Below are positions 1 through 64,000 of a stretch of 64,000 nucleotides of DNA, in pieces. Under the pieces are notes generated by a model that ran no database searches, was not told the DNA's origin, and saw only the letters and a program-made list of their open reading frames with translations. A program made the translations under genes and the position numbers. The stretch covers positions 526,501-590,500 of the forward strand of contig JADJLB010000010.1 of assembly GCA_016705685.1 (NCBI GenBank), written 5' to 3'. The DNA is from Propionivibrio sp. (GTDB lineage Bacteria > Pseudomonadota > Gammaproteobacteria > Burkholderiales > Rhodocyclaceae). Each line of letters opens with the position of its first letter. Positions within the stretch are counted from its first letter, which is position 1.

Positions 1-1154
1 TTCTTCTTGTTAATGTCATAATCCCGGTTAAGCTGTGCGTATTCGGCCTCAATCTGGGGGACCATCTTTACTGAGGCCTTTAAATGATCGTAACGCGACT
101 GGTACTCGGCAACCCGAACACGTAAGGAGGCAACGGCGGCCTCACTCTCTGCCAGAGACACTTTTAGCTGTTGATACACTGGATTATTATTTACCAGAGA
201 CGCCGGACTGTTAGGAGACGCCTTTTTGCGAGCCGTAATTTCAGCTCGCTTCTGCTCTTCCAGTTCCTTGATCATGCGTCGAGTACCAAGCACGTCTGGA
301 TGTTGCTCAGTAAATCTCTGCAGCAAACCATCCAGATTGTGTTTCATGGTGTCGATGCGGCCGTCGATTTCGGGAATGGAAATACCAGCGGTCGATTCCG
401 GCGTATCTGGCAGCAGAACCGGATCTTCCCCGACGATCTGGCGTTTGAGCGCATCGCGTGCATTCTCGGCTTCCCGCAACTCAAGCTTGGATTTCTCAAG
501 AACGGCACTGACTTCGCCAATTCGCCCAAAGTAATCCTTGCCATCGGAACCTTGCTGCAAGGAAAGGTTCTTCAGTTTGAATTCCTTCAGTCGGTTTTCT
601 GCCTCCTCCAGTTTGTTTTGGTACACCTGAATCTGGTCGTCTATGAATTTCTTGGCGGAATCCGTGTCCTTGCGCTTGTCGCCAAGGCTAGACTCTACGA
701 ATATGGATGCCAGCGACTGAACCACCCGTTTTGCCCGCTCAGGGTCCTGATCGTCATAGGCAAGCGTATACAGGTTGTCACGCGATGTACTCTTGATGGT
801 GAGCGTTTTCATCAAGGAGTCGATCATGGCATCCTGTGCCGGTTTGGATTTGACATTGAGATCCAGATCAGCCATGCGGACCAGTTTTTCCACGTTGGGT
901 CGGCTGATCAGAGTCCGGCTTAGAATCATGATCTGCTGGTCGAGATTCGGTTCAATCGCCAAACCCGACATCAACGGTTTGAGTATGGACTGGGTGTCCA
1001 CGTAAATACGCGCCGAGGCCTCATATTTATCCGGAATACGGAGAATCACGACGACGGCAATCACACCAACGGCCCAAGCAACAACCAGCCCGAGCCAGCG
1101 ATGCTTCCACATTCCTCGCAGAATAGTCGTCGCTTGTCGGATTATTTCATCCAT
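1..1154 (-). CDS. XrtA-type polysaccharide chain-length determinant (Wzz-like), partial
   Basis: Inner-membrane protein expected to set exopolysaccharide chain length in the exosortase-associated EPS pathway. About 384 codons are visible and the C-terminus lies beyond base 1. A short basic N-terminus (MDEIIRQ) precedes a transmembrane segment at about residues 20-40, then the Wzz signature (KYEASARIYVDTQS), a long Lys/Glu/Gln-rich coiled-coil region, and a C-terminal AEYAQLNRDYDINKK stretch that resembles the entry to the GNVR region. The ATG at 1154 is the only start that keeps the MDEII frame. It lies 76 bp downstream of the export lipoprotein gene on the same strand, so the two probably share an operon. 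The family call rests on sequence character and context, and the kinase or exosortase genes that would confirm the locus are outside the window. Confidence 0.85.
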   Translation of the reverse strand, partial: MDEIIRQATTILRGMWKHRWLGLVVAWAVGVIAVVVILRIPDKYEASARIYVDTQSILKPLMSGLAIEPNLDQQIMILSRTLISRPNVEKLVRMADLDLNVKSKPAQDAMIDSLMKTLTIKSTSRDNLYTLAYDDQDPERAKRVVQSLASIFVESSLGDKRKDTDSAKKFIDDQIQVYQNKLEEAENRLKEFKLKNLSLQQGSDGKDYFGRIGEVSAVLEKSKLELREAENARDALKRQIVGEDPVLLPDTPESTAGISIPEIDGRIDTMKHNLDGLLQRFTEQHPDVLGTRRMIKELEEQKRAEITARKKASPNSPASLVNNNPVYQQLKVSLAESEAAVASLRVRVAEYQSRYDHLKASVKMVPQIEAEYAQLNRDYDINKK

Positions 1155-1230
1155 GGATCATGTTTTCGCTAGTGATTTTTAAACACACTGGCTACGATCC
1201 ATATCGTCGCCAGTAAAATTGAAGAGCCAA

Positions 1231-1860
1231 TCAGAACCAACTGCGCGGGATGATCAATACATCGCCCGGCTTCATTTCGACATTGGCCGACACATCACCG
1301 CGCTTTATCAGATCGTTTACGCGAACACTGAATTGTTTGTTGCTTTCGGCGGTTCGTAGCAGGGTGGTTCCATTGCCATCAGCAAACTCGGTGATTCCGC
1401 CAACAGCGATCATGACGTCAAGCAGTGTCATTTGCTGTTTATAAGGTAGCGTTTGCGGCTTTGCCGCTTCTCCCACGACGCGTATTTGTTCACTATATGG
1501 CCCGACAAAGGCGGTGACTATGACGGTAACAACCGGGTCTCGTATGAATTTGCCAAGCGCCTCCTCGATATCTCGAGCCAGTTTCGTCGAGTCCTTCCCT
1601 ATCGCCGGCAAATCCTCAACCAGAGGCGCTGTAATCTTGCCATCGGGCCGCACCGGAACGGTCATCGAAAGCTCTGGGTTTCGCCAAACCACGATATTCA
1701 CCATATCGCCTGGCCCGATGATGTAATTGTAGTCAGGCGATGAAGCAGAATATGGCGCGGGGGGGTTGCTTGATGCACAACCGATAGCCACAGCGCCAAG
1801 CGTCCCGATGACCATCCAACGAAACGCGACGCCTAAGGCGTTATACAGGCTGACAAACAT
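1231..1860 (-). CDS. Polysaccharide export outer-membrane lipoprotein (Wza/XrtA-system type)
   Basis: Short Wza-like polysaccharide export protein of 209 residues. The N-terminus has a hydrophobic signal ending in a lipobox (VAIGC, Cys28), so the mature protein should be an outer-membrane-directed lipoprotein. The polysaccharide-export domain follows (YIIGPGDMVNIVVWRNPELS at about 45-65, then PVRPDGKITAPLVEDL), and after it a SLBB-like segment (IRVVGEAAKPQTLPY) that ends in MKPGDVLIIPRSWF. The length matches the compact form found in exosortase-A EPS loci rather than the roughly 380-residue Wza of E. coli. It is the upstream gene of the chain-length determinant. An SD-like AAAGGAGAA sits just before the ATG at 1860. 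Confidence 0.9.
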   Translation of the reverse strand: MFVSLYNALGVAFRWMVIGTLGAVAIGCASSNPPAPYSASSPDYNYIIGPGDMVNIVVWRNPELSMTVPVRPDGKITAPLVEDLPAIGKDSTKLARDIEEALGKFIRDPVVTVIVTAFVGPYSEQIRVVGEAAKPQTLPYKQQMTLLDVMIAVGGITEFADGNGTTLLRTAESNKQFSVRVNDLIKRGDVSANVEMKPGDVLIIPRSWF

Positions 1861-2314
1861 ACCATTCTCCTTTAATCGGCAACTGTCCTATGGAACGCGG
1901 GAAACTCGTCAGGCGTAATACTAACGGAAATAACCCAACTTTAATCAATTTGTCCAACACAATCCCGTCGGAGAATAATGTATTGTTGTTAGTAACATAC
2001 AATCCATTCTTTAACCAAAATAACAATAACAATTGGTTTCCTCGGTCCCTAGAATCGTCGTTCCAATGCCCAACGATGCCTACATACCCACGGGTTGCTT
2101 TATCGGAATTAAAGTATCAGGTCTTTTTCGTTCCATAAACTGCGCGACTGGAATGCTTTGATTCTAGCTATTAGCTTCACTCCTGCCGTTCTTTCGAAGA
2201 CAGTCGCTGGCAACAAGCGAAAGATACTGTGTCATACGCGATGAAAGAAACAAGTATTTCACACTTCAAGAGTGTAGTTCCACACAACCCAGGCGGCATC
2301 TGGCCAGGATGAAA
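1861..2314. other. AT-rich intergenic region upstream of the EPS export operon
   Basis: 454 bp without a supportable gene. It is clearly richer in A and T than the flanking coding DNA, with the strongest A/T block at about 1920-2040. It separates the EPS export gene from the permease operon, both read on the minus strand, so it should carry the EPS promoter and perhaps the permease terminator. A weak sigma-54-like element (GG-N10-GC, minus strand, about 2172-2187, 7 of 11 consensus bases by my count) is present. It would leave a leader of roughly 300 nt. Short reading frames here have no recognisable protein character. Confidence 0.5.
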
Positions 2315-3547
2315 TCAGGCACCTTGCCGAAGCGCGTCGACTACATGCATTCGCGATGCCCGACGCGCAGGCATCACTGCGGCCAGGCAGGTGGCCACAA
2401 GACCAATGCCCCCGGCAGTCAACACTTCGAGCGGCATAATTCGGATGAAGGCGGTGTATCCGATATTGGCATTGGGGGGCGGCGGCATTGGAATCCCGAT
2501 GGCAGAAATGGTCCAGGCCGCGGCGCAGCCCAGCGACATGCCCAGTCCTGCGCCAATCAAACCAAGCATCATACTCTCGGTCATAATGAGTCGGAATACC
2601 GCTCCCGGCCTGTCGCCCAGGGCCAGCAAGGTACCAAACTCTCGCGTACGTTCAAACAGAGTCATGTTGACACTGTTTGCCACGCTTAACAGCACCATGA
2701 GCAAGATGATGAGGCGTAACACGCCGAACTGTGTCTCGTAGAGTTGCTGTGTCTTGTCGTAGAAGTCCGACAACGCTCTCCAGGAGGCAATTTCGTATTT
2801 GTCCGGACCAAGTTTGTGACGCAGGGAAGCCACCACTCGATCCGTATCCGTTGTGCGATTGAGCAACAGCACCATAACGTGAGCGGAATCATTGTCCATC
2901 AGGTTCCGCGCCGCCTTCAGTGAAATTCGGACGGCACGTGCGTCAAAATCCTTCGAAAAACTCTGAAACACCCCGATGACCTCAAAGTCCAAAGTATTGA
3001 CTGCACCCTGCGCCAGCGTGATGACCAGATTGACTCTATCGCCTGCCTTCAGCCCAAGCGATTTTGCCACGCCTTGCCCTAACACGATGCCGTCGCTATC
3101 GCCATCGGCAAGTGCGCGCCCTTCGATATAGCGCATATAGGTGCCGAGCTTGGCCTCCGCATCGGGTTCGACACCCTCGCCAACAATCCCGAGATCGCGC
3201 TTCCCGTTGTTGATCATTCCCGTAAAACCGAGACGTGACAACACGATCTGCACTCCAGGCTGATCCGCCAGTTCTTGTTTGAGCTTGTCCGGCTGATCGA
3301 TAAGAAACGAATCCGGGGATCGAGTACGTCCTTCGCGGTACCCCTGGCGGACTATCTGGATATGTCCGCTCTGCGAATGAATAACCGCCTCACCCAGTTG
3401 AATAAATATGTCCTGCACAAAACCGCCGGCCAGGATCAGACCGGCCACACCCAGGCTAATGGCCGCCAGAGTCGCTGCCGACCGGACCCGATGCCGGAAC
3501 ACGTTGCGCAGAGCAAACGCCAGACCTTGGGGTAGCTGTAAGTTCAT
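2315..3547 (-). CDS. ABC transporter permease, FtsX/LolC-E family (second of pair)
   Basis: Inner-membrane permease of the LolC/LolE/MacB type, 410 residues. The layout is typical: one transmembrane helix near residues 25-47, a large periplasmic domain to about 270, and three C-terminal helices (IILLMVLLSVANSVNMTLFERTRE carries the FtsX coupling motif RTREFGTLLALG). It is paralogous to the gene immediately upstream, including a shared IGIPMPPxP loop between the last helices, so the two probably form a heterodimer. Its ATG overlaps the upstream stop (ATGA), indicating translational coupling. No ATPase is adjacent; the nearest candidate partner is at 11723-12484. Substrate is unknown. Lipoprotein or lipid extraction is inferred from the family and from the LolA-like protein nearby. 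Confidence 0.85.
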   Translation of the reverse strand: MNLQLPQGLAFALRNVFRHRVRSAATLAAISLGVAGLILAGGFVQDIFIQLGEAVIHSQSGHIQIVRQGYREGRTRSPDSFLIDQPDKLKQELADQPGVQIVLSRLGFTGMINNGKRDLGIVGEGVEPDAEAKLGTYMRYIEGRALADGDSDGIVLGQGVAKSLGLKAGDRVNLVITLAQGAVNTLDFEVIGVFQSFSKDFDARAVRISLKAARNLMDNDSAHVMVLLLNRTTDTDRVVASLRHKLGPDKYEIASWRALSDFYDKTQQLYETQFGVLRLIILLMVLLSVANSVNMTLFERTREFGTLLALGDRPGAVFRLIMTESMMLGLIGAGLGMSLGCAAAWTISAIGIPMPPPPNANIGYTAFIRIMPLEVLTAGGIGLVATCLAAVMPARRASRMHVVDALRQGA

Positions 3548-4773
3548 TGGTTGTGCCGCAATGCGTCGACGATATTTAACCGACTGGCCTTCCAGGCCGG
3601 CAGAATGCTGGCGATCAAGGTCGTAACCAGGGCCAGGGTCAAAGCTTCACCGGCCAGAGAAGTGCTGATCAAAATCTGACCGATATAGCCCCTTGCCATT
3701 CCTGGCGCAGGCGGCATCGGAATTCCGATGGTGGAGATGATGGCCGCCAGAACATAACCCAGGATCAGCCCGACCAAGCCGCCGGCCACGCCGATCAAGA
3801 CGCCCTCAGCCAGAAACATACGCATCACAAATTTCCGTCGCTGCCCGATGGCCAGACTGGTTCCGATTTCTCGGGTTCGTTCAAGCACGCTCATCGTTTG
3901 CGTATTGGAAATGGTCAATACAATGATCAATCCGATAATAAACTTCACCACGCTGACCTGCTTCGAGAATAAAACGACCGTCTTATTGTAAAAATCGGAT
4001 AGTGCGTTCCACGGAATAACCTCAAAACTCTTTGCTGGCAATTCATCTCTAAGTTTCTCAGCGGTCTTCGTTGTTTGCTCGGTCCGTTCAAGCAGCGCTA
4101 CCCAGGTGGTCGCGCCGTCAACCCGCATCAACTTGCGCGCCACGGCAATTGGCAGGCGCAATGCGCTGTCATCATATTCCTTGACTATGGTGGCAAACGT
4201 CCCGGCAACCTTGACTTCAACCGCATTCGGACTGCCATTGGCCGCGGTTGCCAGCAACACAACGGTATCACCGGCTTTGACTTCAAGACTATGCGCCAAG
4301 CCTTCACCCAGCAACACGGCGGTTTCGGTCACATCGGAAAGATCGCTACCGGACACAAGGGTGATACGACTGCTGATCGGTCGCTCACGCACCGGATCAA
4401 TGCCTTCCCCGACAAAGGCAATGGTCACATCGCCGTGACTAACCAGCCCGCTGAAAGCCAGACGCGGGGTCAAGCTGACCATGCCTTCCGTCTTTTCAAT
4501 CATCTGCTGTTCGGACGATTGTGCCGGGAGCAGGAATGCATAGGGATCGGCAATCCCTTTTTCGTAGTAAGCCGGCCTTACAATCTGCAGATGGCCAAGT
4601 TGCGAATGAATAGTGATTTCACGCATGTCCTGGAAGATCCAGGCAATGAAACCCCCAGCCAATAAAAAAGCAACGATGCCCCCCGCCACCGTAAGTACTG
4701 CCACGGTGGTCCGATTGGCATTTCGCCGGAGATTACGGCCGGCAAGACGGAAATCTGCGGCTAAACCGAGCAT
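3544..4773 (-). CDS. ABC transporter permease, FtsX/LolC-E family (first of pair)
   Basis: 409-residue paralogue of the following permease, first gene of the pair. It has an N-terminal helix after a basic segment (AGRNLRRNANRTT), a periplasmic domain of about 220 residues, and C-terminal helices with the coupling motif RTREIGTSLAIGQ and the loop IGIPMPPAPGMARGY. The last residues (KASRLNIVDALRHNQ) match the conserved FtsX-family tail. The ATG at 4773 opens onto a 284-bp divergent intergenic region. Together with the next gene it could form a LolCE-like heterodimer, the ATPase being supplied in trans. The domain layout differs from ordinary MacB because no ATPase is fused. Confidence 0.85.
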   Translation of the reverse strand: MLGLAADFRLAGRNLRRNANRTTVAVLTVAGGIVAFLLAGGFIAWIFQDMREITIHSQLGHLQIVRPAYYEKGIADPYAFLLPAQSSEQQMIEKTEGMVSLTPRLAFSGLVSHGDVTIAFVGEGIDPVRERPISSRITLVSGSDLSDVTETAVLLGEGLAHSLEVKAGDTVVLLATAANGSPNAVEVKVAGTFATIVKEYDDSALRLPIAVARKLMRVDGATTWVALLERTEQTTKTAEKLRDELPAKSFEVIPWNALSDFYNKTVVLFSKQVSVVKFIIGLIIVLTISNTQTMSVLERTREIGTSLAIGQRRKFVMRMFLAEGVLIGVAGGLVGLILGYVLAAIISTIGIPMPPAPGMARGYIGQILISTSLAGEALTLALVTTLIASILPAWKASRLNIVDALRHNQ

Positions 4774-5057
4774 AGTCAGGTCGTTAACATTAATGAGCCA
4801 GTGTCAATGCATCCACTTCACGGTCGTGAGCTTAACCCAGCGCGGATGAAAAGAAACCATACGCAGGCAAAGAAAATACTTGACTTGGAAATTGAAATAC
4901 AATTGCCCAAAACACACAACACAATCAGGTAACAATAAGGTGCATATATTCTGCCGTACTGACGCTACATCATAGGCCCAGGCGCCTCGCCTGCAAGCCT
5001 GCTTTCCCATGAGATTCAGCGCCATCGTCTGTGGTAGCGCGAACGTGTGAGGCTAAC
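4774..5057. promoter_or_regulatory. Divergent control region between permease and biosynthetic operons
   Basis: 284-bp gap between two operons transcribed away from each other. Two sigma-54-like elements occur: one reading toward the permeases (minus strand, 4941-4956, CGGCAG-N5-ATGCA) and one reading toward the biosynthetic genes (plus strand, 4980-4995, AGGCGC-N5-CTGCA). Each matches 8 of the 11 bases of TGGCAC-N5-TTGCW by my count, with the essential GG and GC spaced by 10. They may be chance matches. They gain some weight from the perfect copy at 10071-10086. No convincing sigma-70 pair was found. Confidence 0.3.
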
Positions 5058-6140
5058 ATGAAAAGGTGTAAAAAGTGCTTGATTCCCGCGTCTGTGCCTG
5101 GGATATCGTTATCAAAAGATGACGTTTGCAACCTATGCCTGGACAAGAATACACTGCAGTCTGCCGCTGCCAAAGAGGAAGAAGCAAGGCAACGGTACGA
5201 AGCAGACTTCGAAAAGACCCTTGCAGAATGCAGAGGGCAAGGTGAATACGATTGCCTGGTACCCCTGAGTGGCGGGAAAGACAGCATTTACCTGCTGTAT
5301 CGTCTCAAAGTCGAATGCAAATTGAAAGTATTGGCCTTCACTGTGGATGTCAATATACCGGGTCTGGCCTGGGATAACATCAGACGCGCACTGGCCAAAC
5401 TGAACATCGACCACATCACTTATTCACCCTCGCACGAGTTCTACGACAAAACCTTCCGCTACCTGCTGCGCAACCAGGAAGAGCGCGGCGCGGTCTATAC
5501 CATCTCTTATGTCTATGCCCCGCTCTTTGAGGGCGATGCGATCAAACTGGCGATGGAAAAAAATATCCCGCTGGTTCTGGCGGGCTACTCACCCGGCCAA
5601 CCGGAACCCGAACGCATGCTTTACGAGTTTTCACGTCAGCTGATTTGTGAGACCGACTGGACGCCTCCCGAGATGGCCACTTGCGGCGAATTCGATGCGG
5701 AGGATCTGAGCCGGTTCTACAATCCGAGGAACTACCCGTCGGGGACGCAATTTCCACGCTACCTCGCCCCTTTTCACGCCTGGCCCTACAACCAGGAAAG
5801 CATCATGCGCAAAGTTGTCGAGCTTGGGCTGGTGGCCACCAGCAAACACGCCAATCCGATCCACAGCAACTACCCGATCAACTGGCTGCTGATGTATTCC
5901 GATCTTCGCGCCTTTGGCTATAACCCGTATGCCCCTGAATTTTCGGCACTCATCCGGAATGGCAAAGCCGATCTAAATTATTGGCGAATCATGGGGCCTC
6001 TGGTCGATTTTCTCATTCGCCGCCGGCTGGGACCAGGGAAGGAAGTGACGCGCAGTCTGAATTCGCTTGGTCTGACTGCCGACGATCTAGGCATCACAAA
6101 GCCGCGTGGCGCGTATGACCCGATTCCGGGACGCATGTGA
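5058..6140 (+). CDS. PP-loop ATPase, N-acetyl-sugar amidotransferase-like (WbpG/WbuX-like)
   Basis: Predicted cytoplasmic ATP pyrophosphatase of 360 residues that would adenylate a substrate and let ammonia or sulfur displace AMP. The PP-loop motif SGGKDS is at residues 71-76. Two CxxC pairs in the N-terminus (Cys4/Cys7 and Cys24/Cys27) form a likely zinc ribbon, as in N-acetyl-sugar amidotransferases of O-antigen and legionaminic or pseudaminic pathways. I chose the ATG at 5058 because GAGG lies 6 nt upstream; an in-frame GTG at 5031 has no such site. It begins a three-gene operon and its stop overlaps the next start. The true acceptor is unknown. The acyl ligase and reductase neighbours argue that it may not be a plain sugar. 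Confidence 0.7.
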   Translation: MKRCKKCLIPASVPGISLSKDDVCNLCLDKNTLQSAAAKEEEARQRYEADFEKTLAECRGQGEYDCLVPLSGGKDSIYLLYRLKVECKLKVLAFTVDVNIPGLAWDNIRRALAKLNIDHITYSPSHEFYDKTFRYLLRNQEERGAVYTISYVYAPLFEGDAIKLAMEKNIPLVLAGYSPGQPEPERMLYEFSRQLICETDWTPPEMATCGEFDAEDLSRFYNPRNYPSGTQFPRYLAPFHAWPYNQESIMRKVVELGLVATSKHANPIHSNYPINWLLMYSDLRAFGYNPYAPEFSALIRNGKADLNYWRIMGPLVDFLIRRRLGPGKEVTRSLNSLGLTADDLGITKPRGAYDPIPGRM

Positions 6141-7948
6141 CGTACCAGCCGATATCGGATGAGGTCATGGAATGCGCGGGCTGGACCGTTCCCGGCCTGT
6201 TGCATTTCAGGAGCAAACGCACGCCACAAGCCATCGCTCAATGGCAACTGGTGCCCAACGGACAATGGATTCAAGGCACCTGGAGCGAATACTGCGGTGC
6301 GGTCGCTTCCATAGCCTGTGGCTTCAGAAGACTGGGGCTGGTTGAAGGCGATCGGGTCGGCATCATGGCCGCCAGCAGCAAGGAATGGGATTTTGCCCAA
6401 CTGGGCATTCTGGCTGCCGGTGGCATCGCTATCGGCCTTGACCCTCACGGACTCGACGAACACACACAGGAGATTGCCCATCGCTGTGAGTTTGCCGGCG
6501 TCGTACTGACCAACCCCGCGCTTCTCGATAAACTCGGCGACGAGGCGCGCCGACGCCTGCGCTACGTCGTCAGCATTGAGCCGACCACGCAAACGGGTAT
6601 AGCTACGCTGGACTCGATGATTGCTGAATTGGCCGATGAGGCTCGTTGGAATCGGGCACAACCGGATAGCACGGCAACCATTATTTTCACCTCCGGCACG
6701 ACGGGCACACCCAAAGGGATCGAATACAGCCACCGCCAGATGTGCCTGGCCACCACTGCGATACTTTCAGCCTTTCCCGACCTTCGAGACGGCAGCCGAC
6801 TGGCTTGCTGGCTGCCCCTCTCCAACCTGTTCCAGCGCATGATCAACCTCTGCGCCATCAGCCGGGGCGCGCAAACCTTCTATGTCGCCGATCCACGGGA
6901 AATCATGCGCTACGCACCGCAGATCGCACCGCATGTGTTCATTGGCGTTCCACGGTTCTATGAAAAACTCTATTCCGGCATTCAGGAGGCATTGGGGAAA
7001 AAGCCGGCCTGGCAACAATGGTTGGCACAATGGGCACTCCGCATTGGCGACCGACACGCGACGGCCTTACGCGCCGGCTTGCCGCCAGGACTCGAGTTGA
7101 CGTTAAAACTTGCCGTGGCGGAACGCCTTGTTCTGAGACAATTGCGCGGCATTCTGGGTCCCAATCTGCAATTCATGATCAGCGGATCGGCGCCGATGCC
7201 GGTATGGCTGCTCGAACATTTCCACGCCATTGGCCTGCCTGTTCTCGAAGCCTACGGGCTGAGTGAAAATATAATCCCGGTGTCCTTGAACCGGCCAGGA
7301 CATTTTCGTTTCGGCTCTGTCGGCAACCCGCTTCCGGGATGCGAAGTCCGACTTGCCGAAGACAGTGAGCTGCTCGTACGCGGCCCGGGTGTATTCCATG
7401 GCTATTTTGGCGACGACAACGCCGAGACCCGCATTGACAATGATGGATTTCTGACGAGCGGTGACTTTGCACATATCGATGACGAAGGGTTTATTACCCT
7501 GATCGGTCGAAAATCCGAAATTTTCAAAACATCGACCGGGCGCCGCGTTGCCCCGTCGAGCATTGAAAGCCAACTGCGACAGCTAGATCAGGTCGAATAC
7601 GCCGTCGTGTTTGGTGCTGGACGTACTCAGCCCACCGCACTGCTGGCGGTCGGCAAAGCACTGTGGCAGGAGGATGAACACCGTTATTGTCAGCAGTTAC
7701 GCGCAGAAGCGGCGCGCGTCCTCGCGCCGTTACCCACTTACTTGCGGCCGGCGGCACTCGCCTTGACGACACAGATGTTTACACTGGCCGGCGGAGAATT
7801 GACGGCCAACCTTAAAATGCGCAGGCGCAATATCGAGCAAAATTTTTCATTCGTCCTGGATGAACTCAACATGCACATCGACAAGGCCGCCGGTGCTCCC
7901 TTCGAAACGCTAAGCAAGGATGGCCTCGTGCTATTTCTCAGCCTATGA
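6137..7948 (+). CDS. AMP-forming acyl-CoA/acyl ligase (long-chain FadD-like)
   Basis: ANL-superfamily adenylating enzyme of about 603 residues that activates a carboxylic acid as acyl-AMP and passes it to CoA or a carrier thiol. The P-loop TSGTTGTPKG is at about 185-194, the A5 region is YGLSENIIP, the hinge region is SGDFAHIDDEGFITLIGRKSE, and a candidate catalytic Lys lies in NLKMRRR near the C-terminus. The overall layout is that of long-chain acyl-CoA synthetases. The GTG at 6137 overlaps the upstream TGA (GTGA), which supports coupling. An ATG ten codons later is the alternative start, with GAGG only 2 nt before it. Its stop overlaps the reductase start. Substrate is not predictable by eye. 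Confidence 0.85.
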   Translation: MTYQPISDEVMECAGWTVPGLLHFRSKRTPQAIAQWQLVPNGQWIQGTWSEYCGAVASIACGFRRLGLVEGDRVGIMAASSKEWDFAQLGILAAGGIAIGLDPHGLDEHTQEIAHRCEFAGVVLTNPALLDKLGDEARRRLRYVVSIEPTTQTGIATLDSMIAELADEARWNRAQPDSTATIIFTSGTTGTPKGIEYSHRQMCLATTAILSAFPDLRDGSRLACWLPLSNLFQRMINLCAISRGAQTFYVADPREIMRYAPQIAPHVFIGVPRFYEKLYSGIQEALGKKPAWQQWLAQWALRIGDRHATALRAGLPPGLELTLKLAVAERLVLRQLRGILGPNLQFMISGSAPMPVWLLEHFHAIGLPVLEAYGLSENIIPVSLNRPGHFRFGSVGNPLPGCEVRLAEDSELLVRGPGVFHGYFGDDNAETRIDNDGFLTSGDFAHIDDEGFITLIGRKSEIFKTSTGRRVAPSSIESQLRQLDQVEYAVVFGAGRTQPTALLAVGKALWQEDEHRYCQQLRAEAARVLAPLPTYLRPAALALTTQMFTLAGGELTANLKMRRRNIEQNFSFVLDELNMHIDKAAGAPFETLSKDGLVLFLSL

Positions 7949-9060
7949 AAAATTACTTTGTCACCGGCGCTACCGGGGCGATTGGAAGCGCACTGATACC
8001 CATCCTGCTGCAAGACGCGGGAACCCATATCCGTTTGCTTTTACGAGCAAATTCACCCGAAAACCTGGCGTCGAGACTGGAAGCACTGTTCAATTTTTGG
8101 CAGATACCTGTCGATGACGTAAGCACCCGAAGCCGGGTCAAGGCCTTGCGTGGCGATGTTACCTTGCCCCGATTTGGGCTTGACGATGTGGACTATCAAG
8201 CCATCTGTACGGACTGCACGCATATCGTTCACTCGGCGGGGAATGTGCGGATGAATCTGCCGATCGAGAAGGCAAGACATTCTTCGGTAGACTCGGCACG
8301 CAACATCATCGAGCTGGCCCACCATTGCCCCAAGCTGCTCAAAGTCGAATTCGTCAGCACCGTGGGGGTTGGCGGGCGCACCAATGGCGCCGTTCCCGAG
8401 GAATGGATTCTGACGCCGCGCGGCTTCCACAACACCTATGAACAGGCCAAGGCGGAGGCCGAAGACACGATTCGTGCTGAACTGGAGCGCGGTCTGGCGC
8501 TGACCGTTCATCGGCCCAGCATGGTCGTCGGCGACACGATCAGCGGACGCATCATCCATTTCCAGGTCTTCTATCATTTGTGCGAATTTCTTTCCGGAAG
8601 ACGCACCCTGGGATTGGCCCCCGGTTTTGGCGTGGCACGGCTCGATATCGTGCCGGCCGACTATGTAGCCAAGATCATCGCCTGGTCGAGTTCGACCCAT
8701 ATCACGTCCGGCCAAATCCTGCACTCCTGCTCCGGACCGGATTTGGCACTGCCTCTGGAACCGTTGCGTGAACAAGTGAGGAAGGCTTTTGCCGCCGCCG
8801 GCCGTAAGTTACCGCCAGTCATCAACCTGCCGACCAGCGTCTTTCGGGCGCTGCTCACCGGAGTCAGCGTTTTCATGCCTGGCGAGACGCGTCGGGCGAT
8901 CAAAACCCTGCCTGTGTTCCTCGATTATCTGGCCACCGAACAGACCTTCGCCAACAGCAGTACGCAATCCTTGCTCGCCGATTTCGGCCTTGGCGTACCC
9001 TCCCCTTCAAGCTATCTGGACAAGGTATTGAGCTACTACCTGGAAGACTCCGGTCGTTAA
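7945..9060 (+). CDS. Thioester-reductase-like NAD(P)-dependent SDR (NAD_binding_4)
   Basis: Extended short-chain dehydrogenase of 371 residues, similar to the reductase domains that release acyl thioesters as aldehydes or alcohols and to fatty acyl-CoA reductases. The nucleotide-binding motif GATGAIGS is at 8-15. The catalytic set is visible as Ser138 (EFVSTVGV) and Tyr165-x3-Lys169 (TYEQAK). The start ATG overlaps the ligase stop (ATGA), so activation and reduction of one acyl group is a natural inference. A GGR-epimerase-like activity cannot be excluded from motifs alone. The gene converges on the PEP-CTERM gene, with a strong terminator between them. Confidence 0.8.
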   Translation: MKNYFVTGATGAIGSALIPILLQDAGTHIRLLLRANSPENLASRLEALFNFWQIPVDDVSTRSRVKALRGDVTLPRFGLDDVDYQAICTDCTHIVHSAGNVRMNLPIEKARHSSVDSARNIIELAHHCPKLLKVEFVSTVGVGGRTNGAVPEEWILTPRGFHNTYEQAKAEAEDTIRAELERGLALTVHRPSMVVGDTISGRIIHFQVFYHLCEFLSGRRTLGLAPGFGVARLDIVPADYVAKIIAWSSSTHITSGQILHSCSGPDLALPLEPLREQVRKAFAAAGRKLPPVINLPTSVFRALLTGVSVFMPGETRRAIKTLPVFLDYLATEQTFANSSTQSLLADFGLGVPSPSSYLDKVLSYYLEDSGR

Positions 9061-9108
9061 GCGGCCCTGATCTGGCCCGAGCAACTTAGGGTTGCCAGTT
9101 TTTCAATC

Positions 9109-9138
9109 AAAAAAAACGGCCTCACGAAGAGGCCGTTT
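9109..9138 (-). terminator. Intrinsic terminator of the PEP-CTERM gene
   Basis: Perfect 10-bp stem (AAACGGCCTC, 9114-9123, with GAGGCCGTTT, 9129-9138) and a 5-nt loop. On the minus strand it is followed by a run of eight T (9116 to 9109). It lies 23 bp past the stop of the minus-strand PEP-CTERM gene and may also damp read-through from the convergent reductase gene. Confidence 0.9.
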
Positions 9139-9161
9139 CGTATCGCTGCTTGAGCTAAGTC

Positions 9162-10013
9162 TTATTTACGGCGACGAATCCGACCGAAGCCAAGACCTGC
9201 CAAGCCGAGGCCCAAGAGCGCCAAGCTGCCGGGTTCCGGAACGGGGGTCGCACGGATATCGAAAGACAATTTCACCGTCGTAGACAGATTTTCGGGGGTT
9301 ACGAAACCGATACAACCCGGACCCTGTCCAACTGCTGCACAGGCCTCAGGCCCGACACCTGTCAAACCGGCAAGATCAAGGTCGAGGAAATAGTTGAAAC
9401 CATCAACGGTGGCCAAGAACAAATTCGTCAGCGGACTTGATCCCGCCGGATCGAGCACAAAAATGTCCGGGCACGGAATACCGAGAACCAAGCCATCTGC
9501 ACAAGTTCCAGCAATATTTGGCGTTTCCTTGAACTTAATGGCGAAATGGCCAGTTATGGGTCCAAATGGGATCCCCGCAATAGGCGCAGTCGATTCAAGC
9601 ATCAACGAACCGACCAACAAAGCATTTGTCAACGTTTCGCCACTAATCGGGAAGTTGTTATGCGTCAAACTGACATCAAATACGAACGGGCCATTTGTAA
9701 CTACAGAACCGCTGGTCCGGCCGATACCGTTGTTACCGTTCAAGGTCAACGAGCTAAGGCCAAAGCCAGCATCAACGCCCCACGACAGCTTGGTGGGATC
9801 ACCCGATGACGGATTAGCATCCAACGAGCCTATGGTGAAATTGGTAAAGCCATTGTTGAGCGAACCGGTAACGCTTGCAGGCGCCGAAGAACCAAAGCCG
9901 AACAGGTTTTCGTAATTCCAATCGGTGATCATCGTGCCAGCATTGGCATTGCCACCGGCAAGGACGGCAACGGGCACGGCCATCGCGAGTATTAATTTAG
10001 TGAACTTTCTCAT
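9162..10013 (-). CDS. THxN-family PEP-CTERM exported protein
   Basis: Exported protein of 283 residues with a Sec signal peptide (FTKLILAMAVPVAVLAGGNANA) and a C-terminal PEP-CTERM sorting tail: VPEPGS, a hydrophobic helix, then the basic end RIRRRK. Such tails are processed by exosortase (XrtA), which ties the gene to the EPS locus at the left edge. The mature part is Gly/Asn/Thr-rich, and it contains SLTHNNFPI, the motif that names the THxN subfamily. I prefer the ATG at 10013 over one four codons upstream because GGAGAG lies 5 nt before it. Transcription very likely starts from the sigma-54 promoter at 10071-10086. Function in the cell surface or floc matrix is inferred. Confidence 0.92.
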   Translation of the reverse strand: MRKFTKLILAMAVPVAVLAGGNANAGTMITDWNYENLFGFGSSAPASVTGSLNNGFTNFTIGSLDANPSSGDPTKLSWGVDAGFGLSSLTLNGNNGIGRTSGSVVTNGPFVFDVSLTHNNFPISGETLTNALLVGSLMLESTAPIAGIPFGPITGHFAIKFKETPNIAGTCADGLVLGIPCPDIFVLDPAGSSPLTNLFLATVDGFNYFLDLDLAGLTGVGPEACAAVGQGPGCIGFVTPENLSTTVKLSFDIRATPVPEPGSLALLGLGLAGLGFGRIRRRK

Positions 10014-10070
10014 GTTTCTCTCCATTGTTGGTGGCTAATGCATTAAGTTTAATCACTGCGGGTTTATACT

Positions 10071-10086
10071 AGCAATCAGCGTGCCA
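10071..10086 (-). promoter_or_regulatory. Consensus sigma-54 (-24/-12) promoter of the PEP-CTERM gene
   Basis: On the minus strand the bases read TGGCACGCTGATTGCT, matching all 11 fixed positions of TGGCAC-N5-TTGCW. With -12 at 10072, transcription would start near 10060, giving a leader of about 47 nt before the ATG at 10013. PEP-CTERM systems are known to carry the PrsK/PrsR two-component pair, PrsR being a sigma-54 activator. Neither gene is in this window. Confidence 0.85.
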
Positions 10087-10137
10087 GATATATTTTGTTC
10101 CATTAACTCAATTGGTTACGAATTCATGCCTGATTCA

Positions 10138-10178
10138 AAAGCAGACGAGTGTAAAAAATTCTGACACTCGTCTGCTTT
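10138..10178 (-). terminator. Terminator-like hairpin after the beta-barrel gene
   Basis: A 15-bp perfect stem (10138-10152 with 10164-10178) around an 11-nt A/T-rich loop, 15 bp beyond the stop of the minus-strand beta-barrel gene. The following T tract on the minus strand is short (TTTTG), so termination may be partial. The hairpin also separates this operon from the sigma-54 promoter of the next gene. Confidence 0.7.
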
Positions 10179-10192
10179 ATGTCAGATTGGCA

Positions 10193-11707
10193 TCAAAAAC
10201 TGTAGCGCACTTCCGAATACACGCGATCACGCCCACTGTAGGTTCCAAACAGACCGAGTGGCGGTCCTTTGAAAACATCGGCACCGACGGCCAGACGCCA
10301 GTTTCGCTCGAAACTCCACATTACCCTGGGGCGGAAGAGCCAGTCCGTACGATTCAAACTGGCGATCCAGGTGGCTTGTGCTTCCAAAGCGTCTGTGAAT
10401 TTGTGGTTCAACAGCAGGCTATATCCATTTTCGTGCTTATCTGAAATCAGGTCGGGGTCGTGATCGAAAAAAGTGCGTTGGTAAACCTGCATATTGAGGC
10501 GCGTATCGGCCGGCAAGGTGAAATCCAGCCCTAAGGCCCAATCGAGCGTGTTTTGTCGGGCCAAGCCATTGCCGTCGGCTTCCCGGACGACGCTGAACTG
10601 TCGTCCGCGGGTGTAAACCATCTCGCCTTTCAGCACAAACGATCCGAAATCCTTGGCCAGCGTGCTGCCAAACTGATTGATACGGTCGTGGCGTGCCTGG
10701 TAAATGTAGGTTCCCGGCACGCTCACGGCATCGCGGTAAAACGTTGGATTGATGTCCATGCTGCTGTAAGCAAACCCGGAAATATCCCAACCGCTCTTAA
10801 GCGTTGAGAGACGCAAGCCATAATTGGAGTTCGACAGATTGCGCGGGGGACGGACTTCATTCCGGTATTGAACGCTGACGCCCTCAGGCTGCAGCTGATA
10901 GGGGAAAAACTCGGCACCCGGTTTGCCGATCTGATCGTAACTGGCGACGGGGATCCAGAGCAATTCAGCGTGATAATCGTCCTTGAAGTACTCTGCCCGC
11001 GCCGCCCACTGGGTGATCCGCATCGTGTCGAATTCGGGAAGAATGAATTCCCGCATGTCTCTGGCCGAAACAACGTCGGCAAAGAAAAGGCCGACCATTT
11101 CCCCCCAGACGACGTGCTGCTTGCCGAGACGAAAATCCCAGTCACCGGCGCTGATATCCATATAGTTCTCGCGCAGGGTCAAATTGAACCGCTGATCTCT
11201 GGCCACCGCGCCTGGGTAAAAATCGTAAAGGCTATGGACGGCATCGTAGTCCATCCGGGCGCCGAGTTTCCATTTGATACCACCGCCTAAATTCCCCTGA
11301 GAACTAAGATCGGCACGAGTCAGCATCTTTGACCAATGCACCGGGCTTTCGGTCGTACGAGCCATTTCGAGCTGCAGAAATCCCTTTATTCCACCGAAAG
11401 ACGAGGGCGCCGCCTTCTCGGGCTTCAAGCCTGGTTTGGGAAGAGCAGGCTCGTCATCGCCGAACAAAGCGTCCCGGCTTCCCGATGCAGATTCCTCAGT
11501 GGAATTGGCGGCCAAAAGATATGTCGGGTTGGTTGGCCAAGCTTCGATTTTTCGCGGTAACACTAACCCTAACCCGGCTTGAGGGTCCCCATCGTTGGCC
11601 GGGGTCAGCACATTCTCTGCCCAAACGGGTATCGATCCCGATGCCAAGGCCAGCCCGGCGATCAGCTTGAAGCCGATAATCCGAATTGATTTATTCTTTT
11701 GGCTCAT
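10193..11707 (-). CDS. Outer-membrane beta-barrel protein (DUF1302-like)
   Basis: 504-residue predicted outer-membrane barrel. A signal peptide (cleavage near VWA-EN, residue 30) is followed by a Pro/Ala-rich low-complexity stretch to about 105, then alternating amphipathic strands rich in aromatics to the end. The protein terminates in Phe (VYSEVRYSF), the usual barrel-assembly signal. Segments such as RLGKQHVVWGE resemble DUF1302-type porins that pair with LolA-fold proteins in envelope export clusters. I chose the ATG at 11707 because AAAAGG lies 6 nt upstream; an in-frame TTG at 11722 directly abuts the ATPase stop. It is co-transcribed with the ATPase, which suggests it is the outer-membrane end of the same route. 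Confidence 0.75.
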   Translation of the reverse strand: MSQKNKSIRIIGFKLIAGLALASGSIPVWAENVLTPANDGDPQAGLGLVLPRKIEAWPTNPTYLLAANSTEESASGSRDALFGDDEPALPKPGLKPEKAAPSSFGGIKGFLQLEMARTTESPVHWSKMLTRADLSSQGNLGGGIKWKLGARMDYDAVHSLYDFYPGAVARDQRFNLTLRENYMDISAGDWDFRLGKQHVVWGEMVGLFFADVVSARDMREFILPEFDTMRITQWAARAEYFKDDYHAELLWIPVASYDQIGKPGAEFFPYQLQPEGVSVQYRNEVRPPRNLSNSNYGLRLSTLKSGWDISGFAYSSMDINPTFYRDAVSVPGTYIYQARHDRINQFGSTLAKDFGSFVLKGEMVYTRGRQFSVVREADGNGLARQNTLDWALGLDFTLPADTRLNMQVYQRTFFDHDPDLISDKHENGYSLLLNHKFTDALEAQATWIASLNRTDWLFRPRVMWSFERNWRLAVGADVFKGPPLGLFGTYSGRDRVYSEVRYSF

Positions 11708-11722
11708 ACCTAACCTTTTCAA

Positions 11723-12484
11723 CTAGCTGGCCTGTTGTTCTGCCGCAACAGCTTCGAGCGTACGACGCTGACGTGCAAGCGACCATTTTTTGGTTTCGGA
11801 ACGTACGCCCAACGCGGAAATTTCTCCGTCATCGACGCGAATCAGACGGTCTGCCTTGGCAATCACGCGTTTGTCATGTGTGGAAAAAATAAACGTCGTA
11901 TTGAAGGCACGGTTGATCTGTTTCATCAGGTTCAGGATCTCCTCGCCGGTCTTGTGGTCGAGGTTAGCGGTTGGCTCATCGGCCAGAACAATCGAAGGAA
12001 GGATCGCGAGCGCGCGTGCGATGGCAACGCGCTGGCGCTGACCGCCACTCAACTGGTTTGGGCGATGATCGGAAAATTTTGACAAGCCCACGATGTCGAG
12101 GAAATAGTCAACGCGCTTTTGTCGTTCTTCCTTCGACACATCATTCCGTTGTAACAGCGGATACTCAACGTTTTCAGCGGCAGACAACACAGGCAGCAGG
12201 TTGAAGGTCTGAAAAATAAAACCGATGGTTCTGCTGCGCAAATCGGCCAGTTGATCTTGCGTCCGGCCGCTCACGTCCTGTTCGTTTATGAATATCTTTC
12301 CGCTTGTCGGCGTATCGATGCAACCGATAAGGTTGAGCAGGGTCGTCTTGCCGCTGCCGGAAGGGCCAGCAATCGCCAGAAAAACCCCAGGGTCAAAGGA
12401 CAGGGTGATGTCTTTGAGGGCTTGGACTTTCTGATCACCGAGCTGATAATCCTTATACACGTGTTCAATGCGGACAACGCTCAT
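11723..12484 (-). CDS. ABC transporter ATPase, LolD/MacB family
   Basis: Stand-alone ABC ATPase of about 253 residues. Walker A GPSGSGKT is at 40-47, the LolD/MacB-type Q-loop region is IGFIFQTFNLLPVLSAAENVEYPL, the signature is LSGGQRQR, and Walker B continues into the D-loop (IVLADEPTANLD). It is the obvious energiser for the FtsX-type permeases at 2315-4773, although 7 kb and another operon intervene. The C-terminal extension (TKKWSLARQRRTLEAVAAEQQAS) is longer than in LolD. Start is uncertain: ATG at 12484 with a weak SD, or an in-frame TTG at 12502 directly after AAAGG. It is divergent from the LolA-like gene with 54 bp between starts, and followed at once by the beta-barrel gene. Confidence 0.88.
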   Translation of the reverse strand: MSVVRIEHVYKDYQLGDQKVQALKDITLSFDPGVFLAIAGPSGSGKTTLLNLIGCIDTPTSGKIFINEQDVSGRTQDQLADLRSRTIGFIFQTFNLLPVLSAAENVEYPLLQRNDVSKEERQKRVDYFLDIVGLSKFSDHRPNQLSGGQRQRVAIARALAILPSIVLADEPTANLDHKTGEEILNLMKQINRAFNTTFIFSTHDKRVIAKADRLIRVDDGEISALGVRSETKKWSLARQRRTLEAVAAEQQAS

Positions 12485-12538
12485 CGGCAGGCTTTCTGCC
12501 AACCTTTTGGTGGGTCAGCACAATTGGGGGAAAAAACT

Positions 12539-13336
12539 ATGGAAATCATGACGATCCGGCACCCATGTGTCAAGGCGACTGCAATACTTATGCTCTTCGT
12601 ACTCTCGGTGTTCATCGTACCATGCCATGCGGCCGAGACTACGCCGCCAGCACAGGCCGACGATTCAATCGCCCGTACCATTGTCGAAAAAGCCGACTTG
12701 GTTCGATTTCCGTCTGAAGGATTCCAGGTTGATATCGCGATCAACAGCTCGCAAGCCGGTCAGGCTGCGGAATCACGCAAGTACCGGGTGCTTTCCAAAG
12801 GCAACAGCAACACGGTGGTGATGGTCACCGAACCGGCTTCCGAACGCGGGCAGATCATTCTCATGAAAGGACGTGATTTATGGGTTTTCATGCCCGATGT
12901 ATCCCAACCCATACGCATCGCCCTGTCCCAGCGACTCACCGGGCAGGTAGCCAACGGCGATCTGGCGAGGGCCAACTTTTCTGCGGACTACAATCCGAAA
13001 CTCTTGCGTACCGATAGCATCGACAATGAAAACTATCACGTCCTTGATCTGATCGCCGTTGACCGCAGCGTTACATACCAGCGCGTGGTTTATTGGGTTC
13101 GGCAAAGAGACTTTTGGCCCTACAAAGCCGAGTTCTACTCACTTTCCAACCGCTTGCTCAAAACCTGTAAATACGAGAATTACCAAACCATGGAAGGAAG
13201 GCTCCGTCCAACACGTCTGGTCATGGAGGATGCGCTCAAGAGTGGGGAGCAGTCTGTTCTTGAATACGGCAGCATGAAGCTGCGGGATCTGCCGGACAAG
13301 ATATTCACCAAGGATTACCTGAAAAAACTTGATTAG
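12539..13336 (+). CDS. LolA-like outer-membrane lipoprotein-sorting protein (COG2834 type)
   Basis: 265-residue periplasmic protein with an N-terminal signal peptide ending near PCHA-AE (residue 31). The mature part has the LolA-fold features of COG2834: VDIAINSS, VMVTEPASERGQIILMKGRDLWVFMPD, and a late block RVVYWVRQRDFWPYKAEFYSLSNRLLKTCKYENY. Such proteins bind acyl chains and ferry lipids or lipoproteins across the periplasm. The start ATG at 12539 is set by GGGGG 8 nt upstream; a longer upstream reading frame overlaps the ATPase and is not credible. It overlaps the phosphatase gene tail-to-tail by 4 bp. With the ATPase, permeases and barrel it completes a Lol-like set. Confidence 0.85.
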   Translation: MEIMTIRHPCVKATAILMLFVLSVFIVPCHAAETTPPAQADDSIARTIVEKADLVRFPSEGFQVDIAINSSQAGQAAESRKYRVLSKGNSNTVVMVTEPASERGQIILMKGRDLWVFMPDVSQPIRIALSQRLTGQVANGDLARANFSADYNPKLLRTDSIDNENYHVLDLIAVDRSVTYQRVVYWVRQRDFWPYKAEFYSLSNRLLKTCKYENYQTMEGRLRPTRLVMEDALKSGEQSVLEYGSMKLRDLPDKIFTKDYLKKLD

Positions 13337-13830
13337 GGCCGGCCAGACGCATTGTCAAAATCAGGCTTGGGCAGCAAGGTGTCGACCAGGCCTCGACCTG
13401 CCGCTTCACAGAGGTCGAGCACTCTTTCAAAACCCTCGGGGCCACCGTAATAAGGATCGGGCACCTCATCCATCGCCAATCCTTGCGCATAGGACAGAAA
13501 CAAACCCAGCTTGGATTCGTACGTCTCCGGACAGGATCGACGCAAGTAAGCCAGGTTCACCCGATCCATGGCCAGAATGAGGTCAAATCGACCGAAGTCC
13601 TGCTCCTTCACGCGCCGGGCGCGCATTCCCGAAAGATCGTAGCCTCGATTGGCAGCCACTTTCCGGGCACGTTGGTCGGGATGTTCGCCCTCGTGATAAC
13701 CGTGTGTACCCGCCGAATCGACGACCAGAACGGTGGCCAGACCGGCGCGCTCCGCTTGGAACCGAACAACCCCCTCCGCCAGCGGTGACCGACAGATATT
13801 GCCCATGCAGACGAAGAGAATTCGTGTCAT
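13333..13830 (-). CDS. Low-molecular-weight protein-tyrosine phosphatase (Wzb-like)
   Basis: 165-residue cytoplasmic phosphatase. The active-site loop CMGNICRS (Cys8, Arg14, the CX5R motif) is near the N-terminus, and the general-acid loop DPYYGG is in the C-terminal third. Proteins of this family act on tyrosine autokinases that control capsule or EPS polymerisation. That role suits the EPS genes at the left edge of the window. A paired kinase is not visible here. The gene overlaps the LolA-like gene tail-to-tail and reads toward it, so it is not in the same operon. Confidence 0.93.
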   Translation of the reverse strand: MTRILFVCMGNICRSPLAEGVVRFQAERAGLATVLVVDSAGTHGYHEGEHPDQRARKVAANRGYDLSGMRARRVKEQDFGRFDLILAMDRVNLAYLRRSCPETYESKLGLFLSYAQGLAMDEVPDPYYGGPEGFERVLDLCEAAGRGLVDTLLPKPDFDNASGRP

Positions 13831-14352
13831 TTTTTTGAATTCATTGCGATAGTTCGCTGATTTTCAGGCGTACCTAGCGCCTGGGCCGTGAGGCAGCAGC
13901 AAACTCAGTAATCGGTACGCGCTCAATCGAAACAATAGCAGATTGACAGCGGAACAAACGCTTGCCCGTTTTGTCGCGATCCCATGTCGGCGAAATTTAC
14001 AATCTTTTTGAATTCGCTTGGTAAACCGATTTCAAAGAATAACAATATCATAAGGTTGCGAATTTGGTATGAATCATGCTTTAACCCCAGTCGCAGCTCC
14101 TATCTGGTTGATCCGGGCCGCGCTACTAACAGCGGCCTGATTTACCGTGTGGGATTTCAGTGGATGTTTCATTCGAGTAGAGTGCACGGTTTACTCTTTT
14201 TCCTTGTTGAGAACTTAGAGCAAAGGAACGAGCAAGGTGGGTGGCTTTACGCAATTGACACCCGGTGACCGCAAGAGTTTGGCGCGTACAGGATCGGTAC
14301 GCGTGTCAGCCGCTCGTTCGGCTTGAATTACAATAGCATAGGCACAGAAAAC
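13831..14352. other. Intergenic region between phosphatase and HDOD kinase
   Basis: 522 bp, moderately AT-rich, between divergent genes. A 94-codon plus-strand reading frame (13984-14268) has no recognisable domain, no good SD and a composition that does not look like protein, so I leave it out. A sigma-54-like sequence (TGGTAT-N5-ATGCT, 14065-14080, 8 of 11 bases) faces the kinase gene but would give a leader of about 260 nt. Confidence 0.4.
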
Positions 14353-16488
14353 ATGCTTCAAGCCGATCCCGATATTCGCCAGCGTTTGCAGGTCGCCCGA
14401 CTGCCCATCTTGCCGCAGATACTGCTGCAACTGATCCAGCACTGCCAATCTGATGAGATCGTTGTGCCTGCCTTGGCCGAACTGATCGCCAAGGATCCGG
14501 GCATGACCAGCAAGATTCTCGGCTTGGCTCACAGTTCCGCCTATCATCGTGCAGGTCGAAAGGCAGGTCTGGAGCAATCGCTGACTGCCCTCGGCACCGA
14601 CACGATCAAGTCCTTGGTGGTCAGCGAATCGGTCTTTCAGGTCTTCAACGATGCTTCTTATGCGAACAGCGTCGATCTTCGCCTCTTCTGGCAGCATTCA
14701 CTGGAAACCGCGTTGTTGGCACGGGGCATCGCCGAAAAGATGCGCTATCCCCACCAAGAAGAGGCTTACCTTGCCGGCCTGCTGCATGACATAGGGCGTT
14801 TGGCGCTTGTCACGGCTTCACCGCAGGAGTACACCCGCAGCTTTCTTGACCAGGATGACGAACTCCTGTGCGCTTTTGAGCAAAGCACACTACACGTTTC
14901 ACACCCCCAAGTCGGTTCATGGTTGATTGAAAACTGGGATCTCGATTCATTCATGGCGGACAGCGTCCTCTATCACCATGAATCAATGGCCCGCCTTGAA
15001 TCCGCCCACCCTCTCGTACGCATCGTTCGCCTGGCGCATCGGCTAAGTTGCCACAATACGGATGATCTGGATATCAACGAAGCCGGGGGTCTGTATGGCA
15101 TTACCAGCGCCGACCTTGGGAAAATTTCCAATCAGGCCAGATCGCAGGTGAAAACATTCGCCGAGCTTCTCGGAATCGACCTGGCCGCCGCCCCACAGGC
15201 GTCGGCCGTTACCGCGAACATTCCGGGCGAAACGGTTCAGGAAGAAGTAAGACAGCAGTTGTCCAACGAAGTGCGTAACCTGATGCTCGCTTCCGAGGCT
15301 GGTCGATCATTCTCCCGATTGCAGGGGGAAGCCGGCTTGCTCGAATCGGTGACTCGTTCGGCACGCATGCTTTTCAACTTTGAAGATGTCATTGTTCTGT
15401 TAATGAACGGCGCGGGCAAGGCGCTCATAGGCATCCCGGTGGGAGAGCACAAACAGCGCCTGACAGAATTTACCATCGCGCTCGGCAGCGGCGGATTGAT
15501 TGCCGAGGTCGCCCTGCAACGCCGGCTGGCTTTTGCCGGATCGGACGGAAATCCACTGGGCATAGCTGAGGAACAACTCTTACGTGTACTGGGCTGTGAG
15601 TCGCTCGTCTGTGTGCCCCTGATATCCGGGCAACGCTGCCTGGGCGTGATGGTTGGTGGCGTGGCGCCGTGGCAAGCCGCCGTGTTGCAGCGCCGCGAAC
15701 GTTTTCTCAAGTCTTTTGGCGAACAGGCTGCGATAGCGCTCGAATCAGCCCTGGGCGAACGCGGGGAAGCCTCGCGTCGTGTAGCCAGTGTCGCTGAAGA
15801 ATACAGGGAATCCTCGCGCAGAGTCGCGCATGAAGTGAACAACCCCCTTTCGATAATCAAGAACTACCTGAGCATTCTTGGCGGCAAACTGGACAAGCAC
15901 GAACCGGTGGTCAGCGAGCTTTCAATACTCAATGAAGAGCTGGACCGCGTTGGACATATCATCAAAGGATTGGCCGACCTGAAACCGACTTTGCGTGACG
16001 CAGGCGCCGAAGTTAACCGCGTCGTGCGCGATATCGTCCGCCTGTTCCGTGATACCGAGTTTGTTCCCGCATCGGTGAAAATCGTCGCCGAGACCCAGGA
16101 TTTGCCGACGGAAATTGAAGGCAGTGCCGACAAGCTCAAACAGATACTGGTCAATCTCGTCAAGAACGCCATCGAAGCCTTGCCCACCGGAGGAGAAATC
16201 CATATTGCGAATAACGGCCATGTCAACCGTGATGGACAGTTGTACATCGAAGTCAGTGTCAGGGACAGCGGGCCCGGAATACCATCCGAGATACTGGAAA
16301 ACCTATTTTCGCCCGTACAAAGCACTAAAGGTACTGGACATCAGGGCCTAGGTCTGAGTATTGTGCACAACCTGGTAAAAAAGGTTCAGGGATTAATCAC
16401 TTGTCGAAGCAGTAGCAGGGGGACAGCATTCGAGATACTGCTCCCGATTCGTAAACGCAACTACCAGGTTGTACCTGGGGAGAACTAA
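14353..16488 (+). CDS. HDOD-GAF-histidine kinase hybrid
   Basis: 711-residue cytoplasmic signalling protein. An HDOD domain occupies about 10-280 (it keeps LLHDIGRLAL), a GAF domain about 325-475, and a kinase core follows with H-box RRVAHEVNNPLSIIKNYLS, N-box NLVKNAIEALPTGGE and G-boxes DSGPGIP and GHQGLGLSI. No transmembrane segment is visible. The phospho-accepting His is present, so kinase activity is plausible. The next gene, 13 bp downstream, encodes a REC-PAS-GGDEF-EAL protein that is the likely partner. The ATG at 14353 is preferred to an in-frame TTG at 14323; neither has a strong SD. What the HDOD and GAF parts sense cannot be told. Confidence 0.85.
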   Translation: MLQADPDIRQRLQVARLPILPQILLQLIQHCQSDEIVVPALAELIAKDPGMTSKILGLAHSSAYHRAGRKAGLEQSLTALGTDTIKSLVVSESVFQVFNDASYANSVDLRLFWQHSLETALLARGIAEKMRYPHQEEAYLAGLLHDIGRLALVTASPQEYTRSFLDQDDELLCAFEQSTLHVSHPQVGSWLIENWDLDSFMADSVLYHHESMARLESAHPLVRIVRLAHRLSCHNTDDLDINEAGGLYGITSADLGKISNQARSQVKTFAELLGIDLAAAPQASAVTANIPGETVQEEVRQQLSNEVRNLMLASEAGRSFSRLQGEAGLLESVTRSARMLFNFEDVIVLLMNGAGKALIGIPVGEHKQRLTEFTIALGSGGLIAEVALQRRLAFAGSDGNPLGIAEEQLLRVLGCESLVCVPLISGQRCLGVMVGGVAPWQAAVLQRRERFLKSFGEQAAIALESALGERGEASRRVASVAEEYRESSRRVAHEVNNPLSIIKNYLSILGGKLDKHEPVVSELSILNEELDRVGHIIKGLADLKPTLRDAGAEVNRVVRDIVRLFRDTEFVPASVKIVAETQDLPTEIEGSADKLKQILVNLVKNAIEALPTGGEIHIANNGHVNRDGQLYIEVSVRDSGPGIPSEILENLFSPVQSTKGTGHQGLGLSIVHNLVKKVQGLITCRSSSRGTAFEILLPIRKRNYQVVPGEN

Positions 16489-16501
16489 GTTCGAGGTGAC
16501 G

Positions 16502-18715
16502 ATGGACGGGATTTCTGCCAACGATTCTTCCGCGCTCAAGAATTCTGCGAGCGGTCTCGCAGCTCCTCACTACATTGCTGCTGAAAATTCACCGCGTTTA
16601 TTGCTTGTCGATGACGAGCCCAGACTGTTGAGCAGTCTTTGCGCGATGCTTGGTGACCGTGGCTTCCAAATGCTTACCGCATCAAGCGGTAGCGAAACCA
16701 TCGAACTGCTCGGCAAACTCCAATTTGATCTTGTTTTGCTTGACTTGCGCCTGCCCGATATCGGCGGCCACGAGATCATGGACTTCATCAATGCCAAAGG
16801 CATTGATGCCACGGTAATCGTGCTCAGCGGCGACACGGGAATCGAAGCGGCGATAGGCGCCCTGAAACGTGGAGCGTACGACTATCTACGCAAACCGTAC
16901 TCTCGCGAAGAGTTGCTCAAGACCATCGACAATGCACTGCAGCAGCGAAAGCTTGAAAACGAAAATCGCAGCATCGCTATGCGGCTGGAGAGCTCCGAGA
17001 AGCTTTATCGTTACCTCGTTGATAGTTCACCCGACATCATTTATACGCTCGATCAGGAAGGGCGATTTACATTCGTCAATGATCGGGTGAAGCAATTGCT
17101 GGGCTATGGCTCGCAGGAACTGGTTGGAAGACACTACTCGGTCCTGGTACACGATGACGATATCGAGCGCGCTCGTTATGTTTTCAACGAACGCCGGGTC
17201 GGCGAACGCGCATCGCGAAATGTCGAGCTGCGTTTGAAAAGCCTGTCCGGAGAAGATCAGGAGCGCACTTTCGACAATACCTTGATGACCATTTCCTTCA
17301 ACTCGATGGGGATGTATTCATTGGGCAAAGAGATCGTCAATCGAAAATTTTTCGGCACCTATGGTGTTGCGCGTGACATTACCGACCGGAAACGTGCTGA
17401 AGAGCTGATTTCCTATCAAGCTTATCACGATATTCTGACCGATCTGCCCAACCGCATTCTGTTCAAGGACCGGCTTGGCCTGGCGGTGATCCAGGCCAGG
17501 CGAAATAGAGCCGAACTGGCGGTTATGTTCGTCGATCTGGACCGTTTCAAGCTGGTGAATGACACATTGGGCCATGTCAAGGGCGACGAATTGCTGCAGC
17601 ACGTCTCAGGCCGACTGAAGAACTGTTTGCGCCGGGGCGACACGCTGGCGCGTATCGGCGGTGACGAATTCACCGCCGTGCTGCCCGAACTCAGGGATAG
17701 GCAGGATGCCGAGATCATTGCCGAGAAATTTCTTGAATCGTTGCGCCAGCCCTTCTTTCTGGATGGTAAAGAAGTCTACATCTCGGCAAGTATTGGTATC
17801 GCCGTCTATCCAAGCGACGGCGACTCCATTGACGAATTGCTGCGCCATGCCGATATTGCCATGTATTACGTCAAGTCGCAGGGCAAGAACGCTCATGCTT
17901 TCTATGAATCCTCGATGCTTGATGCCTCGTACCAGAAGGTTGCTCTCGAGCAGAGCCTGCGTCGCGCGCTTGAACAAAACGAGTTGGAAATGTACTACCA
18001 GCCGCAGGTGGATGTGCTGACCGGAGAGATCGTTGGCGCCGAAGGCCTGATGCGCTGGAATCACCCTGAACGTGGATTGCTGACAGCCGGTGAGTTCTTA
18101 CCATTTGCCGAAGAAAACGGTTTGATGGTTCCCATCAGCGATTGGATGCTCGGTGCGCTTTGTCGCGATTTGCTCCAATGGAATGCCGTTGGCGGCGAGT
18201 CCGTGCGGCTTTCGCTCAATATCTCGCCGCACTATCTTGATCACGGTGATTTTTTCGACAAGATCCGGGACGCCCTATCCCGGTTCAATATTTCCCCCTC
18301 GCAAATCGAAGTCGAAATCACCGAAAACGTCTGCATACGCAATCCACAATATGCCATCGAGCAACTCAACCGACTATGCCAGCTTGGTGTCAGCATCGCC
18401 ATTGACGACTTCGGCACGGGCTATTCGTCACTGTCGTATTTACATCGTTTCCCTGTACACACGATCAAGATCGATCAATCCTTTGTCAAGGAAATCCAGC
18501 GCGAGAATGGGCACTTCCCCGTCGTTATGGCAATCATCTCGATAGCGCATGGTCTGGGGCTGAATCTTGTCGCCGAGGGCGTCGAGACAAAAACCCAGGC
18601 CCAGTACCTTGAACAGTCGGGATGTAAAATCATGCAGGGGTATTTCTACTATCAGCCGCTGTCGCGGCTACAGTTCTTGGAGCTGCTGCGCGAAAAACGC
18701 GCGATCAGTGCCTAA
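16502..18715 (+). CDS. Response regulator with PAS, GGDEF and EAL domains
   Basis: 737-residue c-di-GMP enzyme under receiver control. Order: REC (about 32-145, phospho-Asp in LVLLDLRLPD), PAS (about 165-290), GGDEF (about 300-465, intact RIGGDEF), EAL (about 475-725, with EGLMRW in the EAL position and IDDFGTGYSS intact). Both catalytic domains keep their key motifs, so it could make or break c-di-GMP. GAGGTG 4 nt before the ATG at 16502 fixes the start. It is probably co-transcribed with the HDOD kinase. A link to the exopolysaccharide genes nearby is reasonable, because c-di-GMP commonly governs EPS, but is inference. It ends 6 bp from the convergent asd gene. Confidence 0.92.
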   Translation: MDGISANDSSALKNSASGLAAPHYIAAENSPRLLLVDDEPRLLSSLCAMLGDRGFQMLTASSGSETIELLGKLQFDLVLLDLRLPDIGGHEIMDFINAKGIDATVIVLSGDTGIEAAIGALKRGAYDYLRKPYSREELLKTIDNALQQRKLENENRSIAMRLESSEKLYRYLVDSSPDIIYTLDQEGRFTFVNDRVKQLLGYGSQELVGRHYSVLVHDDDIERARYVFNERRVGERASRNVELRLKSLSGEDQERTFDNTLMTISFNSMGMYSLGKEIVNRKFFGTYGVARDITDRKRAEELISYQAYHDILTDLPNRILFKDRLGLAVIQARRNRAELAVMFVDLDRFKLVNDTLGHVKGDELLQHVSGRLKNCLRRGDTLARIGGDEFTAVLPELRDRQDAEIIAEKFLESLRQPFFLDGKEVYISASIGIAVYPSDGDSIDELLRHADIAMYYVKSQGKNAHAFYESSMLDASYQKVALEQSLRRALEQNELEMYYQPQVDVLTGEIVGAEGLMRWNHPERGLLTAGEFLPFAEENGLMVPISDWMLGALCRDLLQWNAVGGESVRLSLNISPHYLDHGDFFDKIRDALSRFNISPSQIEVEITENVCIRNPQYAIEQLNRLCQLGVSIAIDDFGTGYSSLSYLHRFPVHTIKIDQSFVKEIQRENGHFPVVMAIISIAHGLGLNLVAEGVETKTQAQYLEQSGCKIMQGYFYYQPLSRLQFLELLREKRAISA

Positions 18716-18721
18716 CAGCTT

Positions 18722-19852
18722 TCAATTTTCGAGCAGGATGCGCAGCATACGACGCAAGGGCTCGGCGGCTCCCCACAAGAGCTGATCGCCGACAGTAAAT
18801 GCGCCAAGAAACTGCGGGCCCATGGCGAGCTTGTGCAAGCGCCCGACCGGCACAGAAAGCGTTCCGGTGACGGCAACAGGCGTTAGCTCACGCTCGCTGA
18901 TCTCACGCTCGTTGGGAACGACCTTGACCCACGAGTTACCCTTGGCAATGATGTCAGTCAATTCGTCCAGGGGAACATCCTGCCTGAGCTTGATGGTCAG
19001 ACCCTGCGCATGACACCGCATGGCGCCAATACGCACACAAAGACCATCAATCGGAATACTGCCGGGCGAGCCGAACGCCGGACGGCCGAGAATCTTATTG
19101 CATTCTGCTCCGCCCTTCCATTCCTCTTTCGACTGACCTCCTCCGACAGGCACATCGATCCATGGAATCAGGCTGCCGGCAAGCGCCGTATTGCGAAACG
19201 TCGTGGTCGGAAAATTCGCGGCGCGCATCGTTTCGACCACCTTGCGATCAATGTCGAGAATTGCCGATGAGGGATCGTTCAGATCGGGTTTGATCGCGTC
19301 ATGGATGGCACCCATCTGCGACAACAATTCGCGCATGCATTGAGCACCGGCACCCGAAGCCGCCTGGTACGTCATAGCGCTCACCCATTCGATCAGGTCG
19401 CTCCTGAACAATCCACAAAGCCCCATCAGCATCAATGAAACCGTGCAGTTGCCGCCAATCCAGTTTTTCCCACCATTCGCCAGTGCCGCCCGGATGACAT
19501 CGAGGTTTACCGGATCAAGTATGATAACGGCATCTTCTTCCATGCGCAGGGTCGAAGCGGCATCGATCCAGTGGCCGTTCCAGCCGCTCGCGCGCAGCCT
19601 GGGGAAAACATCCTTGGTATAGTCTCCGCCCTGGCAGGTGATGATGATGTCCATCGGCCTGAGCGCATCAATCGACAACGCATCCTGCAAGACAGGAGCA
19701 TCCCTGCCTCCCAGCGACGGCGCTTTGCCGCCGACCGACGAGGTCGAGAAATAAACGGGTTCGATGAAATCGAAATCACGTTCTTCCACCATGCGCTGCA
19801 GCAGCACCGAACCCACCATGCCGCGCCAGCCAATCAGGCCAAGCTTTTTCAT
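18722..19852 (-). CDS. asd: Aspartate-semialdehyde dehydrogenase
   Basis: Reduces aspartyl phosphate to aspartate semialdehyde on the route to lysine, threonine and methionine. The 376-residue length is that of the gamma/beta-proteobacterial form. The N-terminal dinucleotide motif is [11 protein letters not shown], and the catalytic Cys lies in [10 protein letters not shown]. The substrate-binding block is [20 protein letters not shown]. An AAGGGAA SD precedes the ATG at 19852. It closes the leuC-leuD-leuB run, 35 bp after leuB, which is a common betaproteobacterial arrangement, and converges on the GGDEF-EAL gene. Confidence 0.97.
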
Positions 19853-19887
19853 TTCCCTTGCCTCAAGATTTCCCGTTCAACCATACG

Positions 19888-20958
19888 TCAAGCTCTAAGT
19901 TCAGCCAGAACCGCATCGCCCATCTCGCGCGTTCCAACCTTCTTTGTTCCTGGCTCGTAAATGTCGCCGGTACGATACCCCAGCGCCAGGACCTTCTTCA
20001 CCGCGCCTTCGATTCTTTGCGCGACGTCTTCCAGCGAGAACGTATAGCGTAACATCATCGCCACCGACAATATCGTTGCCAGCGGATTGGCCACGCCTTT
20101 GCCGGCGATGTCCGGAGCCGAACCGTGACACGGTTCGTACAAGCCCTTGTTGTTCTCGTCAAGCGAGGCCGACGGAAGCATGCCGATCGATCCGGTGAGC
20201 ATCGACGCCTCATCCGACAGAATGTCGCCGAACATATTGCCGGTGACCATGACATCGAACTGTTTGGGAGCCTTTACCAGTTGCATCGCGGCGTTATCGA
20301 CCAGCAGATGCGTGAGCTCGACATCCGGATACTCGGGCGCCAGTTCGTTCATGACGTCGCGCCAGAGTTGTGTCGTTTCAAGAACATTCATCTTGTCAAC
20401 CGAGCACAGTTTCTTGTTGCGCTTGCGCGCCGCTTCAAAGGCGACCTGCCCTATGCGACGAATCTCACTCTCGCTATAGTGCATCGTATTGAAACCGAAG
20501 CGTTGCATCCTGCCATCCACTTCGCGCATCTCGATACCCCGCGGCAGACCGAAATAAATATCCCCGGTCAATTCACGCACAATCAGAATGTCCAGACCGG
20601 CAACCACCTCGGGTTTGAGTGTCGATGCGTTGGCGAGTTCCGGATAGAGAATGGCCGGACGCAAATTCGCAAACAAGCCGAGCTGTTTGCGGATGCCGAG
20701 CAGGCCGCGCTCCGGGCGCTGCTCACGCGGCAGCGTATCCCATTTGGGGCCACCGACTGCGCCAAGCAGTACGGCATCGGCGGCCTGCGCCAACTTCTGG
20801 GTCGCTTCCGGATAAGGGCTTCCCGTCGCATCGACAGCGCAGCCACCAAGCAGCGCTTCTTCAAGTTCGATGTTCAAATCGAGCGCTTTCAGCACGCGCA
20901 CGGCCTCAGCCATAATTTCAAGGCCGATGCCATCACCGGGCAATACACAAATTTTCAT
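19888..20958 (-). CDS. leuB: 3-Isopropylmalate dehydrogenase
   Basis: Oxidatively decarboxylates 3-isopropylmalate in leucine synthesis. 356 residues, close to the 363 of E. coli LeuB. It begins [12 protein letters not shown] and contains the substrate Arg block [11 protein letters not shown], the Tyr region [12 protein letters not shown], the catalytic Lys in [16 protein letters not shown] and the cofactor loop [15 protein letters not shown] chose the ATG at 20958, with GGGGAA about 8 nt before, rather than one five codons upstream that would overlap the preceding gene. It sits between a small membrane-protein gene and asd. Confidence 0.97.
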
Positions 20959-20962
20959 CACT

Positions 20963-21208
20963 TCATTCCCCATGCTGATCTAACAACTTCGCGACAAGAA
21001 TATGCTCACACACTTTAAAAACCAGATACATGGCCAATCCCGACACACCCGAGACGATCAATTCCAGAAGCTGTTGCAACGCGCCATCGAGTAGAGCCAC
21101 GGTGCCATGCTGGTATACCAGCTCAATGTTGGCACGGATCAGATAGAGCAGATTGAGCGAAGTCAGCCCAAAGCCGATGAACGCCAGCCCCATGACCAAG
21201 AAGGTCAT
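20963..21208 (-). CDS. Small membrane protein of unknown function in the leu operon
   Basis: 81 residues with two predicted transmembrane stretches (about 1-22, [22 protein letters not shown], and about 50-66, [18 protein letters not shown]) around a short soluble part with an acidic/Gln segment. No recognised function. I start it at the ATG at 21208, because a longer frame would overlap leuD by 62 bp and the added residues look unstructured; the SD is poor either way. It ends 4 bp before the leuB start, so it is tightly embedded in the operon. Confidence 0.6.
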
Positions 21209-21263
21209 TATCGAATGAGAACCCAAATAAGCGACAACGATAGGCAGCAGACGACTTGCTGCT

Positions 21264-21920
21264 TTACACACCACCTGCTCCTGTTGCAAACAGCCACGGC
21301 TGTTCGACCCGGCGTTTTTCCTCAAAGGCGCGAATCTTCTCGGCGTGACGCAAGGTTAGTCCGATGTCGTCCCAGCCGTTGAGCAGGCACTCTTTGCGAA
21401 AGGCATCGACGTCAAAATGCAGCGCCCGTCCGTCCGGGAGAACAACGGTTTGCTGCCCAAGATCTACGCCAAGCGTATAACCTGGCTTGGCGCTAACCTC
21501 GGCAAAAAGCGCGTCGATCTCACTCGCGGGCAGGACAACCGGCAAGATGCCGTTCTTGAAGCAGTTATTGAAAAATATGTCGGCAAAACTCTCGGCGATG
21601 ATGACTCGAAAACCAAAATCGAGCAAAGCCCAGGGTGCATGTTCGCGAGAACTGCCGCAACCGAAATTCTTGCGCGTCAGCAGAATCTGCGCACCTTGAT
21701 AACGCGGCAGGTTGAGTAAGAAGTCCGGATTGATCGGACGATTCGTGCAATCCTCCCCGGGCTGACCGATGTCGGTATAACGCCATTCATCAAACAGATT
21801 CGGGCCGAAACCCGAGCGCTTGATCGACTTCAGAAACTGTTTCGGAATGATCGCATCGGTGTCGACGTTGGCACGATCCAGCGGCGCAACCAACCCGTCG
21901 AGGTGAACAAATTTGTCCAT
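21264..21920 (-). CDS. leuD: 3-Isopropylmalate dehydratase small subunit
   Basis: Small, swivelling subunit of isopropylmalate isomerase, partner of LeuC. The 218-residue length is slightly above the 201 of E. coli because of a Gly/Ala tail. Family motifs are [12 protein letters not shown] near the N-terminus and [15 protein letters not shown] in the middle, the loop that reaches the LeuC active site. The gene follows leuC with only a tiny lipoprotein gene between them and belongs to the same transcription unit. Confidence 0.97.
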
Positions 21921-21940
21921 AAATTCCCTTGTAAATTGCG

Positions 21941-22069
21941 TTACTTGGCCGCTTTCTCGATGGCCTGACCGCCCTTTTCGATGTCCTTACCGACGCCCTG
22001 AACGGTATTGCAAGCGGTAAGCACCGTTGAAGTCACAATGAAAGTGAAAATGAAAACGATTCTTTTCAT
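21941..22069 (-). CDS. Entericidin-like small lipoprotein
   Basis: 42-residue protein found by reading the gap between leuC and leuD. A strong SD (AAGGAGAC) precedes the ATG at 22069. A short basic start (MKR) and a hydrophobic stretch lead to a lipobox LTAC with Cys20. The tail [22 protein letters not shown] is the hallmark of the EcnA/EcnB family (NTxxGxGxDI-xxGGxAIxxAA). Entericidins are small membrane-associated lipoproteins, some linked to programmed lysis. Position inside the leucine operon is odd for that role but is seen here plainly. Confidence 0.9.
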
Positions 22070-22080
22070 GACCAGTCTCC

Positions 22081-23487
22081 TTAAAGTAAGTCGCGAACAT
22101 CGGTGAAATGACCTGCAATGGCCGCCGCGGCGGCCATTTCCGGGCTGACCAGGTGGGTTCGCCCACCCGCACCCTGGCGGCCCTCAAAATTGCGATTCGA
22201 CGTCGAGGCGCATCGCTCACCGGTTTCCAGGCGGTCGGCATTCATCGCCAGACACATCGAACATCCGGCTTCGCGCCACTCGAAACCGGCATCAATAAAG
22301 ATTTTGTCCAATCCTTCAAGCTCCGCCTGTTTCTTGACCAGCCCGGAACCAGGAACAGCCAGTGCCAGTTTGACACTGCCTGATACCTTGCGCCCCTTGA
22401 GGATGCTGGCCGCAGCGCGCAAATCCTCAATACGGGAGTTGGTGCACGACCCGATAAACACCTTGTCGATGACAATCTCACTGATGGGCGTATTGGCTTT
22501 CAGTCCCATGTAGTGCAGCGCGCGTTCCATCCCTTCCCGGCGAGCAATATCCATTTCACGGGAAGGATCGGGCACCCTGTCGCCGATCGAAACCACCATT
22601 TCGGGAGACGTACCCCAGGTCACCTGCGGCTGTATATCTTCGGCTCGCATCTCGAGCACGCAATCGAACACGGCACCTTCGTCGCTGTGCAGTGTGCGCC
22701 AATGGTCTACCGCGGCATCCCACTGTTCTCCCTTCGGGGCAAAAGGACGGCCTTTGAGGTATTCAATCGTCCGCTCATCAACGGCAATGAAGCCCATGCG
22801 CGCACCGGCCTCAATCGCCATGTTGCAAAGCGTCATCCGTGCTTCCACCGACAGTTGCCGAATCGTGCTGCCGCCAAATTCAATGGCATAACCCGTCCCG
22901 CCCGCAGTTCCGATCCGCCCGATGATCGCCAGAGCGACGTCCTTGGCGGTCACGCCCTTGCCCAGCGTGCCGTCCACCCGATACAGCATGGCTTTTGACT
23001 TTTTCTGCAACAGGCACTGTGTGGCCAGGACGTGTTCGACTTCGGACGTTCCGATCCCCAGCGCCATGCATCCAAATGCGCCGTGCGTGCTGGTGTGCGA
23101 ATCGCCGCAAACGACGGTCATTCCGGGTAGCGTTACGCCATTCTCGGGACCAACCACATGAACGACGCCCTGACGACGATCCATGAAGGGAAAGTAAGCC
23201 AAGGCACCGACTTCGCGAATGTTGGCGTCAAGCGTCTCCACCTGCAAGCGCGAAACCGGATCCTCGATACCACGTTCCCAATGGTTGGTTGGCGTATTGT
23301 GGTCTGCAGTGGCCACGATGGAAGAAATGCGCCAAGGCTTGCGGCCAGTCAGCTTCAAGCCTTCGAAGGCCTGCGGGCTCGTCACCTCATGCACCAGATG
23401 GCGGTCGATGTAGATCAGCGCGGTCCCATCGGATTCCTCATGCACCACATGGCTCTGCCAAAGTTTGTCGTATAAATTTTGCGGCAT
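22081..23487 (-). CDS. leuC: 3-Isopropylmalate dehydratase large subunit
   Basis: 468-residue aconitase-family subunit that isomerises 2- to 3-isopropylmalate together with LeuD. The cluster ligands are visible as Cys in FIGSCTNSR and the pair in [10 protein letters not shown]. Other family blocks are [15 protein letters not shown] and the C-terminal [22 protein letters not shown]. Length equals that of E. coli LeuC within a few residues. First gene of the leuC to asd unit; an upstream gap of about 180 bp separates it from the divergent peroxiredoxin gene and should hold both promoters. No leader-peptide attenuator was evident. Confidence 0.97.
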
Positions 23488-23666
23488 AGGTCTGCTATCC
23501 TGAACTTCGGGTCCCGAACGGCCCGAATGAACGTTTGATTATCTCATGGCTCGCCCGGACTGTCAGCCCGTAGCGCTTTGAATAGCGCGCGCGCTTTCGA
23601 TCTCCGCTTGACCAATGCCTGATTTCTTACAACAATCGGAACGACAATAGAAAAGGTTCATCGACC

Positions 23667-24122
23667 ATGATCGACTCGATTATCAGCGATTTCGAGCTGC
23701 CAGCCACGGGAGACAAGAATTTCAGACTCTCCGATTGTCAGAACAGGATTGTCGTCATCTATTTCTATCCCAAGGACAATACGCCTGGTTGCACTACCGA
23801 AGCACAACAGTTTCGGGACCTCCATCCTGCCTTTATGGATGCCGGATGTGAAGTGATCGGCGTTTCGCGCGACAGCATCCGCTCGCACAACAACTTCAGA
23901 ACCAAACTGGACCTGCCCTTTGATTTGTTATCCGATGCCGATGAACAACTGTGTGTGCAATTCTCGGTGATCAAAATGAAGTCGATGTACGGCAAACAGG
24001 TCCGAGGCATCGAACGCAGTACATTCGTCATCGACGGCAAGTGCGTGCTCCGGCGTGAGTGGCGCAAGGTCAAGGCAGAAGGTCATGCCCAGGAAGTCCT
24101 GGAATTCGTGAAAACGCTCTGA
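23667..24122 (+). CDS. Peroxiredoxin, BCP/PrxQ family
   Basis: 151-residue thiol peroxidase. The peroxidatic Cys42 sits in the family motif YPKDNTPGCTTE. The resolving Cys that often follows five residues later is replaced (AQQFRD), so the enzyme must use another Cys (Cys61 or Cys96 are available) or an external thiol. The C-terminal half has the expected SRDSIRSHNNFRTKLDLPFDLLSD block. It reads away from leuC and is followed 43 bp later by the PIN-PhoH gene, with which it may be co-transcribed. Confidence 0.92.
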   Translation: MIDSIISDFELPATGDKNFRLSDCQNRIVVIYFYPKDNTPGCTTEAQQFRDLHPAFMDAGCEVIGVSRDSIRSHNNFRTKLDLPFDLLSDADEQLCVQFSVIKMKSMYGKQVRGIERSTFVIDGKCVLRREWRKVKAEGHAQEVLEFVKTL

Positions 24123-24165
24123 ACAAAGCCCACGCCTCACTGAAATCACCGAAGAAAGCCCTTCC

Positions 24166-25587
24166 ATGGCTCAAGCACGTGTTACCGAAAAAAAGAAGAA
24201 AGCACCGTCGACCAAACTCTTTGTGCTTGACACCAATGTCCTGTTGCATGACCCGACGAGTGTGTATCGGTTTGAAGAGCACGACATCTACCTGCCGATC
24301 ATGACGTTGGAAGAACTCGACAACAACAAGAAAGGCCTGTCCGAAGTCTCGCGCAACGCGCGGCAGGTTACGCGTACGCTCGATGAAATCGTGAGCAGCC
24401 ACAGCAAGGTGATCGAGAACGGCATCGCACTGGCTGGCCCTTCGCGTAAACTGGCCAGCGGACGGCTTTTCCTGCAGACCGAAGCCATTGCCAACGATTT
24501 GCCGAGTGGACTGCCCACGGCCAAGGCCGATAACCAGATTCTTGCGGTTGTCATTCACCTGCAACGGACGAACCCTGAACGCGCCGTCATCCTGGTATCG
24601 AAAGATATCAACATGCGCATCAAGGCCCGTGCGCTCGGACTGGAGGCACAGGATTATTTCAATGACAAGGTCCTAGAAGACACCGATTTGCTGTACACCG
24701 GAGCACTTGAACTACCGGAAAATTTCTGGAACACGCACAGCCAGGGCATGGAATCCTGGAAACGGGATAGCCTGACACTTTATCGCGTTCATGGGCCGCT
24801 GTGTCGGCAACTACTGGTCAACGAATTCATCTATCAGATGGGAGAACCAGCGCTCAACGCCATCGTCCGGGAAGTCGCCGACGGAACCGCACAATTCGAA
24901 ACGCTGACCGATTTCTCACACCCGAAAAACAGTGTCTGGGGAATCACCGCACGCAACCGCGAGCAAAACTTCGCCCTCAATCTGCTGATGGACCCCGAGG
25001 TTGATTTCGTCAGCCTGCTTGGCCAGGCCGGCACGGGGAAAACCTTGCTGACCCTCGCGGCCGCACTAACTCAAGTCATGGAAGCCAAGCGCTACACTGA
25101 AATCATCATGACCCGGGTCACGGTTCCGGTGGGCGAGGATATCGGTTTTCTGCCGGGTACTGAAGAAGAAAAAATGGGTCCTTGGATGGGCGCTCTGGAA
25201 GACAATCTCGAAGTGCTCAACAAATCCGACGATGACGCCGGCGAATGGGGCCGCGCCGCAACACGCGACCTGATCCGCAACCGGATCAAAATCAAGTCGC
25301 TCAATTTTATGCGTGGGCGAACCTTCCTGAATAAATTCCTGATCATCGATGAAGCGCAGAACCTGACGCCAAAGCAGATCAAGACCCTGATAACCCGGGC
25401 CGGACCCGGCACCAAGGTTGTCTGCATGGGAAATATCGCACAGATCGATACCCCCTACCTGACCGAAGGCAGTTCCGGCCTCACCTACGTCGTGGACCGC
25501 TTCAAGGGCTGGAAACACTCCGGTCATATCACCTTGCAACGCGGTGAGCGCTCCCGTCTCGCTGACTACGCGACCGAAGTGTTATAA
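24166..25587 (+). CDS. PIN domain-PhoH ATPase (PhoH2/YlaK type)
   Basis: 473-residue fusion of an N-terminal PIN nuclease domain (about 17-150, acidic residues in FVLDTNVLLHD and in TKADNQILAV-like positions) with a C-terminal PhoH ATPase. Walker A is GQAGTGKTLL and Walker B FLIIDEAQNLTPKQIKTL. This architecture is known as PhoH2 and combines RNA cleavage with unwinding activity in characterised members. No antitoxin-like small gene precedes it; the upstream neighbour is a peroxiredoxin. The start at 24166 is consistent with the Lys-rich N-terminus common in the family, but its SD is weak. Confidence 0.93.
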   Translation: MAQARVTEKKKKAPSTKLFVLDTNVLLHDPTSVYRFEEHDIYLPIMTLEELDNNKKGLSEVSRNARQVTRTLDEIVSSHSKVIENGIALAGPSRKLASGRLFLQTEAIANDLPSGLPTAKADNQILAVVIHLQRTNPERAVILVSKDINMRIKARALGLEAQDYFNDKVLEDTDLLYTGALELPENFWNTHSQGMESWKRDSLTLYRVHGPLCRQLLVNEFIYQMGEPALNAIVREVADGTAQFETLTDFSHPKNSVWGITARNREQNFALNLLMDPEVDFVSLLGQAGTGKTLLTLAAALTQVMEAKRYTEIIMTRVTVPVGEDIGFLPGTEEEKMGPWMGALEDNLEVLNKSDDDAGEWGRAATRDLIRNRIKIKSLNFMRGRTFLNKFLIIDEAQNLTPKQIKTLITRAGPGTKVVCMGNIAQIDTPYLTEGSSGLTYVVDRFKGWKHSGHITLQRGERSRLADYATEVL

Positions 25588-25680
25588 TCCTGAGCACTCC
25601 GAGCCGTGTCCTGTGACACGGCTCAGTCATTTTTGCTATCCGGTCCTGGCCAATGGACCCGACGCATTCAGGAGAGTCGA

Positions 25681-26868
25681 TTGAAACGACGTGACTTCCT
25701 CGCCGCTTCGGCAGTACTCGCGCTGCTTGCGTCGCCCCCAGCAAACGCTGCAAAAAAGGCGATAAGGAAAAACCATCCGCCCAAACCGTCTGCCAGGAAA
25801 CCGACCAGAAAAAAGGCAGCGGACGCATCGCAGACGACGGCAGCGGAGGAAACCCGCAACGTCATCAGCCTGCCGGACGAACCGCTGGCGCATTGGCGCG
25901 CCTATGACATCCGTTCAACCATCGCGCTCAGGCAAATCAACGGAAAAGCGCGCCTCTGGATACCGCTGGCCCAATACAAGGACACGGCATGGGAACGCTC
26001 TCTGGGTCACAACTGGCAGGGTAACTTTGAAAACGCCGGCATCTATCGCGACCCGGTGGCGGAAATGGAGGTTTTCTACGCCGATTGGCCGGAGGGCACA
26101 GTAAACCCTCAACTGCAGATCGTCAGCCAGATTGCCACGCAAGACCGGCATTTTGACATTACCCGCCGTGGTGCAGTCGCTGAACGCACTGAAGTGCTTC
26201 GCCGCTGCCTCCAATCCACCAGCCTCGTCCCCACCGACGGAATTGTTCGCCACACCGCCGAACGGGCGATTGGCCGGGTCAGGGATCCGGTCGCGCAAGG
26301 CAAGGCCATCTACGATTGGGTCGTCGATAATGTCAGCTTCGACCCGCAGATGAAGGGCGTCGGCAACGTCAATATCGGCCGCATGCTTGAAAGCGGCAAC
26401 CTGAACGGTCGCAGCGCGGATATAGCCCTGCTCTTTGTCGGCATGTGCCGCTCCATCGGCATTCCGGCGCGCCCGGTATTCGGATTGCGCATGGATAGCT
26501 CGCGCTTGTTCGGCAGCCTCGGCACCAGCGGCAACCTGAGCACGGACCAACACTGCCGGGCCGAGTTTTACACGCCAGGCTATGGCTGGATTCCGGTCGA
26601 GCCTTCCGATGTCAGCAAGGCCATTCGTGATGAACATCTAATCATCGGCGATCCCAAACTGACGGTTTTGAAGAAGCTGCTATTCGGTTTCTGGGAGATG
26701 AACTGGATCAGCTTCAACGTCGCGCAGGACGTGAGCCTGCGCGGTTCGACCGGACAAACACTGCCCTTCTTGATCTACCCCGTGGTTGAAACCGCTGGCG
26801 GCCGTTTCAACAGCCTGGACAGCAGCCATTTCAGCTACAGCATAAACGCCAGCCGCACCGATATCTGA
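25681..26868 (+). CDS. Exported transglutaminase-fold protein with Ser in the Cys position
   Basis: 395-residue protein with a Tat-like signal (LKRRDFLAASAVLALLASPPANA), then a Lys/Pro-rich linker and a transglutaminase-core domain. In the block where the family has a catalytic Cys (usually GxCAD followed by a hydrophobic helix) this protein reads NGRSADIALLFVGMCRSIGIPAR, so Ser replaces Cys. The His (TDQHCRAEFY) and Asp (VEPSD) blocks look retained. A TTG start at 25681 is chosen because AGGAGAG lies just upstream and it begins the Tat motif; a frame opening at 25606 lacks an SD and would bury the signal. The gene follows phoH2 by 93 bp. Likely periplasmic, function unknown. Confidence 0.8.
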   Translation: MKRRDFLAASAVLALLASPPANAAKKAIRKNHPPKPSARKPTRKKAADASQTTAAEETRNVISLPDEPLAHWRAYDIRSTIALRQINGKARLWIPLAQYKDTAWERSLGHNWQGNFENAGIYRDPVAEMEVFYADWPEGTVNPQLQIVSQIATQDRHFDITRRGAVAERTEVLRRCLQSTSLVPTDGIVRHTAERAIGRVRDPVAQGKAIYDWVVDNVSFDPQMKGVGNVNIGRMLESGNLNGRSADIALLFVGMCRSIGIPARPVFGLRMDSSRLFGSLGTSGNLSTDQHCRAEFYTPGYGWIPVEPSDVSKAIRDEHLIIGDPKLTVLKKLLFGFWEMNWISFNVAQDVSLRGSTGQTLPFLIYPVVETAGGRFNSLDSSHFSYSINASRTDI

Positions 26869-26877
26869 ATAGGCGTT

Positions 26878-28281
26878 CTAGTAAGATCCGGGGCTGGCGA
26901 AATTCTCGAAACGCGTGTACTCACCGACAAAGGTCAGGCGGACCATGCCGATCGGACCATTTCGCTGCTTGCCGATGATGATTTCGGCACTCCCTTTATC
27001 CGGCGTATCCTGGTTGTAAACTTCGTCGCGGTAGATAAACAGAATCACGTCGGCGTCCTGCTCGATGGCGCCGGACTCACGCAGATCAGACATCACCGGA
27101 CGCTTGTTCGGGCGCTGCTCAAGCGAGCGGTTAAGCTGCGACAGCGCGATCACCGGCACATTCAATTCCTTGGCCAGACTCTTCAGCGAGCGTGAGATTT
27201 CGGAAATCTCGGTCGCCCTGTTTTCGCCCTGCCCCGATACCGACATCAATTGCAGGTAATCGATGATGATCAGGCCAAGCTTGCCGCACTGCCGGTGAAG
27301 GCGGCGCGCACGCGCACGCAGATCGATTGGGTTGAGTGCCGCGGTCTCGTCGATGTAGAGTGGCGCTTCGTGCATTTTGCCCAAGGCAAAGGATAGCCGC
27401 GACCACTCGTCGTCATTGAGACGACCTGTGCGCACGCGCTGCGCATCGAGCCGGCCGACCGAGGAAAGCATACGCATCGCCAACTGGGTGCCGCCCATCT
27501 CCATCGAGAAAACGGCAACCGGCAAACCGACTTCAATCGCCACATGCTCGGCCATATTCAGGGCCAACGAGGTTTTACCCATCGACGGACGACCGGCGAT
27601 TATCAACAGGTCGCCCGCCTGCAAACCGGACGTTTTCAAATCGAGGTCGTGGTAGCCGGTCGGCACGCCGGTGATATCCGAAGGATTATCCCGATCATGC
27701 AACTCCTGAATCCGTTCGACCACCTGCGTGAGCAGTGGATTGATGTGCTGAAAGCCGGTCTGATGGCGGAAACCGCCTTCGGCAATGGCGAAAACCCGGG
27801 CTTCGGCCTCATCGAGTAATTGCTTCGGGTCGCGGCCCAGCGGGTTGAGTGCGCTTCCAGCGATCTCGTCGCCGGCCGTGACCAACTGGCGAAGCACCGC
27901 CCGTTCACGAACGATTTCGGCGTAACGCCGGATATTCGAAGCCGACGGCGTATTGGCGGCCAGTTCTCCGAGGTAGGCCAAACCGCCGGTGTCATCGCCT
28001 TCGCCGGCCTGATCGAGGCTTTCGGCAACCGTCACTACATCGACGGGCTTGTTACGTTCCAGCAGCTTGCGAATTTGTCGGTAAATCCGCTTGTGTTCGT
28101 CACGATAGAAATCGCCCTCTCCGACCAGGTCGGCAATCTTGTCGAACGCCGCGTTATCGAGCAATAACCCGCCAAGCACCGATTGTTCCGCCTCAATCGA
28201 GTGCGGGGGGATGCGCAGATGGGTTATCGCCGGATCGATCGACGCGTTCTGCGGAAAGGCTGAATTTGACGATTTGGCCAT
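26878..28281 (-). CDS. dnaB: Replicative DNA helicase
   Basis: Hexameric helicase of the replication fork, 467 residues. The N-terminal DnaB domain begins LRIPPHSIEAEQSVLGGLLLDN; the RecA-like motor has Walker A AGRPSMGKTSLALNMAEH and the block LIIIDYLQLMS, and it ends in KQRNGPIGMVRLTFVGEYTRFENF. I start it at the ATG at 28281 (GGAATCC upstream) rather than at an in-frame TTG at 28314. It is the last gene of the rpsF-priB-rpsR-rplI-dnaB run, a classical betaproteobacterial arrangement, and lies tail-to-tail with the transglutaminase-like gene. Confidence 0.97.
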   Translation of the reverse strand: MAKSSNSAFPQNASIDPAITHLRIPPHSIEAEQSVLGGLLLDNAAFDKIADLVGEGDFYRDEHKRIYRQIRKLLERNKPVDVVTVAESLDQAGEGDDTGGLAYLGELAANTPSASNIRRYAEIVRERAVLRQLVTAGDEIAGSALNPLGRDPKQLLDEAEARVFAIAEGGFRHQTGFQHINPLLTQVVERIQELHDRDNPSDITGVPTGYHDLDLKTSGLQAGDLLIIAGRPSMGKTSLALNMAEHVAIEVGLPVAVFSMEMGGTQLAMRMLSSVGRLDAQRVRTGRLNDDEWSRLSFALGKMHEAPLYIDETAALNPIDLRARARRLHRQCGKLGLIIIDYLQLMSVSGQGENRATEISEISRSLKSLAKELNVPVIALSQLNRSLEQRPNKRPVMSDLRESGAIEQDADVILFIYRDEVYNQDTPDKGSAEIIIGKQRNGPIGMVRLTFVGEYTRFENFASPGSY

Positions 28282-28363
28282 AAAGGATTCCGGTGCGAAA
28301 AGCGTGACGAGCAAGGGTGTGAGTTTACTCCGGGCGACACCTGTCGTGGCATCTCAAAACAAG

Positions 28364-28389
28364 AAAGCCTTGCACCAGGGCAAGGCTTT
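28364..28389 (-). terminator. Hairpin between rplI and dnaB
   Basis: 10-bp perfect stem (AAAGCCTTGC, 28364-28373, with GCAAGGCTTT, 28380-28389), 6-nt loop. On the minus strand the downstream T tract is interrupted (CTTGTTTTG), so it probably attenuates rather than stops read-through from the ribosomal genes into dnaB. Confidence 0.6.
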
Positions 28390-28421
28390 TTCGGCGGCAG
28401 ACAGCGGGCCGTGCTTCTCTT

Positions 28422-28871
28422 TTACTGCTCTCCGACCACGACGACTTTGATGCTCGCCAACACCTCGGTATGCAGTGATATTTCCAGCGCTGTCTCGCCC
28501 ACCGCCTTGATCGGGCCCATCGGCATGCGAATATCCGACCGCTCGATATCATAACCAAGTGCCTTCAGGCCATCGGCCACATCATGATTGCTCACCGAAC
28601 CGAAGAGTCGACCATCGACGCCGGCCTTGCGTGCAACCGTAACCAATACACCTTCCAGCTTTTCGGCAAATGCTTGAGCGGCAACAAGTTTTTCAGCGGC
28701 AATCTTCTCAAGCTCAGCGCGCCGGACTTCGAACTCTTTCATCACCAGCGGGGTGGCACGCTTGGCCTTGCCTTGTGGAATCAGGAAATTGCGGGCGTAG
28801 CCGTCCTTGACCTTGACCAGATCGCCGAGGTTGCCGAGGTTGACGACCTTTTCCATCAGAATTATTTGCAT
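28422..28871 (-). CDS. rplI: 50S ribosomal protein bL9
   Basis: 149-residue large-subunit protein. The N-terminal RNA-binding domain is [36 protein letters not shown], followed by the long connecting helix ([22 protein letters not shown]) and the C-terminal domain ([18 protein letters not shown]). Exactly the family length. The gene follows rpsR by 14 bp and precedes a hairpin that separates it from dnaB. Confidence 0.98.
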
Positions 28872-28885
28872 CGCCGGTTCCTCGA

Positions 28886-29161
28886 TTATTGGTGGTTATC
28901 TGAATAGGGCAGTAACGCCAGAAACCGCGCCCGCTTGATGGCCACCGATAACAGTCGCTGGTATCCCGCCTTAGTGCCCGTCAGGCGTGCCGGCATGATC
29001 TTGGCATTCTCGGCGATGTACTCCTTGAACAGGTCGACATCCTTGTAATCGATGCCGTCCATCTTCTCGAGACTGAAGCGGCAAAACTTGCGGCGCTTGA
29101 ACAACCCGCTACCACGTTTTTTGACGTTCTTGTCATCTTTTTTCTTGAAAAACCTACCCAT
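28886..29161 (-). CDS. rpsR: 30S ribosomal protein bS18
   Basis: 91-residue small-subunit protein; binds with bS6 in the 30S platform. The core matches the family: [37 protein letters not shown] and [11 protein letters not shown]. The ATG at 29161 is preceded by AAGGA at 7 nt. A second ATG six bases upstream is too close to that SD. It overlaps the end of priB by 8 bp, so the two are translated in coupling. Confidence 0.97.
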
Positions 29162-29480
29162 TTTCATTTCCTTCGACAAATTCAATCGTGATCACATGTA
29201 ATCTCAGCTGTTTGCTGTTCCGGCTACTGGCGGCCATGAAGCCCGTCAAGTGAACCATCGCTCCCGGAGTCGCTGCCTGCAGCCACTTGGCTGCATCACC
29301 CAGACCGATGGCCCGAATCTCACACTCAACCCGCCTTGGCCTGTCCGCCTCGATCTGATCCGACTGGTGCCTGACAACGCATTCCGTAACCGGAACGGAG
29401 GCCGGAGTGTACCGTAGCGCCTTGCGCTCGATCAGGATTCCAGTGAGTTCGACGCGGTTCAGCTGCGCCTCAACATTCAG
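29154..29480 (-). CDS. priB: Primosomal replication protein N, probable CTG start
   Basis: Found by reading the gap between rpsF and rpsR. The frame encodes 108 residues beginning (as Met) [30 protein letters not shown], then [32 protein letters not shown], an OB-fold single-strand-binding protein of the PriB family that helps restart stalled forks. No ATG, GTG or TTG lies at its 5' end. An in-frame TGA lies two codons upstream of a CTG whose bases overlap the rpsF stop (CTGA). That CTG gives the typical PriB start MNV. Its stop lies inside the start of rpsR. Position and sequence make the gene secure; the CTG start is inference. Confidence 0.9.
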
Positions 29481-29869
29481 TCAATCGACTCGGCTTCGAC
29501 TGCGGCTTCCACTGCAACCCCATCGCGTGCTTCCATCATCGACTTGGATTTCTCTTCCTTCATCATCGGCGACGGTGTCGTCACGGCTTTCTTCATCTTG
29601 ATGGTGAGATGACGCAGAACGGCATCGTTGAATTTGAAGCCATGTTCAAGTTCGGCCAGCGCTTCGCCATTGCATTCAATGTTCATCAGAACATAGTGGG
29701 CCTTGTGCAATTTCTGGATCGGGTAAGCCAGCTGACGGCGCCCCCAGTCTTCAAGGCGGTGAATCTGGCCGCCGTGCGTGGCCACCAGGGCCTTGTAACG
29801 CTCGACCATGGCCGGAACCTGCTCGCTCTGGTCCGGATGGACGATAAAAACGATTTCATAATGGCGCAT
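29477..29869 (-). CDS. rpsF: 30S ribosomal protein bS6
   Basis: 130-residue small-subunit protein. The family core is [48 protein letters not shown] and [17 protein letters not shown]. The acidic and Ala/Glu-rich C-terminal tail is a usual feature of proteobacterial bS6. AAGGAG 6 nt before the ATG at 29869 sets the start. First gene of the ribosomal/primosome operon. The roughly 277 bp upstream, to the end of the propionyl-CoA synthetase gene, hold no other gene and should contain the promoter. Confidence 0.98.
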
Positions 29870-30146
29870 GAACACTCCTTATGGTTAAAGCCCCCCTTCA
29901 TGCGATAGGTGGGGCAAGGTGGAAAAGCCGGCTATTATAGCTGACTTATTGCTTGAGGATCAATGCCATTCGCCGTGACGCGTGCGCGCGCAAACGATGG
30001 GCCGCAGCGCCCGATCCGGACGAGACACCTCCGGCGAACCCCGCGCAACCGACGGCATTGCTGCGAAAAAAACTCTCCCGTCGAATCGAGTGCATGACAT
30101 AGTCGGCACACTCGACTCTTGGGAGAGTCGGCTTACCCGCCCTATA

Positions 30147-32048
30147 TCAGGCCGGCTTGCTCGCCAGCGCCAGCTGGAGCTGTTCAAGCGCCGCCGGATC
30201 CTCAATGGTCGTCAGATCGCCCGGATCACGTCCTTCTGCCAGCGCCTGGATGGAACGACGCAACAGCTTGCCGGATCGGGTTTTCGGCAACACACTCAAA
30301 AAGTGCACCCGGCTCGGGCGTGCAATGGCGCCCAGGCTGTCGTCCACCTGCTTCATCACCGCTTTTTCAAGCGCGGCGCGAAGCTCCGGCGTGGCGATCG
30401 AAGCGGCATCCTTGACCACGGCAAAGGCCATCGGCATCTGGCCCTTCAACTGATCGGCGACGCCAACCACAGCCACTTCGGCAATCGCGGGATGGCCCTG
30501 GATCGACTCTTCGATTTCGCGCGTTCCAAGGCGATGGCCCGCGACGTTGATGACATCGTCGGTACGGCCAAGGATGTAGTGATATCCGTCTTTGTCCTTG
30601 ATGCCCCAGTCGAACGAGGAATAGACCTGCGGCTCCCTGAACAAGGTGAAGTAGGTTGAAACGAAGCGGGCATCGTCGCCCCAAACTGTCGAAAGACAAC
30701 CCGGTGGCAGTGGCGGCACAATGGCCACAATACCCTTTTCATCCGGATCGCAGATGGTGCCGTCCTCGCGGAAAATCTTGAGGTTGTATCCATAGACCGG
30801 GAAACTGGGCGTCCCGAAACGGATTTCGGTTTTCTCGACACCTGGCATCGCAGAGAGGATCGGCCAGCCGGTTTCGGTCTGCCAGTAATTGTCGATCACC
30901 GGCAAGCCGAGTTCGCCCATGATCCACTCGTGGGTAGGCTGGTCGAGTGGTTCACCGGCCAGGAACAGGTGCTTCAGCGAAGACAGGTCATACTTGTGCA
31001 TGTACGAGCTGTCATGCTTCTTCAGGACGCGAGCCGCAGTCGGCGCCGAGAACATGACATTGACCTTGTACTTCTCGACAATCTTCCACCAGATGCCTGG
31101 ATCGGGACGCAGCGGAGTTCCCTCGTACATAATGGTACACATGCCGGCAATCAGCGGCCCATAAACGATGTACGAGTGGCCAACGACCCAGCCGATATCG
31201 GAAGTCGAAAAATAGGTCTCGCCCTCCTTACCGCAGTAGATGTTCTTAATCGACGAGGCCAGGGCCACAGCATAGCCGCCAGTATCGCGCTGCACACCCT
31301 TCGGCTTGCCGGTGGTGCCGGAGGTATAAAGAATGTAGGAAGGCTCGGACGACTCCAGCCAGGTGATCGGCACTTCGGCGTCCATGAATTTCGCGCGTAA
31401 GGTCGCATAATCGACATCGCGCCCTTCGACTTTGTTGAACCCTTTGTCGAGGCCACGATCAACCATCAACACCTTGGCCGGCTTGTGTTCTGCGAGTGAT
31501 ATGGCTTCATCCAGAAGATGCTTGTATGGAACCGCCTTGCCAGCACGCATGCCAGCATCCGAGGAGACGATCAGCTTTGGCGTGGCATCGTCGATACGTG
31601 TGGCTAACGATCCGGAAGCAAAACCTCCGAAAACGACCGAGTGAATAGCACCGATACGGGTGCAGGCCAGCATGGCGAATGTGGCCTCGGCGATCATCGG
31701 CATGTAGATCAGAACGCGGTCGCCCTTGCCAACGCCAAGGCTCTGCATAACGGCCGCCGTGCGCATGACTTCCTTTTTCAGATCGGCGAAGGAATACACA
31801 ACTTCCTGGTCGGTTTCCGTCGAGATAAAAACCAGCGCACGGTCATTCGGACGCTTGGCCGCATGACGATCAACAGCGTTGTAGCATATATTTGTGAGGC
31901 CACCGACAAACCATTTGGCAAATGGGGGCCTGGAAAAATCAAGCGTCTTCGTAAAAGGCTGGTGCCAGTCGATCAGCTTGGCCTCTTCCGCCCAGAAAAC
32001 ATCCGGGTTGTCGATGGATTGTTTGTGAAATTCCTTGATTGTCGTCAT
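30147..32048 (-). CDS. prpE: Propionyl-CoA synthetase (acetyl-CoA synthetase family)
   Basis: AMP-forming synthetase of 633 residues that makes propionyl-CoA (or acetyl-CoA) from the acid, ATP and CoA. Motifs: SVVFGGFASGSLATRIDDA, P-loop TSGTTGKPKG, NYWQTETGWPIL (the W/E/T signature as in PrpE), GRTDDVINVAGHRLGTREIEE and the C-terminal catalytic Lys in KTRSGKLLRR. Length is nearer PrpE (about 628) than Acs (about 652). AAAGGAAAA before the ATG at 32048 decides the start. Upstream on the same strand are a degenerate signalling protein and an AcuI-type reductase, so a propionate/acrylate role fits; acetate use cannot be excluded. Confidence 0.9.
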   Translation of the reverse strand: MTTIKEFHKQSIDNPDVFWAEEAKLIDWHQPFTKTLDFSRPPFAKWFVGGLTNICYNAVDRHAAKRPNDRALVFISTETDQEVVYSFADLKKEVMRTAAVMQSLGVGKGDRVLIYMPMIAEATFAMLACTRIGAIHSVVFGGFASGSLATRIDDATPKLIVSSDAGMRAGKAVPYKHLLDEAISLAEHKPAKVLMVDRGLDKGFNKVEGRDVDYATLRAKFMDAEVPITWLESSEPSYILYTSGTTGKPKGVQRDTGGYAVALASSIKNIYCGKEGETYFSTSDIGWVVGHSYIVYGPLIAGMCTIMYEGTPLRPDPGIWWKIVEKYKVNVMFSAPTAARVLKKHDSSYMHKYDLSSLKHLFLAGEPLDQPTHEWIMGELGLPVIDNYWQTETGWPILSAMPGVEKTEIRFGTPSFPVYGYNLKIFREDGTICDPDEKGIVAIVPPLPPGCLSTVWGDDARFVSTYFTLFREPQVYSSFDWGIKDKDGYHYILGRTDDVINVAGHRLGTREIEESIQGHPAIAEVAVVGVADQLKGQMPMAFAVVKDAASIATPELRAALEKAVMKQVDDSLGAIARPSRVHFLSVLPKTRSGKLLRRSIQALAEGRDPGDLTTIEDPAALEQLQLALASKPA

Positions 32049-32093
32049 AAATTTTCCTTTTTGCTGATACTGCACTACCTGCACTAATGGTTA

Positions 32094-33236
32094 CTAATCC
32101 TGCCCGACGTCTTGTCCCTTCTGCGCCGGGTCAAGCAAGCACTTCTCGATATCTGCCATGGGCAGACCCAACTTCAACTCCCGTTCCAACAAATTCAACA
32201 AAGGCAGCACCTGACTGCCCAGTACGTTCAGGTGCGGCATAACCTCGCTCTCATTACCGGCCCTGATCAGGGCAATGGCATCCTCTAGCCGCGGCACTGG
32301 CGCTTCCGACATCGGCTGCACTTTACAGGCGATGACCCGGTTGCCACCAGACTGTTGCGCCAACTTCAGACGCGCGCCGGCAAGTTCGACCAGCGCGCCC
32401 GCTGAAGTCACCCCATCTACCGGGGAATTGCTGACACCGACACTGACCGATAAGTTCAACCGCTGCCCATGCACCGCGATATTTGCCACCCGTATGGCTT
32501 CGCGCAAACGATTGCCGAAAGACTCGCAGGCGGGAAAAGGCGTTCCCGGCGAAATGACCACCAGCCGGCTTCCGGAAAAATGTCCCAGACTGTCTTCCTT
32601 GCGCACCTTGCTAATCAGCATGGCGATAAAACGTTGCTGCAACTGATTCAGCACATCGACGCCATGCTCTTCGCGTATGGCGCCTACGTCATCGAAACCC
32701 ATGACGATGGCGCTAACCTCGCTGTTATGCCGCATGGCATGCGACATCGCCTGAGCCGCCTGCAGCTCGACGTATTTTCGCGTGAACAGCCCCGTCTCCG
32801 GATTCTGGACATGCTGTTCAAGGTTTTCCTTGAGTTGATTCTGCGCTTCGGAAAGCTTGAGCAACGAATCGATCCGTCCCAACAATTCCGTTCCACCGGT
32901 GCTGCGGCTGATGAAGTCCGACGCGCCGTGGGATTTGGCGCGTGCCAGCACCTCATCGTTGTCGCCTGAAATCATCAGCATCGGCATTTGGGCCAGCCGC
33001 GGCAACCGTGAAGAACGCACGCGAACCAGCAAGCCGTCGCCATCGAGCACCGGCAGTGAAAGCGAACAGATCACCAACTGAATCGATTGATCCAGAACCA
33101 GGACCTGCCAGGCGGCTTCACCGTTCGATTCCTCGCGAAAATCGTAGCTATCGCGAATATGCTTGATGATCATCGCGCGCACCATACGCGACTCATCAAC
33201 AATCAGCACTCGGGGCAACTGGGTCACATGATTCAT
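32094..33236 (-). CDS. Degenerate receiver-GGDEF signalling protein
   Basis: 380 residues: receiver-like domain (about 8-130), diguanylate-cyclase-like domain (about 145-305) and a C-terminal helical tail of some 75 residues. The receiver keeps Asp14 (VLIVDES) but has Ser58 where the phospho-Asp belongs (VICSLSLPVLDG), and the usual FxxKP is FISRS. The GGDEF position reads FSGSRLVVISPG. Both output and input sites are therefore lost, and the protein is more likely a binding or scaffold component than an enzyme. It sits between the reductase and propionyl-CoA synthetase genes, 45 and 57 bp away, suggesting one transcript. Confidence 0.85.
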   Translation of the reverse strand: MNHVTQLPRVLIVDESRMVRAMIIKHIRDSYDFREESNGEAAWQVLVLDQSIQLVICSLSLPVLDGDGLLVRVRSSRLPRLAQMPMLMISGDNDEVLARAKSHGASDFISRSTGGTELLGRIDSLLKLSEAQNQLKENLEQHVQNPETGLFTRKYVELQAAQAMSHAMRHNSEVSAIVMGFDDVGAIREEHGVDVLNQLQQRFIAMLISKVRKEDSLGHFSGSRLVVISPGTPFPACESFGNRLREAIRVANIAVHGQRLNLSVSVGVSNSPVDGVTSAGALVELAGARLKLAQQSGGNRVIACKVQPMSEAPVPRLEDAIALIRAGNESEVMPHLNVLGSQVLPLLNLLERELKLGLPMADIEKCLLDPAQKGQDVGQD

Positions 33237-33293
33237 TCTTGACTCAGTCCGTAGTGGGCCGGAACGATATCACGCTGCATGCCACGACGCCAA

Positions 33294-34289
33294 CTAGGCA
33301 CCAGCCACATCAACAACAACACGGCCGCGCGCCTTGCCTTTCAGAAAGCTGTCAAACACGCCCGGCAATTCATCGAAACGTACACGGTGGGTCATTTCCA
33401 GCAAGTGTCGAGGTCGCAGGTCATCACCCAAACGTTTCCAGACGCGACTGCGGTAAGGCTCGCCAATATAGCCGGAATCGATGCCCAGCAAGCTGACGCC
33501 GCGCAATATGAAGGGCATGACGGATGAATTGAACGAGCCACTGGCCGCCATACCGATACTGGCAATCGTTCCGCCCTGCTTCATCGTGCTGGCTATCCAC
33601 GCCAGCACATCGCCGCCCAGATTATCCACCGCGCCAGCCCACAGCGTCTTGTCGAGCGGGCGGATACGCGACAGGTCGAGCGCAGGTCGGTACATGACAT
33701 CAGCAGCACCCAAGCGCTTGAGGTAATCAAATTCGGCTTCCTTGCCTGTTAATGCAGTCACCTTATAGCCCAGTTTGGCCAGCATATCGACGGCCAAACC
33801 GCCCACTCCCCCAGTCGCCCCATTGACGATGACCGGCCCCTTGGCTGGGGTAAGGCCGTTTTCCTCCATCCGAACAATCCCCAAAGCCGCCGTAAAGCCC
33901 GCCGTACCCAGGGACATCGCTTCGAGCAGCGTAAGGCCCGCAGGCAAGGGAAACACCCAGTCCGCGGGAATGCGGGCGTACTCGGCGTATCCGCCGTGGT
34001 GCGCAACGCCAATGTCGAAACTTGTCGCAATCACCGGATCGCCGGGACTGAAACGCGAATCGGTACTGCCCACGACAGTCCCGGACAGATCGATACCGCC
34101 GACGCAGGGGAAACGACGAATGATTCGCCCGGCACCGGTCGCGGCCAAAGCATCCTTGAAATTGACGCTGGAATAAGCGACCTTGATCGTCACCGCGCCG
34201 GCATCCAGCTGGTTTTCGTCCATGACGACGAAATCCGCCCGCGTCTTTCCATCAACTTCATTGATCTGATAAGCCTTGAAGGGCTCCAT
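33294..34289 (-). CDS. Acrylyl-CoA reductase-like MDR oxidoreductase (AcuI/YhdH family)
   Basis: 331-residue medium-chain dehydrogenase/reductase without the catalytic zinc ligands of alcohol dehydrogenases. Family features: VAYSSVNFKDALAATG, VGGIDLSGTVV, and the NADP-binding motif NGATGGVGGLAVDMLAKLGY. AcuI-type members reduce acryloyl-CoA to propionyl-CoA. AAGGAG 7 nt before the ATG at 34289 chooses the start over an upstream in-frame codon. With propionyl-CoA synthetase downstream, both enzymes meet at propionyl-CoA. The substrate is inferred from family and context. Confidence 0.88.
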   Translation of the reverse strand: MEPFKAYQINEVDGKTRADFVVMDENQLDAGAVTIKVAYSSVNFKDALAATGAGRIIRRFPCVGGIDLSGTVVGSTDSRFSPGDPVIATSFDIGVAHHGGYAEYARIPADWVFPLPAGLTLLEAMSLGTAGFTAALGIVRMEENGLTPAKGPVIVNGATGGVGGLAVDMLAKLGYKVTALTGKEAEFDYLKRLGAADVMYRPALDLSRIRPLDKTLWAGAVDNLGGDVLAWIASTMKQGGTIASIGMAASGSFNSSVMPFILRGVSLLGIDSGYIGEPYRSRVWKRLGDDLRPRHLLEMTHRVRFDELPGVFDSFLKGKARGRVVVDVAGA

Positions 34290-34527
34290 GAACACTCCTT
34301 GCCGAGATTGCAATTAGCCGAGGCCGCGGCCCAATTGGGTGTCGCCAATGCACATCCGGCGATTATAAGCATAAAACCATTTCACCAGCACCCCTAGCGT
34401 TAGCCGACATCAGAATTACAAAGACACTATTAATCATGTGGTTACGCCGATACTCCCGGAAAATGCCGTCGGCGGACGCTATCACAAGGGTTTACAGACG
34501 ACATTTTTTCTTTTAGATTGCCGACCC

Positions 34528-35052
34528 ATGACTTATAGAAGACTTCTCTCGGCACTGCGCTCTGCGCTTACCGGCGCCGCCATGATTCTTGTGATTGGCA
34601 CGGGCACAGCACATGCCGCCGACCAACAACAGGCATCCAACGACGAGCCTTCGCTGCTTGAGCGCTACACGAACCATGCCCAGGATCTGATTCTCAAAGG
34701 TCTGGAGCTGGTCGGCATCAATTATCGCCGCGGCGGTACCGACCCCAACAGCGGCCTCGATTGCAGCGGCTTTGTCCAGACCGTGTTCAAGGATGCTGTG
34801 GGTATCCTTCTGCCACGTACGGCGCACGAGCAAAGCGAAATCGGCAACGTGGTCGACAAAACCGAACTCAAGGCAGGTGATCTGGTTTTTTTCAACACCA
34901 TGCGTCACGCCTTCTCGCATGTCGGCATCTACCTTGGGGACAACCGCTTCCTGCACGCACCGCGCAGCGGTGCTGAAATCCGGGTTGAGGACATGAACCA
35001 GGGTTACTGGATCAAGCGCTACAACGGAGCACGTCGTATCATCGAACGCTGA
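34528..35052 (+). CDS. NlpC/P60 cell-wall hydrolase, exported
   Basis: 174-residue predicted gamma-D-glutamyl-diamino-acid endopeptidase of peptidoglycan stems. A signal peptide (LLSALRSALTGAAMILVIGTGTAHA) is followed by the NlpC/P60 domain: catalytic Cys in GLDCSGFVQTVF, His in FSHVGIYLG, and the third residue in FLHAPRSG. I begin at the ATG at 34528, directly ahead of the signal; a longer frame from 34438 has no SD and adds residues before the signal. Transcribed away from the reductase gene. Stand-alone gene with no obvious operon partner. Confidence 0.9.
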   Translation: MTYRRLLSALRSALTGAAMILVIGTGTAHAADQQQASNDEPSLLERYTNHAQDLILKGLELVGINYRRGGTDPNSGLDCSGFVQTVFKDAVGILLPRTAHEQSEIGNVVDKTELKAGDLVFFNTMRHAFSHVGIYLGDNRFLHAPRSGAEIRVEDMNQGYWIKRYNGARRIIER

Positions 35053-35322
35053 AACGCGCTCTATGGTTTGCCAGGTTGACCGGGACGCGCAAGCGTCCTT
35101 TTGTTTGGCGGGTACTCCGCGATGTCCGTTCACGGCACAGCCGACAGCAAACCGGCGCCAGCTTGCGCTCCCATGGCAACTGAATCAGGATGCGAACATG
35201 CACGCTTTGGGAACGCCACATGACATCGAATCAAGCGCTCAACTTGGCGCATCGAACGCGCAATCCGCCGCCAACGGATATATTTGCATCGTACCCTGGC
35301 ACCAGAACTTCTACTTCCGGCG

Positions 35323-36033
35323 ATGATTCCCTGGCTTGACAGCAACACTGCTTTTCCCTCGCTCGAACTCGCCCTGAGCGAACCGAATGGCCTGCTCTGC
35401 GCGGGAGGCGACCTGTCGCCGCAACGCATCGTTCAAGCCTACCGCCAAGGCATCTTCCCCTGGTTTACCGAGGGCGAACCCATCCTGTGGTGGAGCCCCG
35501 ACCCGCGCATGGTTCTCGTGCCCTCGGAGTTCAGAGTTTCACGATCGCTGCGGCGCACCTTGCGAGCCAGCAAATACCAGGTTCGGCTCGACTGCGATTT
35601 CCGATCCGTCATCGATGCCTGCGCCAGAGCCCGGCGCATTGGCCAGGCCGGCACCTGGATCACCGACGAAATGCAGACTGCTTACTGCACGCTGCATGAA
35701 CTCGGTTATGCCCACTCGGTCGAAGTGTTGTTTGACCACCAACTGGTTGGCGGGCTGTACGGCCTGGCCATCGGTAAAATGTTCTATGGGGAATCGATGT
35801 TCTCGCACGCCACCGACGCCTCGAAAATTGCCCTCGCGCACCTGGTTCGCCTGCTCGATTCACTGGATTTCGGCCTGATCGATTGCCAGATGAACACGCC
35901 GCATCTGGCATCGCTGGGAGCCCGTGAAATACCGCGCCGTGATTTCACGGCCCGATTGCATGAACTCACCGCCTTCGCTCCAATCCGTGGCCGTTGGCCA
36001 GGCGACGGCGCAAATCAGGCGTGGGACTGGTAG
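35323..36033 (+). CDS. aat: Leucyl/phenylalanyl-tRNA-protein transferase
   Basis: N-end-rule enzyme that attaches Leu or Phe from tRNA to proteins with N-terminal Lys or Arg, marking them for ClpAP. 236 residues, typical length. Blocks: [62 protein letters not shown] and the acyl-transfer core [26 protein letters not shown]. Starts at the ATG at 35323 (MIPWLDSN); an in-frame TTG 13 codons upstream is less likely. The 270 bp before it hold no gene that I can support. The second transferase, bpt, follows. Confidence 0.96.
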
Positions 36034-36130
36034 CATGCTGAGAATTGGGCCAAACTGCCTGAACGCTATATGAGGCGAGTTGGCATCTCGCTTGTATAGC
36101 CGATCAATGTTTACTGGATGACCAACGGCG

Positions 36131-36886
36131 ATGTCTCATCTCAACGACTCCGAACTCCCCTTCTCACTCTTGCAGTTCTACAGCACGGCCGCCTACCCGT
36201 GCAGCTACCTGCCCGGCGAGCGCGCCATGTCCGAGGTGGCCACGCCGACACACCTGATCACGACCGAAGTCTACGGCGAACTGGTACGCAGAGGCTTCCG
36301 ACGTAGCGGTGTCTTCACTTACCGCCCTAACTGCGAAGGCTGCCGCGCCTGCATACCGGTACGTCTGCCGGTCGAACGCTTTGCCCCCAACCGCAGCCAA
36401 CGGCGCTGTCTCAAGGCGCACGCTTCGCTGCACGCCCGCGAACTGCCCCTTATGTATTTCGACGAGCATTACCGCCTCTACTTGCGCTATCAGGCGGCAC
36501 GGCACCTTGGCGGCGGCATGGATCAGGACAATCACGAACAGTATTCGCGTTTCCTGCTGCAAAGCCGCGTGGACAGCCGACTGATCGAGTTCTCCGAGAA
36601 CGGCGAGCTGCGCATGGTTAGCATCATTGACGTGTTGAATGACGGCCTGTCCTCGGTATATACGTTCTACGACCCCGATGTTAAGGGCGTCAGTCTGGGT
36701 TCCTACAACATCCTCTGGCAAATCGCCCAGTGCACGGCAAACAACTGGCCTTACTTGTACCTGGGCTACTGGATACGCGACAGCCGCAAGATGGCCTACA
36801 AGGCCAACTTCCGCCCGATCGAAGGGCTCATCGACGATGCATGGCGTGAATTCGATGCGTCCGACGAAAATGCAGGAAACCGTTGA
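36131..36886 (+). CDS. bpt: Aspartate/glutamate leucyltransferase (Ate1-type)
   Basis: Partner N-degron transferase that adds Leu to N-terminal Asp or Glu. 251 residues. Signature blocks: [15 protein letters not shown] near the N-terminus, the Cys-rich [14 protein letters not shown], and the C-terminal GNAT-like part ([47 protein letters not shown]). The family is Ate1-like but bacterial Bpt uses Leu-tRNA. It lies 97 bp after aat on the same strand, a frequent pairing in proteobacteria, so both arms of the N-end-rule pathway are together here. Confidence 0.96.
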
Positions 36887-37026
36887 GCCTTAGCCGTCTG
36901 TCGAAACAGACCGAACGGCTGCCACAAAAAGAAGAACCCAATCCATGTGTAAATCATCCCGAAACACTCGCCGAAATCGCACCTTGAGCGTACAAAGGCG
37001 TCTGTCTTCATTTCCTGGAATATGAC

Positions 37027-37992
37027 GTGCTGATAAATTGTGTTGCCTACCAAAACGGATCGCGCCTGGCTGATTTGCCGGTCGAGGAAATCAGCGACTA
37101 CCTGACCAAACCGGGCTGCTTCGTCTGGGTGGCTTTGTGCGACGCGACCCCGCAAGAGCTGGACCAGATGAAGGAAGAGTTCAATCTTCACGAACTGGCC
37201 GTGGAAGACGCCCGCCACGGCCACCAGCGCCCCAAGATCGAGGAATACGGCGACTCGGTGTTCGCGGTCATGCACCAGCTGGAACTGGATCAAGGTGAGT
37301 TCAGCGTCAGCGAGGTGAATGTATTCGTCGGACGTAATTTTGTGCTGTCCGTGCGGAACCATAGCAAGCAGCATTTTCTGGCGGTACGCGAACGTTGCGA
37401 GCGCGAACCCCAGTTGCTTGAACATGGGGCCGGGTTCGTCTTTTATGCGCTGATGGATGCCGTGGTTGACCGCTACTTCCCCATCATGGATGGGCTGGAG
37501 TCCGAACTCGAAGAAATCGAGGAGCAAATCTTTGGCCGGAGTTCAGCGCGCAGCAGCATCGAGCAGCTCTACGCCTTGAAGCGCAAAATCACATTCCTCA
37601 AACATGCGGTTGCCCCCCTGATGGAAGCGGCCGGCAAACTGTTCAGCGGTCGCGGGCCAGTCGTGTGCGCCAATAGCCGTGACTATTTCCGGGACGTCTA
37701 TGACCACCTGACCAAGATCAACGCCTCGCTCGACACCATCCGTGACACCATCGGCACGGCCATTCAGGTCAACCTGTCGATGGTAACGATCGAAGAAAGC
37801 GAAGTGAATAAGAAACTGGCGGCCTGGGCCGGAATATTCGCCGTCGCCACCGCCTTTGCCGGCATCTGGGGGATGAACTTCAAGACCATGCCCGAACTGC
37901 AATGGGAATACGGTTATCCCGTGGCGCTCCTGACTATCAGCCTGACCTGTTTCTTTCTCTATACCCGCTTCAAACGCGCCGGATGGCTGTGA
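37027..37992 (+). CDS. corA: Magnesium/cobalt transporter CorA
   Basis: 321-residue CorA channel subunit. A long acidic cytoplasmic domain (DEMKEE-like helices, EDARHGHQRPKIEEYGD) is followed by two C-terminal transmembrane helices with the selectivity motif GMN (WGMNFKTMPEL) in the loop between them, and it ends in a basic tail FKRAGWL. The start is a GTG at 37027 with GGA 7 nt upstream; the nearby ATG is out of frame. About 140 bp separate it from bpt, and the gene is probably monocistronic. Confidence 0.95.
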   Translation: MLINCVAYQNGSRLADLPVEEISDYLTKPGCFVWVALCDATPQELDQMKEEFNLHELAVEDARHGHQRPKIEEYGDSVFAVMHQLELDQGEFSVSEVNVFVGRNFVLSVRNHSKQHFLAVRERCEREPQLLEHGAGFVFYALMDAVVDRYFPIMDGLESELEEIEEQIFGRSSARSSIEQLYALKRKITFLKHAVAPLMEAAGKLFSGRGPVVCANSRDYFRDVYDHLTKINASLDTIRDTIGTAIQVNLSMVTIEESEVNKKLAAWAGIFAVATAFAGIWGMNFKTMPELQWEYGYPVALLTISLTCFFLYTRFKRAGWL

Positions 37993-38088
37993 GGAACGGT
38001 CTCACGGGAATTCTGGCGATGTGCCGGCCCGCATTTCCGGCTCAACCACGGACAGTCATCGAGCCGAGCACGGACGAAACTGCGCCAC

Positions 38089-39975
38089 CTAAATAACGAC
38101 TTGCGACCCCAACTCCACCACCCGGTTCGAGGGAATTTTCAAATAAGCCGTCAGGCTGCTGGCGTTGCGGAACATGGCAGAGAAGATCAAGACACGCCAG
38201 TAACTCATTTCCTTGCCAAAGCCGGCAATCAGCGTTTCTCGACCGAGGAAGAAGGAGGTGTCCATCATGTCGAATTCCAATCCGTAATGCGCGCACATTT
38301 CAAGCGCAACCGGAATGTCGGGCTCGTCCTTGAATCCATAATGGACCGTCACCTGCCAAAATCCTTCGTCCAATTTAACTACTTCCACCCGATCCACCTC
38401 GGGCACATAAGGGACGTCGAAGATGCGGATGGTCACAATGACCATCCTTTCGTGCAGTACCTTGAAGTGTTTCAGGCTGTGCAGCATTGACCGCGGCACA
38501 CCCTGCGGTCTGCCAGTCAGGAACACAGCCGTTCCCGGCACTCGCGTTGTTCCGCCTAGCGCAAGGCTGGCGATAAACGGGGCGAGATCGATCGCATCCT
38601 GCCCCAGCTTGATGTGCATCAGCGCACGACCCCGTTTCCAGGTGATCAGCAAGATAAATATGGCGAGGCCAAAGATGATGGGAAACCACCCCCCGTCGAG
38701 AATTTTGATCGAGTTGGCGGAAAAAAATGCCAGATCAATCAACACAAAGGGCAGTACACCAAGGGCAGACCGCCACGGTTGCCACCCCCACAACCAGCGG
38801 GCAACGACAAAGGCCAGGAAATTGGTGATCAGCATGGTGCCGGTAACCGCGATGCCGTAGGCGGCAGCAAGACGACTCGAAGAGCCGAAACCAATAACCA
38901 GCGCAATGACCGAAACGAGGAGCATCCAGTTGATTGCCGGAAGGTAGATCTGTCCAATCTCGCTGTCGGACGTATGCTGCACTTCAAGGCGTGGCGAATA
39001 GCCCAGTTGCATGGCCTGCAAAGTGATCGAAAAAGCGCCCGAAATCACCGCTTGCGAAGCAATGACGGTGGCCGCAGTGGCCAGGCCGACGAGCGGATAA
39101 TGCGCCCAGCCAGGCGCCAGCAGATAGAATGGGTTCTCAATCGATTCCGGCTTGCTTAAAAGCAAAGCACCCTGACCGAAATAATTGATCAATAACGAGG
39201 GAAGAACGAGCGCAAACCAGGCCACCTGGATTGGCTTTCGACCGAAATGTCCCATGTCGGCATACAACGCTTCGCCCCCGGTGAGGACCAGCACCACCGC
39301 ACCAAGCGAGAGAAAACCCAACCCCGGGTCGGCTATCAGGAACGAGACGCCCCAAATCGGGTTAAGCGCCCGCATCACGTTAGGCTCCGCAATGATATTG
39401 ATCGCACCCAGTACCGCCAACACGCCGAACCAGAGCAGCATCACCGGCCCGAACAACTTGCCGACGCTGGCCGTACCGTGGCTTTGAATAATAAACAGGA
39501 AGACCAGGACCACCAGGGCCAGCGGAATGATGTAAGGCTTGAAAGCCGGAGTGATCACCTCCAGGCCCTCGACCGCCGAAAGCACCGAAATGGCTGGCGT
39601 TACCACACCGTCGCCGTAAAACAGTGCGGCCCCGAACAACCCGAGCATGACGATGACCTGATGACCACGCGAGCCTTCCCTGATGTTGCGCAATGCAAGG
39701 GCCATCAAGGCAATGATTCCCCCCTCGCCCTTGTTATCGGCACGCATGATGAACAAGACGTACTTGCCGCTGACCACCACCATCAGCGCCCAGAAAACCA
39801 GCGACAGTATGCCGAGCACGTTTTCCGGCGTAATCGGTACGGGATGGTGCTCGCTGGAAAACACCTCCTTGAGCGCATAGAGCGGACTGGTACCGATGTC
39901 GCCATAGACTACGCCAAGTGCAGCGAGTGCAAGATTGTTGAATCGTGTTTTGTCTGCCGGGCTCGCCTGGGTCAT
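38089..39975 (-). CDS. kup: Low-affinity potassium uptake protein Kup
   Basis: 628-residue K+/H+ symporter with about 12 transmembrane helices and a soluble C-terminal domain. Family blocks: LGVVYGDIGTSPLYALKEVF near the N-terminus, FGAALFYGDGVVTPAISVLSAVEGLE, YADMGHFGRKPIQ and the C-terminal GTAVFLTGRPQGVPRSMLHSLKH. The length matches the E. coli protein (622). It follows kdpE by 109 bp on the same strand. It may therefore be under the control of the adjacent KdpDE pair, an unusual link since KdpDE normally serves the kdpFABC ATPase. Confidence 0.97.
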   Translation of the reverse strand: MTQASPADKTRFNNLALAALGVVYGDIGTSPLYALKEVFSSEHHPVPITPENVLGILSLVFWALMVVVSGKYVLFIMRADNKGEGGIIALMALALRNIREGSRGHQVIVMLGLFGAALFYGDGVVTPAISVLSAVEGLEVITPAFKPYIIPLALVVLVFLFIIQSHGTASVGKLFGPVMLLWFGVLAVLGAINIIAEPNVMRALNPIWGVSFLIADPGLGFLSLGAVVLVLTGGEALYADMGHFGRKPIQVAWFALVLPSLLINYFGQGALLLSKPESIENPFYLLAPGWAHYPLVGLATAATVIASQAVISGAFSITLQAMQLGYSPRLEVQHTSDSEIGQIYLPAINWMLLVSVIALVIGFGSSSRLAAAYGIAVTGTMLITNFLAFVVARWLWGWQPWRSALGVLPFVLIDLAFFSANSIKILDGGWFPIIFGLAIFILLITWKRGRALMHIKLGQDAIDLAPFIASLALGGTTRVPGTAVFLTGRPQGVPRSMLHSLKHFKVLHERMVIVTIRIFDVPYVPEVDRVEVVKLDEGFWQVTVHYGFKDEPDIPVALEMCAHYGLEFDMMDTSFFLGRETLIAGFGKEMSYWRVLIFSAMFRNASSLTAYLKIPSNRVVELGSQVVI

Positions 39976-40084
39976 TTCATTTTCCGGTAAATATCTTCAA
40001 ACGAATAATCAGCCGCTTCAGAAATCGCGTGCTTGCGCCGGCCAGGTCTTCTATATGTCATGTGCTTACGAACAAGAAACTGCG

Positions 40085-40801
40085 TCATGGCTGAAAGCGG
40101 TAACCGACAGCGGTTTCGGTTAACAGGTATTTTGGCTGGGTTGGATCGTCTTCAAGCTTCTGTCGCAGATGCCCGACATAGACACGCAGATAGTGGCTGC
40201 TCTCGACGCTGGACGGCCCCCACACTTCACGCAACAGATGGCGCTGCGTAATGACCTTGCCGGTATTGGCCAGCAACACACAGAGCAGGCGATATTCAAT
40301 GGGCGTCAGATGCAAAACAACGCCTTTCCTGGTCACTACACGACGCGCGAGATCGACCAGAACATCGCCAAATTCGACGATCGGCGAGGCATCATCGCCG
40401 CTTCGGCTCTGACGTCGCAACAAGGCACGCGAACGCGCCCGCAATTCACCGACGCCAAATGGCTTGGTCAGGTAGTCGTCGGCACCGGCGTCAAGCGCTT
40501 CGATCTTGTCCTGCTCAAGCGAACGCGCCGAAAGGACCAGGATCGGCACATCCGACCAGCCGCGCAGATTTCGGATGAAGTCGATTCCATTGCCATCGGG
40601 CAAACCGAGGTCGAGTACCACCAGGTCGGGCTTGTGGTTTCCCGATTCAATTAAACCTTGCGCCGAAGTGGCCGCCTCAACTACGCGGCATCCCTCTTCT
40701 TCCAAGGAAGTCCGCACAAAACGGCGAATTTGTTTTTCGTCTTCGACGATGATGACCGTCGGCGATCGATCACTTTCGCGATCACTTGAAATTCCGCTCA
40801 T
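40085..40801 (-). CDS. kdpE: Response regulator KdpE-like (OmpR family)
   Basis: 238-residue OmpR/PhoB-class regulator. Receiver domain with VIIVEDEK, phospho-Asp in LVVLDLGLPDGNG and Lys in DDYLTKPFG; C-terminal winged helix with LTPIEYRLLCVLLANTGKVITQRHLLREVWG and YLRVYVGHLRQKLE, which are characteristic of KdpE. The ATG at 40801 overlaps the kdpD stop (ATGA), which decides the start against a much longer upstream frame. Downstream is kup. No kdpFABC genes are present in the window. Confidence 0.93.
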   Translation of the reverse strand: MSGISSDRESDRSPTVIIVEDEKQIRRFVRTSLEEEGCRVVEAATSAQGLIESGNHKPDLVVLDLGLPDGNGIDFIRNLRGWSDVPILVLSARSLEQDKIEALDAGADDYLTKPFGVGELRARSRALLRRQSRSGDDASPIVEFGDVLVDLARRVVTRKGVVLHLTPIEYRLLCVLLANTGKVITQRHLLREVWGPSSVESSHYLRVYVGHLRQKLEDDPTQPKYLLTETAVGYRFQP

Positions 40802-42363
40802 GACCGACGTTCGCCTTCCTGAGGCAACTCTTCCGCCACGATCACTGGCGGTACGCCCAGCGGCAGGGTGAACGTCATGCAGGCACCGCCCTGCTGACGA
40901 TTTGCTGCACTGATCGAGCCGGCATGCGCTTCGACAATGGCACGGCAAATGGCCAGTCCCAAACCGACGCCCGGTTTGGAAGCCTGAAGATTGCCCCGGG
41001 CAAACATCTCAAACACAAGCTTATCGCCATCGACGGCAAACCCGGTGCCGTGGTCGGCGACCGTCACTTCAACGCAAGCATTTCGCGCTCGCACGGCGAT
41101 CTCGATGGGCGATGCGGGTGCGGAATACTTCGCGGCATTGTCCAACAGGTTGCAGAACACCCTTTCAATCAATACGGCATCGAACTCGATCAAGGGCAGA
41201 TCCTTTGCCAGCGACACTTTGACCGGGTGTTCAACCAAGGCGCGACCGAGCAGTTTGATGCTCGAGCCGATCACCTCCTCTATCGGTTGCCACTCCTTAT
41301 GCAAAGTGACTTCGCCGGCGTGCAATCGGGCCATATCCAATAGATTGCCAACCAGTCCGGCCAGACGTTCGGCCTGTTCGCGTATCGCTTCGGCCGACTC
41401 GAGTGCCATGGCGCTCAGCGGTGGCTTACTCACCGCCAGCGAATCCGCCAGGCCGACCAACGCCGTCAGCGGAGTGCGCAGATCGTGCGATAGCGCGGAG
41501 AGTATCGAACTGCGCAAACGCTCCGAAACGACTTGAACCTGTGAGCGCTGCGCAACATCAACGTAGTGCACCCGTTCGACGGCGATGGCCACCAGCGAAG
41601 CCATCGTTTCCAGCCGCTCGCGCTGGTCGAGCAGGGTTTTCGGATTTACTCCCGTGGGTGCCAGGGCAACCACGCCGCGCACGCGCATCGGTGCCTTCAG
41701 TGGCAGGTAGAGGGCGGCAAAACCGCTGTCGGCCAGTTGTTCGCAGGTAACAGGGATGCCCTTTTCAAAGGCCATGATCACCAAGCGTGGTTCGATCTGA
41801 AACTGTGCGGGTTCACTGTCGTGGCAGGGATGCAGTTCGCCTGCACTGTCGGGCAGCAAAATCATGGCCTCGGCGTTCAATAAGCGTTGCAGGAAGTTCC
41901 GCGTGATTCTGGCGACCTGCTCGATCATCAACGCACCGGAAAGCTCGCGCGCCATTTCGTAGAGCGCCCGGGTGCGCATCGCTTCGATAGCCGAATCCTC
42001 GGCCTGTTGCCGAAGGCCGGCGGTCAATTGCCCGGTGATGATCGCCACGACGAGCATGACGCCAAAGGTGACCAGATATTGGCCGTCATGAACGACGAAG
42101 GAAAAGCGCGGTGGAACAAAGAAGAAATCGAAAAGCCCGACGCTGAGAAAAGCGGCCAGCAAAGCGGAAGACAATCCGAGGCTGACGCCAATGAGCAGTA
42201 CCGTGAGCAGAAACAACATCACGATATTGGCCAGATCCAGATACCTCAACAACGGCGTAGCCAGCAATGTTGTACCGGCGCACGCCAGCACAGCCAGAGT
42301 CAGTCGCTTCCAGGCGGCCAATGAATAGGCTGGATTGGTGCGCAATGTTGAAATGAACCACAT
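40798..42363 (-). CDS. kdpD: KdpD-like sensor kinase lacking the N-terminal KdpD/Usp region
   Basis: 521-residue histidine kinase corresponding to the C-terminal two thirds of KdpD. It begins almost at once with the DUF4118 four-helix membrane block (LTLAVLACAGTTLLATPLLRYL, then VMLFLLTVLLIGVSLGLSSALLAAFLSV, ending FFFVPPRFSFVV). A GAF-like domain and the kinase core follow (SALSHDLRTPLTALVGLADSL, N-box LLDNAAKYS, G-box GLGLAICRAIVEAHAG). Full-length KdpD (about 895 residues in E. coli) carries an extra N-terminal KdpD and UspA-like region of roughly 390 residues. It is absent here, and no remnant is visible upstream of 42363. Coupled to kdpE by an ATGA overlap. Confidence 0.9.
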   Translation of the reverse strand: MWFISTLRTNPAYSLAAWKRLTLAVLACAGTTLLATPLLRYLDLANIVMLFLLTVLLIGVSLGLSSALLAAFLSVGLFDFFFVPPRFSFVVHDGQYLVTFGVMLVVAIITGQLTAGLRQQAEDSAIEAMRTRALYEMARELSGALMIEQVARITRNFLQRLLNAEAMILLPDSAGELHPCHDSEPAQFQIEPRLVIMAFEKGIPVTCEQLADSGFAALYLPLKAPMRVRGVVALAPTGVNPKTLLDQRERLETMASLVAIAVERVHYVDVAQRSQVQVVSERLRSSILSALSHDLRTPLTALVGLADSLAVSKPPLSAMALESAEAIREQAERLAGLVGNLLDMARLHAGEVTLHKEWQPIEEVIGSSIKLLGRALVEHPVKVSLAKDLPLIEFDAVLIERVFCNLLDNAAKYSAPASPIEIAVRARNACVEVTVADHGTGFAVDGDKLVFEMFARGNLQASKPGVGLGLAICRAIVEAHAGSISAANRQQGGACMTFTLPLGVPPVIVAEELPQEGERRS

Positions 42364-42843
42364 GGACAGATTGCCTTCTGGTCAAGAACACGATAACCAA
42401 TCAACTCTTCTGGAAACGCCAAAAGATTGCGCAATTGTCCTGCGGTGTGAGTAAAAAAGGTGTAAAGAATCAATCCGCCGCCCACTTGTTCGGGCAATTT
42501 TTGGATCGGTGGGCTTGGACTTGCGACTTGAGCTGTGGCGAAACCACTTGGACGCGCATTGTTGGGAATGCGCGAACCAGTAATTGGTCGCATGCTGCTG
42601 ACGATTACAGCGGACGTTTCTCTTGATTCAGTCGTCGCAACCGCAACAGTTCTTTGGCGTCAATGCCAATCAAGATCGCCACGCTGAATATGGGAACTGA
42701 TTACGCTGCTGGCTTCAGTCGCGAATCTTACGCGCCAACTCATACGCAATTTTCATATGCATTTCCCGACCTCCCAAGCTCAACTTTTCGCAAGCCTGTA
42801 CCCGTACGTCGTTGATGCTTGCAACCGAAGATTCTTCAACCCA
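42364..42843. other. Intergenic region between kdpD and the nar operon end
   Basis: 480 bp with no standard gene. One feature deserves note: on the minus strand GGGAGG lies 7 nt before an ATG (42762) that opens a 15-codon frame, MHMKIAYELARKIRD, ending at 42715. A second short frame further on reads IGIDAKELLRLRRLNQEKRPL and stops near 42610. They may be a leader peptide or relics of a decayed gene. The kdpD promoter is expected in the part nearest 42363. Confidence 0.4.
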
Positions 42844-43644
42844 TCACGATTTCAGGGGAGTATTCACCGATTCGAGAGCGACCCCAGCGATTACCGCCTG
42901 ATCGGCCAGGCGGTGCAAATATTGCTGCAAGACGGTGACGTAGGCTTGTTGCCGCAGGGCGACGGCCACCGCGCCACGGACCGTCTCGAACGCTTGCTCC
43001 GTGCCGGCTTCGCGTGCAAGCACTTCAACCACATGAAAGCCAAAACGGCTGTGCACCAGGCGCGGAAGCACGCCCACCTCGGCATGCCCGAACAGCTCTT
43101 TGGAAAATTCCGGCGCGCAGTCCGAGGCCTTTAGCCAGCCCAGGTGACCGCCTTCCGCACCGCTGGGGCAGTTCGACAAGGTGCTGGCGGCTTGGGCAAA
43201 CCGGTCTTCCGCCTTGTCGCCGTCGTGACAGCGGACATCAAGCAAACAGGTTTCGGCACGATTGCGCAACGCCACCACATCGACTCCCGGCGTGACGGCG
43301 AACAGGATGTGCCGGGCATTGACGCGCTCACCCGTGGCGTACAGCGCCTGGTGCGCCGCGTAATGGCGTCTACACGCTTCTTCCGAAGGTTCGGGGACAG
43401 TCAGGCTCTGCTCCAGCAAAGCCTCAATGGCGCTACTGGCCGCCTCGCTCAGTACGCCATCGGAACCCGGCGTATCGCTTTCGGGTAACAGGCCGCAGGT
43501 CATCGCTGCCTGGCGCAGCAGTTCGGAACAGGCGCGCTGCCGCAGTTCATCGGCAGACAGCAGGTCCTCTGCCGTATTGAGCGCGACGCCATTGACGCTG
43601 GCAATCTCCTGCGTTGCCGCGGCTGTGTTATGCACCATGGCCAT
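42844..43644 (-). CDS. PpiC-type peptidyl-prolyl isomerase of the nar operon
   Basis: 266-residue parvulin-type isomerase. An N-terminal helical half (LLSADELRQRACSELLRQAAMTCGLLPE) precedes the rotamase domain: NARHILFAV, FAQAASTLSNCPSGAEGGHLGWLKASDCAPEFSKELFG and RFGFHVVEVLARE. No signal peptide, so it is cytoplasmic. GGGAG 6 nt before the ATG at 43644 chooses this start; a longer frame would overlap narI in another register. It lies 11 bp after narI and is the last gene of the operon. A parvulin in this place is known from other nar clusters, for example Pseudomonas, and is presumed to assist reductase maturation. Confidence 0.9.
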   Translation of the reverse strand: MAMVHNTAAATQEIASVNGVALNTAEDLLSADELRQRACSELLRQAAMTCGLLPESDTPGSDGVLSEAASSAIEALLEQSLTVPEPSEEACRRHYAAHQALYATGERVNARHILFAVTPGVDVVALRNRAETCLLDVRCHDGDKAEDRFAQAASTLSNCPSGAEGGHLGWLKASDCAPEFSKELFGHAEVGVLPRLVHSRFGFHVVEVLAREAGTEQAFETVRGAVAVALRQQAYVTVLQQYLHRLADQAVIAGVALESVNTPLKS

Positions 43645-43655
43645 ACCCGACTCCC

Positions 43656-44390
43656 TTAAACGCCAGCGCCTGGACGACGCGGCAGATTGTGACCGGCAGG
43701 CACATTCAGCCGGCGCGCACGGACGACCTGGTACGGGCGGATCAGATAGGCGGCAGCACCAAAACCGCTCCACACATGAACCAGTCGGGTGAATGGGAAA
43801 ATCAGAAAGAGGCTCATGCCCAGGAACATATGCAGTTTGAATACCCAGCTGACCCCGGCCAGCATCTCTGCCGCACCCATACGGAAGGTCACGATGCGCT
43901 GAGCCCATTCGGCCAGCAGCAGCATGACGCTGCCATCGAGGTGTTGCGCCGAGAGCGGGAGGCTCGCCAGACCCAGTGCGAGTTGCAGCCAGAACACCGC
44001 AAGCAGAACGATATCACTGGTTTTTGACGTCGCCCGGATTCGCGGTTCGCTCAAGCGGCGATGCAGCAGCACCGTCACGCCAATGAAGGCGAACACTCCC
44101 GCAACACCGCCGGCGATCATGGCCAGCTTCTGTTTGGTGCCGGCGTCGATGAAATGTTCGTAGGCAAAGTGCGGCGTGAGCATGCCGAAGAAGTGACCGA
44201 AGAAGAGGAACAGGACGCCAATGTGAAACAGGTTGCTACCGAGTTTCAACTGGCCGACCTTGAGCAATTGCGACGAATCGCTTTTCCAGGTGTATTGATC
44301 GCGGTCAAAGCGAAGTAGGCTGCCCAGTAAGAAAACAGTCAGGCAGATGTAGGGGTACAAGCCGAACAAAAAAGTGTCGAGAGTGTTCAT
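43656..44390 (-). CDS. narI: Respiratory nitrate reductase gamma subunit
   Basis: 244-residue di-heme cytochrome b subunit that passes quinol electrons to NarH. Five transmembrane helices; heme-ligand His residues appear in LFHIGVLFLFFGHFFG and in the late helix region FKLHMFLGMSLFLIFPFTRLVHVWS. The N-terminus NTLDTFLFGLYPYICLTVFLLGSLLRFDRDQYTW is typical. Its ATG overlaps the narJ stop (ATGA). Slightly longer than E. coli NarI because of the basic, Pro-rich tail. Confidence 0.97.
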   Translation of the reverse strand: MNTLDTFLFGLYPYICLTVFLLGSLLRFDRDQYTWKSDSSQLLKVGQLKLGSNLFHIGVLFLFFGHFFGMLTPHFAYEHFIDAGTKQKLAMIAGGVAGVFAFIGVTVLLHRRLSEPRIRATSKTSDIVLLAVFWLQLALGLASLPLSAQHLDGSVMLLLAEWAQRIVTFRMGAAEMLAGVSWVFKLHMFLGMSLFLIFPFTRLVHVWSGFGAAAYLIRPYQVVRARRLNVPAGHNLPRRPGAGV

Positions 44391-45094
44391 CGTAATGCTC
44401 CGGTGTGTGCAGGGCTATTCGCTCTTGATCTGGACGTTTCGTTTCTGACAAAGTGGATAGGCTGTTCCTGAGCGGTCTTGCCCTGTCCCTTGACGGAACA
44501 ACCGTCGAAAACGACAGGCTCTTCCCAGGCCACGTCGAGCGCCTCGTCGGGTGTGATCTTGACGGCATGCGCCTTTTCCCCGCTGAGTTCGAGCAAGGCG
44601 CCAAGGGCGCTGGCATAAGCGCTTTTGCGTTGCTGCAAGGCGTTGAAGATGGCATTGAAGAGGTGCGCCATCTCGCTAAGGAAATCGCGGGCCTCGCGCG
44701 GCGGCTGCGTTGAGACGAACTCCAGCACCACTGGCAGGTAATCCGGCAGTTCGCCGGGCGCCAGAAACAAACCGGCCTTCTCGTAGGTCTGCGCCAGATC
44801 GATCATCGCCGGGCCGCGATCGCGTGAGTCGCCATGCACATGTTCAAACAAATGGAGTGAGGTGGCGCGACCACGGTCGAATATCTGCAGGTATTCGGCC
44901 TCGTTCTCCAGTGCGTCGCCACGCTCCAGCGTGTTGATCAGTGCGCACAGCTCGGTCAGGCGATCGGCGGGAACCCTCTTGTCCGAAGTCAGCGCGTCAC
45001 GTACCTCGGGCAACTGGCTGCGCAGCGCCGCGTCCGGGTAGGACAGCAGACGCGCCAGAGCGCGAAGGCTTAAGGATACGTCAGGTAGCGTCAT
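44387..45094 (-). CDS. narJ: Nitrate reductase assembly chaperone
   Basis: 235-residue cytoplasmic chaperone that holds apo-NarGH until the molybdenum cofactor is inserted. All-helical TorD/NarJ fold: ALARLLSYPDAALRSQLPEV, LFEHVHGDSRDRGPAMIDLAQTYEKAGLFLAPGELPDYLPVVLEF, and a C-terminal acidic region. The HVHG/DRG block is the usual NarJ signature. Starts 3 bp after narH and overlaps narI, so synthesis is coupled. Confidence 0.97.
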   Translation of the reverse strand: MTLPDVSLSLRALARLLSYPDAALRSQLPEVRDALTSDKRVPADRLTELCALINTLERGDALENEAEYLQIFDRGRATSLHLFEHVHGDSRDRGPAMIDLAQTYEKAGLFLAPGELPDYLPVVLEFVSTQPPREARDFLSEMAHLFNAIFNALQQRKSAYASALGALLELSGEKAHAVKITPDEALDVAWEEPVVFDGCSVKGQGKTAQEQPIHFVRNETSRSRANSPAHTGALR

Positions 45095-45097
45095 GGT

Positions 45098-46621
45098 TCA
45101 GACCTCCGCCTTGATCGGGATGGTACGGCGCTTGGTTCCGCCGAACAGGCTGGTTTCGTTGGCGCCATCGGAACAGCCGTTGCCGAACGAGAAGCCGCAG
45201 CCGCCGCGTACGTCGAAGGTGTTTTCGGCGTACTCGCGATGCGTGCTGGGGATCACAAAGCGGTCTTCGTAGTTGGCGATGGCCATCACGTGGTACATCT
45301 CTTCGACCTGCGCCGGAGTCATTTGGACCTGCTCAAGTACCGCCGTGTTGGTGCGACCGTTGACGTGTTTGTCGCGCTGGTAGGCGCGCATGGCCAGCAT
45401 GCGCTCCAGCGCGCGTTCGACAGGCAGCGTATCGCCTGCGGTCAGCAGGTTGGCTAAGTACTTGACCGGGATGCGCAACTGCTTGACGTCCGGAATTTCG
45501 CCATTGGCGCCGATGTGCCCCGCATGGGCCGCTGCGCTGATCGGCGAAAGCGGTGGGACGTACCAGACCATCGGCAAGGTGCGGTATTCAGGGTGCAAGG
45601 GCAAGGCCACTTTCCAGTCCATGGCCATCTTGTAGACCGGGCTCTTGCGCGCGGCATCCATCCATTGATCCGGAATGCCGTCGATACGGGCCTGTTCGAT
45701 AACCTTCGGATCGTTGGGGTCGAGAAATACGTCGAGTTGCGCCTGATACAGATCGCGGTCGTGCTCGACACTTGCGGCCTGCTGAATCCGGTCCGCATCG
45801 TAGAGCAGCACGCCCAGGTAACGAATTCGCCCGACGCAGGTTTCCGAACAAACCGTCGGCTGCCCGGCCTCGATGCGCGGGTAACAGAAGATGCACTTTT
45901 CCGCTTTGCCCGATTTCCAGTTGTAGTAGATCTTCTTGTACGGGCATCCGGAGACGCACATGCGCCAGCCACGGCATTTGTCCTGGTCGATCAGCACGAT
46001 GCCGTCTTCCTCGCGTTTGTAGATCGAGCCCGAAGGACAACTGGCCACACACGCCGGGTTGAGGCAGTGCTCGCACAGACGAGGCAGGTACATCATGAAG
46101 GTGTTTTCGAATTCCCCGTAGATGTCCTTCTGGATATCGTCGAAATTCTTGTCCTTGCTGCGCTTGGAAAACTCGCCGCCGAGAATTTCTTCCCAGTTTG
46201 GCCCCCAAACGATTTTTTCCATCCGTTTGCCGGTAATCAGGCTACGCGGGCGGGCCGTCGGTGCGGCTTTCGATTCCGGCGCCGACTGCAGATGATCGTA
46301 GTCGAAGGTGAAAGGCTCATAGTAGTCGTCGATCTCCGGCAGATTGGGGTTGGCGAAGATGCGCATCAGCAGTTTCCACTTGCCGCCCTGGCGCGGCTCG
46401 ATCTTGCCGTTGGCGAGCCGATGCCAGCCGCCGTTCCATTTGTCCTGGTTTTCCCATTCCTTGGGATAGCCGATACCCGGCTTGGTCTCGACGTTGTTGA
46501 ACCAGGCGTACTCCATGCCGGGGCGGCTGGTCCAGACGTTCTTGCAGGTCACTGAGCAGGTGTGGCAACCGATGCACTTGTCCAGATTCAACACCATGCC
46601 GATTTGGGCGCGAATTTTCAT
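45098..46621 (-). CDS. narH: Respiratory nitrate reductase beta subunit
   Basis: 507-residue iron-sulfur subunit carrying three 4Fe-4S clusters and one 3Fe-4S cluster between NarI hemes and the NarG site. Cys groups: CIGCHTCSVTCKNVW, CEHCLNPACVASCPSG, CRGWRMCVSGCPYKK (Trp in place of one Cys, as expected for the 3Fe-4S cluster) and CIFCYPRIEAGQPTVCSETC. Length close to E. coli NarH (512). An AGGAGACG SD lies 8 nt before the ATG at 46621 and is itself inside an 8-bp inverted repeat. Confidence 0.98.
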   Translation of the reverse strand: MKIRAQIGMVLNLDKCIGCHTCSVTCKNVWTSRPGMEYAWFNNVETKPGIGYPKEWENQDKWNGGWHRLANGKIEPRQGGKWKLLMRIFANPNLPEIDDYYEPFTFDYDHLQSAPESKAAPTARPRSLITGKRMEKIVWGPNWEEILGGEFSKRSKDKNFDDIQKDIYGEFENTFMMYLPRLCEHCLNPACVASCPSGSIYKREEDGIVLIDQDKCRGWRMCVSGCPYKKIYYNWKSGKAEKCIFCYPRIEAGQPTVCSETCVGRIRYLGVLLYDADRIQQAASVEHDRDLYQAQLDVFLDPNDPKVIEQARIDGIPDQWMDAARKSPVYKMAMDWKVALPLHPEYRTLPMVWYVPPLSPISAAAHAGHIGANGEIPDVKQLRIPVKYLANLLTAGDTLPVERALERMLAMRAYQRDKHVNGRTNTAVLEQVQMTPAQVEEMYHVMAIANYEDRFVIPSTHREYAENTFDVRGGCGFSFGNGCSDGANETSLFGGTKRRTIPIKAEV

Positions 46622-46626
46622 TTTTT

Positions 46627-46657
46627 CGTCTCCTGCCGAGCCGCCTCAAAGGAGACG
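46627..46657 (-). promoter_or_regulatory. Inverted repeat enclosing the narH ribosome-binding site
   Basis: On the transcript, CGTCTCCT (46657-46650) can pair perfectly with AGGAGACG (46634-46627) around a 15-nt loop. The 3' arm is the narH Shine-Dalgarno sequence, so the hairpin would hide it when formed. It could tune NarH output relative to NarG. The pairing is visible; its effect is inference. Confidence 0.5.
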
Positions 46658-46660
46658 ACC

Positions 46661-46675
46661 GCCCCCTTGGGGGGC
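46661..46675. repeat. GC-rich palindrome in the narG-narH gap
   Basis: GCCCCC and GGGGGC arms around a 3-nt loop. With its flanks (CGCTGCCCCCCAAGGGGGCGG on the minus strand, in part) it resembles REP-like palindromes common between betaproteobacterial genes. It lies immediately upstream of the narH SD hairpin and could stabilise the upstream narG message. Confidence 0.5.
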
Positions 46676-46714
46676 AGCGAATGAATATGAGTGTGGGGGG
46701 TCATGACTTTCTCC

Positions 46715-49700
46715 TTACGCCTGCGCCGTTGCGGCGGCCGATTCGGCTTCGCCGTCGAGCCAGTCCACTTTGTTCATCTTGCGCACCACGACAAACTCGT
46801 CACGGTTGGTGCCGATGGTTCCGTAGTAGTTGAAGCCATAGCTGAACTGGGCGTACCCACCGATCATGTGCGTCGGTTTGAGCACAATGCGGGTCACCGA
46901 ATTGTGGATGCCGCCCCGGATGCCGGTGATCTCCGAACCGGGTGTATTGACGATTTTTTCCTGAGCGTGGTACATCAAGACCATGCCGGGGTTGACCCGT
47001 TGGCTGACGACGGCGCGTGCGGCAATGGCGCCGTTGATGTTGAACAATTCCACCCAGTCGTTATCGACAATGCCGGCGCTCTTGGCATCGTCCTCACTGA
47101 GCCAGATCACCGGCCCGCCACGGTTGAGCGTGAGCATCATCAGATTGTCGGTGTAGGTGGAGTGAATCCCCCACTTCTGGTGCGGCGTGATGAAATTCAG
47201 GGCGATTTCCTTGTTGCCATTAGGCTTGATGTTCTGGATACCCGCCGTGGTCTTCAGGTCCACCGGCGGACGGTAGGTGGAAAATCCCTCGCCGAACGCC
47301 GTCATCCAGGGGTGATCCATGTAGAACTGCTGGCGGCCCGTCAGAGTGCGCCATGGGATCAGCTCGTGCACATTGGTGTAGCCGGCGTTATAGGACACGG
47401 TTTCGGATTCGATACCGCTCCACGTCGGCGAACTGATGATCTTGCGCGGCTGCGCCTGAATGTCGCGGAAACGGATCTTTTCATCCTCCCGGTACAGCGC
47501 CAGATGCGTATGATCGATTCCGGTTTGCTTGCCCAGCGCCTTCCAGGCTTTCACCGCAACGTGCCCGTTGGTTTCCGGCGCCAATTGCAGCACGACTTCG
47601 CAGGCGTCGATGTCGGATTCGATCTTCGGCATGCCGCAGGTTGCGCCTTCGGCGGTGGTGAGACCGTTCAGTTCGCCGAGTTGCTTGACTTCGGTCTGGG
47701 TATTCCAAGCAATGCCTTTGCCACCGTTGCCAACCTTGTCCATCAACGGGCCAAGCGCCGTGAAACGCTTGTACACATTGGGGTAGTCACGTTCGACCAC
47801 GACCATGTTCGGCGCCGTTTTTCCGGGAATCAGATCAATTTCGCCGCGCTTCCAGTCCCGAACGCCAAACGGCTGGGCCAGTTCGGCGGGCGAGTCATGC
47901 ATCAACGGAGCAAGCACCATTTCACGCTCGACGCCTAAATGGCCGACACAGACTTCGCTGAATTTCCTGGCGAACCCCTTGTAGATTTCCCAGTCACTGC
48001 GGGATTGCCAGGCCGGATCGACGGCAGTCGATAGCGGATGGATGAAGGGGTGCATGTCACTGGTATTGAGGTCGTTCTTCTCGTACCAGGTCGCCGTCGG
48101 CAAGACGATGTCGGAATACAGGCAGGTGGTGCTCATGCGGAAATCCAGCGTCACCAGCAGATCCAGTTTCCCTTCAGGCGCTTTATCGTGCCAAACCACT
48201 TCGGAAGGTTTGGCTTCGTCATGCCCAAGATCCTTGCCCTGTACACCGTGGCTTGTGCCCAACAGGTGCTTGAGGAAATACTCATGGCCCTTGCCGCTGG
48301 AACCCAGAATGTTGGAGCGCCAGACAAACATGTTGCGCGGCCAGTTATCCGGATGATCCGGGTCTTCGCAGCTCATGGTGAGCGAGCCGTCCTTGAGTCC
48401 TTTGACCGTGTATTCTTTGGGATCGACGCCCGCGGCGACGGCATCCCGCACCACGTGTAGCGGATTGGTCTTGAGTTGCGGCGCGGACGGCAACCAGCCC
48501 ATGCGCTCGGCGCGCACGTTGTAGTCAATCATGCTGCCGCCGTACAGTTTCTGGTCGGCGAGCGGCGAGAGCACTTCTTCCATGCCCAGCTTTTCATAAC
48601 GCCACTGATCCGTGTGCGCATAGAAGAAGCTGGTCGAGTTCATCTGGCGGGGAGGACGGATCCAGTCCAGGGCAAAGGCCAGGGCGGTCCAGCCGGTCTG
48701 GGGCCGCAGTTTTTCCTGGCCCACGTAGTGCGCCCAACCGCCACCGCTTTGTCCGATACAGCCGCACATCATCAGCATGTTGATGACGCCGCGGTAGTTC
48801 ATGTCGCTGTGATACCAGTGATTCATCGCCGCGCCGATGATGACCATCGAGCGACCGTGAGTCTTGTCGGCATTGTCGGCAAACTGACGCGCTACCGTAA
48901 TCAGCTGCTCGCGTGGCGTACCGGTGATGCGCTCCTGCCAGGCCGGCGTGTAGGGTGTGTCGTCGTCGAAGTTCTTGGCCGCCAGCTCGCCCGCCAGGCC
49001 ACGAGCTACGCCATAGTTGGCCACTTGCAGGTCGAACACGGTAGCCACGAGCACCTTGCCACCAGTCTTGCCCAACGCGATGCTTTGCACCGGCACGGTA
49101 CGCACCAGTACGTTGTTGCTCCCGGCGCCGCTGGCATTGTTGGGGAAATGCTCGCTTTCGATGCCGCCGAAGTAAGGGAAACCAACCTTGGCCGTTTGCG
49201 TGCTCGGGTTCTTACCTTCCATCACCGTGAGTTTCAGTTTGACCTCGGCACCGGTGCTGGCCTCTTTTGCTTCCAGGTTCCACTGACCCTCGTCGGCGCG
49301 ACCATCCGGCCCCCAGCGAAAACCGATCGCGCCGTTGGGCAGCACGACTTCGCCCGATTCGTCCAGGGCCACCGTTTTCCATTCAGGATTGTTGCTGGCG
49401 CCGAAGGCACCGTCGAAATCGGAGGCGCGAACGTAGCGGTCGGGCACCATCACGGTTTCGCCGCCGGGCAACTGATGCTCCTTGAGCATGACCAGCATCG
49501 GCATGTCGGTGTAGCGGCGGACGTAATTGTCAAAATATTCGCTACGCGGTTTGCCGCCATCAGGGAAGTAGAACTCCTTCAGGATGACGTGACCCATGGC
49601 CATGGCCACGGCGGCATCGGTGCCCTGCTTGGGCTTCATCCAGATGTCGGAAAGTTTGGCAACTTCCGAGTAGTCCGGAGTGACCGCAACCGTCTTGGTG

Positions 49701-50521
49701 CCCTTGTAGCGCACCTCGGTGAAGAAGTGGGCGTCCGGCGTACGGGTCTGCGGTACGTTGGAGCCCCAGGCGATGATGAAATTGGAGTTGTACCAGTCGG
49801 CCGACTCGGGCACGTCCGTTTGTTCGCCCCAGATTTGCGGGCTGGCGGGTGGCAGGTCGCAATACCAGTCGTAAAAGCTCATGCAGACGCCGCCAATCAG
49901 ACTAAGGTAGCGGCTGCCGGCAGCATAGGAAACCATCGACATGGCCGGAATCGGAGAAAAGCCAATGACGCGATCCGGGCCATGCTTCTTGATCGTATGC
50001 ACATTCGCCGCAGTGATGATTTCATTCACTTCGTCCCAGTTGGCGCGCACAAAGCCACCCAGGCCACGCACGCTCTGGTACTCCCGACGTTTCCCGTCCG
50101 CTTGCACGATCGAAGCCCAGGCATCGACCGGCTCCTTAGACAGACGGGCTTCGCGCCATAGCTTGAGCAGGCGGCCGCGGATCAGCGGATATTTGACGCG
50201 GTTGGCGCTGTACAGGTACCAGCTGTAACTGGCGCCGCGTGCGCAACCGCGGGGTTCGTGGTTCGGCATGTCCCAGCGGGTGCGCGGGTAATCGGTCTGC
50301 TGGGTTTCCCAGGTGACGATGCCGCCCTTGACGTAAATCTTCCACGAACAGGAGCCGGTGCAGTTCACACCGTGCGTGGAGCGAACGATCTTGTCGTGCG
50401 CCCAGCGGTCGCGGTAGGCATCTTCCCAGGTTCGGTCTTCACCGTTGGTGACGCCGTGTTCGCCGGAAAATGGCTCTTTGGGCTGTGAAAAATAACTCAG
50501 TCGATCGAGAAAGTGGCTCAT
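46715..50521 (-). CDS. narG: Respiratory nitrate reductase alpha subunit
   Basis: Catalytic molybdenum subunit, 1268 residues (E. coli 1247), reducing nitrate at the cytoplasmic face. The N-terminal cluster motif is HGVNCTGSCSWKIYVKGG with the distal Cys in HEPRGCARG, giving the His-Cys3 ligation typical of NarG. The molybdenum ligand Asp is in YCDLPPASPQIWGEQTD. There is no cleavable Tat signal, only the short vestigial N-terminus MSHFLDRLSYF. The gene follows narK2 by 30 bp and precedes narH by 93 bp. Large antisense reading frames across it are shadows of GC-rich codons. Confidence 0.99.
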   Translation of the reverse strand: MSHFLDRLSYFSQPKEPFSGEHGVTNGEDRTWEDAYRDRWAHDKIVRSTHGVNCTGSCSWKIYVKGGIVTWETQQTDYPRTRWDMPNHEPRGCARGASYSWYLYSANRVKYPLIRGRLLKLWREARLSKEPVDAWASIVQADGKRREYQSVRGLGGFVRANWDEVNEIITAANVHTIKKHGPDRVIGFSPIPAMSMVSYAAGSRYLSLIGGVCMSFYDWYCDLPPASPQIWGEQTDVPESADWYNSNFIIAWGSNVPQTRTPDAHFFTEVRYKGTKTVAVTPDYSEVAKLSDIWMKPKQGTDAAVAMAMGHVILKEFYFPDGGKPRSEYFDNYVRRYTDMPMLVMLKEHQLPGGETVMVPDRYVRASDFDGAFGASNNPEWKTVALDESGEVVLPNGAIGFRWGPDGRADEGQWNLEAKEASTGAEVKLKLTVMEGKNPSTQTAKVGFPYFGGIESEHFPNNASGAGSNNVLVRTVPVQSIALGKTGGKVLVATVFDLQVANYGVARGLAGELAAKNFDDDTPYTPAWQERITGTPREQLITVARQFADNADKTHGRSMVIIGAAMNHWYHSDMNYRGVINMLMMCGCIGQSGGGWAHYVGQEKLRPQTGWTALAFALDWIRPPRQMNSTSFFYAHTDQWRYEKLGMEEVLSPLADQKLYGGSMIDYNVRAERMGWLPSAPQLKTNPLHVVRDAVAAGVDPKEYTVKGLKDGSLTMSCEDPDHPDNWPRNMFVWRSNILGSSGKGHEYFLKHLLGTSHGVQGKDLGHDEAKPSEVVWHDKAPEGKLDLLVTLDFRMSTTCLYSDIVLPTATWYEKNDLNTSDMHPFIHPLSTAVDPAWQSRSDWEIYKGFARKFSEVCVGHLGVEREMVLAPLMHDSPAELAQPFGVRDWKRGEIDLIPGKTAPNMVVVERDYPNVYKRFTALGPLMDKVGNGGKGIAWNTQTEVKQLGELNGLTTAEGATCGMPKIESDIDACEVVLQLAPETNGHVAVKAWKALGKQTGIDHTHLALYREDEKIRFRDIQAQPRKIISSPTWSGIESETVSYNAGYTNVHELIPWRTLTGRQQFYMDHPWMTAFGEGFSTYRPPVDLKTTAGIQNIKPNGNKEIALNFITPHQKWGIHSTYTDNLMMLTLNRGGPVIWLSEDDAKSAGIVDNDWVELFNINGAIAARAVVSQRVNPGMVLMYHAQEKIVNTPGSEITGIRGGIHNSVTRIVLKPTHMIGGYAQFSYGFNYYGTIGTNRDEFVVVRKMNKVDWLDGEAESAAATAQA

Positions 50522-50551
50522 GTGGGTTCTCCGGGTATTCGATCAAACAGA

Positions 50552-52180
50552 TTAAGGGTTCTTTATTTCAGCGCCGCGGCGCAGGTAGAACCACCAGTTG
50601 AGGATCAGGCACAGCGCATAAAACACCGCGAATCCGTACATCGCCGCCTGCGGCGTGCCGGCCTTGATCTGCTGGCCGATCACTACCGGTGCGATGAAGG
50701 CACCGTAGGCGGCGACGGCCGATGTCCAGCCCAGCACCGGGCCGGCCTGCTGCCGGTCGAAGATGACCCCGATGGTGCGGAAAGTCGAGCCGTTGCCGAT
50801 GCCGCTGGCCGCGAAGAGCACGATGAACAGCAGCATGAAGGGCAGGAAGTACTGCTCGGGCGTGGCCGAGTGGTAGGCTTGCATCATCACATAGCCAACG
50901 GCCACCGAGGCCACCACCATCGCTGCCGAAACCCATTGCGTGACGATCGAACCGCCGACCTTGTCGGAGACCCAGCCGCCCACCGGACGGATCAGCGCAC
51001 CGACAAAGGGACCGATCCAGGCAAAGGCCAGCACTGCCGGTGCGTTCGGGTTGCTCGCCGTGTGTTGCATCACACCGGCGGCGTCGGGCACATGGCTAAC
51101 GCCGAAGATCACCTTCATCGACAGCGGTAGCGCCATTGAGAAACCGATAAACGAGCCGAAAGTGACGATGTAGAGGATGGTCATCGCCCACGTGTGCTTG
51201 TTGCGGAAGATCTCGAACTGCTTGGCCACACCTTCCTTCATCGGACCGAAGGCGGCCATCTTCATCACCAGCAGCGCGAGGACGATGTCCAGTGGTATGG
51301 CCACCCACATGTTGAGCAGGCCCAGCCCGGTCGGCGGCGGCAGATACAGGTAAAGCATGAAGATCGACGGCACGAAGGCCAGCGTGTACAGGTAGGTGAT
51401 CTTGGCGAAGGCGACGATCGGGTTGCCAGTGGACGGCGAGATCGTCTTCAGGTTGTTCATGCCGAACCAGCACAGAATGGCCAGGGGCACCAGCGACAGA
51501 ACCCAGGCAAACCCGGCGTTCTGGATCCAGGTCGAGGTACCGGCGGGAATCTTGCCGAAGATCCAGCCGCTGTCCTTGACCAGGGTCATCGGTTCGCCGC
51601 CAAAGCTGCCCAGGAGGCCCATCGTCATCACGAGCGGGATCACCACCTGCATCGTCGTCACGCCGAAGTTTCCGAGGCCGGCGTTCAGCCCCAGCCCGGT
51701 GCCCTGCAGGCGCTTCGGAAAGAAGGTCGAGATATTCGACATCGAGCTGGCAAAGTTGCCGCCGCCTACGCCCGACCACAGTGCCATCAGTTGGAAAGCC
51801 CACAACGGCCAGTCTTTGTGCTGCAGCACGATGCCGGTGCCGATGGCCGGCGCCAGAAGCATCGCCGTGGTCAGGAAAATAGTGTTGCGCCCGCCGGCCA
51901 GGCGGATCAGGAACGATGCCGGAATGCGCATCGTGGCCCCGGCGATGCCGGCGATGGCGGTCAGCGTGAACAACTCCGCCTGGGTAAAGGGGAAGCCCAG
52001 GTTGAGCATCTGCACGGTGATGATGCCCCACATGCCCCAGACGGCGAACCCGCACAGCAGGGCCGGAATCGAAATCCACAAGTTGCGATAGGCGATCTTC
52101 TTACCGGTGCTTTCCCAGAAGTCGTTGTCTTCCGGGCGCCAGTCGGCGATGTCAGCTCCAGTGTGCGATTTGTTTGTCAT
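50552..52180 (-). CDS. Nitrate/nitrite transporter, NarK2 type
   Basis: 542-residue major-facilitator protein, probably a nitrate/nitrite antiporter. The N-terminus WRPEDNDFWESTGKKIAYRNLWIS is the classical NarK start, and nitrate-signature glycine-rich helices follow (SGVGGGNFASSMSNIS, GLGLNAGLGNFGVTTMQ). It is about 80 residues longer than E. coli NarK, the extra sequence lying in the central part. The ATG at 52180 is used rather than an in-frame codon seven earlier; the SD is weak in either case. It is separated by 24 bp from narK1 upstream, and the two genes together match the two halves of the fused NarK of Paracoccus. Confidence 0.93.
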   Translation of the reverse strand: MTNKSHTGADIADWRPEDNDFWESTGKKIAYRNLWISIPALLCGFAVWGMWGIITVQMLNLGFPFTQAELFTLTAIAGIAGATMRIPASFLIRLAGGRNTIFLTTAMLLAPAIGTGIVLQHKDWPLWAFQLMALWSGVGGGNFASSMSNISTFFPKRLQGTGLGLNAGLGNFGVTTMQVVIPLVMTMGLLGSFGGEPMTLVKDSGWIFGKIPAGTSTWIQNAGFAWVLSLVPLAILCWFGMNNLKTISPSTGNPIVAFAKITYLYTLAFVPSIFMLYLYLPPPTGLGLLNMWVAIPLDIVLALLVMKMAAFGPMKEGVAKQFEIFRNKHTWAMTILYIVTFGSFIGFSMALPLSMKVIFGVSHVPDAAGVMQHTASNPNAPAVLAFAWIGPFVGALIRPVGGWVSDKVGGSIVTQWVSAAMVVASVAVGYVMMQAYHSATPEQYFLPFMLLFIVLFAASGIGNGSTFRTIGVIFDRQQAGPVLGWTSAVAAYGAFIAPVVIGQQIKAGTPQAAMYGFAVFYALCLILNWWFYLRRGAEIKNP

Positions 52181-52204
52181 GATGTGCTTTCTTGAGAGCA
52201 AAAA

Positions 52205-53461
52205 TTAGTGGTGCGCGCCGGCTGCGACGGCCTTGTGGTCAGCGGACTCCTGATGGCGGTTTTCAGTCCAGTAGATCCAGATCAGTGATACCCAGACCAC
52301 GCCGTACATCAGCATGAAAGCGCTGGAGCGGACTCCGGTCAGATCCATCAGCGCGCCGAACATGATGGGCAGCACGAAACCGCCCATGCCGCCGGCTAGA
52401 CCGACGACGCCGCTGACCGTACCGATGTTGTGGGGATACTCATCACTGATGTATTTGAAGACGCTGGCTTTGCCGAAAGCGAAACAGACGCCCAGAATGA
52501 ACAGCAGGATGGTGAACAGATAGACGTTCAGTCCGATGTGGAAAGACAGGGGACCTGTAGTTGTTGCAATGGTCAGATCGGTTTGCGGGTAGCTCAACAG
52601 GAAGAGGCAGATCCAGCTGATCCACATCACCCACCAGGTCACGCTGTGCGCTCCCCATTTGTCCGACATCCAGCCACCGAAGGCGCGCAATACGCCGCCC
52701 GGCAACGAGAAACAGGCGGCCAACAGGGCAGCAGTCCGAATGTCCAGCCCGAACTCGCCGACGTAGTACTGGACCATCCACAAGGCCAGGGCGACATAGC
52801 CACCAAAGACGATGCTGTAGAACTGGCAGTACTTCAGAACTTTGGGATCCTTCAGAACCTTGAGTTGTTCCCGGAAGGAATCGTTGTGCGTCACCAGATG
52901 CGCAGGGTCGCTATAGCTGAAAAACCAGAACAGGGCGACCGTCGCGGCCATGACCGCTGCATAAACCAGCGGCACCATGGTCCACCCGAAGGCAACGACC
53001 AGAGCCGGTGCCAGAAATTTATTGACGGCAGCTCCCGAGTTGCCGGCACCGTATATGCCCATGGCGAATCCTTGCTGATTCCGCGGGAACCAGCGTGCCA
53101 CGTAGGGCGTGCCCACCGAAAACGAGCCGCCAGCCAGACCCAGCACCAGACCGATGACCAGGTACTGCCAGTATTGCGTGGCGTAGGCCATGAGCCAGAT
53201 CGCCGGTACGGTGATGGCCATGAGAACGGCCATCACGATGCGGCCACCGTACTTGTCGGTCCAGATGCCCAGCGGCACGCGGATCAGCGAACCGCTGAGC
53301 ACCGGCATGGCCGTCAGCAACCCGAATTCGGTCGCATTCAGACCCAAAGCTTTCTTGATCGGGATGCCGATCACGCCGAACATCATCCAGACCATGAAGC
53401 ACACGGTAAATGAAAGTGTGCTGACCATCAGAATCGAGAGTGCCTGCCCTTTTTTAGTCAT
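52205..53461 (-). CDS. Nitrate transporter, NarK1 type
   Basis: 418-residue major-facilitator protein with 12 helices, likely a nitrate/proton symporter. Family blocks: FMVWMMFGVIGIPIKKALGLN, the loop RVPLGIWTDKYGGR, nitrate signature GLAGGSFSVGTPYVARWFP and AGNSGAAVNKFLAPALV, and a second signature GVVGLAGGMGGFVLPIMFG. AGGGG about 8 nt before the ATG at 53461 decides the start over one nine codons upstream. First gene of the narK1K2GHJI unit, with an FNR-type box and an inverted repeat in front. Confidence 0.94.
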   Translation of the reverse strand: MTKKGQALSILMVSTLSFTVCFMVWMMFGVIGIPIKKALGLNATEFGLLTAMPVLSGSLIRVPLGIWTDKYGGRIVMAVLMAITVPAIWLMAYATQYWQYLVIGLVLGLAGGSFSVGTPYVARWFPRNQQGFAMGIYGAGNSGAAVNKFLAPALVVAFGWTMVPLVYAAVMAATVALFWFFSYSDPAHLVTHNDSFREQLKVLKDPKVLKYCQFYSIVFGGYVALALWMVQYYVGEFGLDIRTAALLAACFSLPGGVLRAFGGWMSDKWGAHSVTWWVMWISWICLFLLSYPQTDLTIATTTGPLSFHIGLNVYLFTILLFILGVCFAFGKASVFKYISDEYPHNIGTVSGVVGLAGGMGGFVLPIMFGALMDLTGVRSSAFMLMYGVVWVSLIWIYWTENRHQESADHKAVAAGAHH

Positions 53462-53572
53462 GCCATACCCCTTTATTTGCATGACCATAATTTAGAGCGA
53501 GCCGCTCCTCGGGAGAATCCTCCTGTAGACGCATTCCGAGCCGGAATTGGTACTACCGTCCTCGGCGACCCC

Positions 53573-53590
53573 CTAGTTCCGTAGAACTAG
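53573..53590. promoter_or_regulatory. Inverted repeat upstream of narK1, possible NarL site
   Basis: Perfect 7-bp arms CTAGTTC and GAACTAG separated by 4 bp, 112 bp before the narK1 start. Read as heptamers it is TAGTTCC-GT-AGAACTA, in the 7-2-7 layout of NarL operators but with TAG in place of TAC. The neighbouring TACTACC (from 53551) is a further heptamer-like match. Identity as a NarL site is tentative. Confidence 0.4.
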
Positions 53591-53613
53591 ACTGCGCATA
53601 TTCCCGGCGCTAT

Positions 53614-53627
53614 TTGATTTGGATCAA
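53614..53627. promoter_or_regulatory. FNR/ANR-type box upstream of narK1
   Basis: TTGATTTGGATCAA matches the FNR consensus TTGAT-N4-ATCAA in every fixed base. Its centre lies about 160 bp before the narK1 start. It overlaps the narL stop codon (53624-53626). Anaerobic activation of narK1K2GHJI by an FNR-type protein is the expected role. Confidence 0.88.
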
Positions 53628-54355
53628 AGCAGGCCGTGCTCGGATGCGATAACCGCCGCATGAACGCGCGAACTGACATCGAGTTTGCGCAACACGTGCT
53701 GGACGTGGATCTTGACGGTGGTTTCGGCAATGCCGAATTCGCGTGCGATCTCCTTGTTGCTGGCGCCGCGCGCAATCCCTCGCAAAATATCGAGTTCGCG
53801 CGGCGACAGGCTGTCTAGCACCGAACTTGCCGAGGCCGGTCTGGTCAGAGACGGGTCGGACCGGCCCGCCCCGGCGCTGGGAGGCACATAACCGTCGGAG
53901 GCGACAATCCGGTAAGCCGACACCAGCTTGCTCATCATCTCCGGCGCCACGATATTTTCGCCTTGCATGGCGCTTTTGATGGCCGCGGCCAAGGCTTCAC
54001 CTTCCGCAGTCTTCAGCAGGTAGCCGACCGCACCGCCACACAAGGCGGCGGCGAGGTCATTTTCGTCTTCGCTGACGGTCAACATCAGAATCCGCGCTGC
54101 GGGTGCCGCATCCCGCAGAGCCGGTAAGGCATCGACACCTTGGACGCCGGGCAGGTGGTTATCGAGCAAGATGATATCGGGCTGCAGCTCCTGAGCCTTG
54201 CGCAACGCTTCACCCGCATCTGCGGCGTCGCCGACGACTCGCAACTGCGGGTCGCGAGTCAGCAGCGCGGTCAGGCCGCGGCGGAAGAGCGTATGGTCGT
54301 CGACGACCAGCAGACGGATCGGCGGCATGTCGGGGTGCAATGTGTCAATGCTCAT
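53624..54355 (-). CDS. narL: Nitrate/nitrite response regulator NarL
   Basis: 243-residue NarL/FixJ regulator. Receiver with VVDDHTLFRRG and phospho-Asp in IILLDNHLPGVQG; Lys in GYLLKTAEGE; a Ser/Pro/Ala-rich linker; and the C-terminal LuxR-type HTH: LSPRELDILRGIARGASNKEIAREFGIAETTVKIHVQHVLRKLDV. It overlaps narX by 4 bp (ATGA) and is followed by the narK1 promoter region, whose FNR box includes the narL stop. It should respond to nitrate through NarX and act on the nar promoter. Confidence 0.96.
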   Translation of the reverse strand: MSIDTLHPDMPPIRLLVVDDHTLFRRGLTALLTRDPQLRVVGDAADAGEALRKAQELQPDIILLDNHLPGVQGVDALPALRDAAPAARILMLTVSEDENDLAAALCGGAVGYLLKTAEGEALAAAIKSAMQGENIVAPEMMSKLVSAYRIVASDGYVPPSAGAGRSDPSLTRPASASSVLDSLSPRELDILRGIARGASNKEIAREFGIAETTVKIHVQHVLRKLDVSSRVHAAVIASEHGLL

Positions 54356-56265
54356 GCCATGGCTCCCTTGGGTACCGGCGCTTCGTCCGGCATCGGATCC
54401 GCCGGGGCCGGCAGCGTTAGAACGACGGTACTACCGTGGCCCGGCGTGGAAATGACGTTGAGTTCGGCGCCGATGCGCTGGGCGCGCTCCTTCATGATGC
54501 GAAGCCCGACATGCGTTTCATCCAGCGCGTCGTTATCGACCTGGAATCCGATGCCGTCGTCACGCACCTCAAAACGCCACGCCGGTTGTTGCTCAATCGC
54601 CAGCTGGACATGCGAGGCACGGGCATGCTTGCGCACGTTAGACAAGGCTTCCTGCACGATATGCAGCACCTGGATTTGCACGTCCGGCGGAAGCGGCATG
54701 CCTCGCCCGCGCATGCTCATCGATGCCTTGACGCCACTCTGGTGCTCGAATTTTCGTAAGGTTGTGGACAACGCGGGCTCGATCTCTTCGTCATTGGCGC
54801 GGGTTCGAAAATGCAACAGCAGCTCGCGCACATTGCCATAACTTTCACGAACGCCGGTATCGATTTCTTCAAGCACTCCCTGAATCTCGACTGCATTCTC
54901 CGACTGAACGGCGTCGCGCAACAACTGCACCTGTATTTTCAAGAAAGCCAATGACTGGGCGATTGAATCATGCAGTTCGCGCGCCAGATACATGCGCTCC
55001 TGCGACACCGCCGCTTCCTTTTCCAGCGCATTGAGACGGAGGTTTTCCATGGCGCTGGCCAAGTGGTTGCCCAGAACTTCCAGCAAAGAGCGCACGGCAG
55101 GCGGCGGCGACACGATGGCGTTGAAAAACAGGTCGATTTCTCCCATCAGCCGCTCATGCAAGCGGATCGGAACATTGATCACGGTTTTAAAGCCGGCTTT
55201 TGCGCATAGCAGTTTCGAATTTTCCGGCTCGCCCTGTATCGGGACGACGCGCAATCTTGCTTCTGAGCCGATTTCCCCGCAATAACAGCTTCCCTTGTCG
55301 ATGCATTGCTCGGCATCGACAAGGGACTGGGGCATGCCGAGCGCTGCCAGCATCAGATAATGCTGGTTGTCCTGATCCGACCAGCGAATCGTAACGCCAT
55401 CGGCTCTGGCAATACGGGCCATGCTCTTGACGAAACCCTGGCTCAGATCGTCAAGCGTGGTCGCGTTCGCGACCAAGGTGGTGACTTCATACAGGCCTTC
55501 CAGCCGCTCTTTTTTTTCTTCGAGCTCACTGGTCTTTTCAGTCACTTTGTGTTCGAGATTGCGGTACATCGATTGCAGATTGTCGGCCATGCCGTTAAAC
55601 CCCATGGCCAGCATGCCAAATTCATCGCTGCTGACATGATTGACGCGCGAATCGAAATCGCCCTGCTGGATTTTTTCGATAGCCAGCTTGAGCTGGCCCA
55701 CCGGCTCCAGAACGAATACGTACCCGGTATAGATCAGTATCGCGGCAACCAGAATGGCCATGCCCAACACCGACATCTGCAGCAGATACAGCAAGGACGT
55801 CCAAAGCGCCATGTGCGATTCGATGCTGATCACCAGCGCGTCGATATCCGAAACAAATGCGCCGGTCTCGATGCGCAACGCATCGAGTTGCGTGTGACTG
55901 CCGTCCAGCCAATGGTCGCGATAGCCTGCCCAGTGTCCAACGACCGTTTCGAACTTGTCGCGAACGACATTGTCCCACGGCACGAAAAGCGGTCGGTCCG
56001 GATCGCCCATGCGCAATACGGCCACGCTTTGTTCGAATTGCGCAATCTGCTGGGTCAACTCACTGGTCTGTTCAAGGCTGACGGACAGAGCCATGCGGTA
56101 GGTTTGCATGCGCATGCGCCCCGCTTCGTTGATCGCGGCGGCACCCCCGTCGAGTTGCCAGGACACCCACAGCGTCGCGGCTGTCGAGATCAGCACAAAC
56201 ACCAGGAAGGGCGCCACCACCAAGGTTAATTTGGTACCCAAACTCCATTGCGTGTTGGACGTCAT
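54352..56265 (-). CDS. narX: Nitrate/nitrite sensor kinase NarX
   Basis: 637-residue membrane sensor. First helix (LTLVVAPFLVFVLISTAATLWVSW), periplasmic domain beginning with the P-box INEAGRMRMQTYRMAL that binds nitrate, second helix (about 165-190), HAMP, a Cys-bearing GAF-like central module (CIDKGSCYCGEIGSEAR, similar to that of E. coli NarX), then a HisKA_3 box (YLARELHDSIAQSLAFLKIQ) and HATPase (DDGIGFQ, GLRIMKERAQRIG). Translationally coupled to narL. Transcribed away from the hydrolase gene across a 200-bp gap. Confidence 0.95.
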   Translation of the reverse strand: MTSNTQWSLGTKLTLVVAPFLVFVLISTAATLWVSWQLDGGAAAINEAGRMRMQTYRMALSVSLEQTSELTQQIAQFEQSVAVLRMGDPDRPLFVPWDNVVRDKFETVVGHWAGYRDHWLDGSHTQLDALRIETGAFVSDIDALVISIESHMALWTSLLYLLQMSVLGMAILVAAILIYTGYVFVLEPVGQLKLAIEKIQQGDFDSRVNHVSSDEFGMLAMGFNGMADNLQSMYRNLEHKVTEKTSELEEKKERLEGLYEVTTLVANATTLDDLSQGFVKSMARIARADGVTIRWSDQDNQHYLMLAALGMPQSLVDAEQCIDKGSCYCGEIGSEARLRVVPIQGEPENSKLLCAKAGFKTVINVPIRLHERLMGEIDLFFNAIVSPPPAVRSLLEVLGNHLASAMENLRLNALEKEAAVSQERMYLARELHDSIAQSLAFLKIQVQLLRDAVQSENAVEIQGVLEEIDTGVRESYGNVRELLLHFRTRANDEEIEPALSTTLRKFEHQSGVKASMSMRGRGMPLPPDVQIQVLHIVQEALSNVRKHARASHVQLAIEQQPAWRFEVRDDGIGFQVDNDALDETHVGLRIMKERAQRIGAELNVISTPGHGSTVVLTLPAPADPMPDEAPVPKGAMA

Positions 56266-56465
56266 TGATGGAAATTGATAGCCCGAAGTTTCGTTCTAGG
56301 ACGACGATGTGTTAAAAAGGTCAATGCAACTGATCGTAACACTACCCGATTGAAGCGATCGAGGGAAAATGGGCCGTTCCCGCATCGGGCGACCGGTCGA
56401 TGCCAAAGCGCAACGCATCGGTTTTCCCGGCCCCGGGCCGATGACTTCATGAGATTCTGACCCCT

Positions 56466-57350
56466 ATGCCACGCATTTCTGCCAACACCATCGAGCTGTT
56501 CTACGAATCGTTCGGTTCGGCCAGCGCTCCTACCGTTCTCTTGATCATGGGGCTTGGCGCGCAATTGACGCGCTGGAATATCGAACTCTGCGACCTGTTG
56601 GTGCACCGAGGCTATCGCGTCATCCGCTTCGATAACCGTGACTCTGGATTGTCGACGCGCTGCGATGGGCTGGCGCTACCCGATTTCAGTGCCCTTCTGC
56701 GCGGCGCTTCACCGTTTGCCCTGCCCTATACCCTGGAAACGATGGCCGCCGATAGTATTGGCCTGCTCGATGCGCTTGAGATCGAACAGGCGCACCTGGT
56801 CGGCGCCTCGATGGGCGGAGCGATTGCCCAAATCATCGCCGCCCGCTACCCGGAACGCACGCATTCGCTGACCAGCATCATGTCGTCGAGCGGCAACCCG
56901 ATGCTGCCACCACCCACTTCTGCCGCCGCCATGTCGCTGTTCGCCCCGCTGCCCGTGACTCAGGATCGCCAAAGCGTTGTTCAGGATGCCATCGCGCGCC
57001 ACCGGTCGGTGGCCAGCCCGGCGTATCCGACGGCGGAGGAAGACCTGGAGTTACTGTTCGGCCAGGAGTATGACCGCAGCTTCAATCCGCAGGGCGTGGC
57101 CAGGCAACTCGGCGCCCTCATCGCCAACGGCGATCGACGAGCGCTGCTGAAGCGCATCGCCTGCCCGACCGTCGTTCTCCATGGGAAGGACGATCCGCTG
57201 ATCAATCTGGCCTGCGGCGAGGATGTCGCCAACCACATTCCCGAGGCGGAACTGCGCGTTGTCGATGGCATGGGACACGATTTCCCGGTGGCGCTGTCGG
57301 CGACCTTCGCCGACGCGATCTGTCAGGCAGCGACACGAGCGGCATGCTGA
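56466..57350 (+). CDS. Alpha/beta hydrolase
   Basis: 294-residue serine hydrolase of the alpha/beta fold. The oxyanion region is LLIMGLGAQLTRW, the nucleophile elbow GASMGG (Ser115), the acid in VLHGKDDPLI and the catalytic His in GMGHDFP. A cap domain sits between about 125 and 210. Sequence resembles esterases or haloperoxidase-like hydrolases of unknown substrate; no pathway neighbours help. The nearest gene, a GST, converges on it with 25 bp between. Confidence 0.88.
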   Translation: MPRISANTIELFYESFGSASAPTVLLIMGLGAQLTRWNIELCDLLVHRGYRVIRFDNRDSGLSTRCDGLALPDFSALLRGASPFALPYTLETMAADSIGLLDALEIEQAHLVGASMGGAIAQIIAARYPERTHSLTSIMSSSGNPMLPPPTSAAAMSLFAPLPVTQDRQSVVQDAIARHRSVASPAYPTAEEDLELLFGQEYDRSFNPQGVARQLGALIANGDRRALLKRIACPTVVLHGKDDPLINLACGEDVANHIPEAELRVVDGMGHDFPVALSATFADAICQAATRAAC

Positions 57351-57375
57351 CAGAATACCGGCCGACCCAAGGAAT

Positions 57376-57993
57376 CTAGCGCGTTGCGCGTGCCAACCAG
57401 GCTTTCACGCCCGCGTGCTCGCTAACGCTGCGGAAGACCCGTTGCAGCTTCGGACAGTGGTCAAACACCGTCGTTGGCACATAGTCGACTGTTCCCGACG
57501 TCAACCAGCGCACGATCATGTACAGCTTGAGGTCGACAACATTTAGCTTGTCGCCGCCCACAAAGGACGATTCGCCGAGCAACCGCTCGACGTTTGCGCC
57601 CCATGTCGGCAGGTCGTTGCTTGCCAGCGCCTCGCGGGCGGAGCGCTTCTGGGCTTCATCGGTAATGCGGAGCGTTGGCCCCACGATGGAGCGCAGATCC
57701 TCGACGTAGCACATCAGTGCCTCGTGGTACGCCGCCTCCAGGTCATCTTTCGGGTGCAGGCCATGCTGCCGGCCGATGTAGACCAGAATCGCGTTCGACT
57801 GCGCAAGCGGCGGCTTGCCGGCCGGTTCGAAAACCGGCAGCGAACCAAAAGGGGTCTGCGGTTTGAGTTTCGGCCAATCCGCGGTCGGGATGCGCACATC
57901 GTCGAAATCGACACCCGCAAGATGCAGGGCGATGCGGCACTCTTCGCCGCGGCTACCGGCGAAGTCAAAGTAAACGAGGCGGGGCTTGGACAT
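57376..57993 (-). CDS. Glutathione S-transferase (sigma-like)
   Basis: 205-residue GST. The thioredoxin-like N-terminal domain begins PRLVYFDFAGSRGEECRIALHLAGVDF and has the cis-Pro glutathione site in FGSLPVFE and the QSNAILVYIG block. The helical C-terminal domain ends KVKAWLAR-like (HAGVKAWLARATR). The length is standard. The ATG at 57993, with AGGA 10 nt before, is chosen over an upstream codon that would add 11 residues. Substrate unknown; it is not in an operon with the convergent hydrolase. Confidence 0.88.
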   Translation of the reverse strand: MSKPRLVYFDFAGSRGEECRIALHLAGVDFDDVRIPTADWPKLKPQTPFGSLPVFEPAGKPPLAQSNAILVYIGRQHGLHPKDDLEAAYHEALMCYVEDLRSIVGPTLRITDEAQKRSAREALASNDLPTWGANVERLLGESSFVGGDKLNVVDLKLYMIVRWLTSGTVDYVPTTVFDHCPKLQRVFRSVSEHAGVKAWLARATR

Positions 57994-58216
57994 GGCAGTG
58001 GATCCTTCATCAAAGGGGGTTTGCACAAGGGCGTGCTCGGCACGAACAACCGTAGCGCATTATCGGCAAGCGTGATCGGCTTGGCAATGCGCCGGCCAGA
58101 GCGGCACCCGCTGACCCCGCGTTCCGCCATGCGGCCGGCGGGTCGCGCGCAACCACTCAATTCAGACGTATGTTTGTTGGTGATCGCCACCAGAGTCTTG
58201 TGAGCAGGTCAACGTG

Positions 58217-58264
58217 TTTGTACATACAATAAACATTGACGTGCTATCTATTTGTGCATACACT
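58217..58264 (+). promoter_or_regulatory. brnTA promoter with repeated operator-like sites
   Basis: TTGACG (58236-58241) and TACACT (58259-58264) are spaced by 17 bp. A 12-bp sequence TTTGTRCATACA occurs twice in direct orientation (58217-58228 and 58251-58262), once upstream of -35 and once over -10. That is the layout expected for autorepression by the antitoxin. Transcription would start near 58271, only 2 nt before the toxin ATG, so the message may be leaderless. Confidence 0.65.
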
Positions 58265-58272
58265 TCTGATCT

Positions 58273-58551
58273 ATGAAAGTCGACTTCGACCCGCTCAAGA
58301 ACGAGCGAAACATCAGAGAGCGTCAACTCTCATTCGAACGAGCGGCAGAAGTCGATTTCAACACGGCGCTGGTATTTCCCGACACCCGAAAGGCATATGG
58401 CGAAACTCGTTACATCGCGCTGTGTTACTTGGATCGCCGGTTGCATGTGCTGTGCTTTACCGAGACCGAAATGGGCATTCGGGTAATCAGCTTCCGCAAG
58501 GCAAATACGAGAGAGGCAAATCAATATGGCAAGTCGCAAACCCCTGATTGA
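58273..58551 (+). CDS. brnT: BrnT-family type II toxin
   Basis: 92-residue ribonuclease toxin of the BrnT/RelE-like fold. Family features: FDPLKNERNIRERQLSFERAAEVDF near the N-terminus, a central YGETRYIALCYLDRRLHVLCFTE strand set and the late RVISFRKANTREANQYG with conserved Arg and basic residues. No SD precedes the ATG. It overlaps brnA by 26 bp, toxin first as in characterised brnTA operons. The tail SQTPD after the conserved end lies in the overlap. Confidence 0.93.
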   Translation: MKVDFDPLKNERNIRERQLSFERAAEVDFNTALVFPDTRKAYGETRYIALCYLDRRLHVLCFTETEMGIRVISFRKANTREANQYGKSQTPD

Positions 58552-58801
58552 CGCGGACGGTGAAGTCCGCGAACTGACGGCCGAAGACATGGCGAAATTC
58601 AAGCCAACCGCTGAGGCATTACCCGCATCCTTCAGAAAAAAACTCGGCGTACGTGGTCCTCAGAAAACACCGACCAAAGAGCGCATCACCATCCGCTTGT
58701 CGAGAGAGGTCGTTGAGCAATTTCGTGCAAGCGGCGAAGGCTGGCAGACCCGTGTGGATGCCGCCTTGCGCGAGTGGCTCCAGAACCACTCTCCGGCGTA
58801 A
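58526..58801 (+). CDS. brnA: BrnA-family antitoxin
   Basis: 91-residue partner of BrnT. The N-terminal part (ELTAEDMAKFKPTAEALPASFRKKLG) contacts the toxin in the family. The C-terminal ribbon-helix-helix, KERITIRLSREVVEQFRASGEGWQTRVDAALREWL, binds DNA as a dimer and probably recognises the TTTGTRCATACA repeats upstream. GAGAGGC upstream of the ATG at 58526 provides an SD inside brnT. Confidence 0.93.
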   Translation: MASRKPLIDADGEVRELTAEDMAKFKPTAEALPASFRKKLGVRGPQKTPTKERITIRLSREVVEQFRASGEGWQTRVDAALREWLQNHSPA

Positions 58802-58897
58802 GCCATTGCTCTAATCAATCGTGGGATCGATCCCGTCGTTCCAGAAGTGCTGCGCCCAAAAAATCTGCGCAGCCGCCGCTTCGGGTAAAATCGGCCG

Positions 58898-59956
58898 ATG
58901 ATTTATTCGCTGCTGCGCAATGTCTTCTTTTCGCTCGACCCCGAGATGGCCCACGATCTGGGGATGTCCGGCGTCGACTTCCTCAACCGGGCGGGGATCG
59001 CCTGCCTGCTGGCCTCGCCGCCTCCGCCCGACCCGGTCGAGGTCATGGGGCTGAAGTTCCGCAATCCGGTCGGCCTGGCCGCCGGCCTGGACAAGAATGG
59101 AGAACACGTCGACGCGCTGGCCGCCCTCGGTTTCGGCTTTATCGAGATCGGTACCGTGACGCCGCGCCCGCAACCGGGCAACCCCAAGCCACGGATGTTC
59201 CGCATTGTCCAGAAACAGGCCATCATCAACCGCCTGGGCTTCAACAACGATGGTGTCGATCAACTGCTATCCAACATTTCGGACGCGCAGTTCCCGCAGC
59301 GCGGCGGCATCCTCGGCATCAACATCGGCAAGAACTTCGACACGCCCATCGAAAACGCAGTGGACGACTACCTGATCTGCCTGGAGCGGGTGTATCAAGC
59401 CGCCAGCTATGTCACCGTCAATATTTCCAGCCCGAACACCAAAAATCTGCGCGATTTGCAGAACGACGCGGCGCTCGATGCGCTGCTCGGCGGCCTGAAG
59501 GCGGCACAGAACCGTCTGGCGGAAAAGCATGGCAAGTATGTCCCGCTGGTGCTGAAAATCGCGCCGGATCTTGAAGACGCACAGATTCAGTCGATCGCCG
59601 ACCTTCTGCGCCTGCATCGCATGGACGGCGTAATCGCCACCAACACCACGCTGTCTCGCGACGGGGTTGAGGGCAAGGTGAACGCCAGTGAGGCCGGGGG
59701 GCTGTCGGGCGCCCCGCTGTTCAAGCGCGCCACAGCCGTGCTGAATAAGCTCGCCGTCGCCCTGGCCGGCGAAATACCGATCATCGGCGTCGGCGGCATC
59801 ATGACCGGCGACGATGCGCTGGCCAAACGGGAGGCTGGCGCGAGCCTGGTTCAGCTTTATTCGGGCTTCATCTATCGCGGTCCGGCCTTGATCGCCGAAG
59901 CTGCGGCGGCCCTGGCCAATTCAAACCGCCCGAACGCACCGACCGTTGCCCGATAG
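58898..59956 (+). CDS. pyrD: Dihydroorotate dehydrogenase (quinone), class 2
   Basis: 352-residue membrane-associated FMN enzyme that oxidises dihydroorotate with quinone as acceptor in pyrimidine synthesis. The N-terminal amphipathic part ([23 protein letters not shown]) marks class 2. Other blocks are [31 protein letters not shown], the catalytic Ser in [29 protein letters not shown] and the FMN-phosphate site [35 protein letters not shown]. It stands alone between brnTA and rnf. Confidence 0.97.
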
Positions 59957-60064
59957 CGCTACAGTCAACAGGGTTGAACGCTGTCCGCCGATAGGGGATA
60001 ATTTCAAGGCTTTGCAGCGCTTGCTGCCGTGCTTGCCGCCCTTTCCCGCATTGCCATTCGAGCC

Positions 60065-60649
60065 ATGACCCACTATCTATTCATCATCATCGGCGCTGTT
60101 CTGGTCAACAACGTCGTTCTGGTGAAGATCCTTGGTCTGTGCCCTTTCATGGGCGTCTCCAAAAAACTCGAAACCGCCCTGGGCATGGGCGCGGCAACCA
60201 CTTTTGTCCTGACCGTGGCGACGGGCGCCAGTTATATCATCGACCACTTCATGCTCATGCCCTTCGGGCTGGAATACCTGCGCACGCTCTCATTCATCGT
60301 CACCATCGCCGCCATCGTTCAATTGACCGAGATGGTGATCCAGAAAACCAGCCCGCTGCTGCATCAGGTGCTGGGCATCTACCTGCCGCTGATCACCACC
60401 AACTGCGCGGTGCTCGGCGTACCGCTGCTCAACGTGGTGAACAAGCATAACTTCATCGAATCGCTGTTCTTCGGCGCCAGCAGCGCCATCGGCTTTTCGC
60501 TGGTGCTGATTCTCTTTGCCGGGATACGCGAGCGCGTCGAAGGGGCCGACGTTCCGGTTTATTTCCGCGGGGTGGCCATCGCCATGGTCACTGCCGGACT
60601 GATGTCGCTCGCTTTCATGGGTTTTGCCGGCCTGGATAAATACAACTGA
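60065..60649 (+). CDS. rnfA: Rnf complex subunit A
   Basis: 194-residue integral membrane subunit with six helices of the Rnf ferredoxin:NAD+ oxidoreductase (or SoxR-reducing Rsx) complex. It begins [34 protein letters not shown], contains [14 protein letters not shown] and ends [13 protein letters not shown] use the ATG at 60065, which starts the usual sequence, rather than a start 12 codons upstream. It overlaps rnfB (TGATG). Order rnfA-B-C-D is the standard one. Confidence 0.97.
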
Positions 60650-61191
60650 TGATTACGGCCATCCTCGTCATGGCCCTCGGCGCCGTCATCCTGGGCGCGG
60701 CACTCGGTTTCGCCTCGATCAAATTCAAGGTCGAAGGCAACCCGCTGGTCGAAAAGATCGAAGCCATCCTTCCGCAGACGCAATGCGGCCAGTGCGGATT
60801 CCCGGGATGCAAGCCGTATGCCGAAGCCATCGCCGAAGGCGAAGTCGAGATCAACCTCTGCCCGCCCGGCGGCATGGAAGGCGTGCGCAAGCTCGCCGAC
60901 CTGCTCGGACGCGAAGTCAAGCCGCTCGAAGCGCAAGAAAAACCCAAGCAGGTGGCCATCATCGACGAGCAGACGTGTATCGGCTGTACCCTGTGCATCC
61001 AGGCCTGCCCGGTGGATGCCATCGTCGGCGCCGCCAAGCAGATGCATACCATTGTCGAATCGCTGTGTACCGGCTGCGAGTTGTGCGTCAAACCCTGCCC
61101 GGTGGAATGCATTCGCATGGAAACCCTCCACGAAACCCTCGAAAACTGGAAATGGAAATATCCGGTCATCGAAATCAAGCGCGTTGCCTGA
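60649..61191 (+). CDS. rnfB: Rnf complex ferredoxin subunit B
   Basis: 180-residue iron-sulfur subunit. An N-terminal membrane anchor ([23 protein letters not shown]) is followed by the Cys4 cluster motif [16 protein letters not shown] and two 4Fe-4S motifs, [16 protein letters not shown] and [16 protein letters not shown]. The order and spacing are those of proteobacterial RnfB. The start overlaps the rnfA stop. It should accept electrons and pass them to or from RnfC. Confidence 0.97.
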
Positions 61192-61214
61192 GCGCCAGGG
61201 ATACGGATACCCGC

Positions 61215-62945
61215 ATGCTGCAGCAGCTCTTCAGCTTCAAGGGTGGCGTCAAGCCCGATACCAACAAGGCCCCTTCGGTACAGGCACCGATCGGCACGGC
61301 GCCGCTGCCCCGGCTATTGGTTGTCCCGCTGCACCAAAGCATTGGCGGCATGCCCAATCCACTGGTCGAAGCCGGCGACCGCGTGCTCAAGGGACAGTTG
61401 ATCGGCAGCGCCGACCAATGGCTTTCGTCGGCCGTCCATGCGCCCACTTCCGGTACAGTACGGGCCATCGAGGAGCGCGTCGCCGCGCATCCCTCCGGCT
61501 TGCCGACGCTCTCGGTCGTCATCGAGCCCGACGGCCAGGACCAATGGATCGAGCGTCAACCCCTCGACTACCAGGCACTCGAACCCGAGCGCGTCCGCGA
61601 AGTCCTGCGTGATGCTGGCGTCGTTGGCCTCGGTGGCGCTGTGTTCCCCAGCCATGCCAAACTCAGCGCGGCCAAAGCGGTCGCCATGGAAGAACTGGTG
61701 ATCAACGGTGCCGAATGCGAACCGTACATGACCTGCGACGATCTGCTGATGCGCGAACGAGCCGACGATATCGTTCGCGGTTCGGGGATCTTTCGCGACC
61801 TGTTGCAACCGAAACGCGTGCTGATCGGCATTGAGGACAACAAACCGGAAGCCGCTGCAGCGATGAAAGCGGCGGTTGAAAGGCTGGGCGAAAACTTCGA
61901 GGTCATCACCGTCCCGACGCGTTACCCGGCCGGGGGCGCCAAGCAGTTGATCCGCGTGCTGACCGGCAAGGAAGTTCCGGCCAGCAAACGTTCGCCCGAA
62001 ATGGGCGTGCAATGCTTCAACGTGGCGACCGCCTACACCGCTTGGCGCGCCATCGCCCACGGCGAACCGGTGCTCTCGCGCATCGTCACGCTGACCGGCA
62101 ATGTCGAACAGGCGCGCAACTGGGACGTGCTGCTCGGAACGCCGCTCAGGGATTTCGTCGCGCTCGGGCAAGCCCGGCCCGACACCAATGGCTACCTGAT
62201 GGGCGGCCCGATGATGGGTTTCGAAATGCCCGGCCTTGATGCGCCGATCATCAAGGCCACCAACTGCATCATCGCCAGTTCAGCGCGCTTGTTTCCGCCA
62301 CCCGCGCCCGAAATGCCGTGCATCCGCTGCGGCGCCTGCGCCGAAGCCTGTCCGCACGAACTGCAGCCTTTCGAGATGTACTGGTTTGCGCGCGCCCGAA
62401 ACTTTGGCAAGACACAGGAATACAATATCTTCGACTGCATCGAATGCGGCTGTTGCAGTTATGTTTGTCCGTCGCACATTCCGCTGGTGCAGTACTTCCG
62501 CTTTGCCAAGAGCGAGATCTGGTCGCGCGAGCGGGAGAAAGCCATGGCCGATGCCGCAAAAGCCCGCTTCGAATTGCGCAACGAGCGCGAAGAGCGCGAG
62601 AAGGCCGAGAAAGCCGAACGTCTGGCCAAGGCCGCAGCGGCCAAAGCGGCGGCAAAGAAGCCCGAGCCGGCGGACAACGCGACTCCAGCAAGCGCCACTT
62701 CCGGCGTCGATGCGCCCGTCGATGCCGACCCTGCCGCAGCCAAAAAAGCCGCGATCGCCGCAGCCATGGAACGCGCCCGACAGCAACGCGAAAGCGTGCA
62801 GCCGAAGAATACCGACGGACTGAGCATCGCCCAACGCAAGGAGATTGCCGAGATCGAAGCGCGCAGAGCTCCGTTGCAAGCACGGCAAACCGCTCTCGAC
62901 ACAGAGAACACGGAGCCACAGAGGACAAAGAGCAATGACCAATAA
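61215..62945 (+). CDS. rnfC: Rnf complex subunit C
   Basis: 576-residue NADH-binding, iron-sulfur subunit. The N-terminus is MLQQLFSFKGGVKPDTNK, followed by an NADH/FMN-binding region (GVVGLGGAVFPSHAKL, INGAECEPYMTCDD), a SLBB segment, two 4Fe-4S motifs (CIRCGACAEACPHELQPF and CIECGCCSYVCPSHIPLV) and a charged, Ala-rich C-terminal extension of about 130 residues. The very end (ALDTENTEPQRTKSNDQ) is encoded by the left arm of a dispersed-type palindromic repeat, so the original stop was probably elsewhere. Frame and start (ATG at 61215, 23 bp after rnfB) are clear. Confidence 0.96.
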   Translation: MLQQLFSFKGGVKPDTNKAPSVQAPIGTAPLPRLLVVPLHQSIGGMPNPLVEAGDRVLKGQLIGSADQWLSSAVHAPTSGTVRAIEERVAAHPSGLPTLSVVIEPDGQDQWIERQPLDYQALEPERVREVLRDAGVVGLGGAVFPSHAKLSAAKAVAMEELVINGAECEPYMTCDDLLMRERADDIVRGSGIFRDLLQPKRVLIGIEDNKPEAAAAMKAAVERLGENFEVITVPTRYPAGGAKQLIRVLTGKEVPASKRSPEMGVQCFNVATAYTAWRAIAHGEPVLSRIVTLTGNVEQARNWDVLLGTPLRDFVALGQARPDTNGYLMGGPMMGFEMPGLDAPIIKATNCIIASSARLFPPPAPEMPCIRCGACAEACPHELQPFEMYWFARARNFGKTQEYNIFDCIECGCCSYVCPSHIPLVQYFRFAKSEIWSREREKAMADAAKARFELRNEREEREKAEKAERLAKAAAAKAAAKKPEPADNATPASATSGVDAPVDADPAAAKKAAIAAAMERARQQRESVQPKNTDGLSIAQRKEIAEIEARRAPLQARQTALDTENTEPQRTKSNDQ

Positions 62946-63003
62946 CTGCTTTCTCCGTTTTTCCTCCGTGATCTTCGTGTCTCCGTGCTCTCTGTGTTGA
63001 AAG
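62893..63003. repeat. Long imperfect palindrome at the end of rnfC
   Basis: Left arm around 62893-62924 (ACACAGAGAACACGGAG then CCACAGAGG) and right arm around 62963-63003, whose complement reads ACACAGAGAGCACGGAG then ACACGAAG. The arms match closely for at least 25 bases. Sequences of this AC-ACAG-AG-CACGGAG type occur as dispersed intergenic palindromes in many bacterial genomes (general knowledge). It spans the rnfC stop codon and the rnfC-rnfD gap. Confidence 0.8.
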
Positions 63004-63017
63004 AGGTTTGCGAATCC

Positions 63018-64000
63018 ATGAACTTCACCACCCCGCCCTATCTGATCCAGGACGTCAGCGTCCAGCGCATCATGCTCCAGGTCCTTGCCGCGCTGCTGCC
63101 GGGGATTGCCGTATACGTCTGGCTGCTCGGGCCGATCGTTCTGTTACAGATCGCCATCGCCACGATTGCCTGCGTGCTCGCCGAGGCCGGCATGCTCAAG
63201 CTGCTCAACAAGCCCCTGGCCCTTTTCCTTGGCGATGGAAGCGCAATCGTCACCGCCTGGCTGATCGCCCTGGCTTTTCCGCCACTCTCGCCGTGGTGGC
63301 TGATCGTCGTCGGCGCGTTGTTTGCCATCGTCGTGGCCAAACACCTCTACGGCGGACTCGGCCAGAACCCGTTCAATCCGGCCATGATCGCCTTTGCCGT
63401 GTGCATCGTCTCGTTTCCCGCGCTGATGTCGCAGTGGCCGCCGGTCGACCTGCCGGGCGGCTTTGCCGAGCACCTGGCGCTCGTCATGGGGACCGCCCCG
63501 CGCCTCGACGCAATGAGCGGCGCCACCCCGCTCGACGCCCTGAAAACGGCGCTCAAGCTGGCGGAGGGAACTCAGGCCGTACCGAACATACTGGCCGACG
63601 CGCGCACCTTTGGCCATTTTGCCGGCAGAGGCTGGGAATGGGTTGGCGTGGCCTACCTGCTCGGCGGCTTGTGGCTTTGGCAACGCCGGATCATCAGTTG
63701 GCACGCGCCCTTCGCCTTTCTTGCCGGCATCGGCGTGCTCTCGGGCGCGCTCTGGGTAGTGAACCCGGCAGGATTCGCCAGCCCGATTTTTCATCTCTTT
63801 TCGGGCGGCGCCATGCTCGGCGCTTTCTTCATCGTCACCGACCCGGTATCGGGCTGTACGACACCGCGCGGCAAACTTATTTTCGGCTTTGGCGCCGGTG
63901 CCCTGGCCTATGTCATACGTGTATTCGGCGGCTACCCGGACGGCGTGGCGTTTGCCGTGCTGCTCTTGAACATCTGCGTACCGCTGATCGATCTCTATAC
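63018..64000 (+). CDS. rnfD: Rnf complex subunit D, partial
   Basis: First 327 codons of the membrane subunit that carries covalently bound FMN; the end is beyond the window. It begins MNFTTPPYLIQDVSVQRIM, with multiple helices (VLAALLPGIAVYVWLLGPIVLLQ and others), the conserved block GGLGQNPFNPAMIAFAVCIVSFP and the flavinylation site MSGATPLDAL, where the Thr should carry FMN. TDPVSGCTTPRGKLIFG is also conserved. The ATG at 63018 has only a weak SD, since the palindromic repeat lies just upstream. In other genomes rnfG and rnfE follow. Confidence 0.95.
   Translation, partial: MNFTTPPYLIQDVSVQRIMLQVLAALLPGIAVYVWLLGPIVLLQIAIATIACVLAEAGMLKLLNKPLALFLGDGSAIVTAWLIALAFPPLSPWWLIVVGALFAIVVAKHLYGGLGQNPFNPAMIAFAVCIVSFPALMSQWPPVDLPGGFAEHLALVMGTAPRLDAMSGATPLDALKTALKLAEGTQAVPNILADARTFGHFAGRGWEWVGVAYLLGGLWLWQRRIISWHAPFAFLAGIGVLSGALWVVNPAGFASPIFHLFSGGAMLGAFFIVTDPVSGCTTPRGKLIFGFGAGALAYVIRVFGGYPDGVAFAVLLLNICVPLIDLY

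Follow-up and report, generated by a model that had tools for sequence, protein, structure and literature searches.

Two FtsX-type permeases (permA and permB), a LolD-like ATPase, a LolA-fold periplasmic protein and an outer-membrane barrel, encoded in a 64,000-nucleotide stretch of a Propionivibrio sp. genome (the window), very probably belong to one system. There is about an even chance that these five genes constitute an envelope-spanning route dedicated to an N-acylated product, cargo included, and the gene neighbours suggest that fatty amino-acid products, and not ordinary lipoproteins, are exported. This reading is built on gene identity, co-occurrence of the parts, complementary halves of split sets, association with exosortase A (XrtA), absence of the LolC Hook and synthases adjacent to the set in relatives; from these we infer complex formation, order of hand-over, direction and cargo.

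All four kinds of part named in the initial annotation are intact open reading frames, each where the annotation had placed it (Table 1). Both permeases carry MacB_PCD and FtsX domains at or above the Pfam cut-offs, as well as an IGIPMPPxP loop that is mostly kept across 21 aligned permB proteins. The barrel matches DUF1302 with 34.5 bits (gathering score 23.2), and the LolA-fold protein matches its Pfam family with 179.3 bits (gathering score 30, E 8e-53) and its solved relative in the PDB with an E value of 2.2e-102. A mechanical call places the ATPase frame at 11723-12502, position 12484 being an internal Met. The barrel gene adjoins the ATPase gene in the same direction and has the PEP-CTERM gene on its other side, whereas the LolA-like gene is divergent from the ATPase gene. 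An XrtA above the TIGR03109 cut-off is encoded at C10:517267-518043, about 8.5 kb ahead of the window start.

Table 1. Genes of the five-gene set and of its surroundings in the window
Feature	Position	Strand	Basis
permA, FtsX/MacB_PCD-type permease, 410 aa, without LolC Hook	2315..3547	-	Pfam, NCBIfam, hairpin alignment
permB, FtsX/MacB_PCD-type permease, 409 aa, without LolC Hook	3544..4773	-	Pfam, NCBIfam, model, alignment
LolD-like ABC ATPase	11723..12484	-	Pfam ABC_tran, NCBIfam LolD best match
DUF1302 outer-membrane barrel, N-terminus signal-peptide-like by eye	10193..11707	-	Pfam PF06980, model
LolA_like (PF17131) periplasmic carrier; solved close relative NE2245, PDB 3BUU	12539..13336	+	
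PP-loop enzyme, WbuX-like yet under cut-off; optional accessory	5031..6140	+	
AMP-binding acyl ligase; optional accessory	6137..7948	+	
Thioester-reductase-like NAD-binding protein; optional accessory	7945..9060	+	
THxN family PEP-CTERM protein, predicted exosortase substrate	9162..10025	-	
XrtA/PEP-CTERM system exopolysaccharide export protein, TIGR03027 above cut-off	1231..1860	-	

The same parts are found together again across genomes, which argues that the set is more than a chance assembly and bears out the four kinds of part as one recurring system. Among 101 genomes of the family, 36 have a close homologue of permB, 35 of LolA and 36 of the barrel, and all three are present in 34 of the 37 genomes having any of them, these and the other co-occurrence counts and p values being raw genome counts that ignore kinship. 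In 18 family genomes the permease pair lies apart from the rest, and in 16 of them the ATPase, LolA and barrel genes stand together elsewhere. In a Bacteriovoracaceae MAG (L206), the genes for LolA, barrel, ATPase and two permease homologues follow one another, and a FeeM protein is encoded about 2 kb away. The permeases were not regularly accompanied by a different ATPase in the loci examined: 35 of the 36 loci without a close ATPase, some of them short, have no ATPase-like frame above 100 bits, and the sole exception (L208) holds a 244-bit ATPase piece beside LolA and barrel. Nor was the LolA/barrel pair tied to an unrelated exporter, ATPase, LolA and barrel recurring with the permeases.

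The N-acylated cargo is suggested by N-acyl amino acid synthases. In 40 of the 81 loci, a core gene has a synthase no more than 300 bp away, mostly co-directed and directly 3' of permA (18) or LolA (15). Methyloversatilis thermotolerans (L160) and Quisquiliibacterium transsilvanicum (L166) are examples of strains with a synthase next to the set. In split sets, both halves have a synthase no more than 200 bp away in five of the 18 genomes compared (G057, G067, G060, G009 and G026). In a sample of 369 genomes of the order (40 permB-positive, 90 XrtA-positive), 19 genomes hold both permB and the synthase family TIGR03694, with permease gene and synthase at most 10 kb apart in 14 of these; the other five have them on different contigs. 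None of the 13 XrtA genomes having TIGR03694 without permB has it within 10 kb of XrtA. On the other side, a looser link of synthase and XrtA also exists without the set: TIGR03694 is 14-16 kb away in three of the 13 (G120, G209 and G391), and FeeM lies within 10 kb of XrtA in one of eight genomes and within 20 kb in three (G116, G161 and G155). TIGR03694 is also only mildly enriched in XrtA genomes with permB (18/38, vs 13/52 without; p 0.043). Papers that cite Craig, Cherry and Brady (2011) credit that study with a linkage of N-acyl amino acid synthases to PEP-CTERM/exosortase genes, whereas the tightest neighbour of the synthase here is the Lol-like set and not XrtA. The link has gaps: a synthase is absent within 5 kb in 30 of the 81 loci and from L180 and the Deltaproteobacteria MAG locus L171. 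The window itself has no synthase, and its genome has no TIGR03694 match and two FeeM genes, both on another contig. A search for a synthase remnant between permA and the EPS export gene, covering frames of at least 50 aa and E values up to 1, gave no HMM hit. The mere presence of FeeM is no marker of the set, a match being found in all 17 genomes tested, with and without it (weak in G136).

The set is also strongly tied to exosortase A. XrtA is present in 38 of the 40 permB-positive genomes of the order sample, and, by a crude pattern, a PEP-CTERM-like frame lies at most 3 kb from a core gene at 48 of the 81 loci; such a tight linkage makes proteins a possible cargo as well. A PEP-CTERM-like frame occurs anywhere in the stretch in 55 of the 81 loci against 3 of 45 loci of a more distant permease class, a weak control, many of whose hosts may be without exosortase. 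Exosortase A would then cut PEP-CTERM proteins and join them to a membrane lipid, and the set would ferry the lipid-anchored product to the outer membrane in a Lol-like manner. This fits the PEP-CTERM gene beside the barrel in the window and the proposal, in the accessible part of Haft 2006, that PEP-CTERM proteins are transferred to an unidentified periplasmic nucleophile before passage to or through the outer membrane. We nevertheless consider it rather unlikely. Indeed, permB is absent from 52 of the 90 XrtA genomes, several of them rich in PEP-CTERM proteins (counts up to at least 22), so that the set is not a general PEP-CTERM route; moreover, the stretches of L206 and L171 hold the set without an XrtA match. 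The number of PEP-CTERM genes was not usable as a marker of the set, candidate counts being available only as "at least 22". Sigma-54 sites did not define a shared regulon (37 matches with at most two mismatches, 39.7 expected), the one exact site lying upstream of the PEP-CTERM gene only.

The Hook of LolC, a term also found in PDB titles, is the hairpin that recruits LolA. In permA, permB and all 27 aligned homologues this hairpin is five residues shorter than in the canonical permease of the genome, and it is short in the permB model too. Against the lolCE family TIGR02212 (cut-off 362.45 bits), permA and permB score 100.5 and 113.6, and the canonical permease 525.4; against the LolD family TIGR02211 (cut-off 307.75 bits), the ATPase of the set scores 221.2 and the canonical LolD 318.2. 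Genes for a canonical LolC/E-type permease, LolD and LolB are all found elsewhere in the genome, as a check for an additional lolCDE had called for; the single LolB match, on contig C1, is not part of the set. Since permeases and ATPase fall under the cut-offs, both permeases lack the Hook and canonical genes are also present, the set is not a Lol system by membership; since those canonical genes exist, it is, judged by sequence, a second route. It shares with LolCDE/LolF-LolA-LolB the permease fold, a LolD-like ATPase and a LolA-fold periplasmic carrier, and differs in its lower LolCE/LolD scores, its Hookless permeases and a DUF1302 barrel in place of LolB. The initial description is borne out in that the four kinds of part recur as one system, but "complete Lol-like" overstates the case, both permeases being without the Hook that LolC uses to recruit LolA. 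With the Hook absent, recruitment of the LolA-like carrier lacks an explanation, which counts against the proposed route. We also infer that the barrel may substitute for LolB.

A second lipoprotein route, in which a special class of ordinary triacylated lipoproteins would be carried with the barrel for LolB, accords with the LolA fold of the carrier and with the predicted permB structure, closest to the LolE/LolC chains of LolCDE (TM 0.73 to 9rld_E and 9rld_C) and best matched by LolCDE with lipoprotein bound; both features equally fit the route for an N-acylated product. A second lipoprotein route is nonetheless improbable, given the missing Hook, the canonical machinery already in the genome and fixed neighbours that are synthases and PEP-CTERM genes, lipoprotein genes being outside that search.

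Export or insertion of a glycolipid or acylated EPS precursor from the EPS locus has a similarly small probability: either half of the set, permeases or ATPase-LolA-barrel, often adjoins an EPS export gene, and a glycosyltransferase family is represented at 22 of 107 loci, but a Wza-type export protein is already present and no gene up to about 10 kb from XrtA convincingly tells genomes that have the set from those lacking it (best uncorrected p 0.042, 21 vs 29 loci). The predicted barrel is porin-like, with weak structural matches that are mostly general porins (query TM about 0.4-0.5), a point against the N-acylated-product route; the alginate exporter AlgE, which would favour such a precursor, has the top query TM (0.49-0.50) among the 50 matches listed. 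A PDB sequence search with the barrel returned no relatives.

The enclosed acyl ligase, thioester reductase and PP-loop enzyme had been put forward as makers of the cargo. Only six of the 101 family genomes have a close relative of the reductase (any match at E 0.001 in 30), which rules the trio out as general cargo makers; all six carry permB (p 0.0015), and the trio is therefore retained as an optional accessory.

In the route dedicated to an N-acylated product, permA, permB and the ATPase would form an inner-membrane ABC transporter of the LolCDE/MacB class (type VII), lifting an acylated molecule from the outer leaflet of the inner membrane and passing it to the LolA-fold carrier. The carrier would bring it to the DUF1302 barrel in the outer membrane, which would let it out onto or across the cell surface and into the exosortase/EPS layer. 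In some genomes, it may be tailored by the acyl ligase, thioester reductase, PP-loop enzyme or a glycosyltransferase. That exosortase A joins an N-acyl amino acid or derivative to some PEP-CTERM proteins, the set carrying both lipid-tailed proteins and free lipid through the barrel, so that synthase, sorting enzyme and surface delivery make up a single pathway, is very improbable.

Other known systems resemble the set in part. Single-permease ABC/"outer membrane lipoprotein-sorting protein" cassettes (Vibrio, Rahnella and Enterobacter plasmids) include an ATPase, a related permease, Hookless like permA and permB in four loci, a PF17131-like LolA and, in the same gene run, another protein of some 415-460 aa, for which neither of the two examples tested matches Pfam. 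Unlike the set, they have one permease only, about 30-36% identical to permB, and no synthase anywhere in 51 of 51 loci. MacAB-TolC shares the MacB periplasmic core and FtsX domains of the permeases, whereas the set has a LolA-fold carrier and a separate ATPase; neither MacA nor TolC was recognised among ten window proteins scanned. A literature search for this gene composition gave no matching paper among the matches listed, and the available portions of the exosortase/synthase literature (PMC1569441, PMC11980579, PMC4897644, PMC7293339, PMC11072679, PMC11511702 and PMC11631085) do not describe these transport genes.

In the available portion of Haft 2006, the acceptor and the outer-membrane step were left unidentified. 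With five defined genes for the route, export can be tested through simple deletions, and 3BUU, deposited as uncharacterised, gains a likely role. The set is also a case of a Lol-type transporter that has to meet its carrier without a Hook. As the available account of a Methylomonas LW13 synthase mutant reports impaired polysaccharide band formation, along with impaired growth, the N-acyl lipid may matter for the slime layer. The set is a second, modified Lol-type machine carried by many environmental bacteria that make exosortase-linked slime.

The permeases permA and permB, the ATPase, the LolA-like protein and the outer-membrane barrel constitute a real, recurring variant of the Lol-type ABC route that is Hookless, has two permeases and goes with exosortase A (XrtA). 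In the window, all five genes are intact where the initial annotation had placed them. They are surrounded by an XrtA-type EPS export protein, a THxN PEP-CTERM protein and a trio of enzymes (PP-loop, acyl ligase, thioester reductase), the XrtA gene lying outside the window (C10:526501-590500), about 8.5 kb ahead of its start, in this draft genome of 3.46 Mb. The named proteins nearest to permB are mostly from Rhodocyclaceae and other Betaproteobacteria, which makes a host from there probable. No description of such a system was found in the open-licence papers searched. The PEP-CTERM gene of the window is preceded by a match to the sigma-54 consensus, TGGCAC-N5-TTGCW; overall, matches to it show no excess over chance. 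A relative of the PAS-GGDEF-EAL-like protein is present in 6 of 107 loci.

Features of the window and of other loci mentioned in the text (C2, contig of the same genome; G205, another genome compared; L068, a locus compared)
Feature	Position	Strand	Family or remark
permA	2315-3547	-	MacB_PCD and FtsX domains
permB	3544-4773	-	MacB_PCD and FtsX domains
PP-loop enzyme	5031-6140	+	
Acyl ligase	6137-7948	+	
Thioester reductase	7945-9060	+	
PEP-CTERM gene	9162-10025		
Sigma-54 consensus match	10071-10086	-	exact; precedes the PEP-CTERM gene by about 46 bp
Barrel	10193-11707	-	DUF1302
ATPase	11723-12484	-	nearest family LolD
LolA-like protein	12539-13336	+	PF17131
HDOD/histidine-kinase-like, then PAS-GGDEF-EAL-like protein	14323-18715		identified by eye
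FeeM-type gene	C2:487263-487742		in open frame of 494 aa
FeeM-type gene	C2:181897-182343		in open frame of 235 aa
permB of G205	C1:434821		
permA of G205	C1:1316883		
Glycosyltransferase	L068:14537-15730		macrolide-type; weak matches, below cut-offs

The set is Lol-like in outline. The nearest structures to the permB model (mean pLDDT 88.9) are LolE and LolC chains (TM 0.73), with MacB behind, and the LolA-like protein is close to NE2245 (structure 3BUU), deposited as an uncharacterised LolA-superfamily protein. Yet the family cut-offs are not reached: LolCE asks for 362 bits, where permA has 100.5 and permB 113.6, and LolD for 308, where the ATPase has 221. The initial annotation had suggested seeking a canonical lolCDE elsewhere in the genome. 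A permease (525 bits), LolF-like by our reading, and a LolD (318 bits) of this genome both pass, and a LolB lies on another contig. At the aligned position that we take to be the site of the Hook, the LolC hairpin recruiting LolA in canonical LolCDE, the loop is five residues shorter than in the canonical permease in permA, permB and all homologues aligned (13 of permA, 14 of permB and 6 more distant relatives), most of these permeases sharing a G-x-x-N-x-x-E/D core. With no hairpin of Hook length, carrier recruitment must differ, if the carrier is recruited there at all.

Among 101 genomes of the family, high-scoring matches to permB (>330 bits), LolA (at least 300 bits) and barrel (>370 bits) were found in 36, 35 and 36, respectively, and all three are present in 34 of the 37 genomes with any (permB versus LolA, Fisher p 2e-23, ignoring relatedness). 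The three mismatching genomes are 52% complete (G093), 82% complete (G035) or in 1240 contigs (G085). A wide score gap lies below the LolA class, whose next match is at 133 bits, and below the barrel class, whose next match, at 80 bits, is a gene piece where a contig ends. Below the permB class come mainly the permA paralogues of the same genomes (about 230-307 bits), followed by more distant permeases (<190 bits). Across 81 non-redundant permB loci (86 less five duplicates; G024 and G036 give two each), permB shares the fetched stretch with ATPase, LolA and barrel in 40 and with at least one of them in 48. Half of the family's 36 permB genomes (18) have none of these three genes in the stretch around the permeases, in some owing to a contig end, and the three are grouped elsewhere in 16 of the 18; the exceptions are G035 (barrel alone) and G093 (none). 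The EPS export gene can neighbour either half. In G205, permB and permA are 0.9 Mb apart, so even the permease pair is not invariably adjacent. The permeases do not recur with another ATPase in the loci examined: the close ATPase is missing from 36 loci, several of them short, and only L208 among these has an ATPase-like ORF above 100 bits, a gene piece adjoining LolA and barrel. The set also occurs beyond Betaproteobacteria. ATPase, permease, LolA and barrel are consecutive in a Deltaproteobacteria MAG (L171); a Bacteriovoracaceae MAG (L206) has an unbroken run of LolA, barrel, ATPase and both permeases. The barrels of both MAGs match DUF1302.

In the family, XrtA is present in 34 of 36 permB genomes, and 9 of 43 XrtA genomes are without permB. 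In an order sample of 369 genomes (permB at E 1e-60 or better, XrtA over cut-off), permB was found in 40 and XrtA in 90. XrtA is present in 38 of the 40 (p 2e-24, not corrected for relatedness), the others having permB as a gene piece (G105) or a single weaker match (G157), and permB is absent from 52 of the 90. Thus, the set either depends on XrtA or has its niche in common with it, but XrtA can do without the set.

When the neighbours in 107 loci were clustered, the family that came after the core genes, present in 38 loci, was an acyltransferase about 268 aa long. Two tested representatives score 266 and 251 bits (cut-off 112) as TIGR03694, PEP-CTERM/exosortase system-associated acyltransferase, whose members reportedly make N-acyl amino acids. 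Papers citing Craig, Cherry and Brady (2011) connect the synthases with PEP-CTERM/exosortase. A second acyltransferase family (17 loci) is FeeM, N-acyl amino acid synthase (Pfam), by three representatives. Profiles for the two families (E 1e-10) were made from these very neighbours, so the counts are not independent of how the families were discovered; by these profiles, 40 of 81 loci have a synthase no more than 300 bp from a core gene, and 51 have one no more than 5 kb away. For permease and LolA-half loci together (n=103), 51 have one within 300 bp, attached at permA in 21 cases, LolA in 21 and the barrel in 13; 18 of 21 at permA and 15 of 21 at LolA are TIGR03694-like, co-directed and 3'. 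These several attachment points suggest that synthase and set were joined repeatedly, not inherited in one arrangement. A synthase is within 200 bp of each half in 5 of 18 genomes in which the halves were compared. The control comprised 53 loci of a more distant permease class: none of the 51 single-permease loci (among L039-L042, L080-L099 and L181-L211) has a synthase at E 1e-5, and of the two with two permeases, L206 has FeeM and L180 none. In the loci with the most similar permB (L043, L044), a FeeM gene is about 50 bp from permA; the corresponding gap in the window is 454 bp, with no synthase inside.

The single-permease cassettes comprise an ATPase, one permease and usually a LolA_like protein, with a 415-460 aa protein also in three annotated plasmid loci. 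Their hosts include Vibrio, Photobacterium and Enterobacter, and the Rahnella and Enterobacter plasmid cassettes are surrounded by ketoacyl synthase and malonyltransferase genes.

The synthase could be linked to the set or only to XrtA. Both permB and TIGR03694 are present in 19 genomes of the order; the distance from a permease gene to the synthase is under 10 kb in 14 of them (G019, G080, G105, G138, G154, G162, G201, G205, G223, G237, G253, G396, G435, G449), the other five having them on different contigs, and XrtA is within 10 kb of it in none. In the 13 XrtA genomes that have TIGR03694 and lack permB, the synthase is never within 10 kb of XrtA either (14-16 kb in three, farther on the same contig in four, different contigs in six). 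Of 9 permB genomes tested, 5 have a FeeM copy less than 10 kb from the permeases, and in four of these (G114, G127, G128, G301) XrtA is on another contig or more than 50 kb off; of eight XrtA genomes without permB, one has FeeM within 10 kb of XrtA and three have it within 20 kb. Against a link with the set, FeeM occurs in all 17 genomes tested, set present or absent, TIGR03694 is only mildly enriched with the set (18/38 vs 13/52), and the window's genome is without TIGR03694, its FeeM genes being on contig C2. These two genes are candidates for the cargo enzyme in the Propionivibrio strain.

The cargo may instead be a protein, or both protein and N-acyl amino acid, given the PEP-CTERM-like ORFs near core genes. 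By a crude pattern, 48 of 81 loci have such an ORF less than 3 kb from a core gene; counting the whole stretch, 55 of the 81 permB loci have one, versus 3 of 45 in the distant permease class.

Six of the 101 family genomes encode a close relative of the thioester reductase. All six have permB (p 0.0015), and in five the gene is inside the fetched permease stretch. The trio is not simply a synthase replacement, since trio genes and synthase are found together in some genomes (L051, L137, L138); it may tailor the exported lipid in some strains. The weakly matching glycosyltransferase family, found in 22 of 107 loci and separated from core genes by no more than about 100 bp in eight of them, is a possible tailoring enzyme.

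FeeM-type synthases use acyl-ACP to make N-acyl amino acids. In the proposed route, the synthase would make an N-acyl amino acid from acyl-ACP. This product would partition into the inner membrane and be extruded by permA-permB-ATPase to the LolA-like carrier, which would shield its acyl chain and hand the molecule over to the barrel (DUF1302). Modelled at pLDDT 77, with residues 1-83 and 190-212 unreliable, the barrel resembles only loosely general porins and AlgE among the structural matches listed; the lipid may pass by its wall or its lumen. A Methylomonas LW13 synthase mutant is reported to be impaired in its polysaccharide band, and also in growth, which suggests a link of the N-acyl amino acid route to slime.
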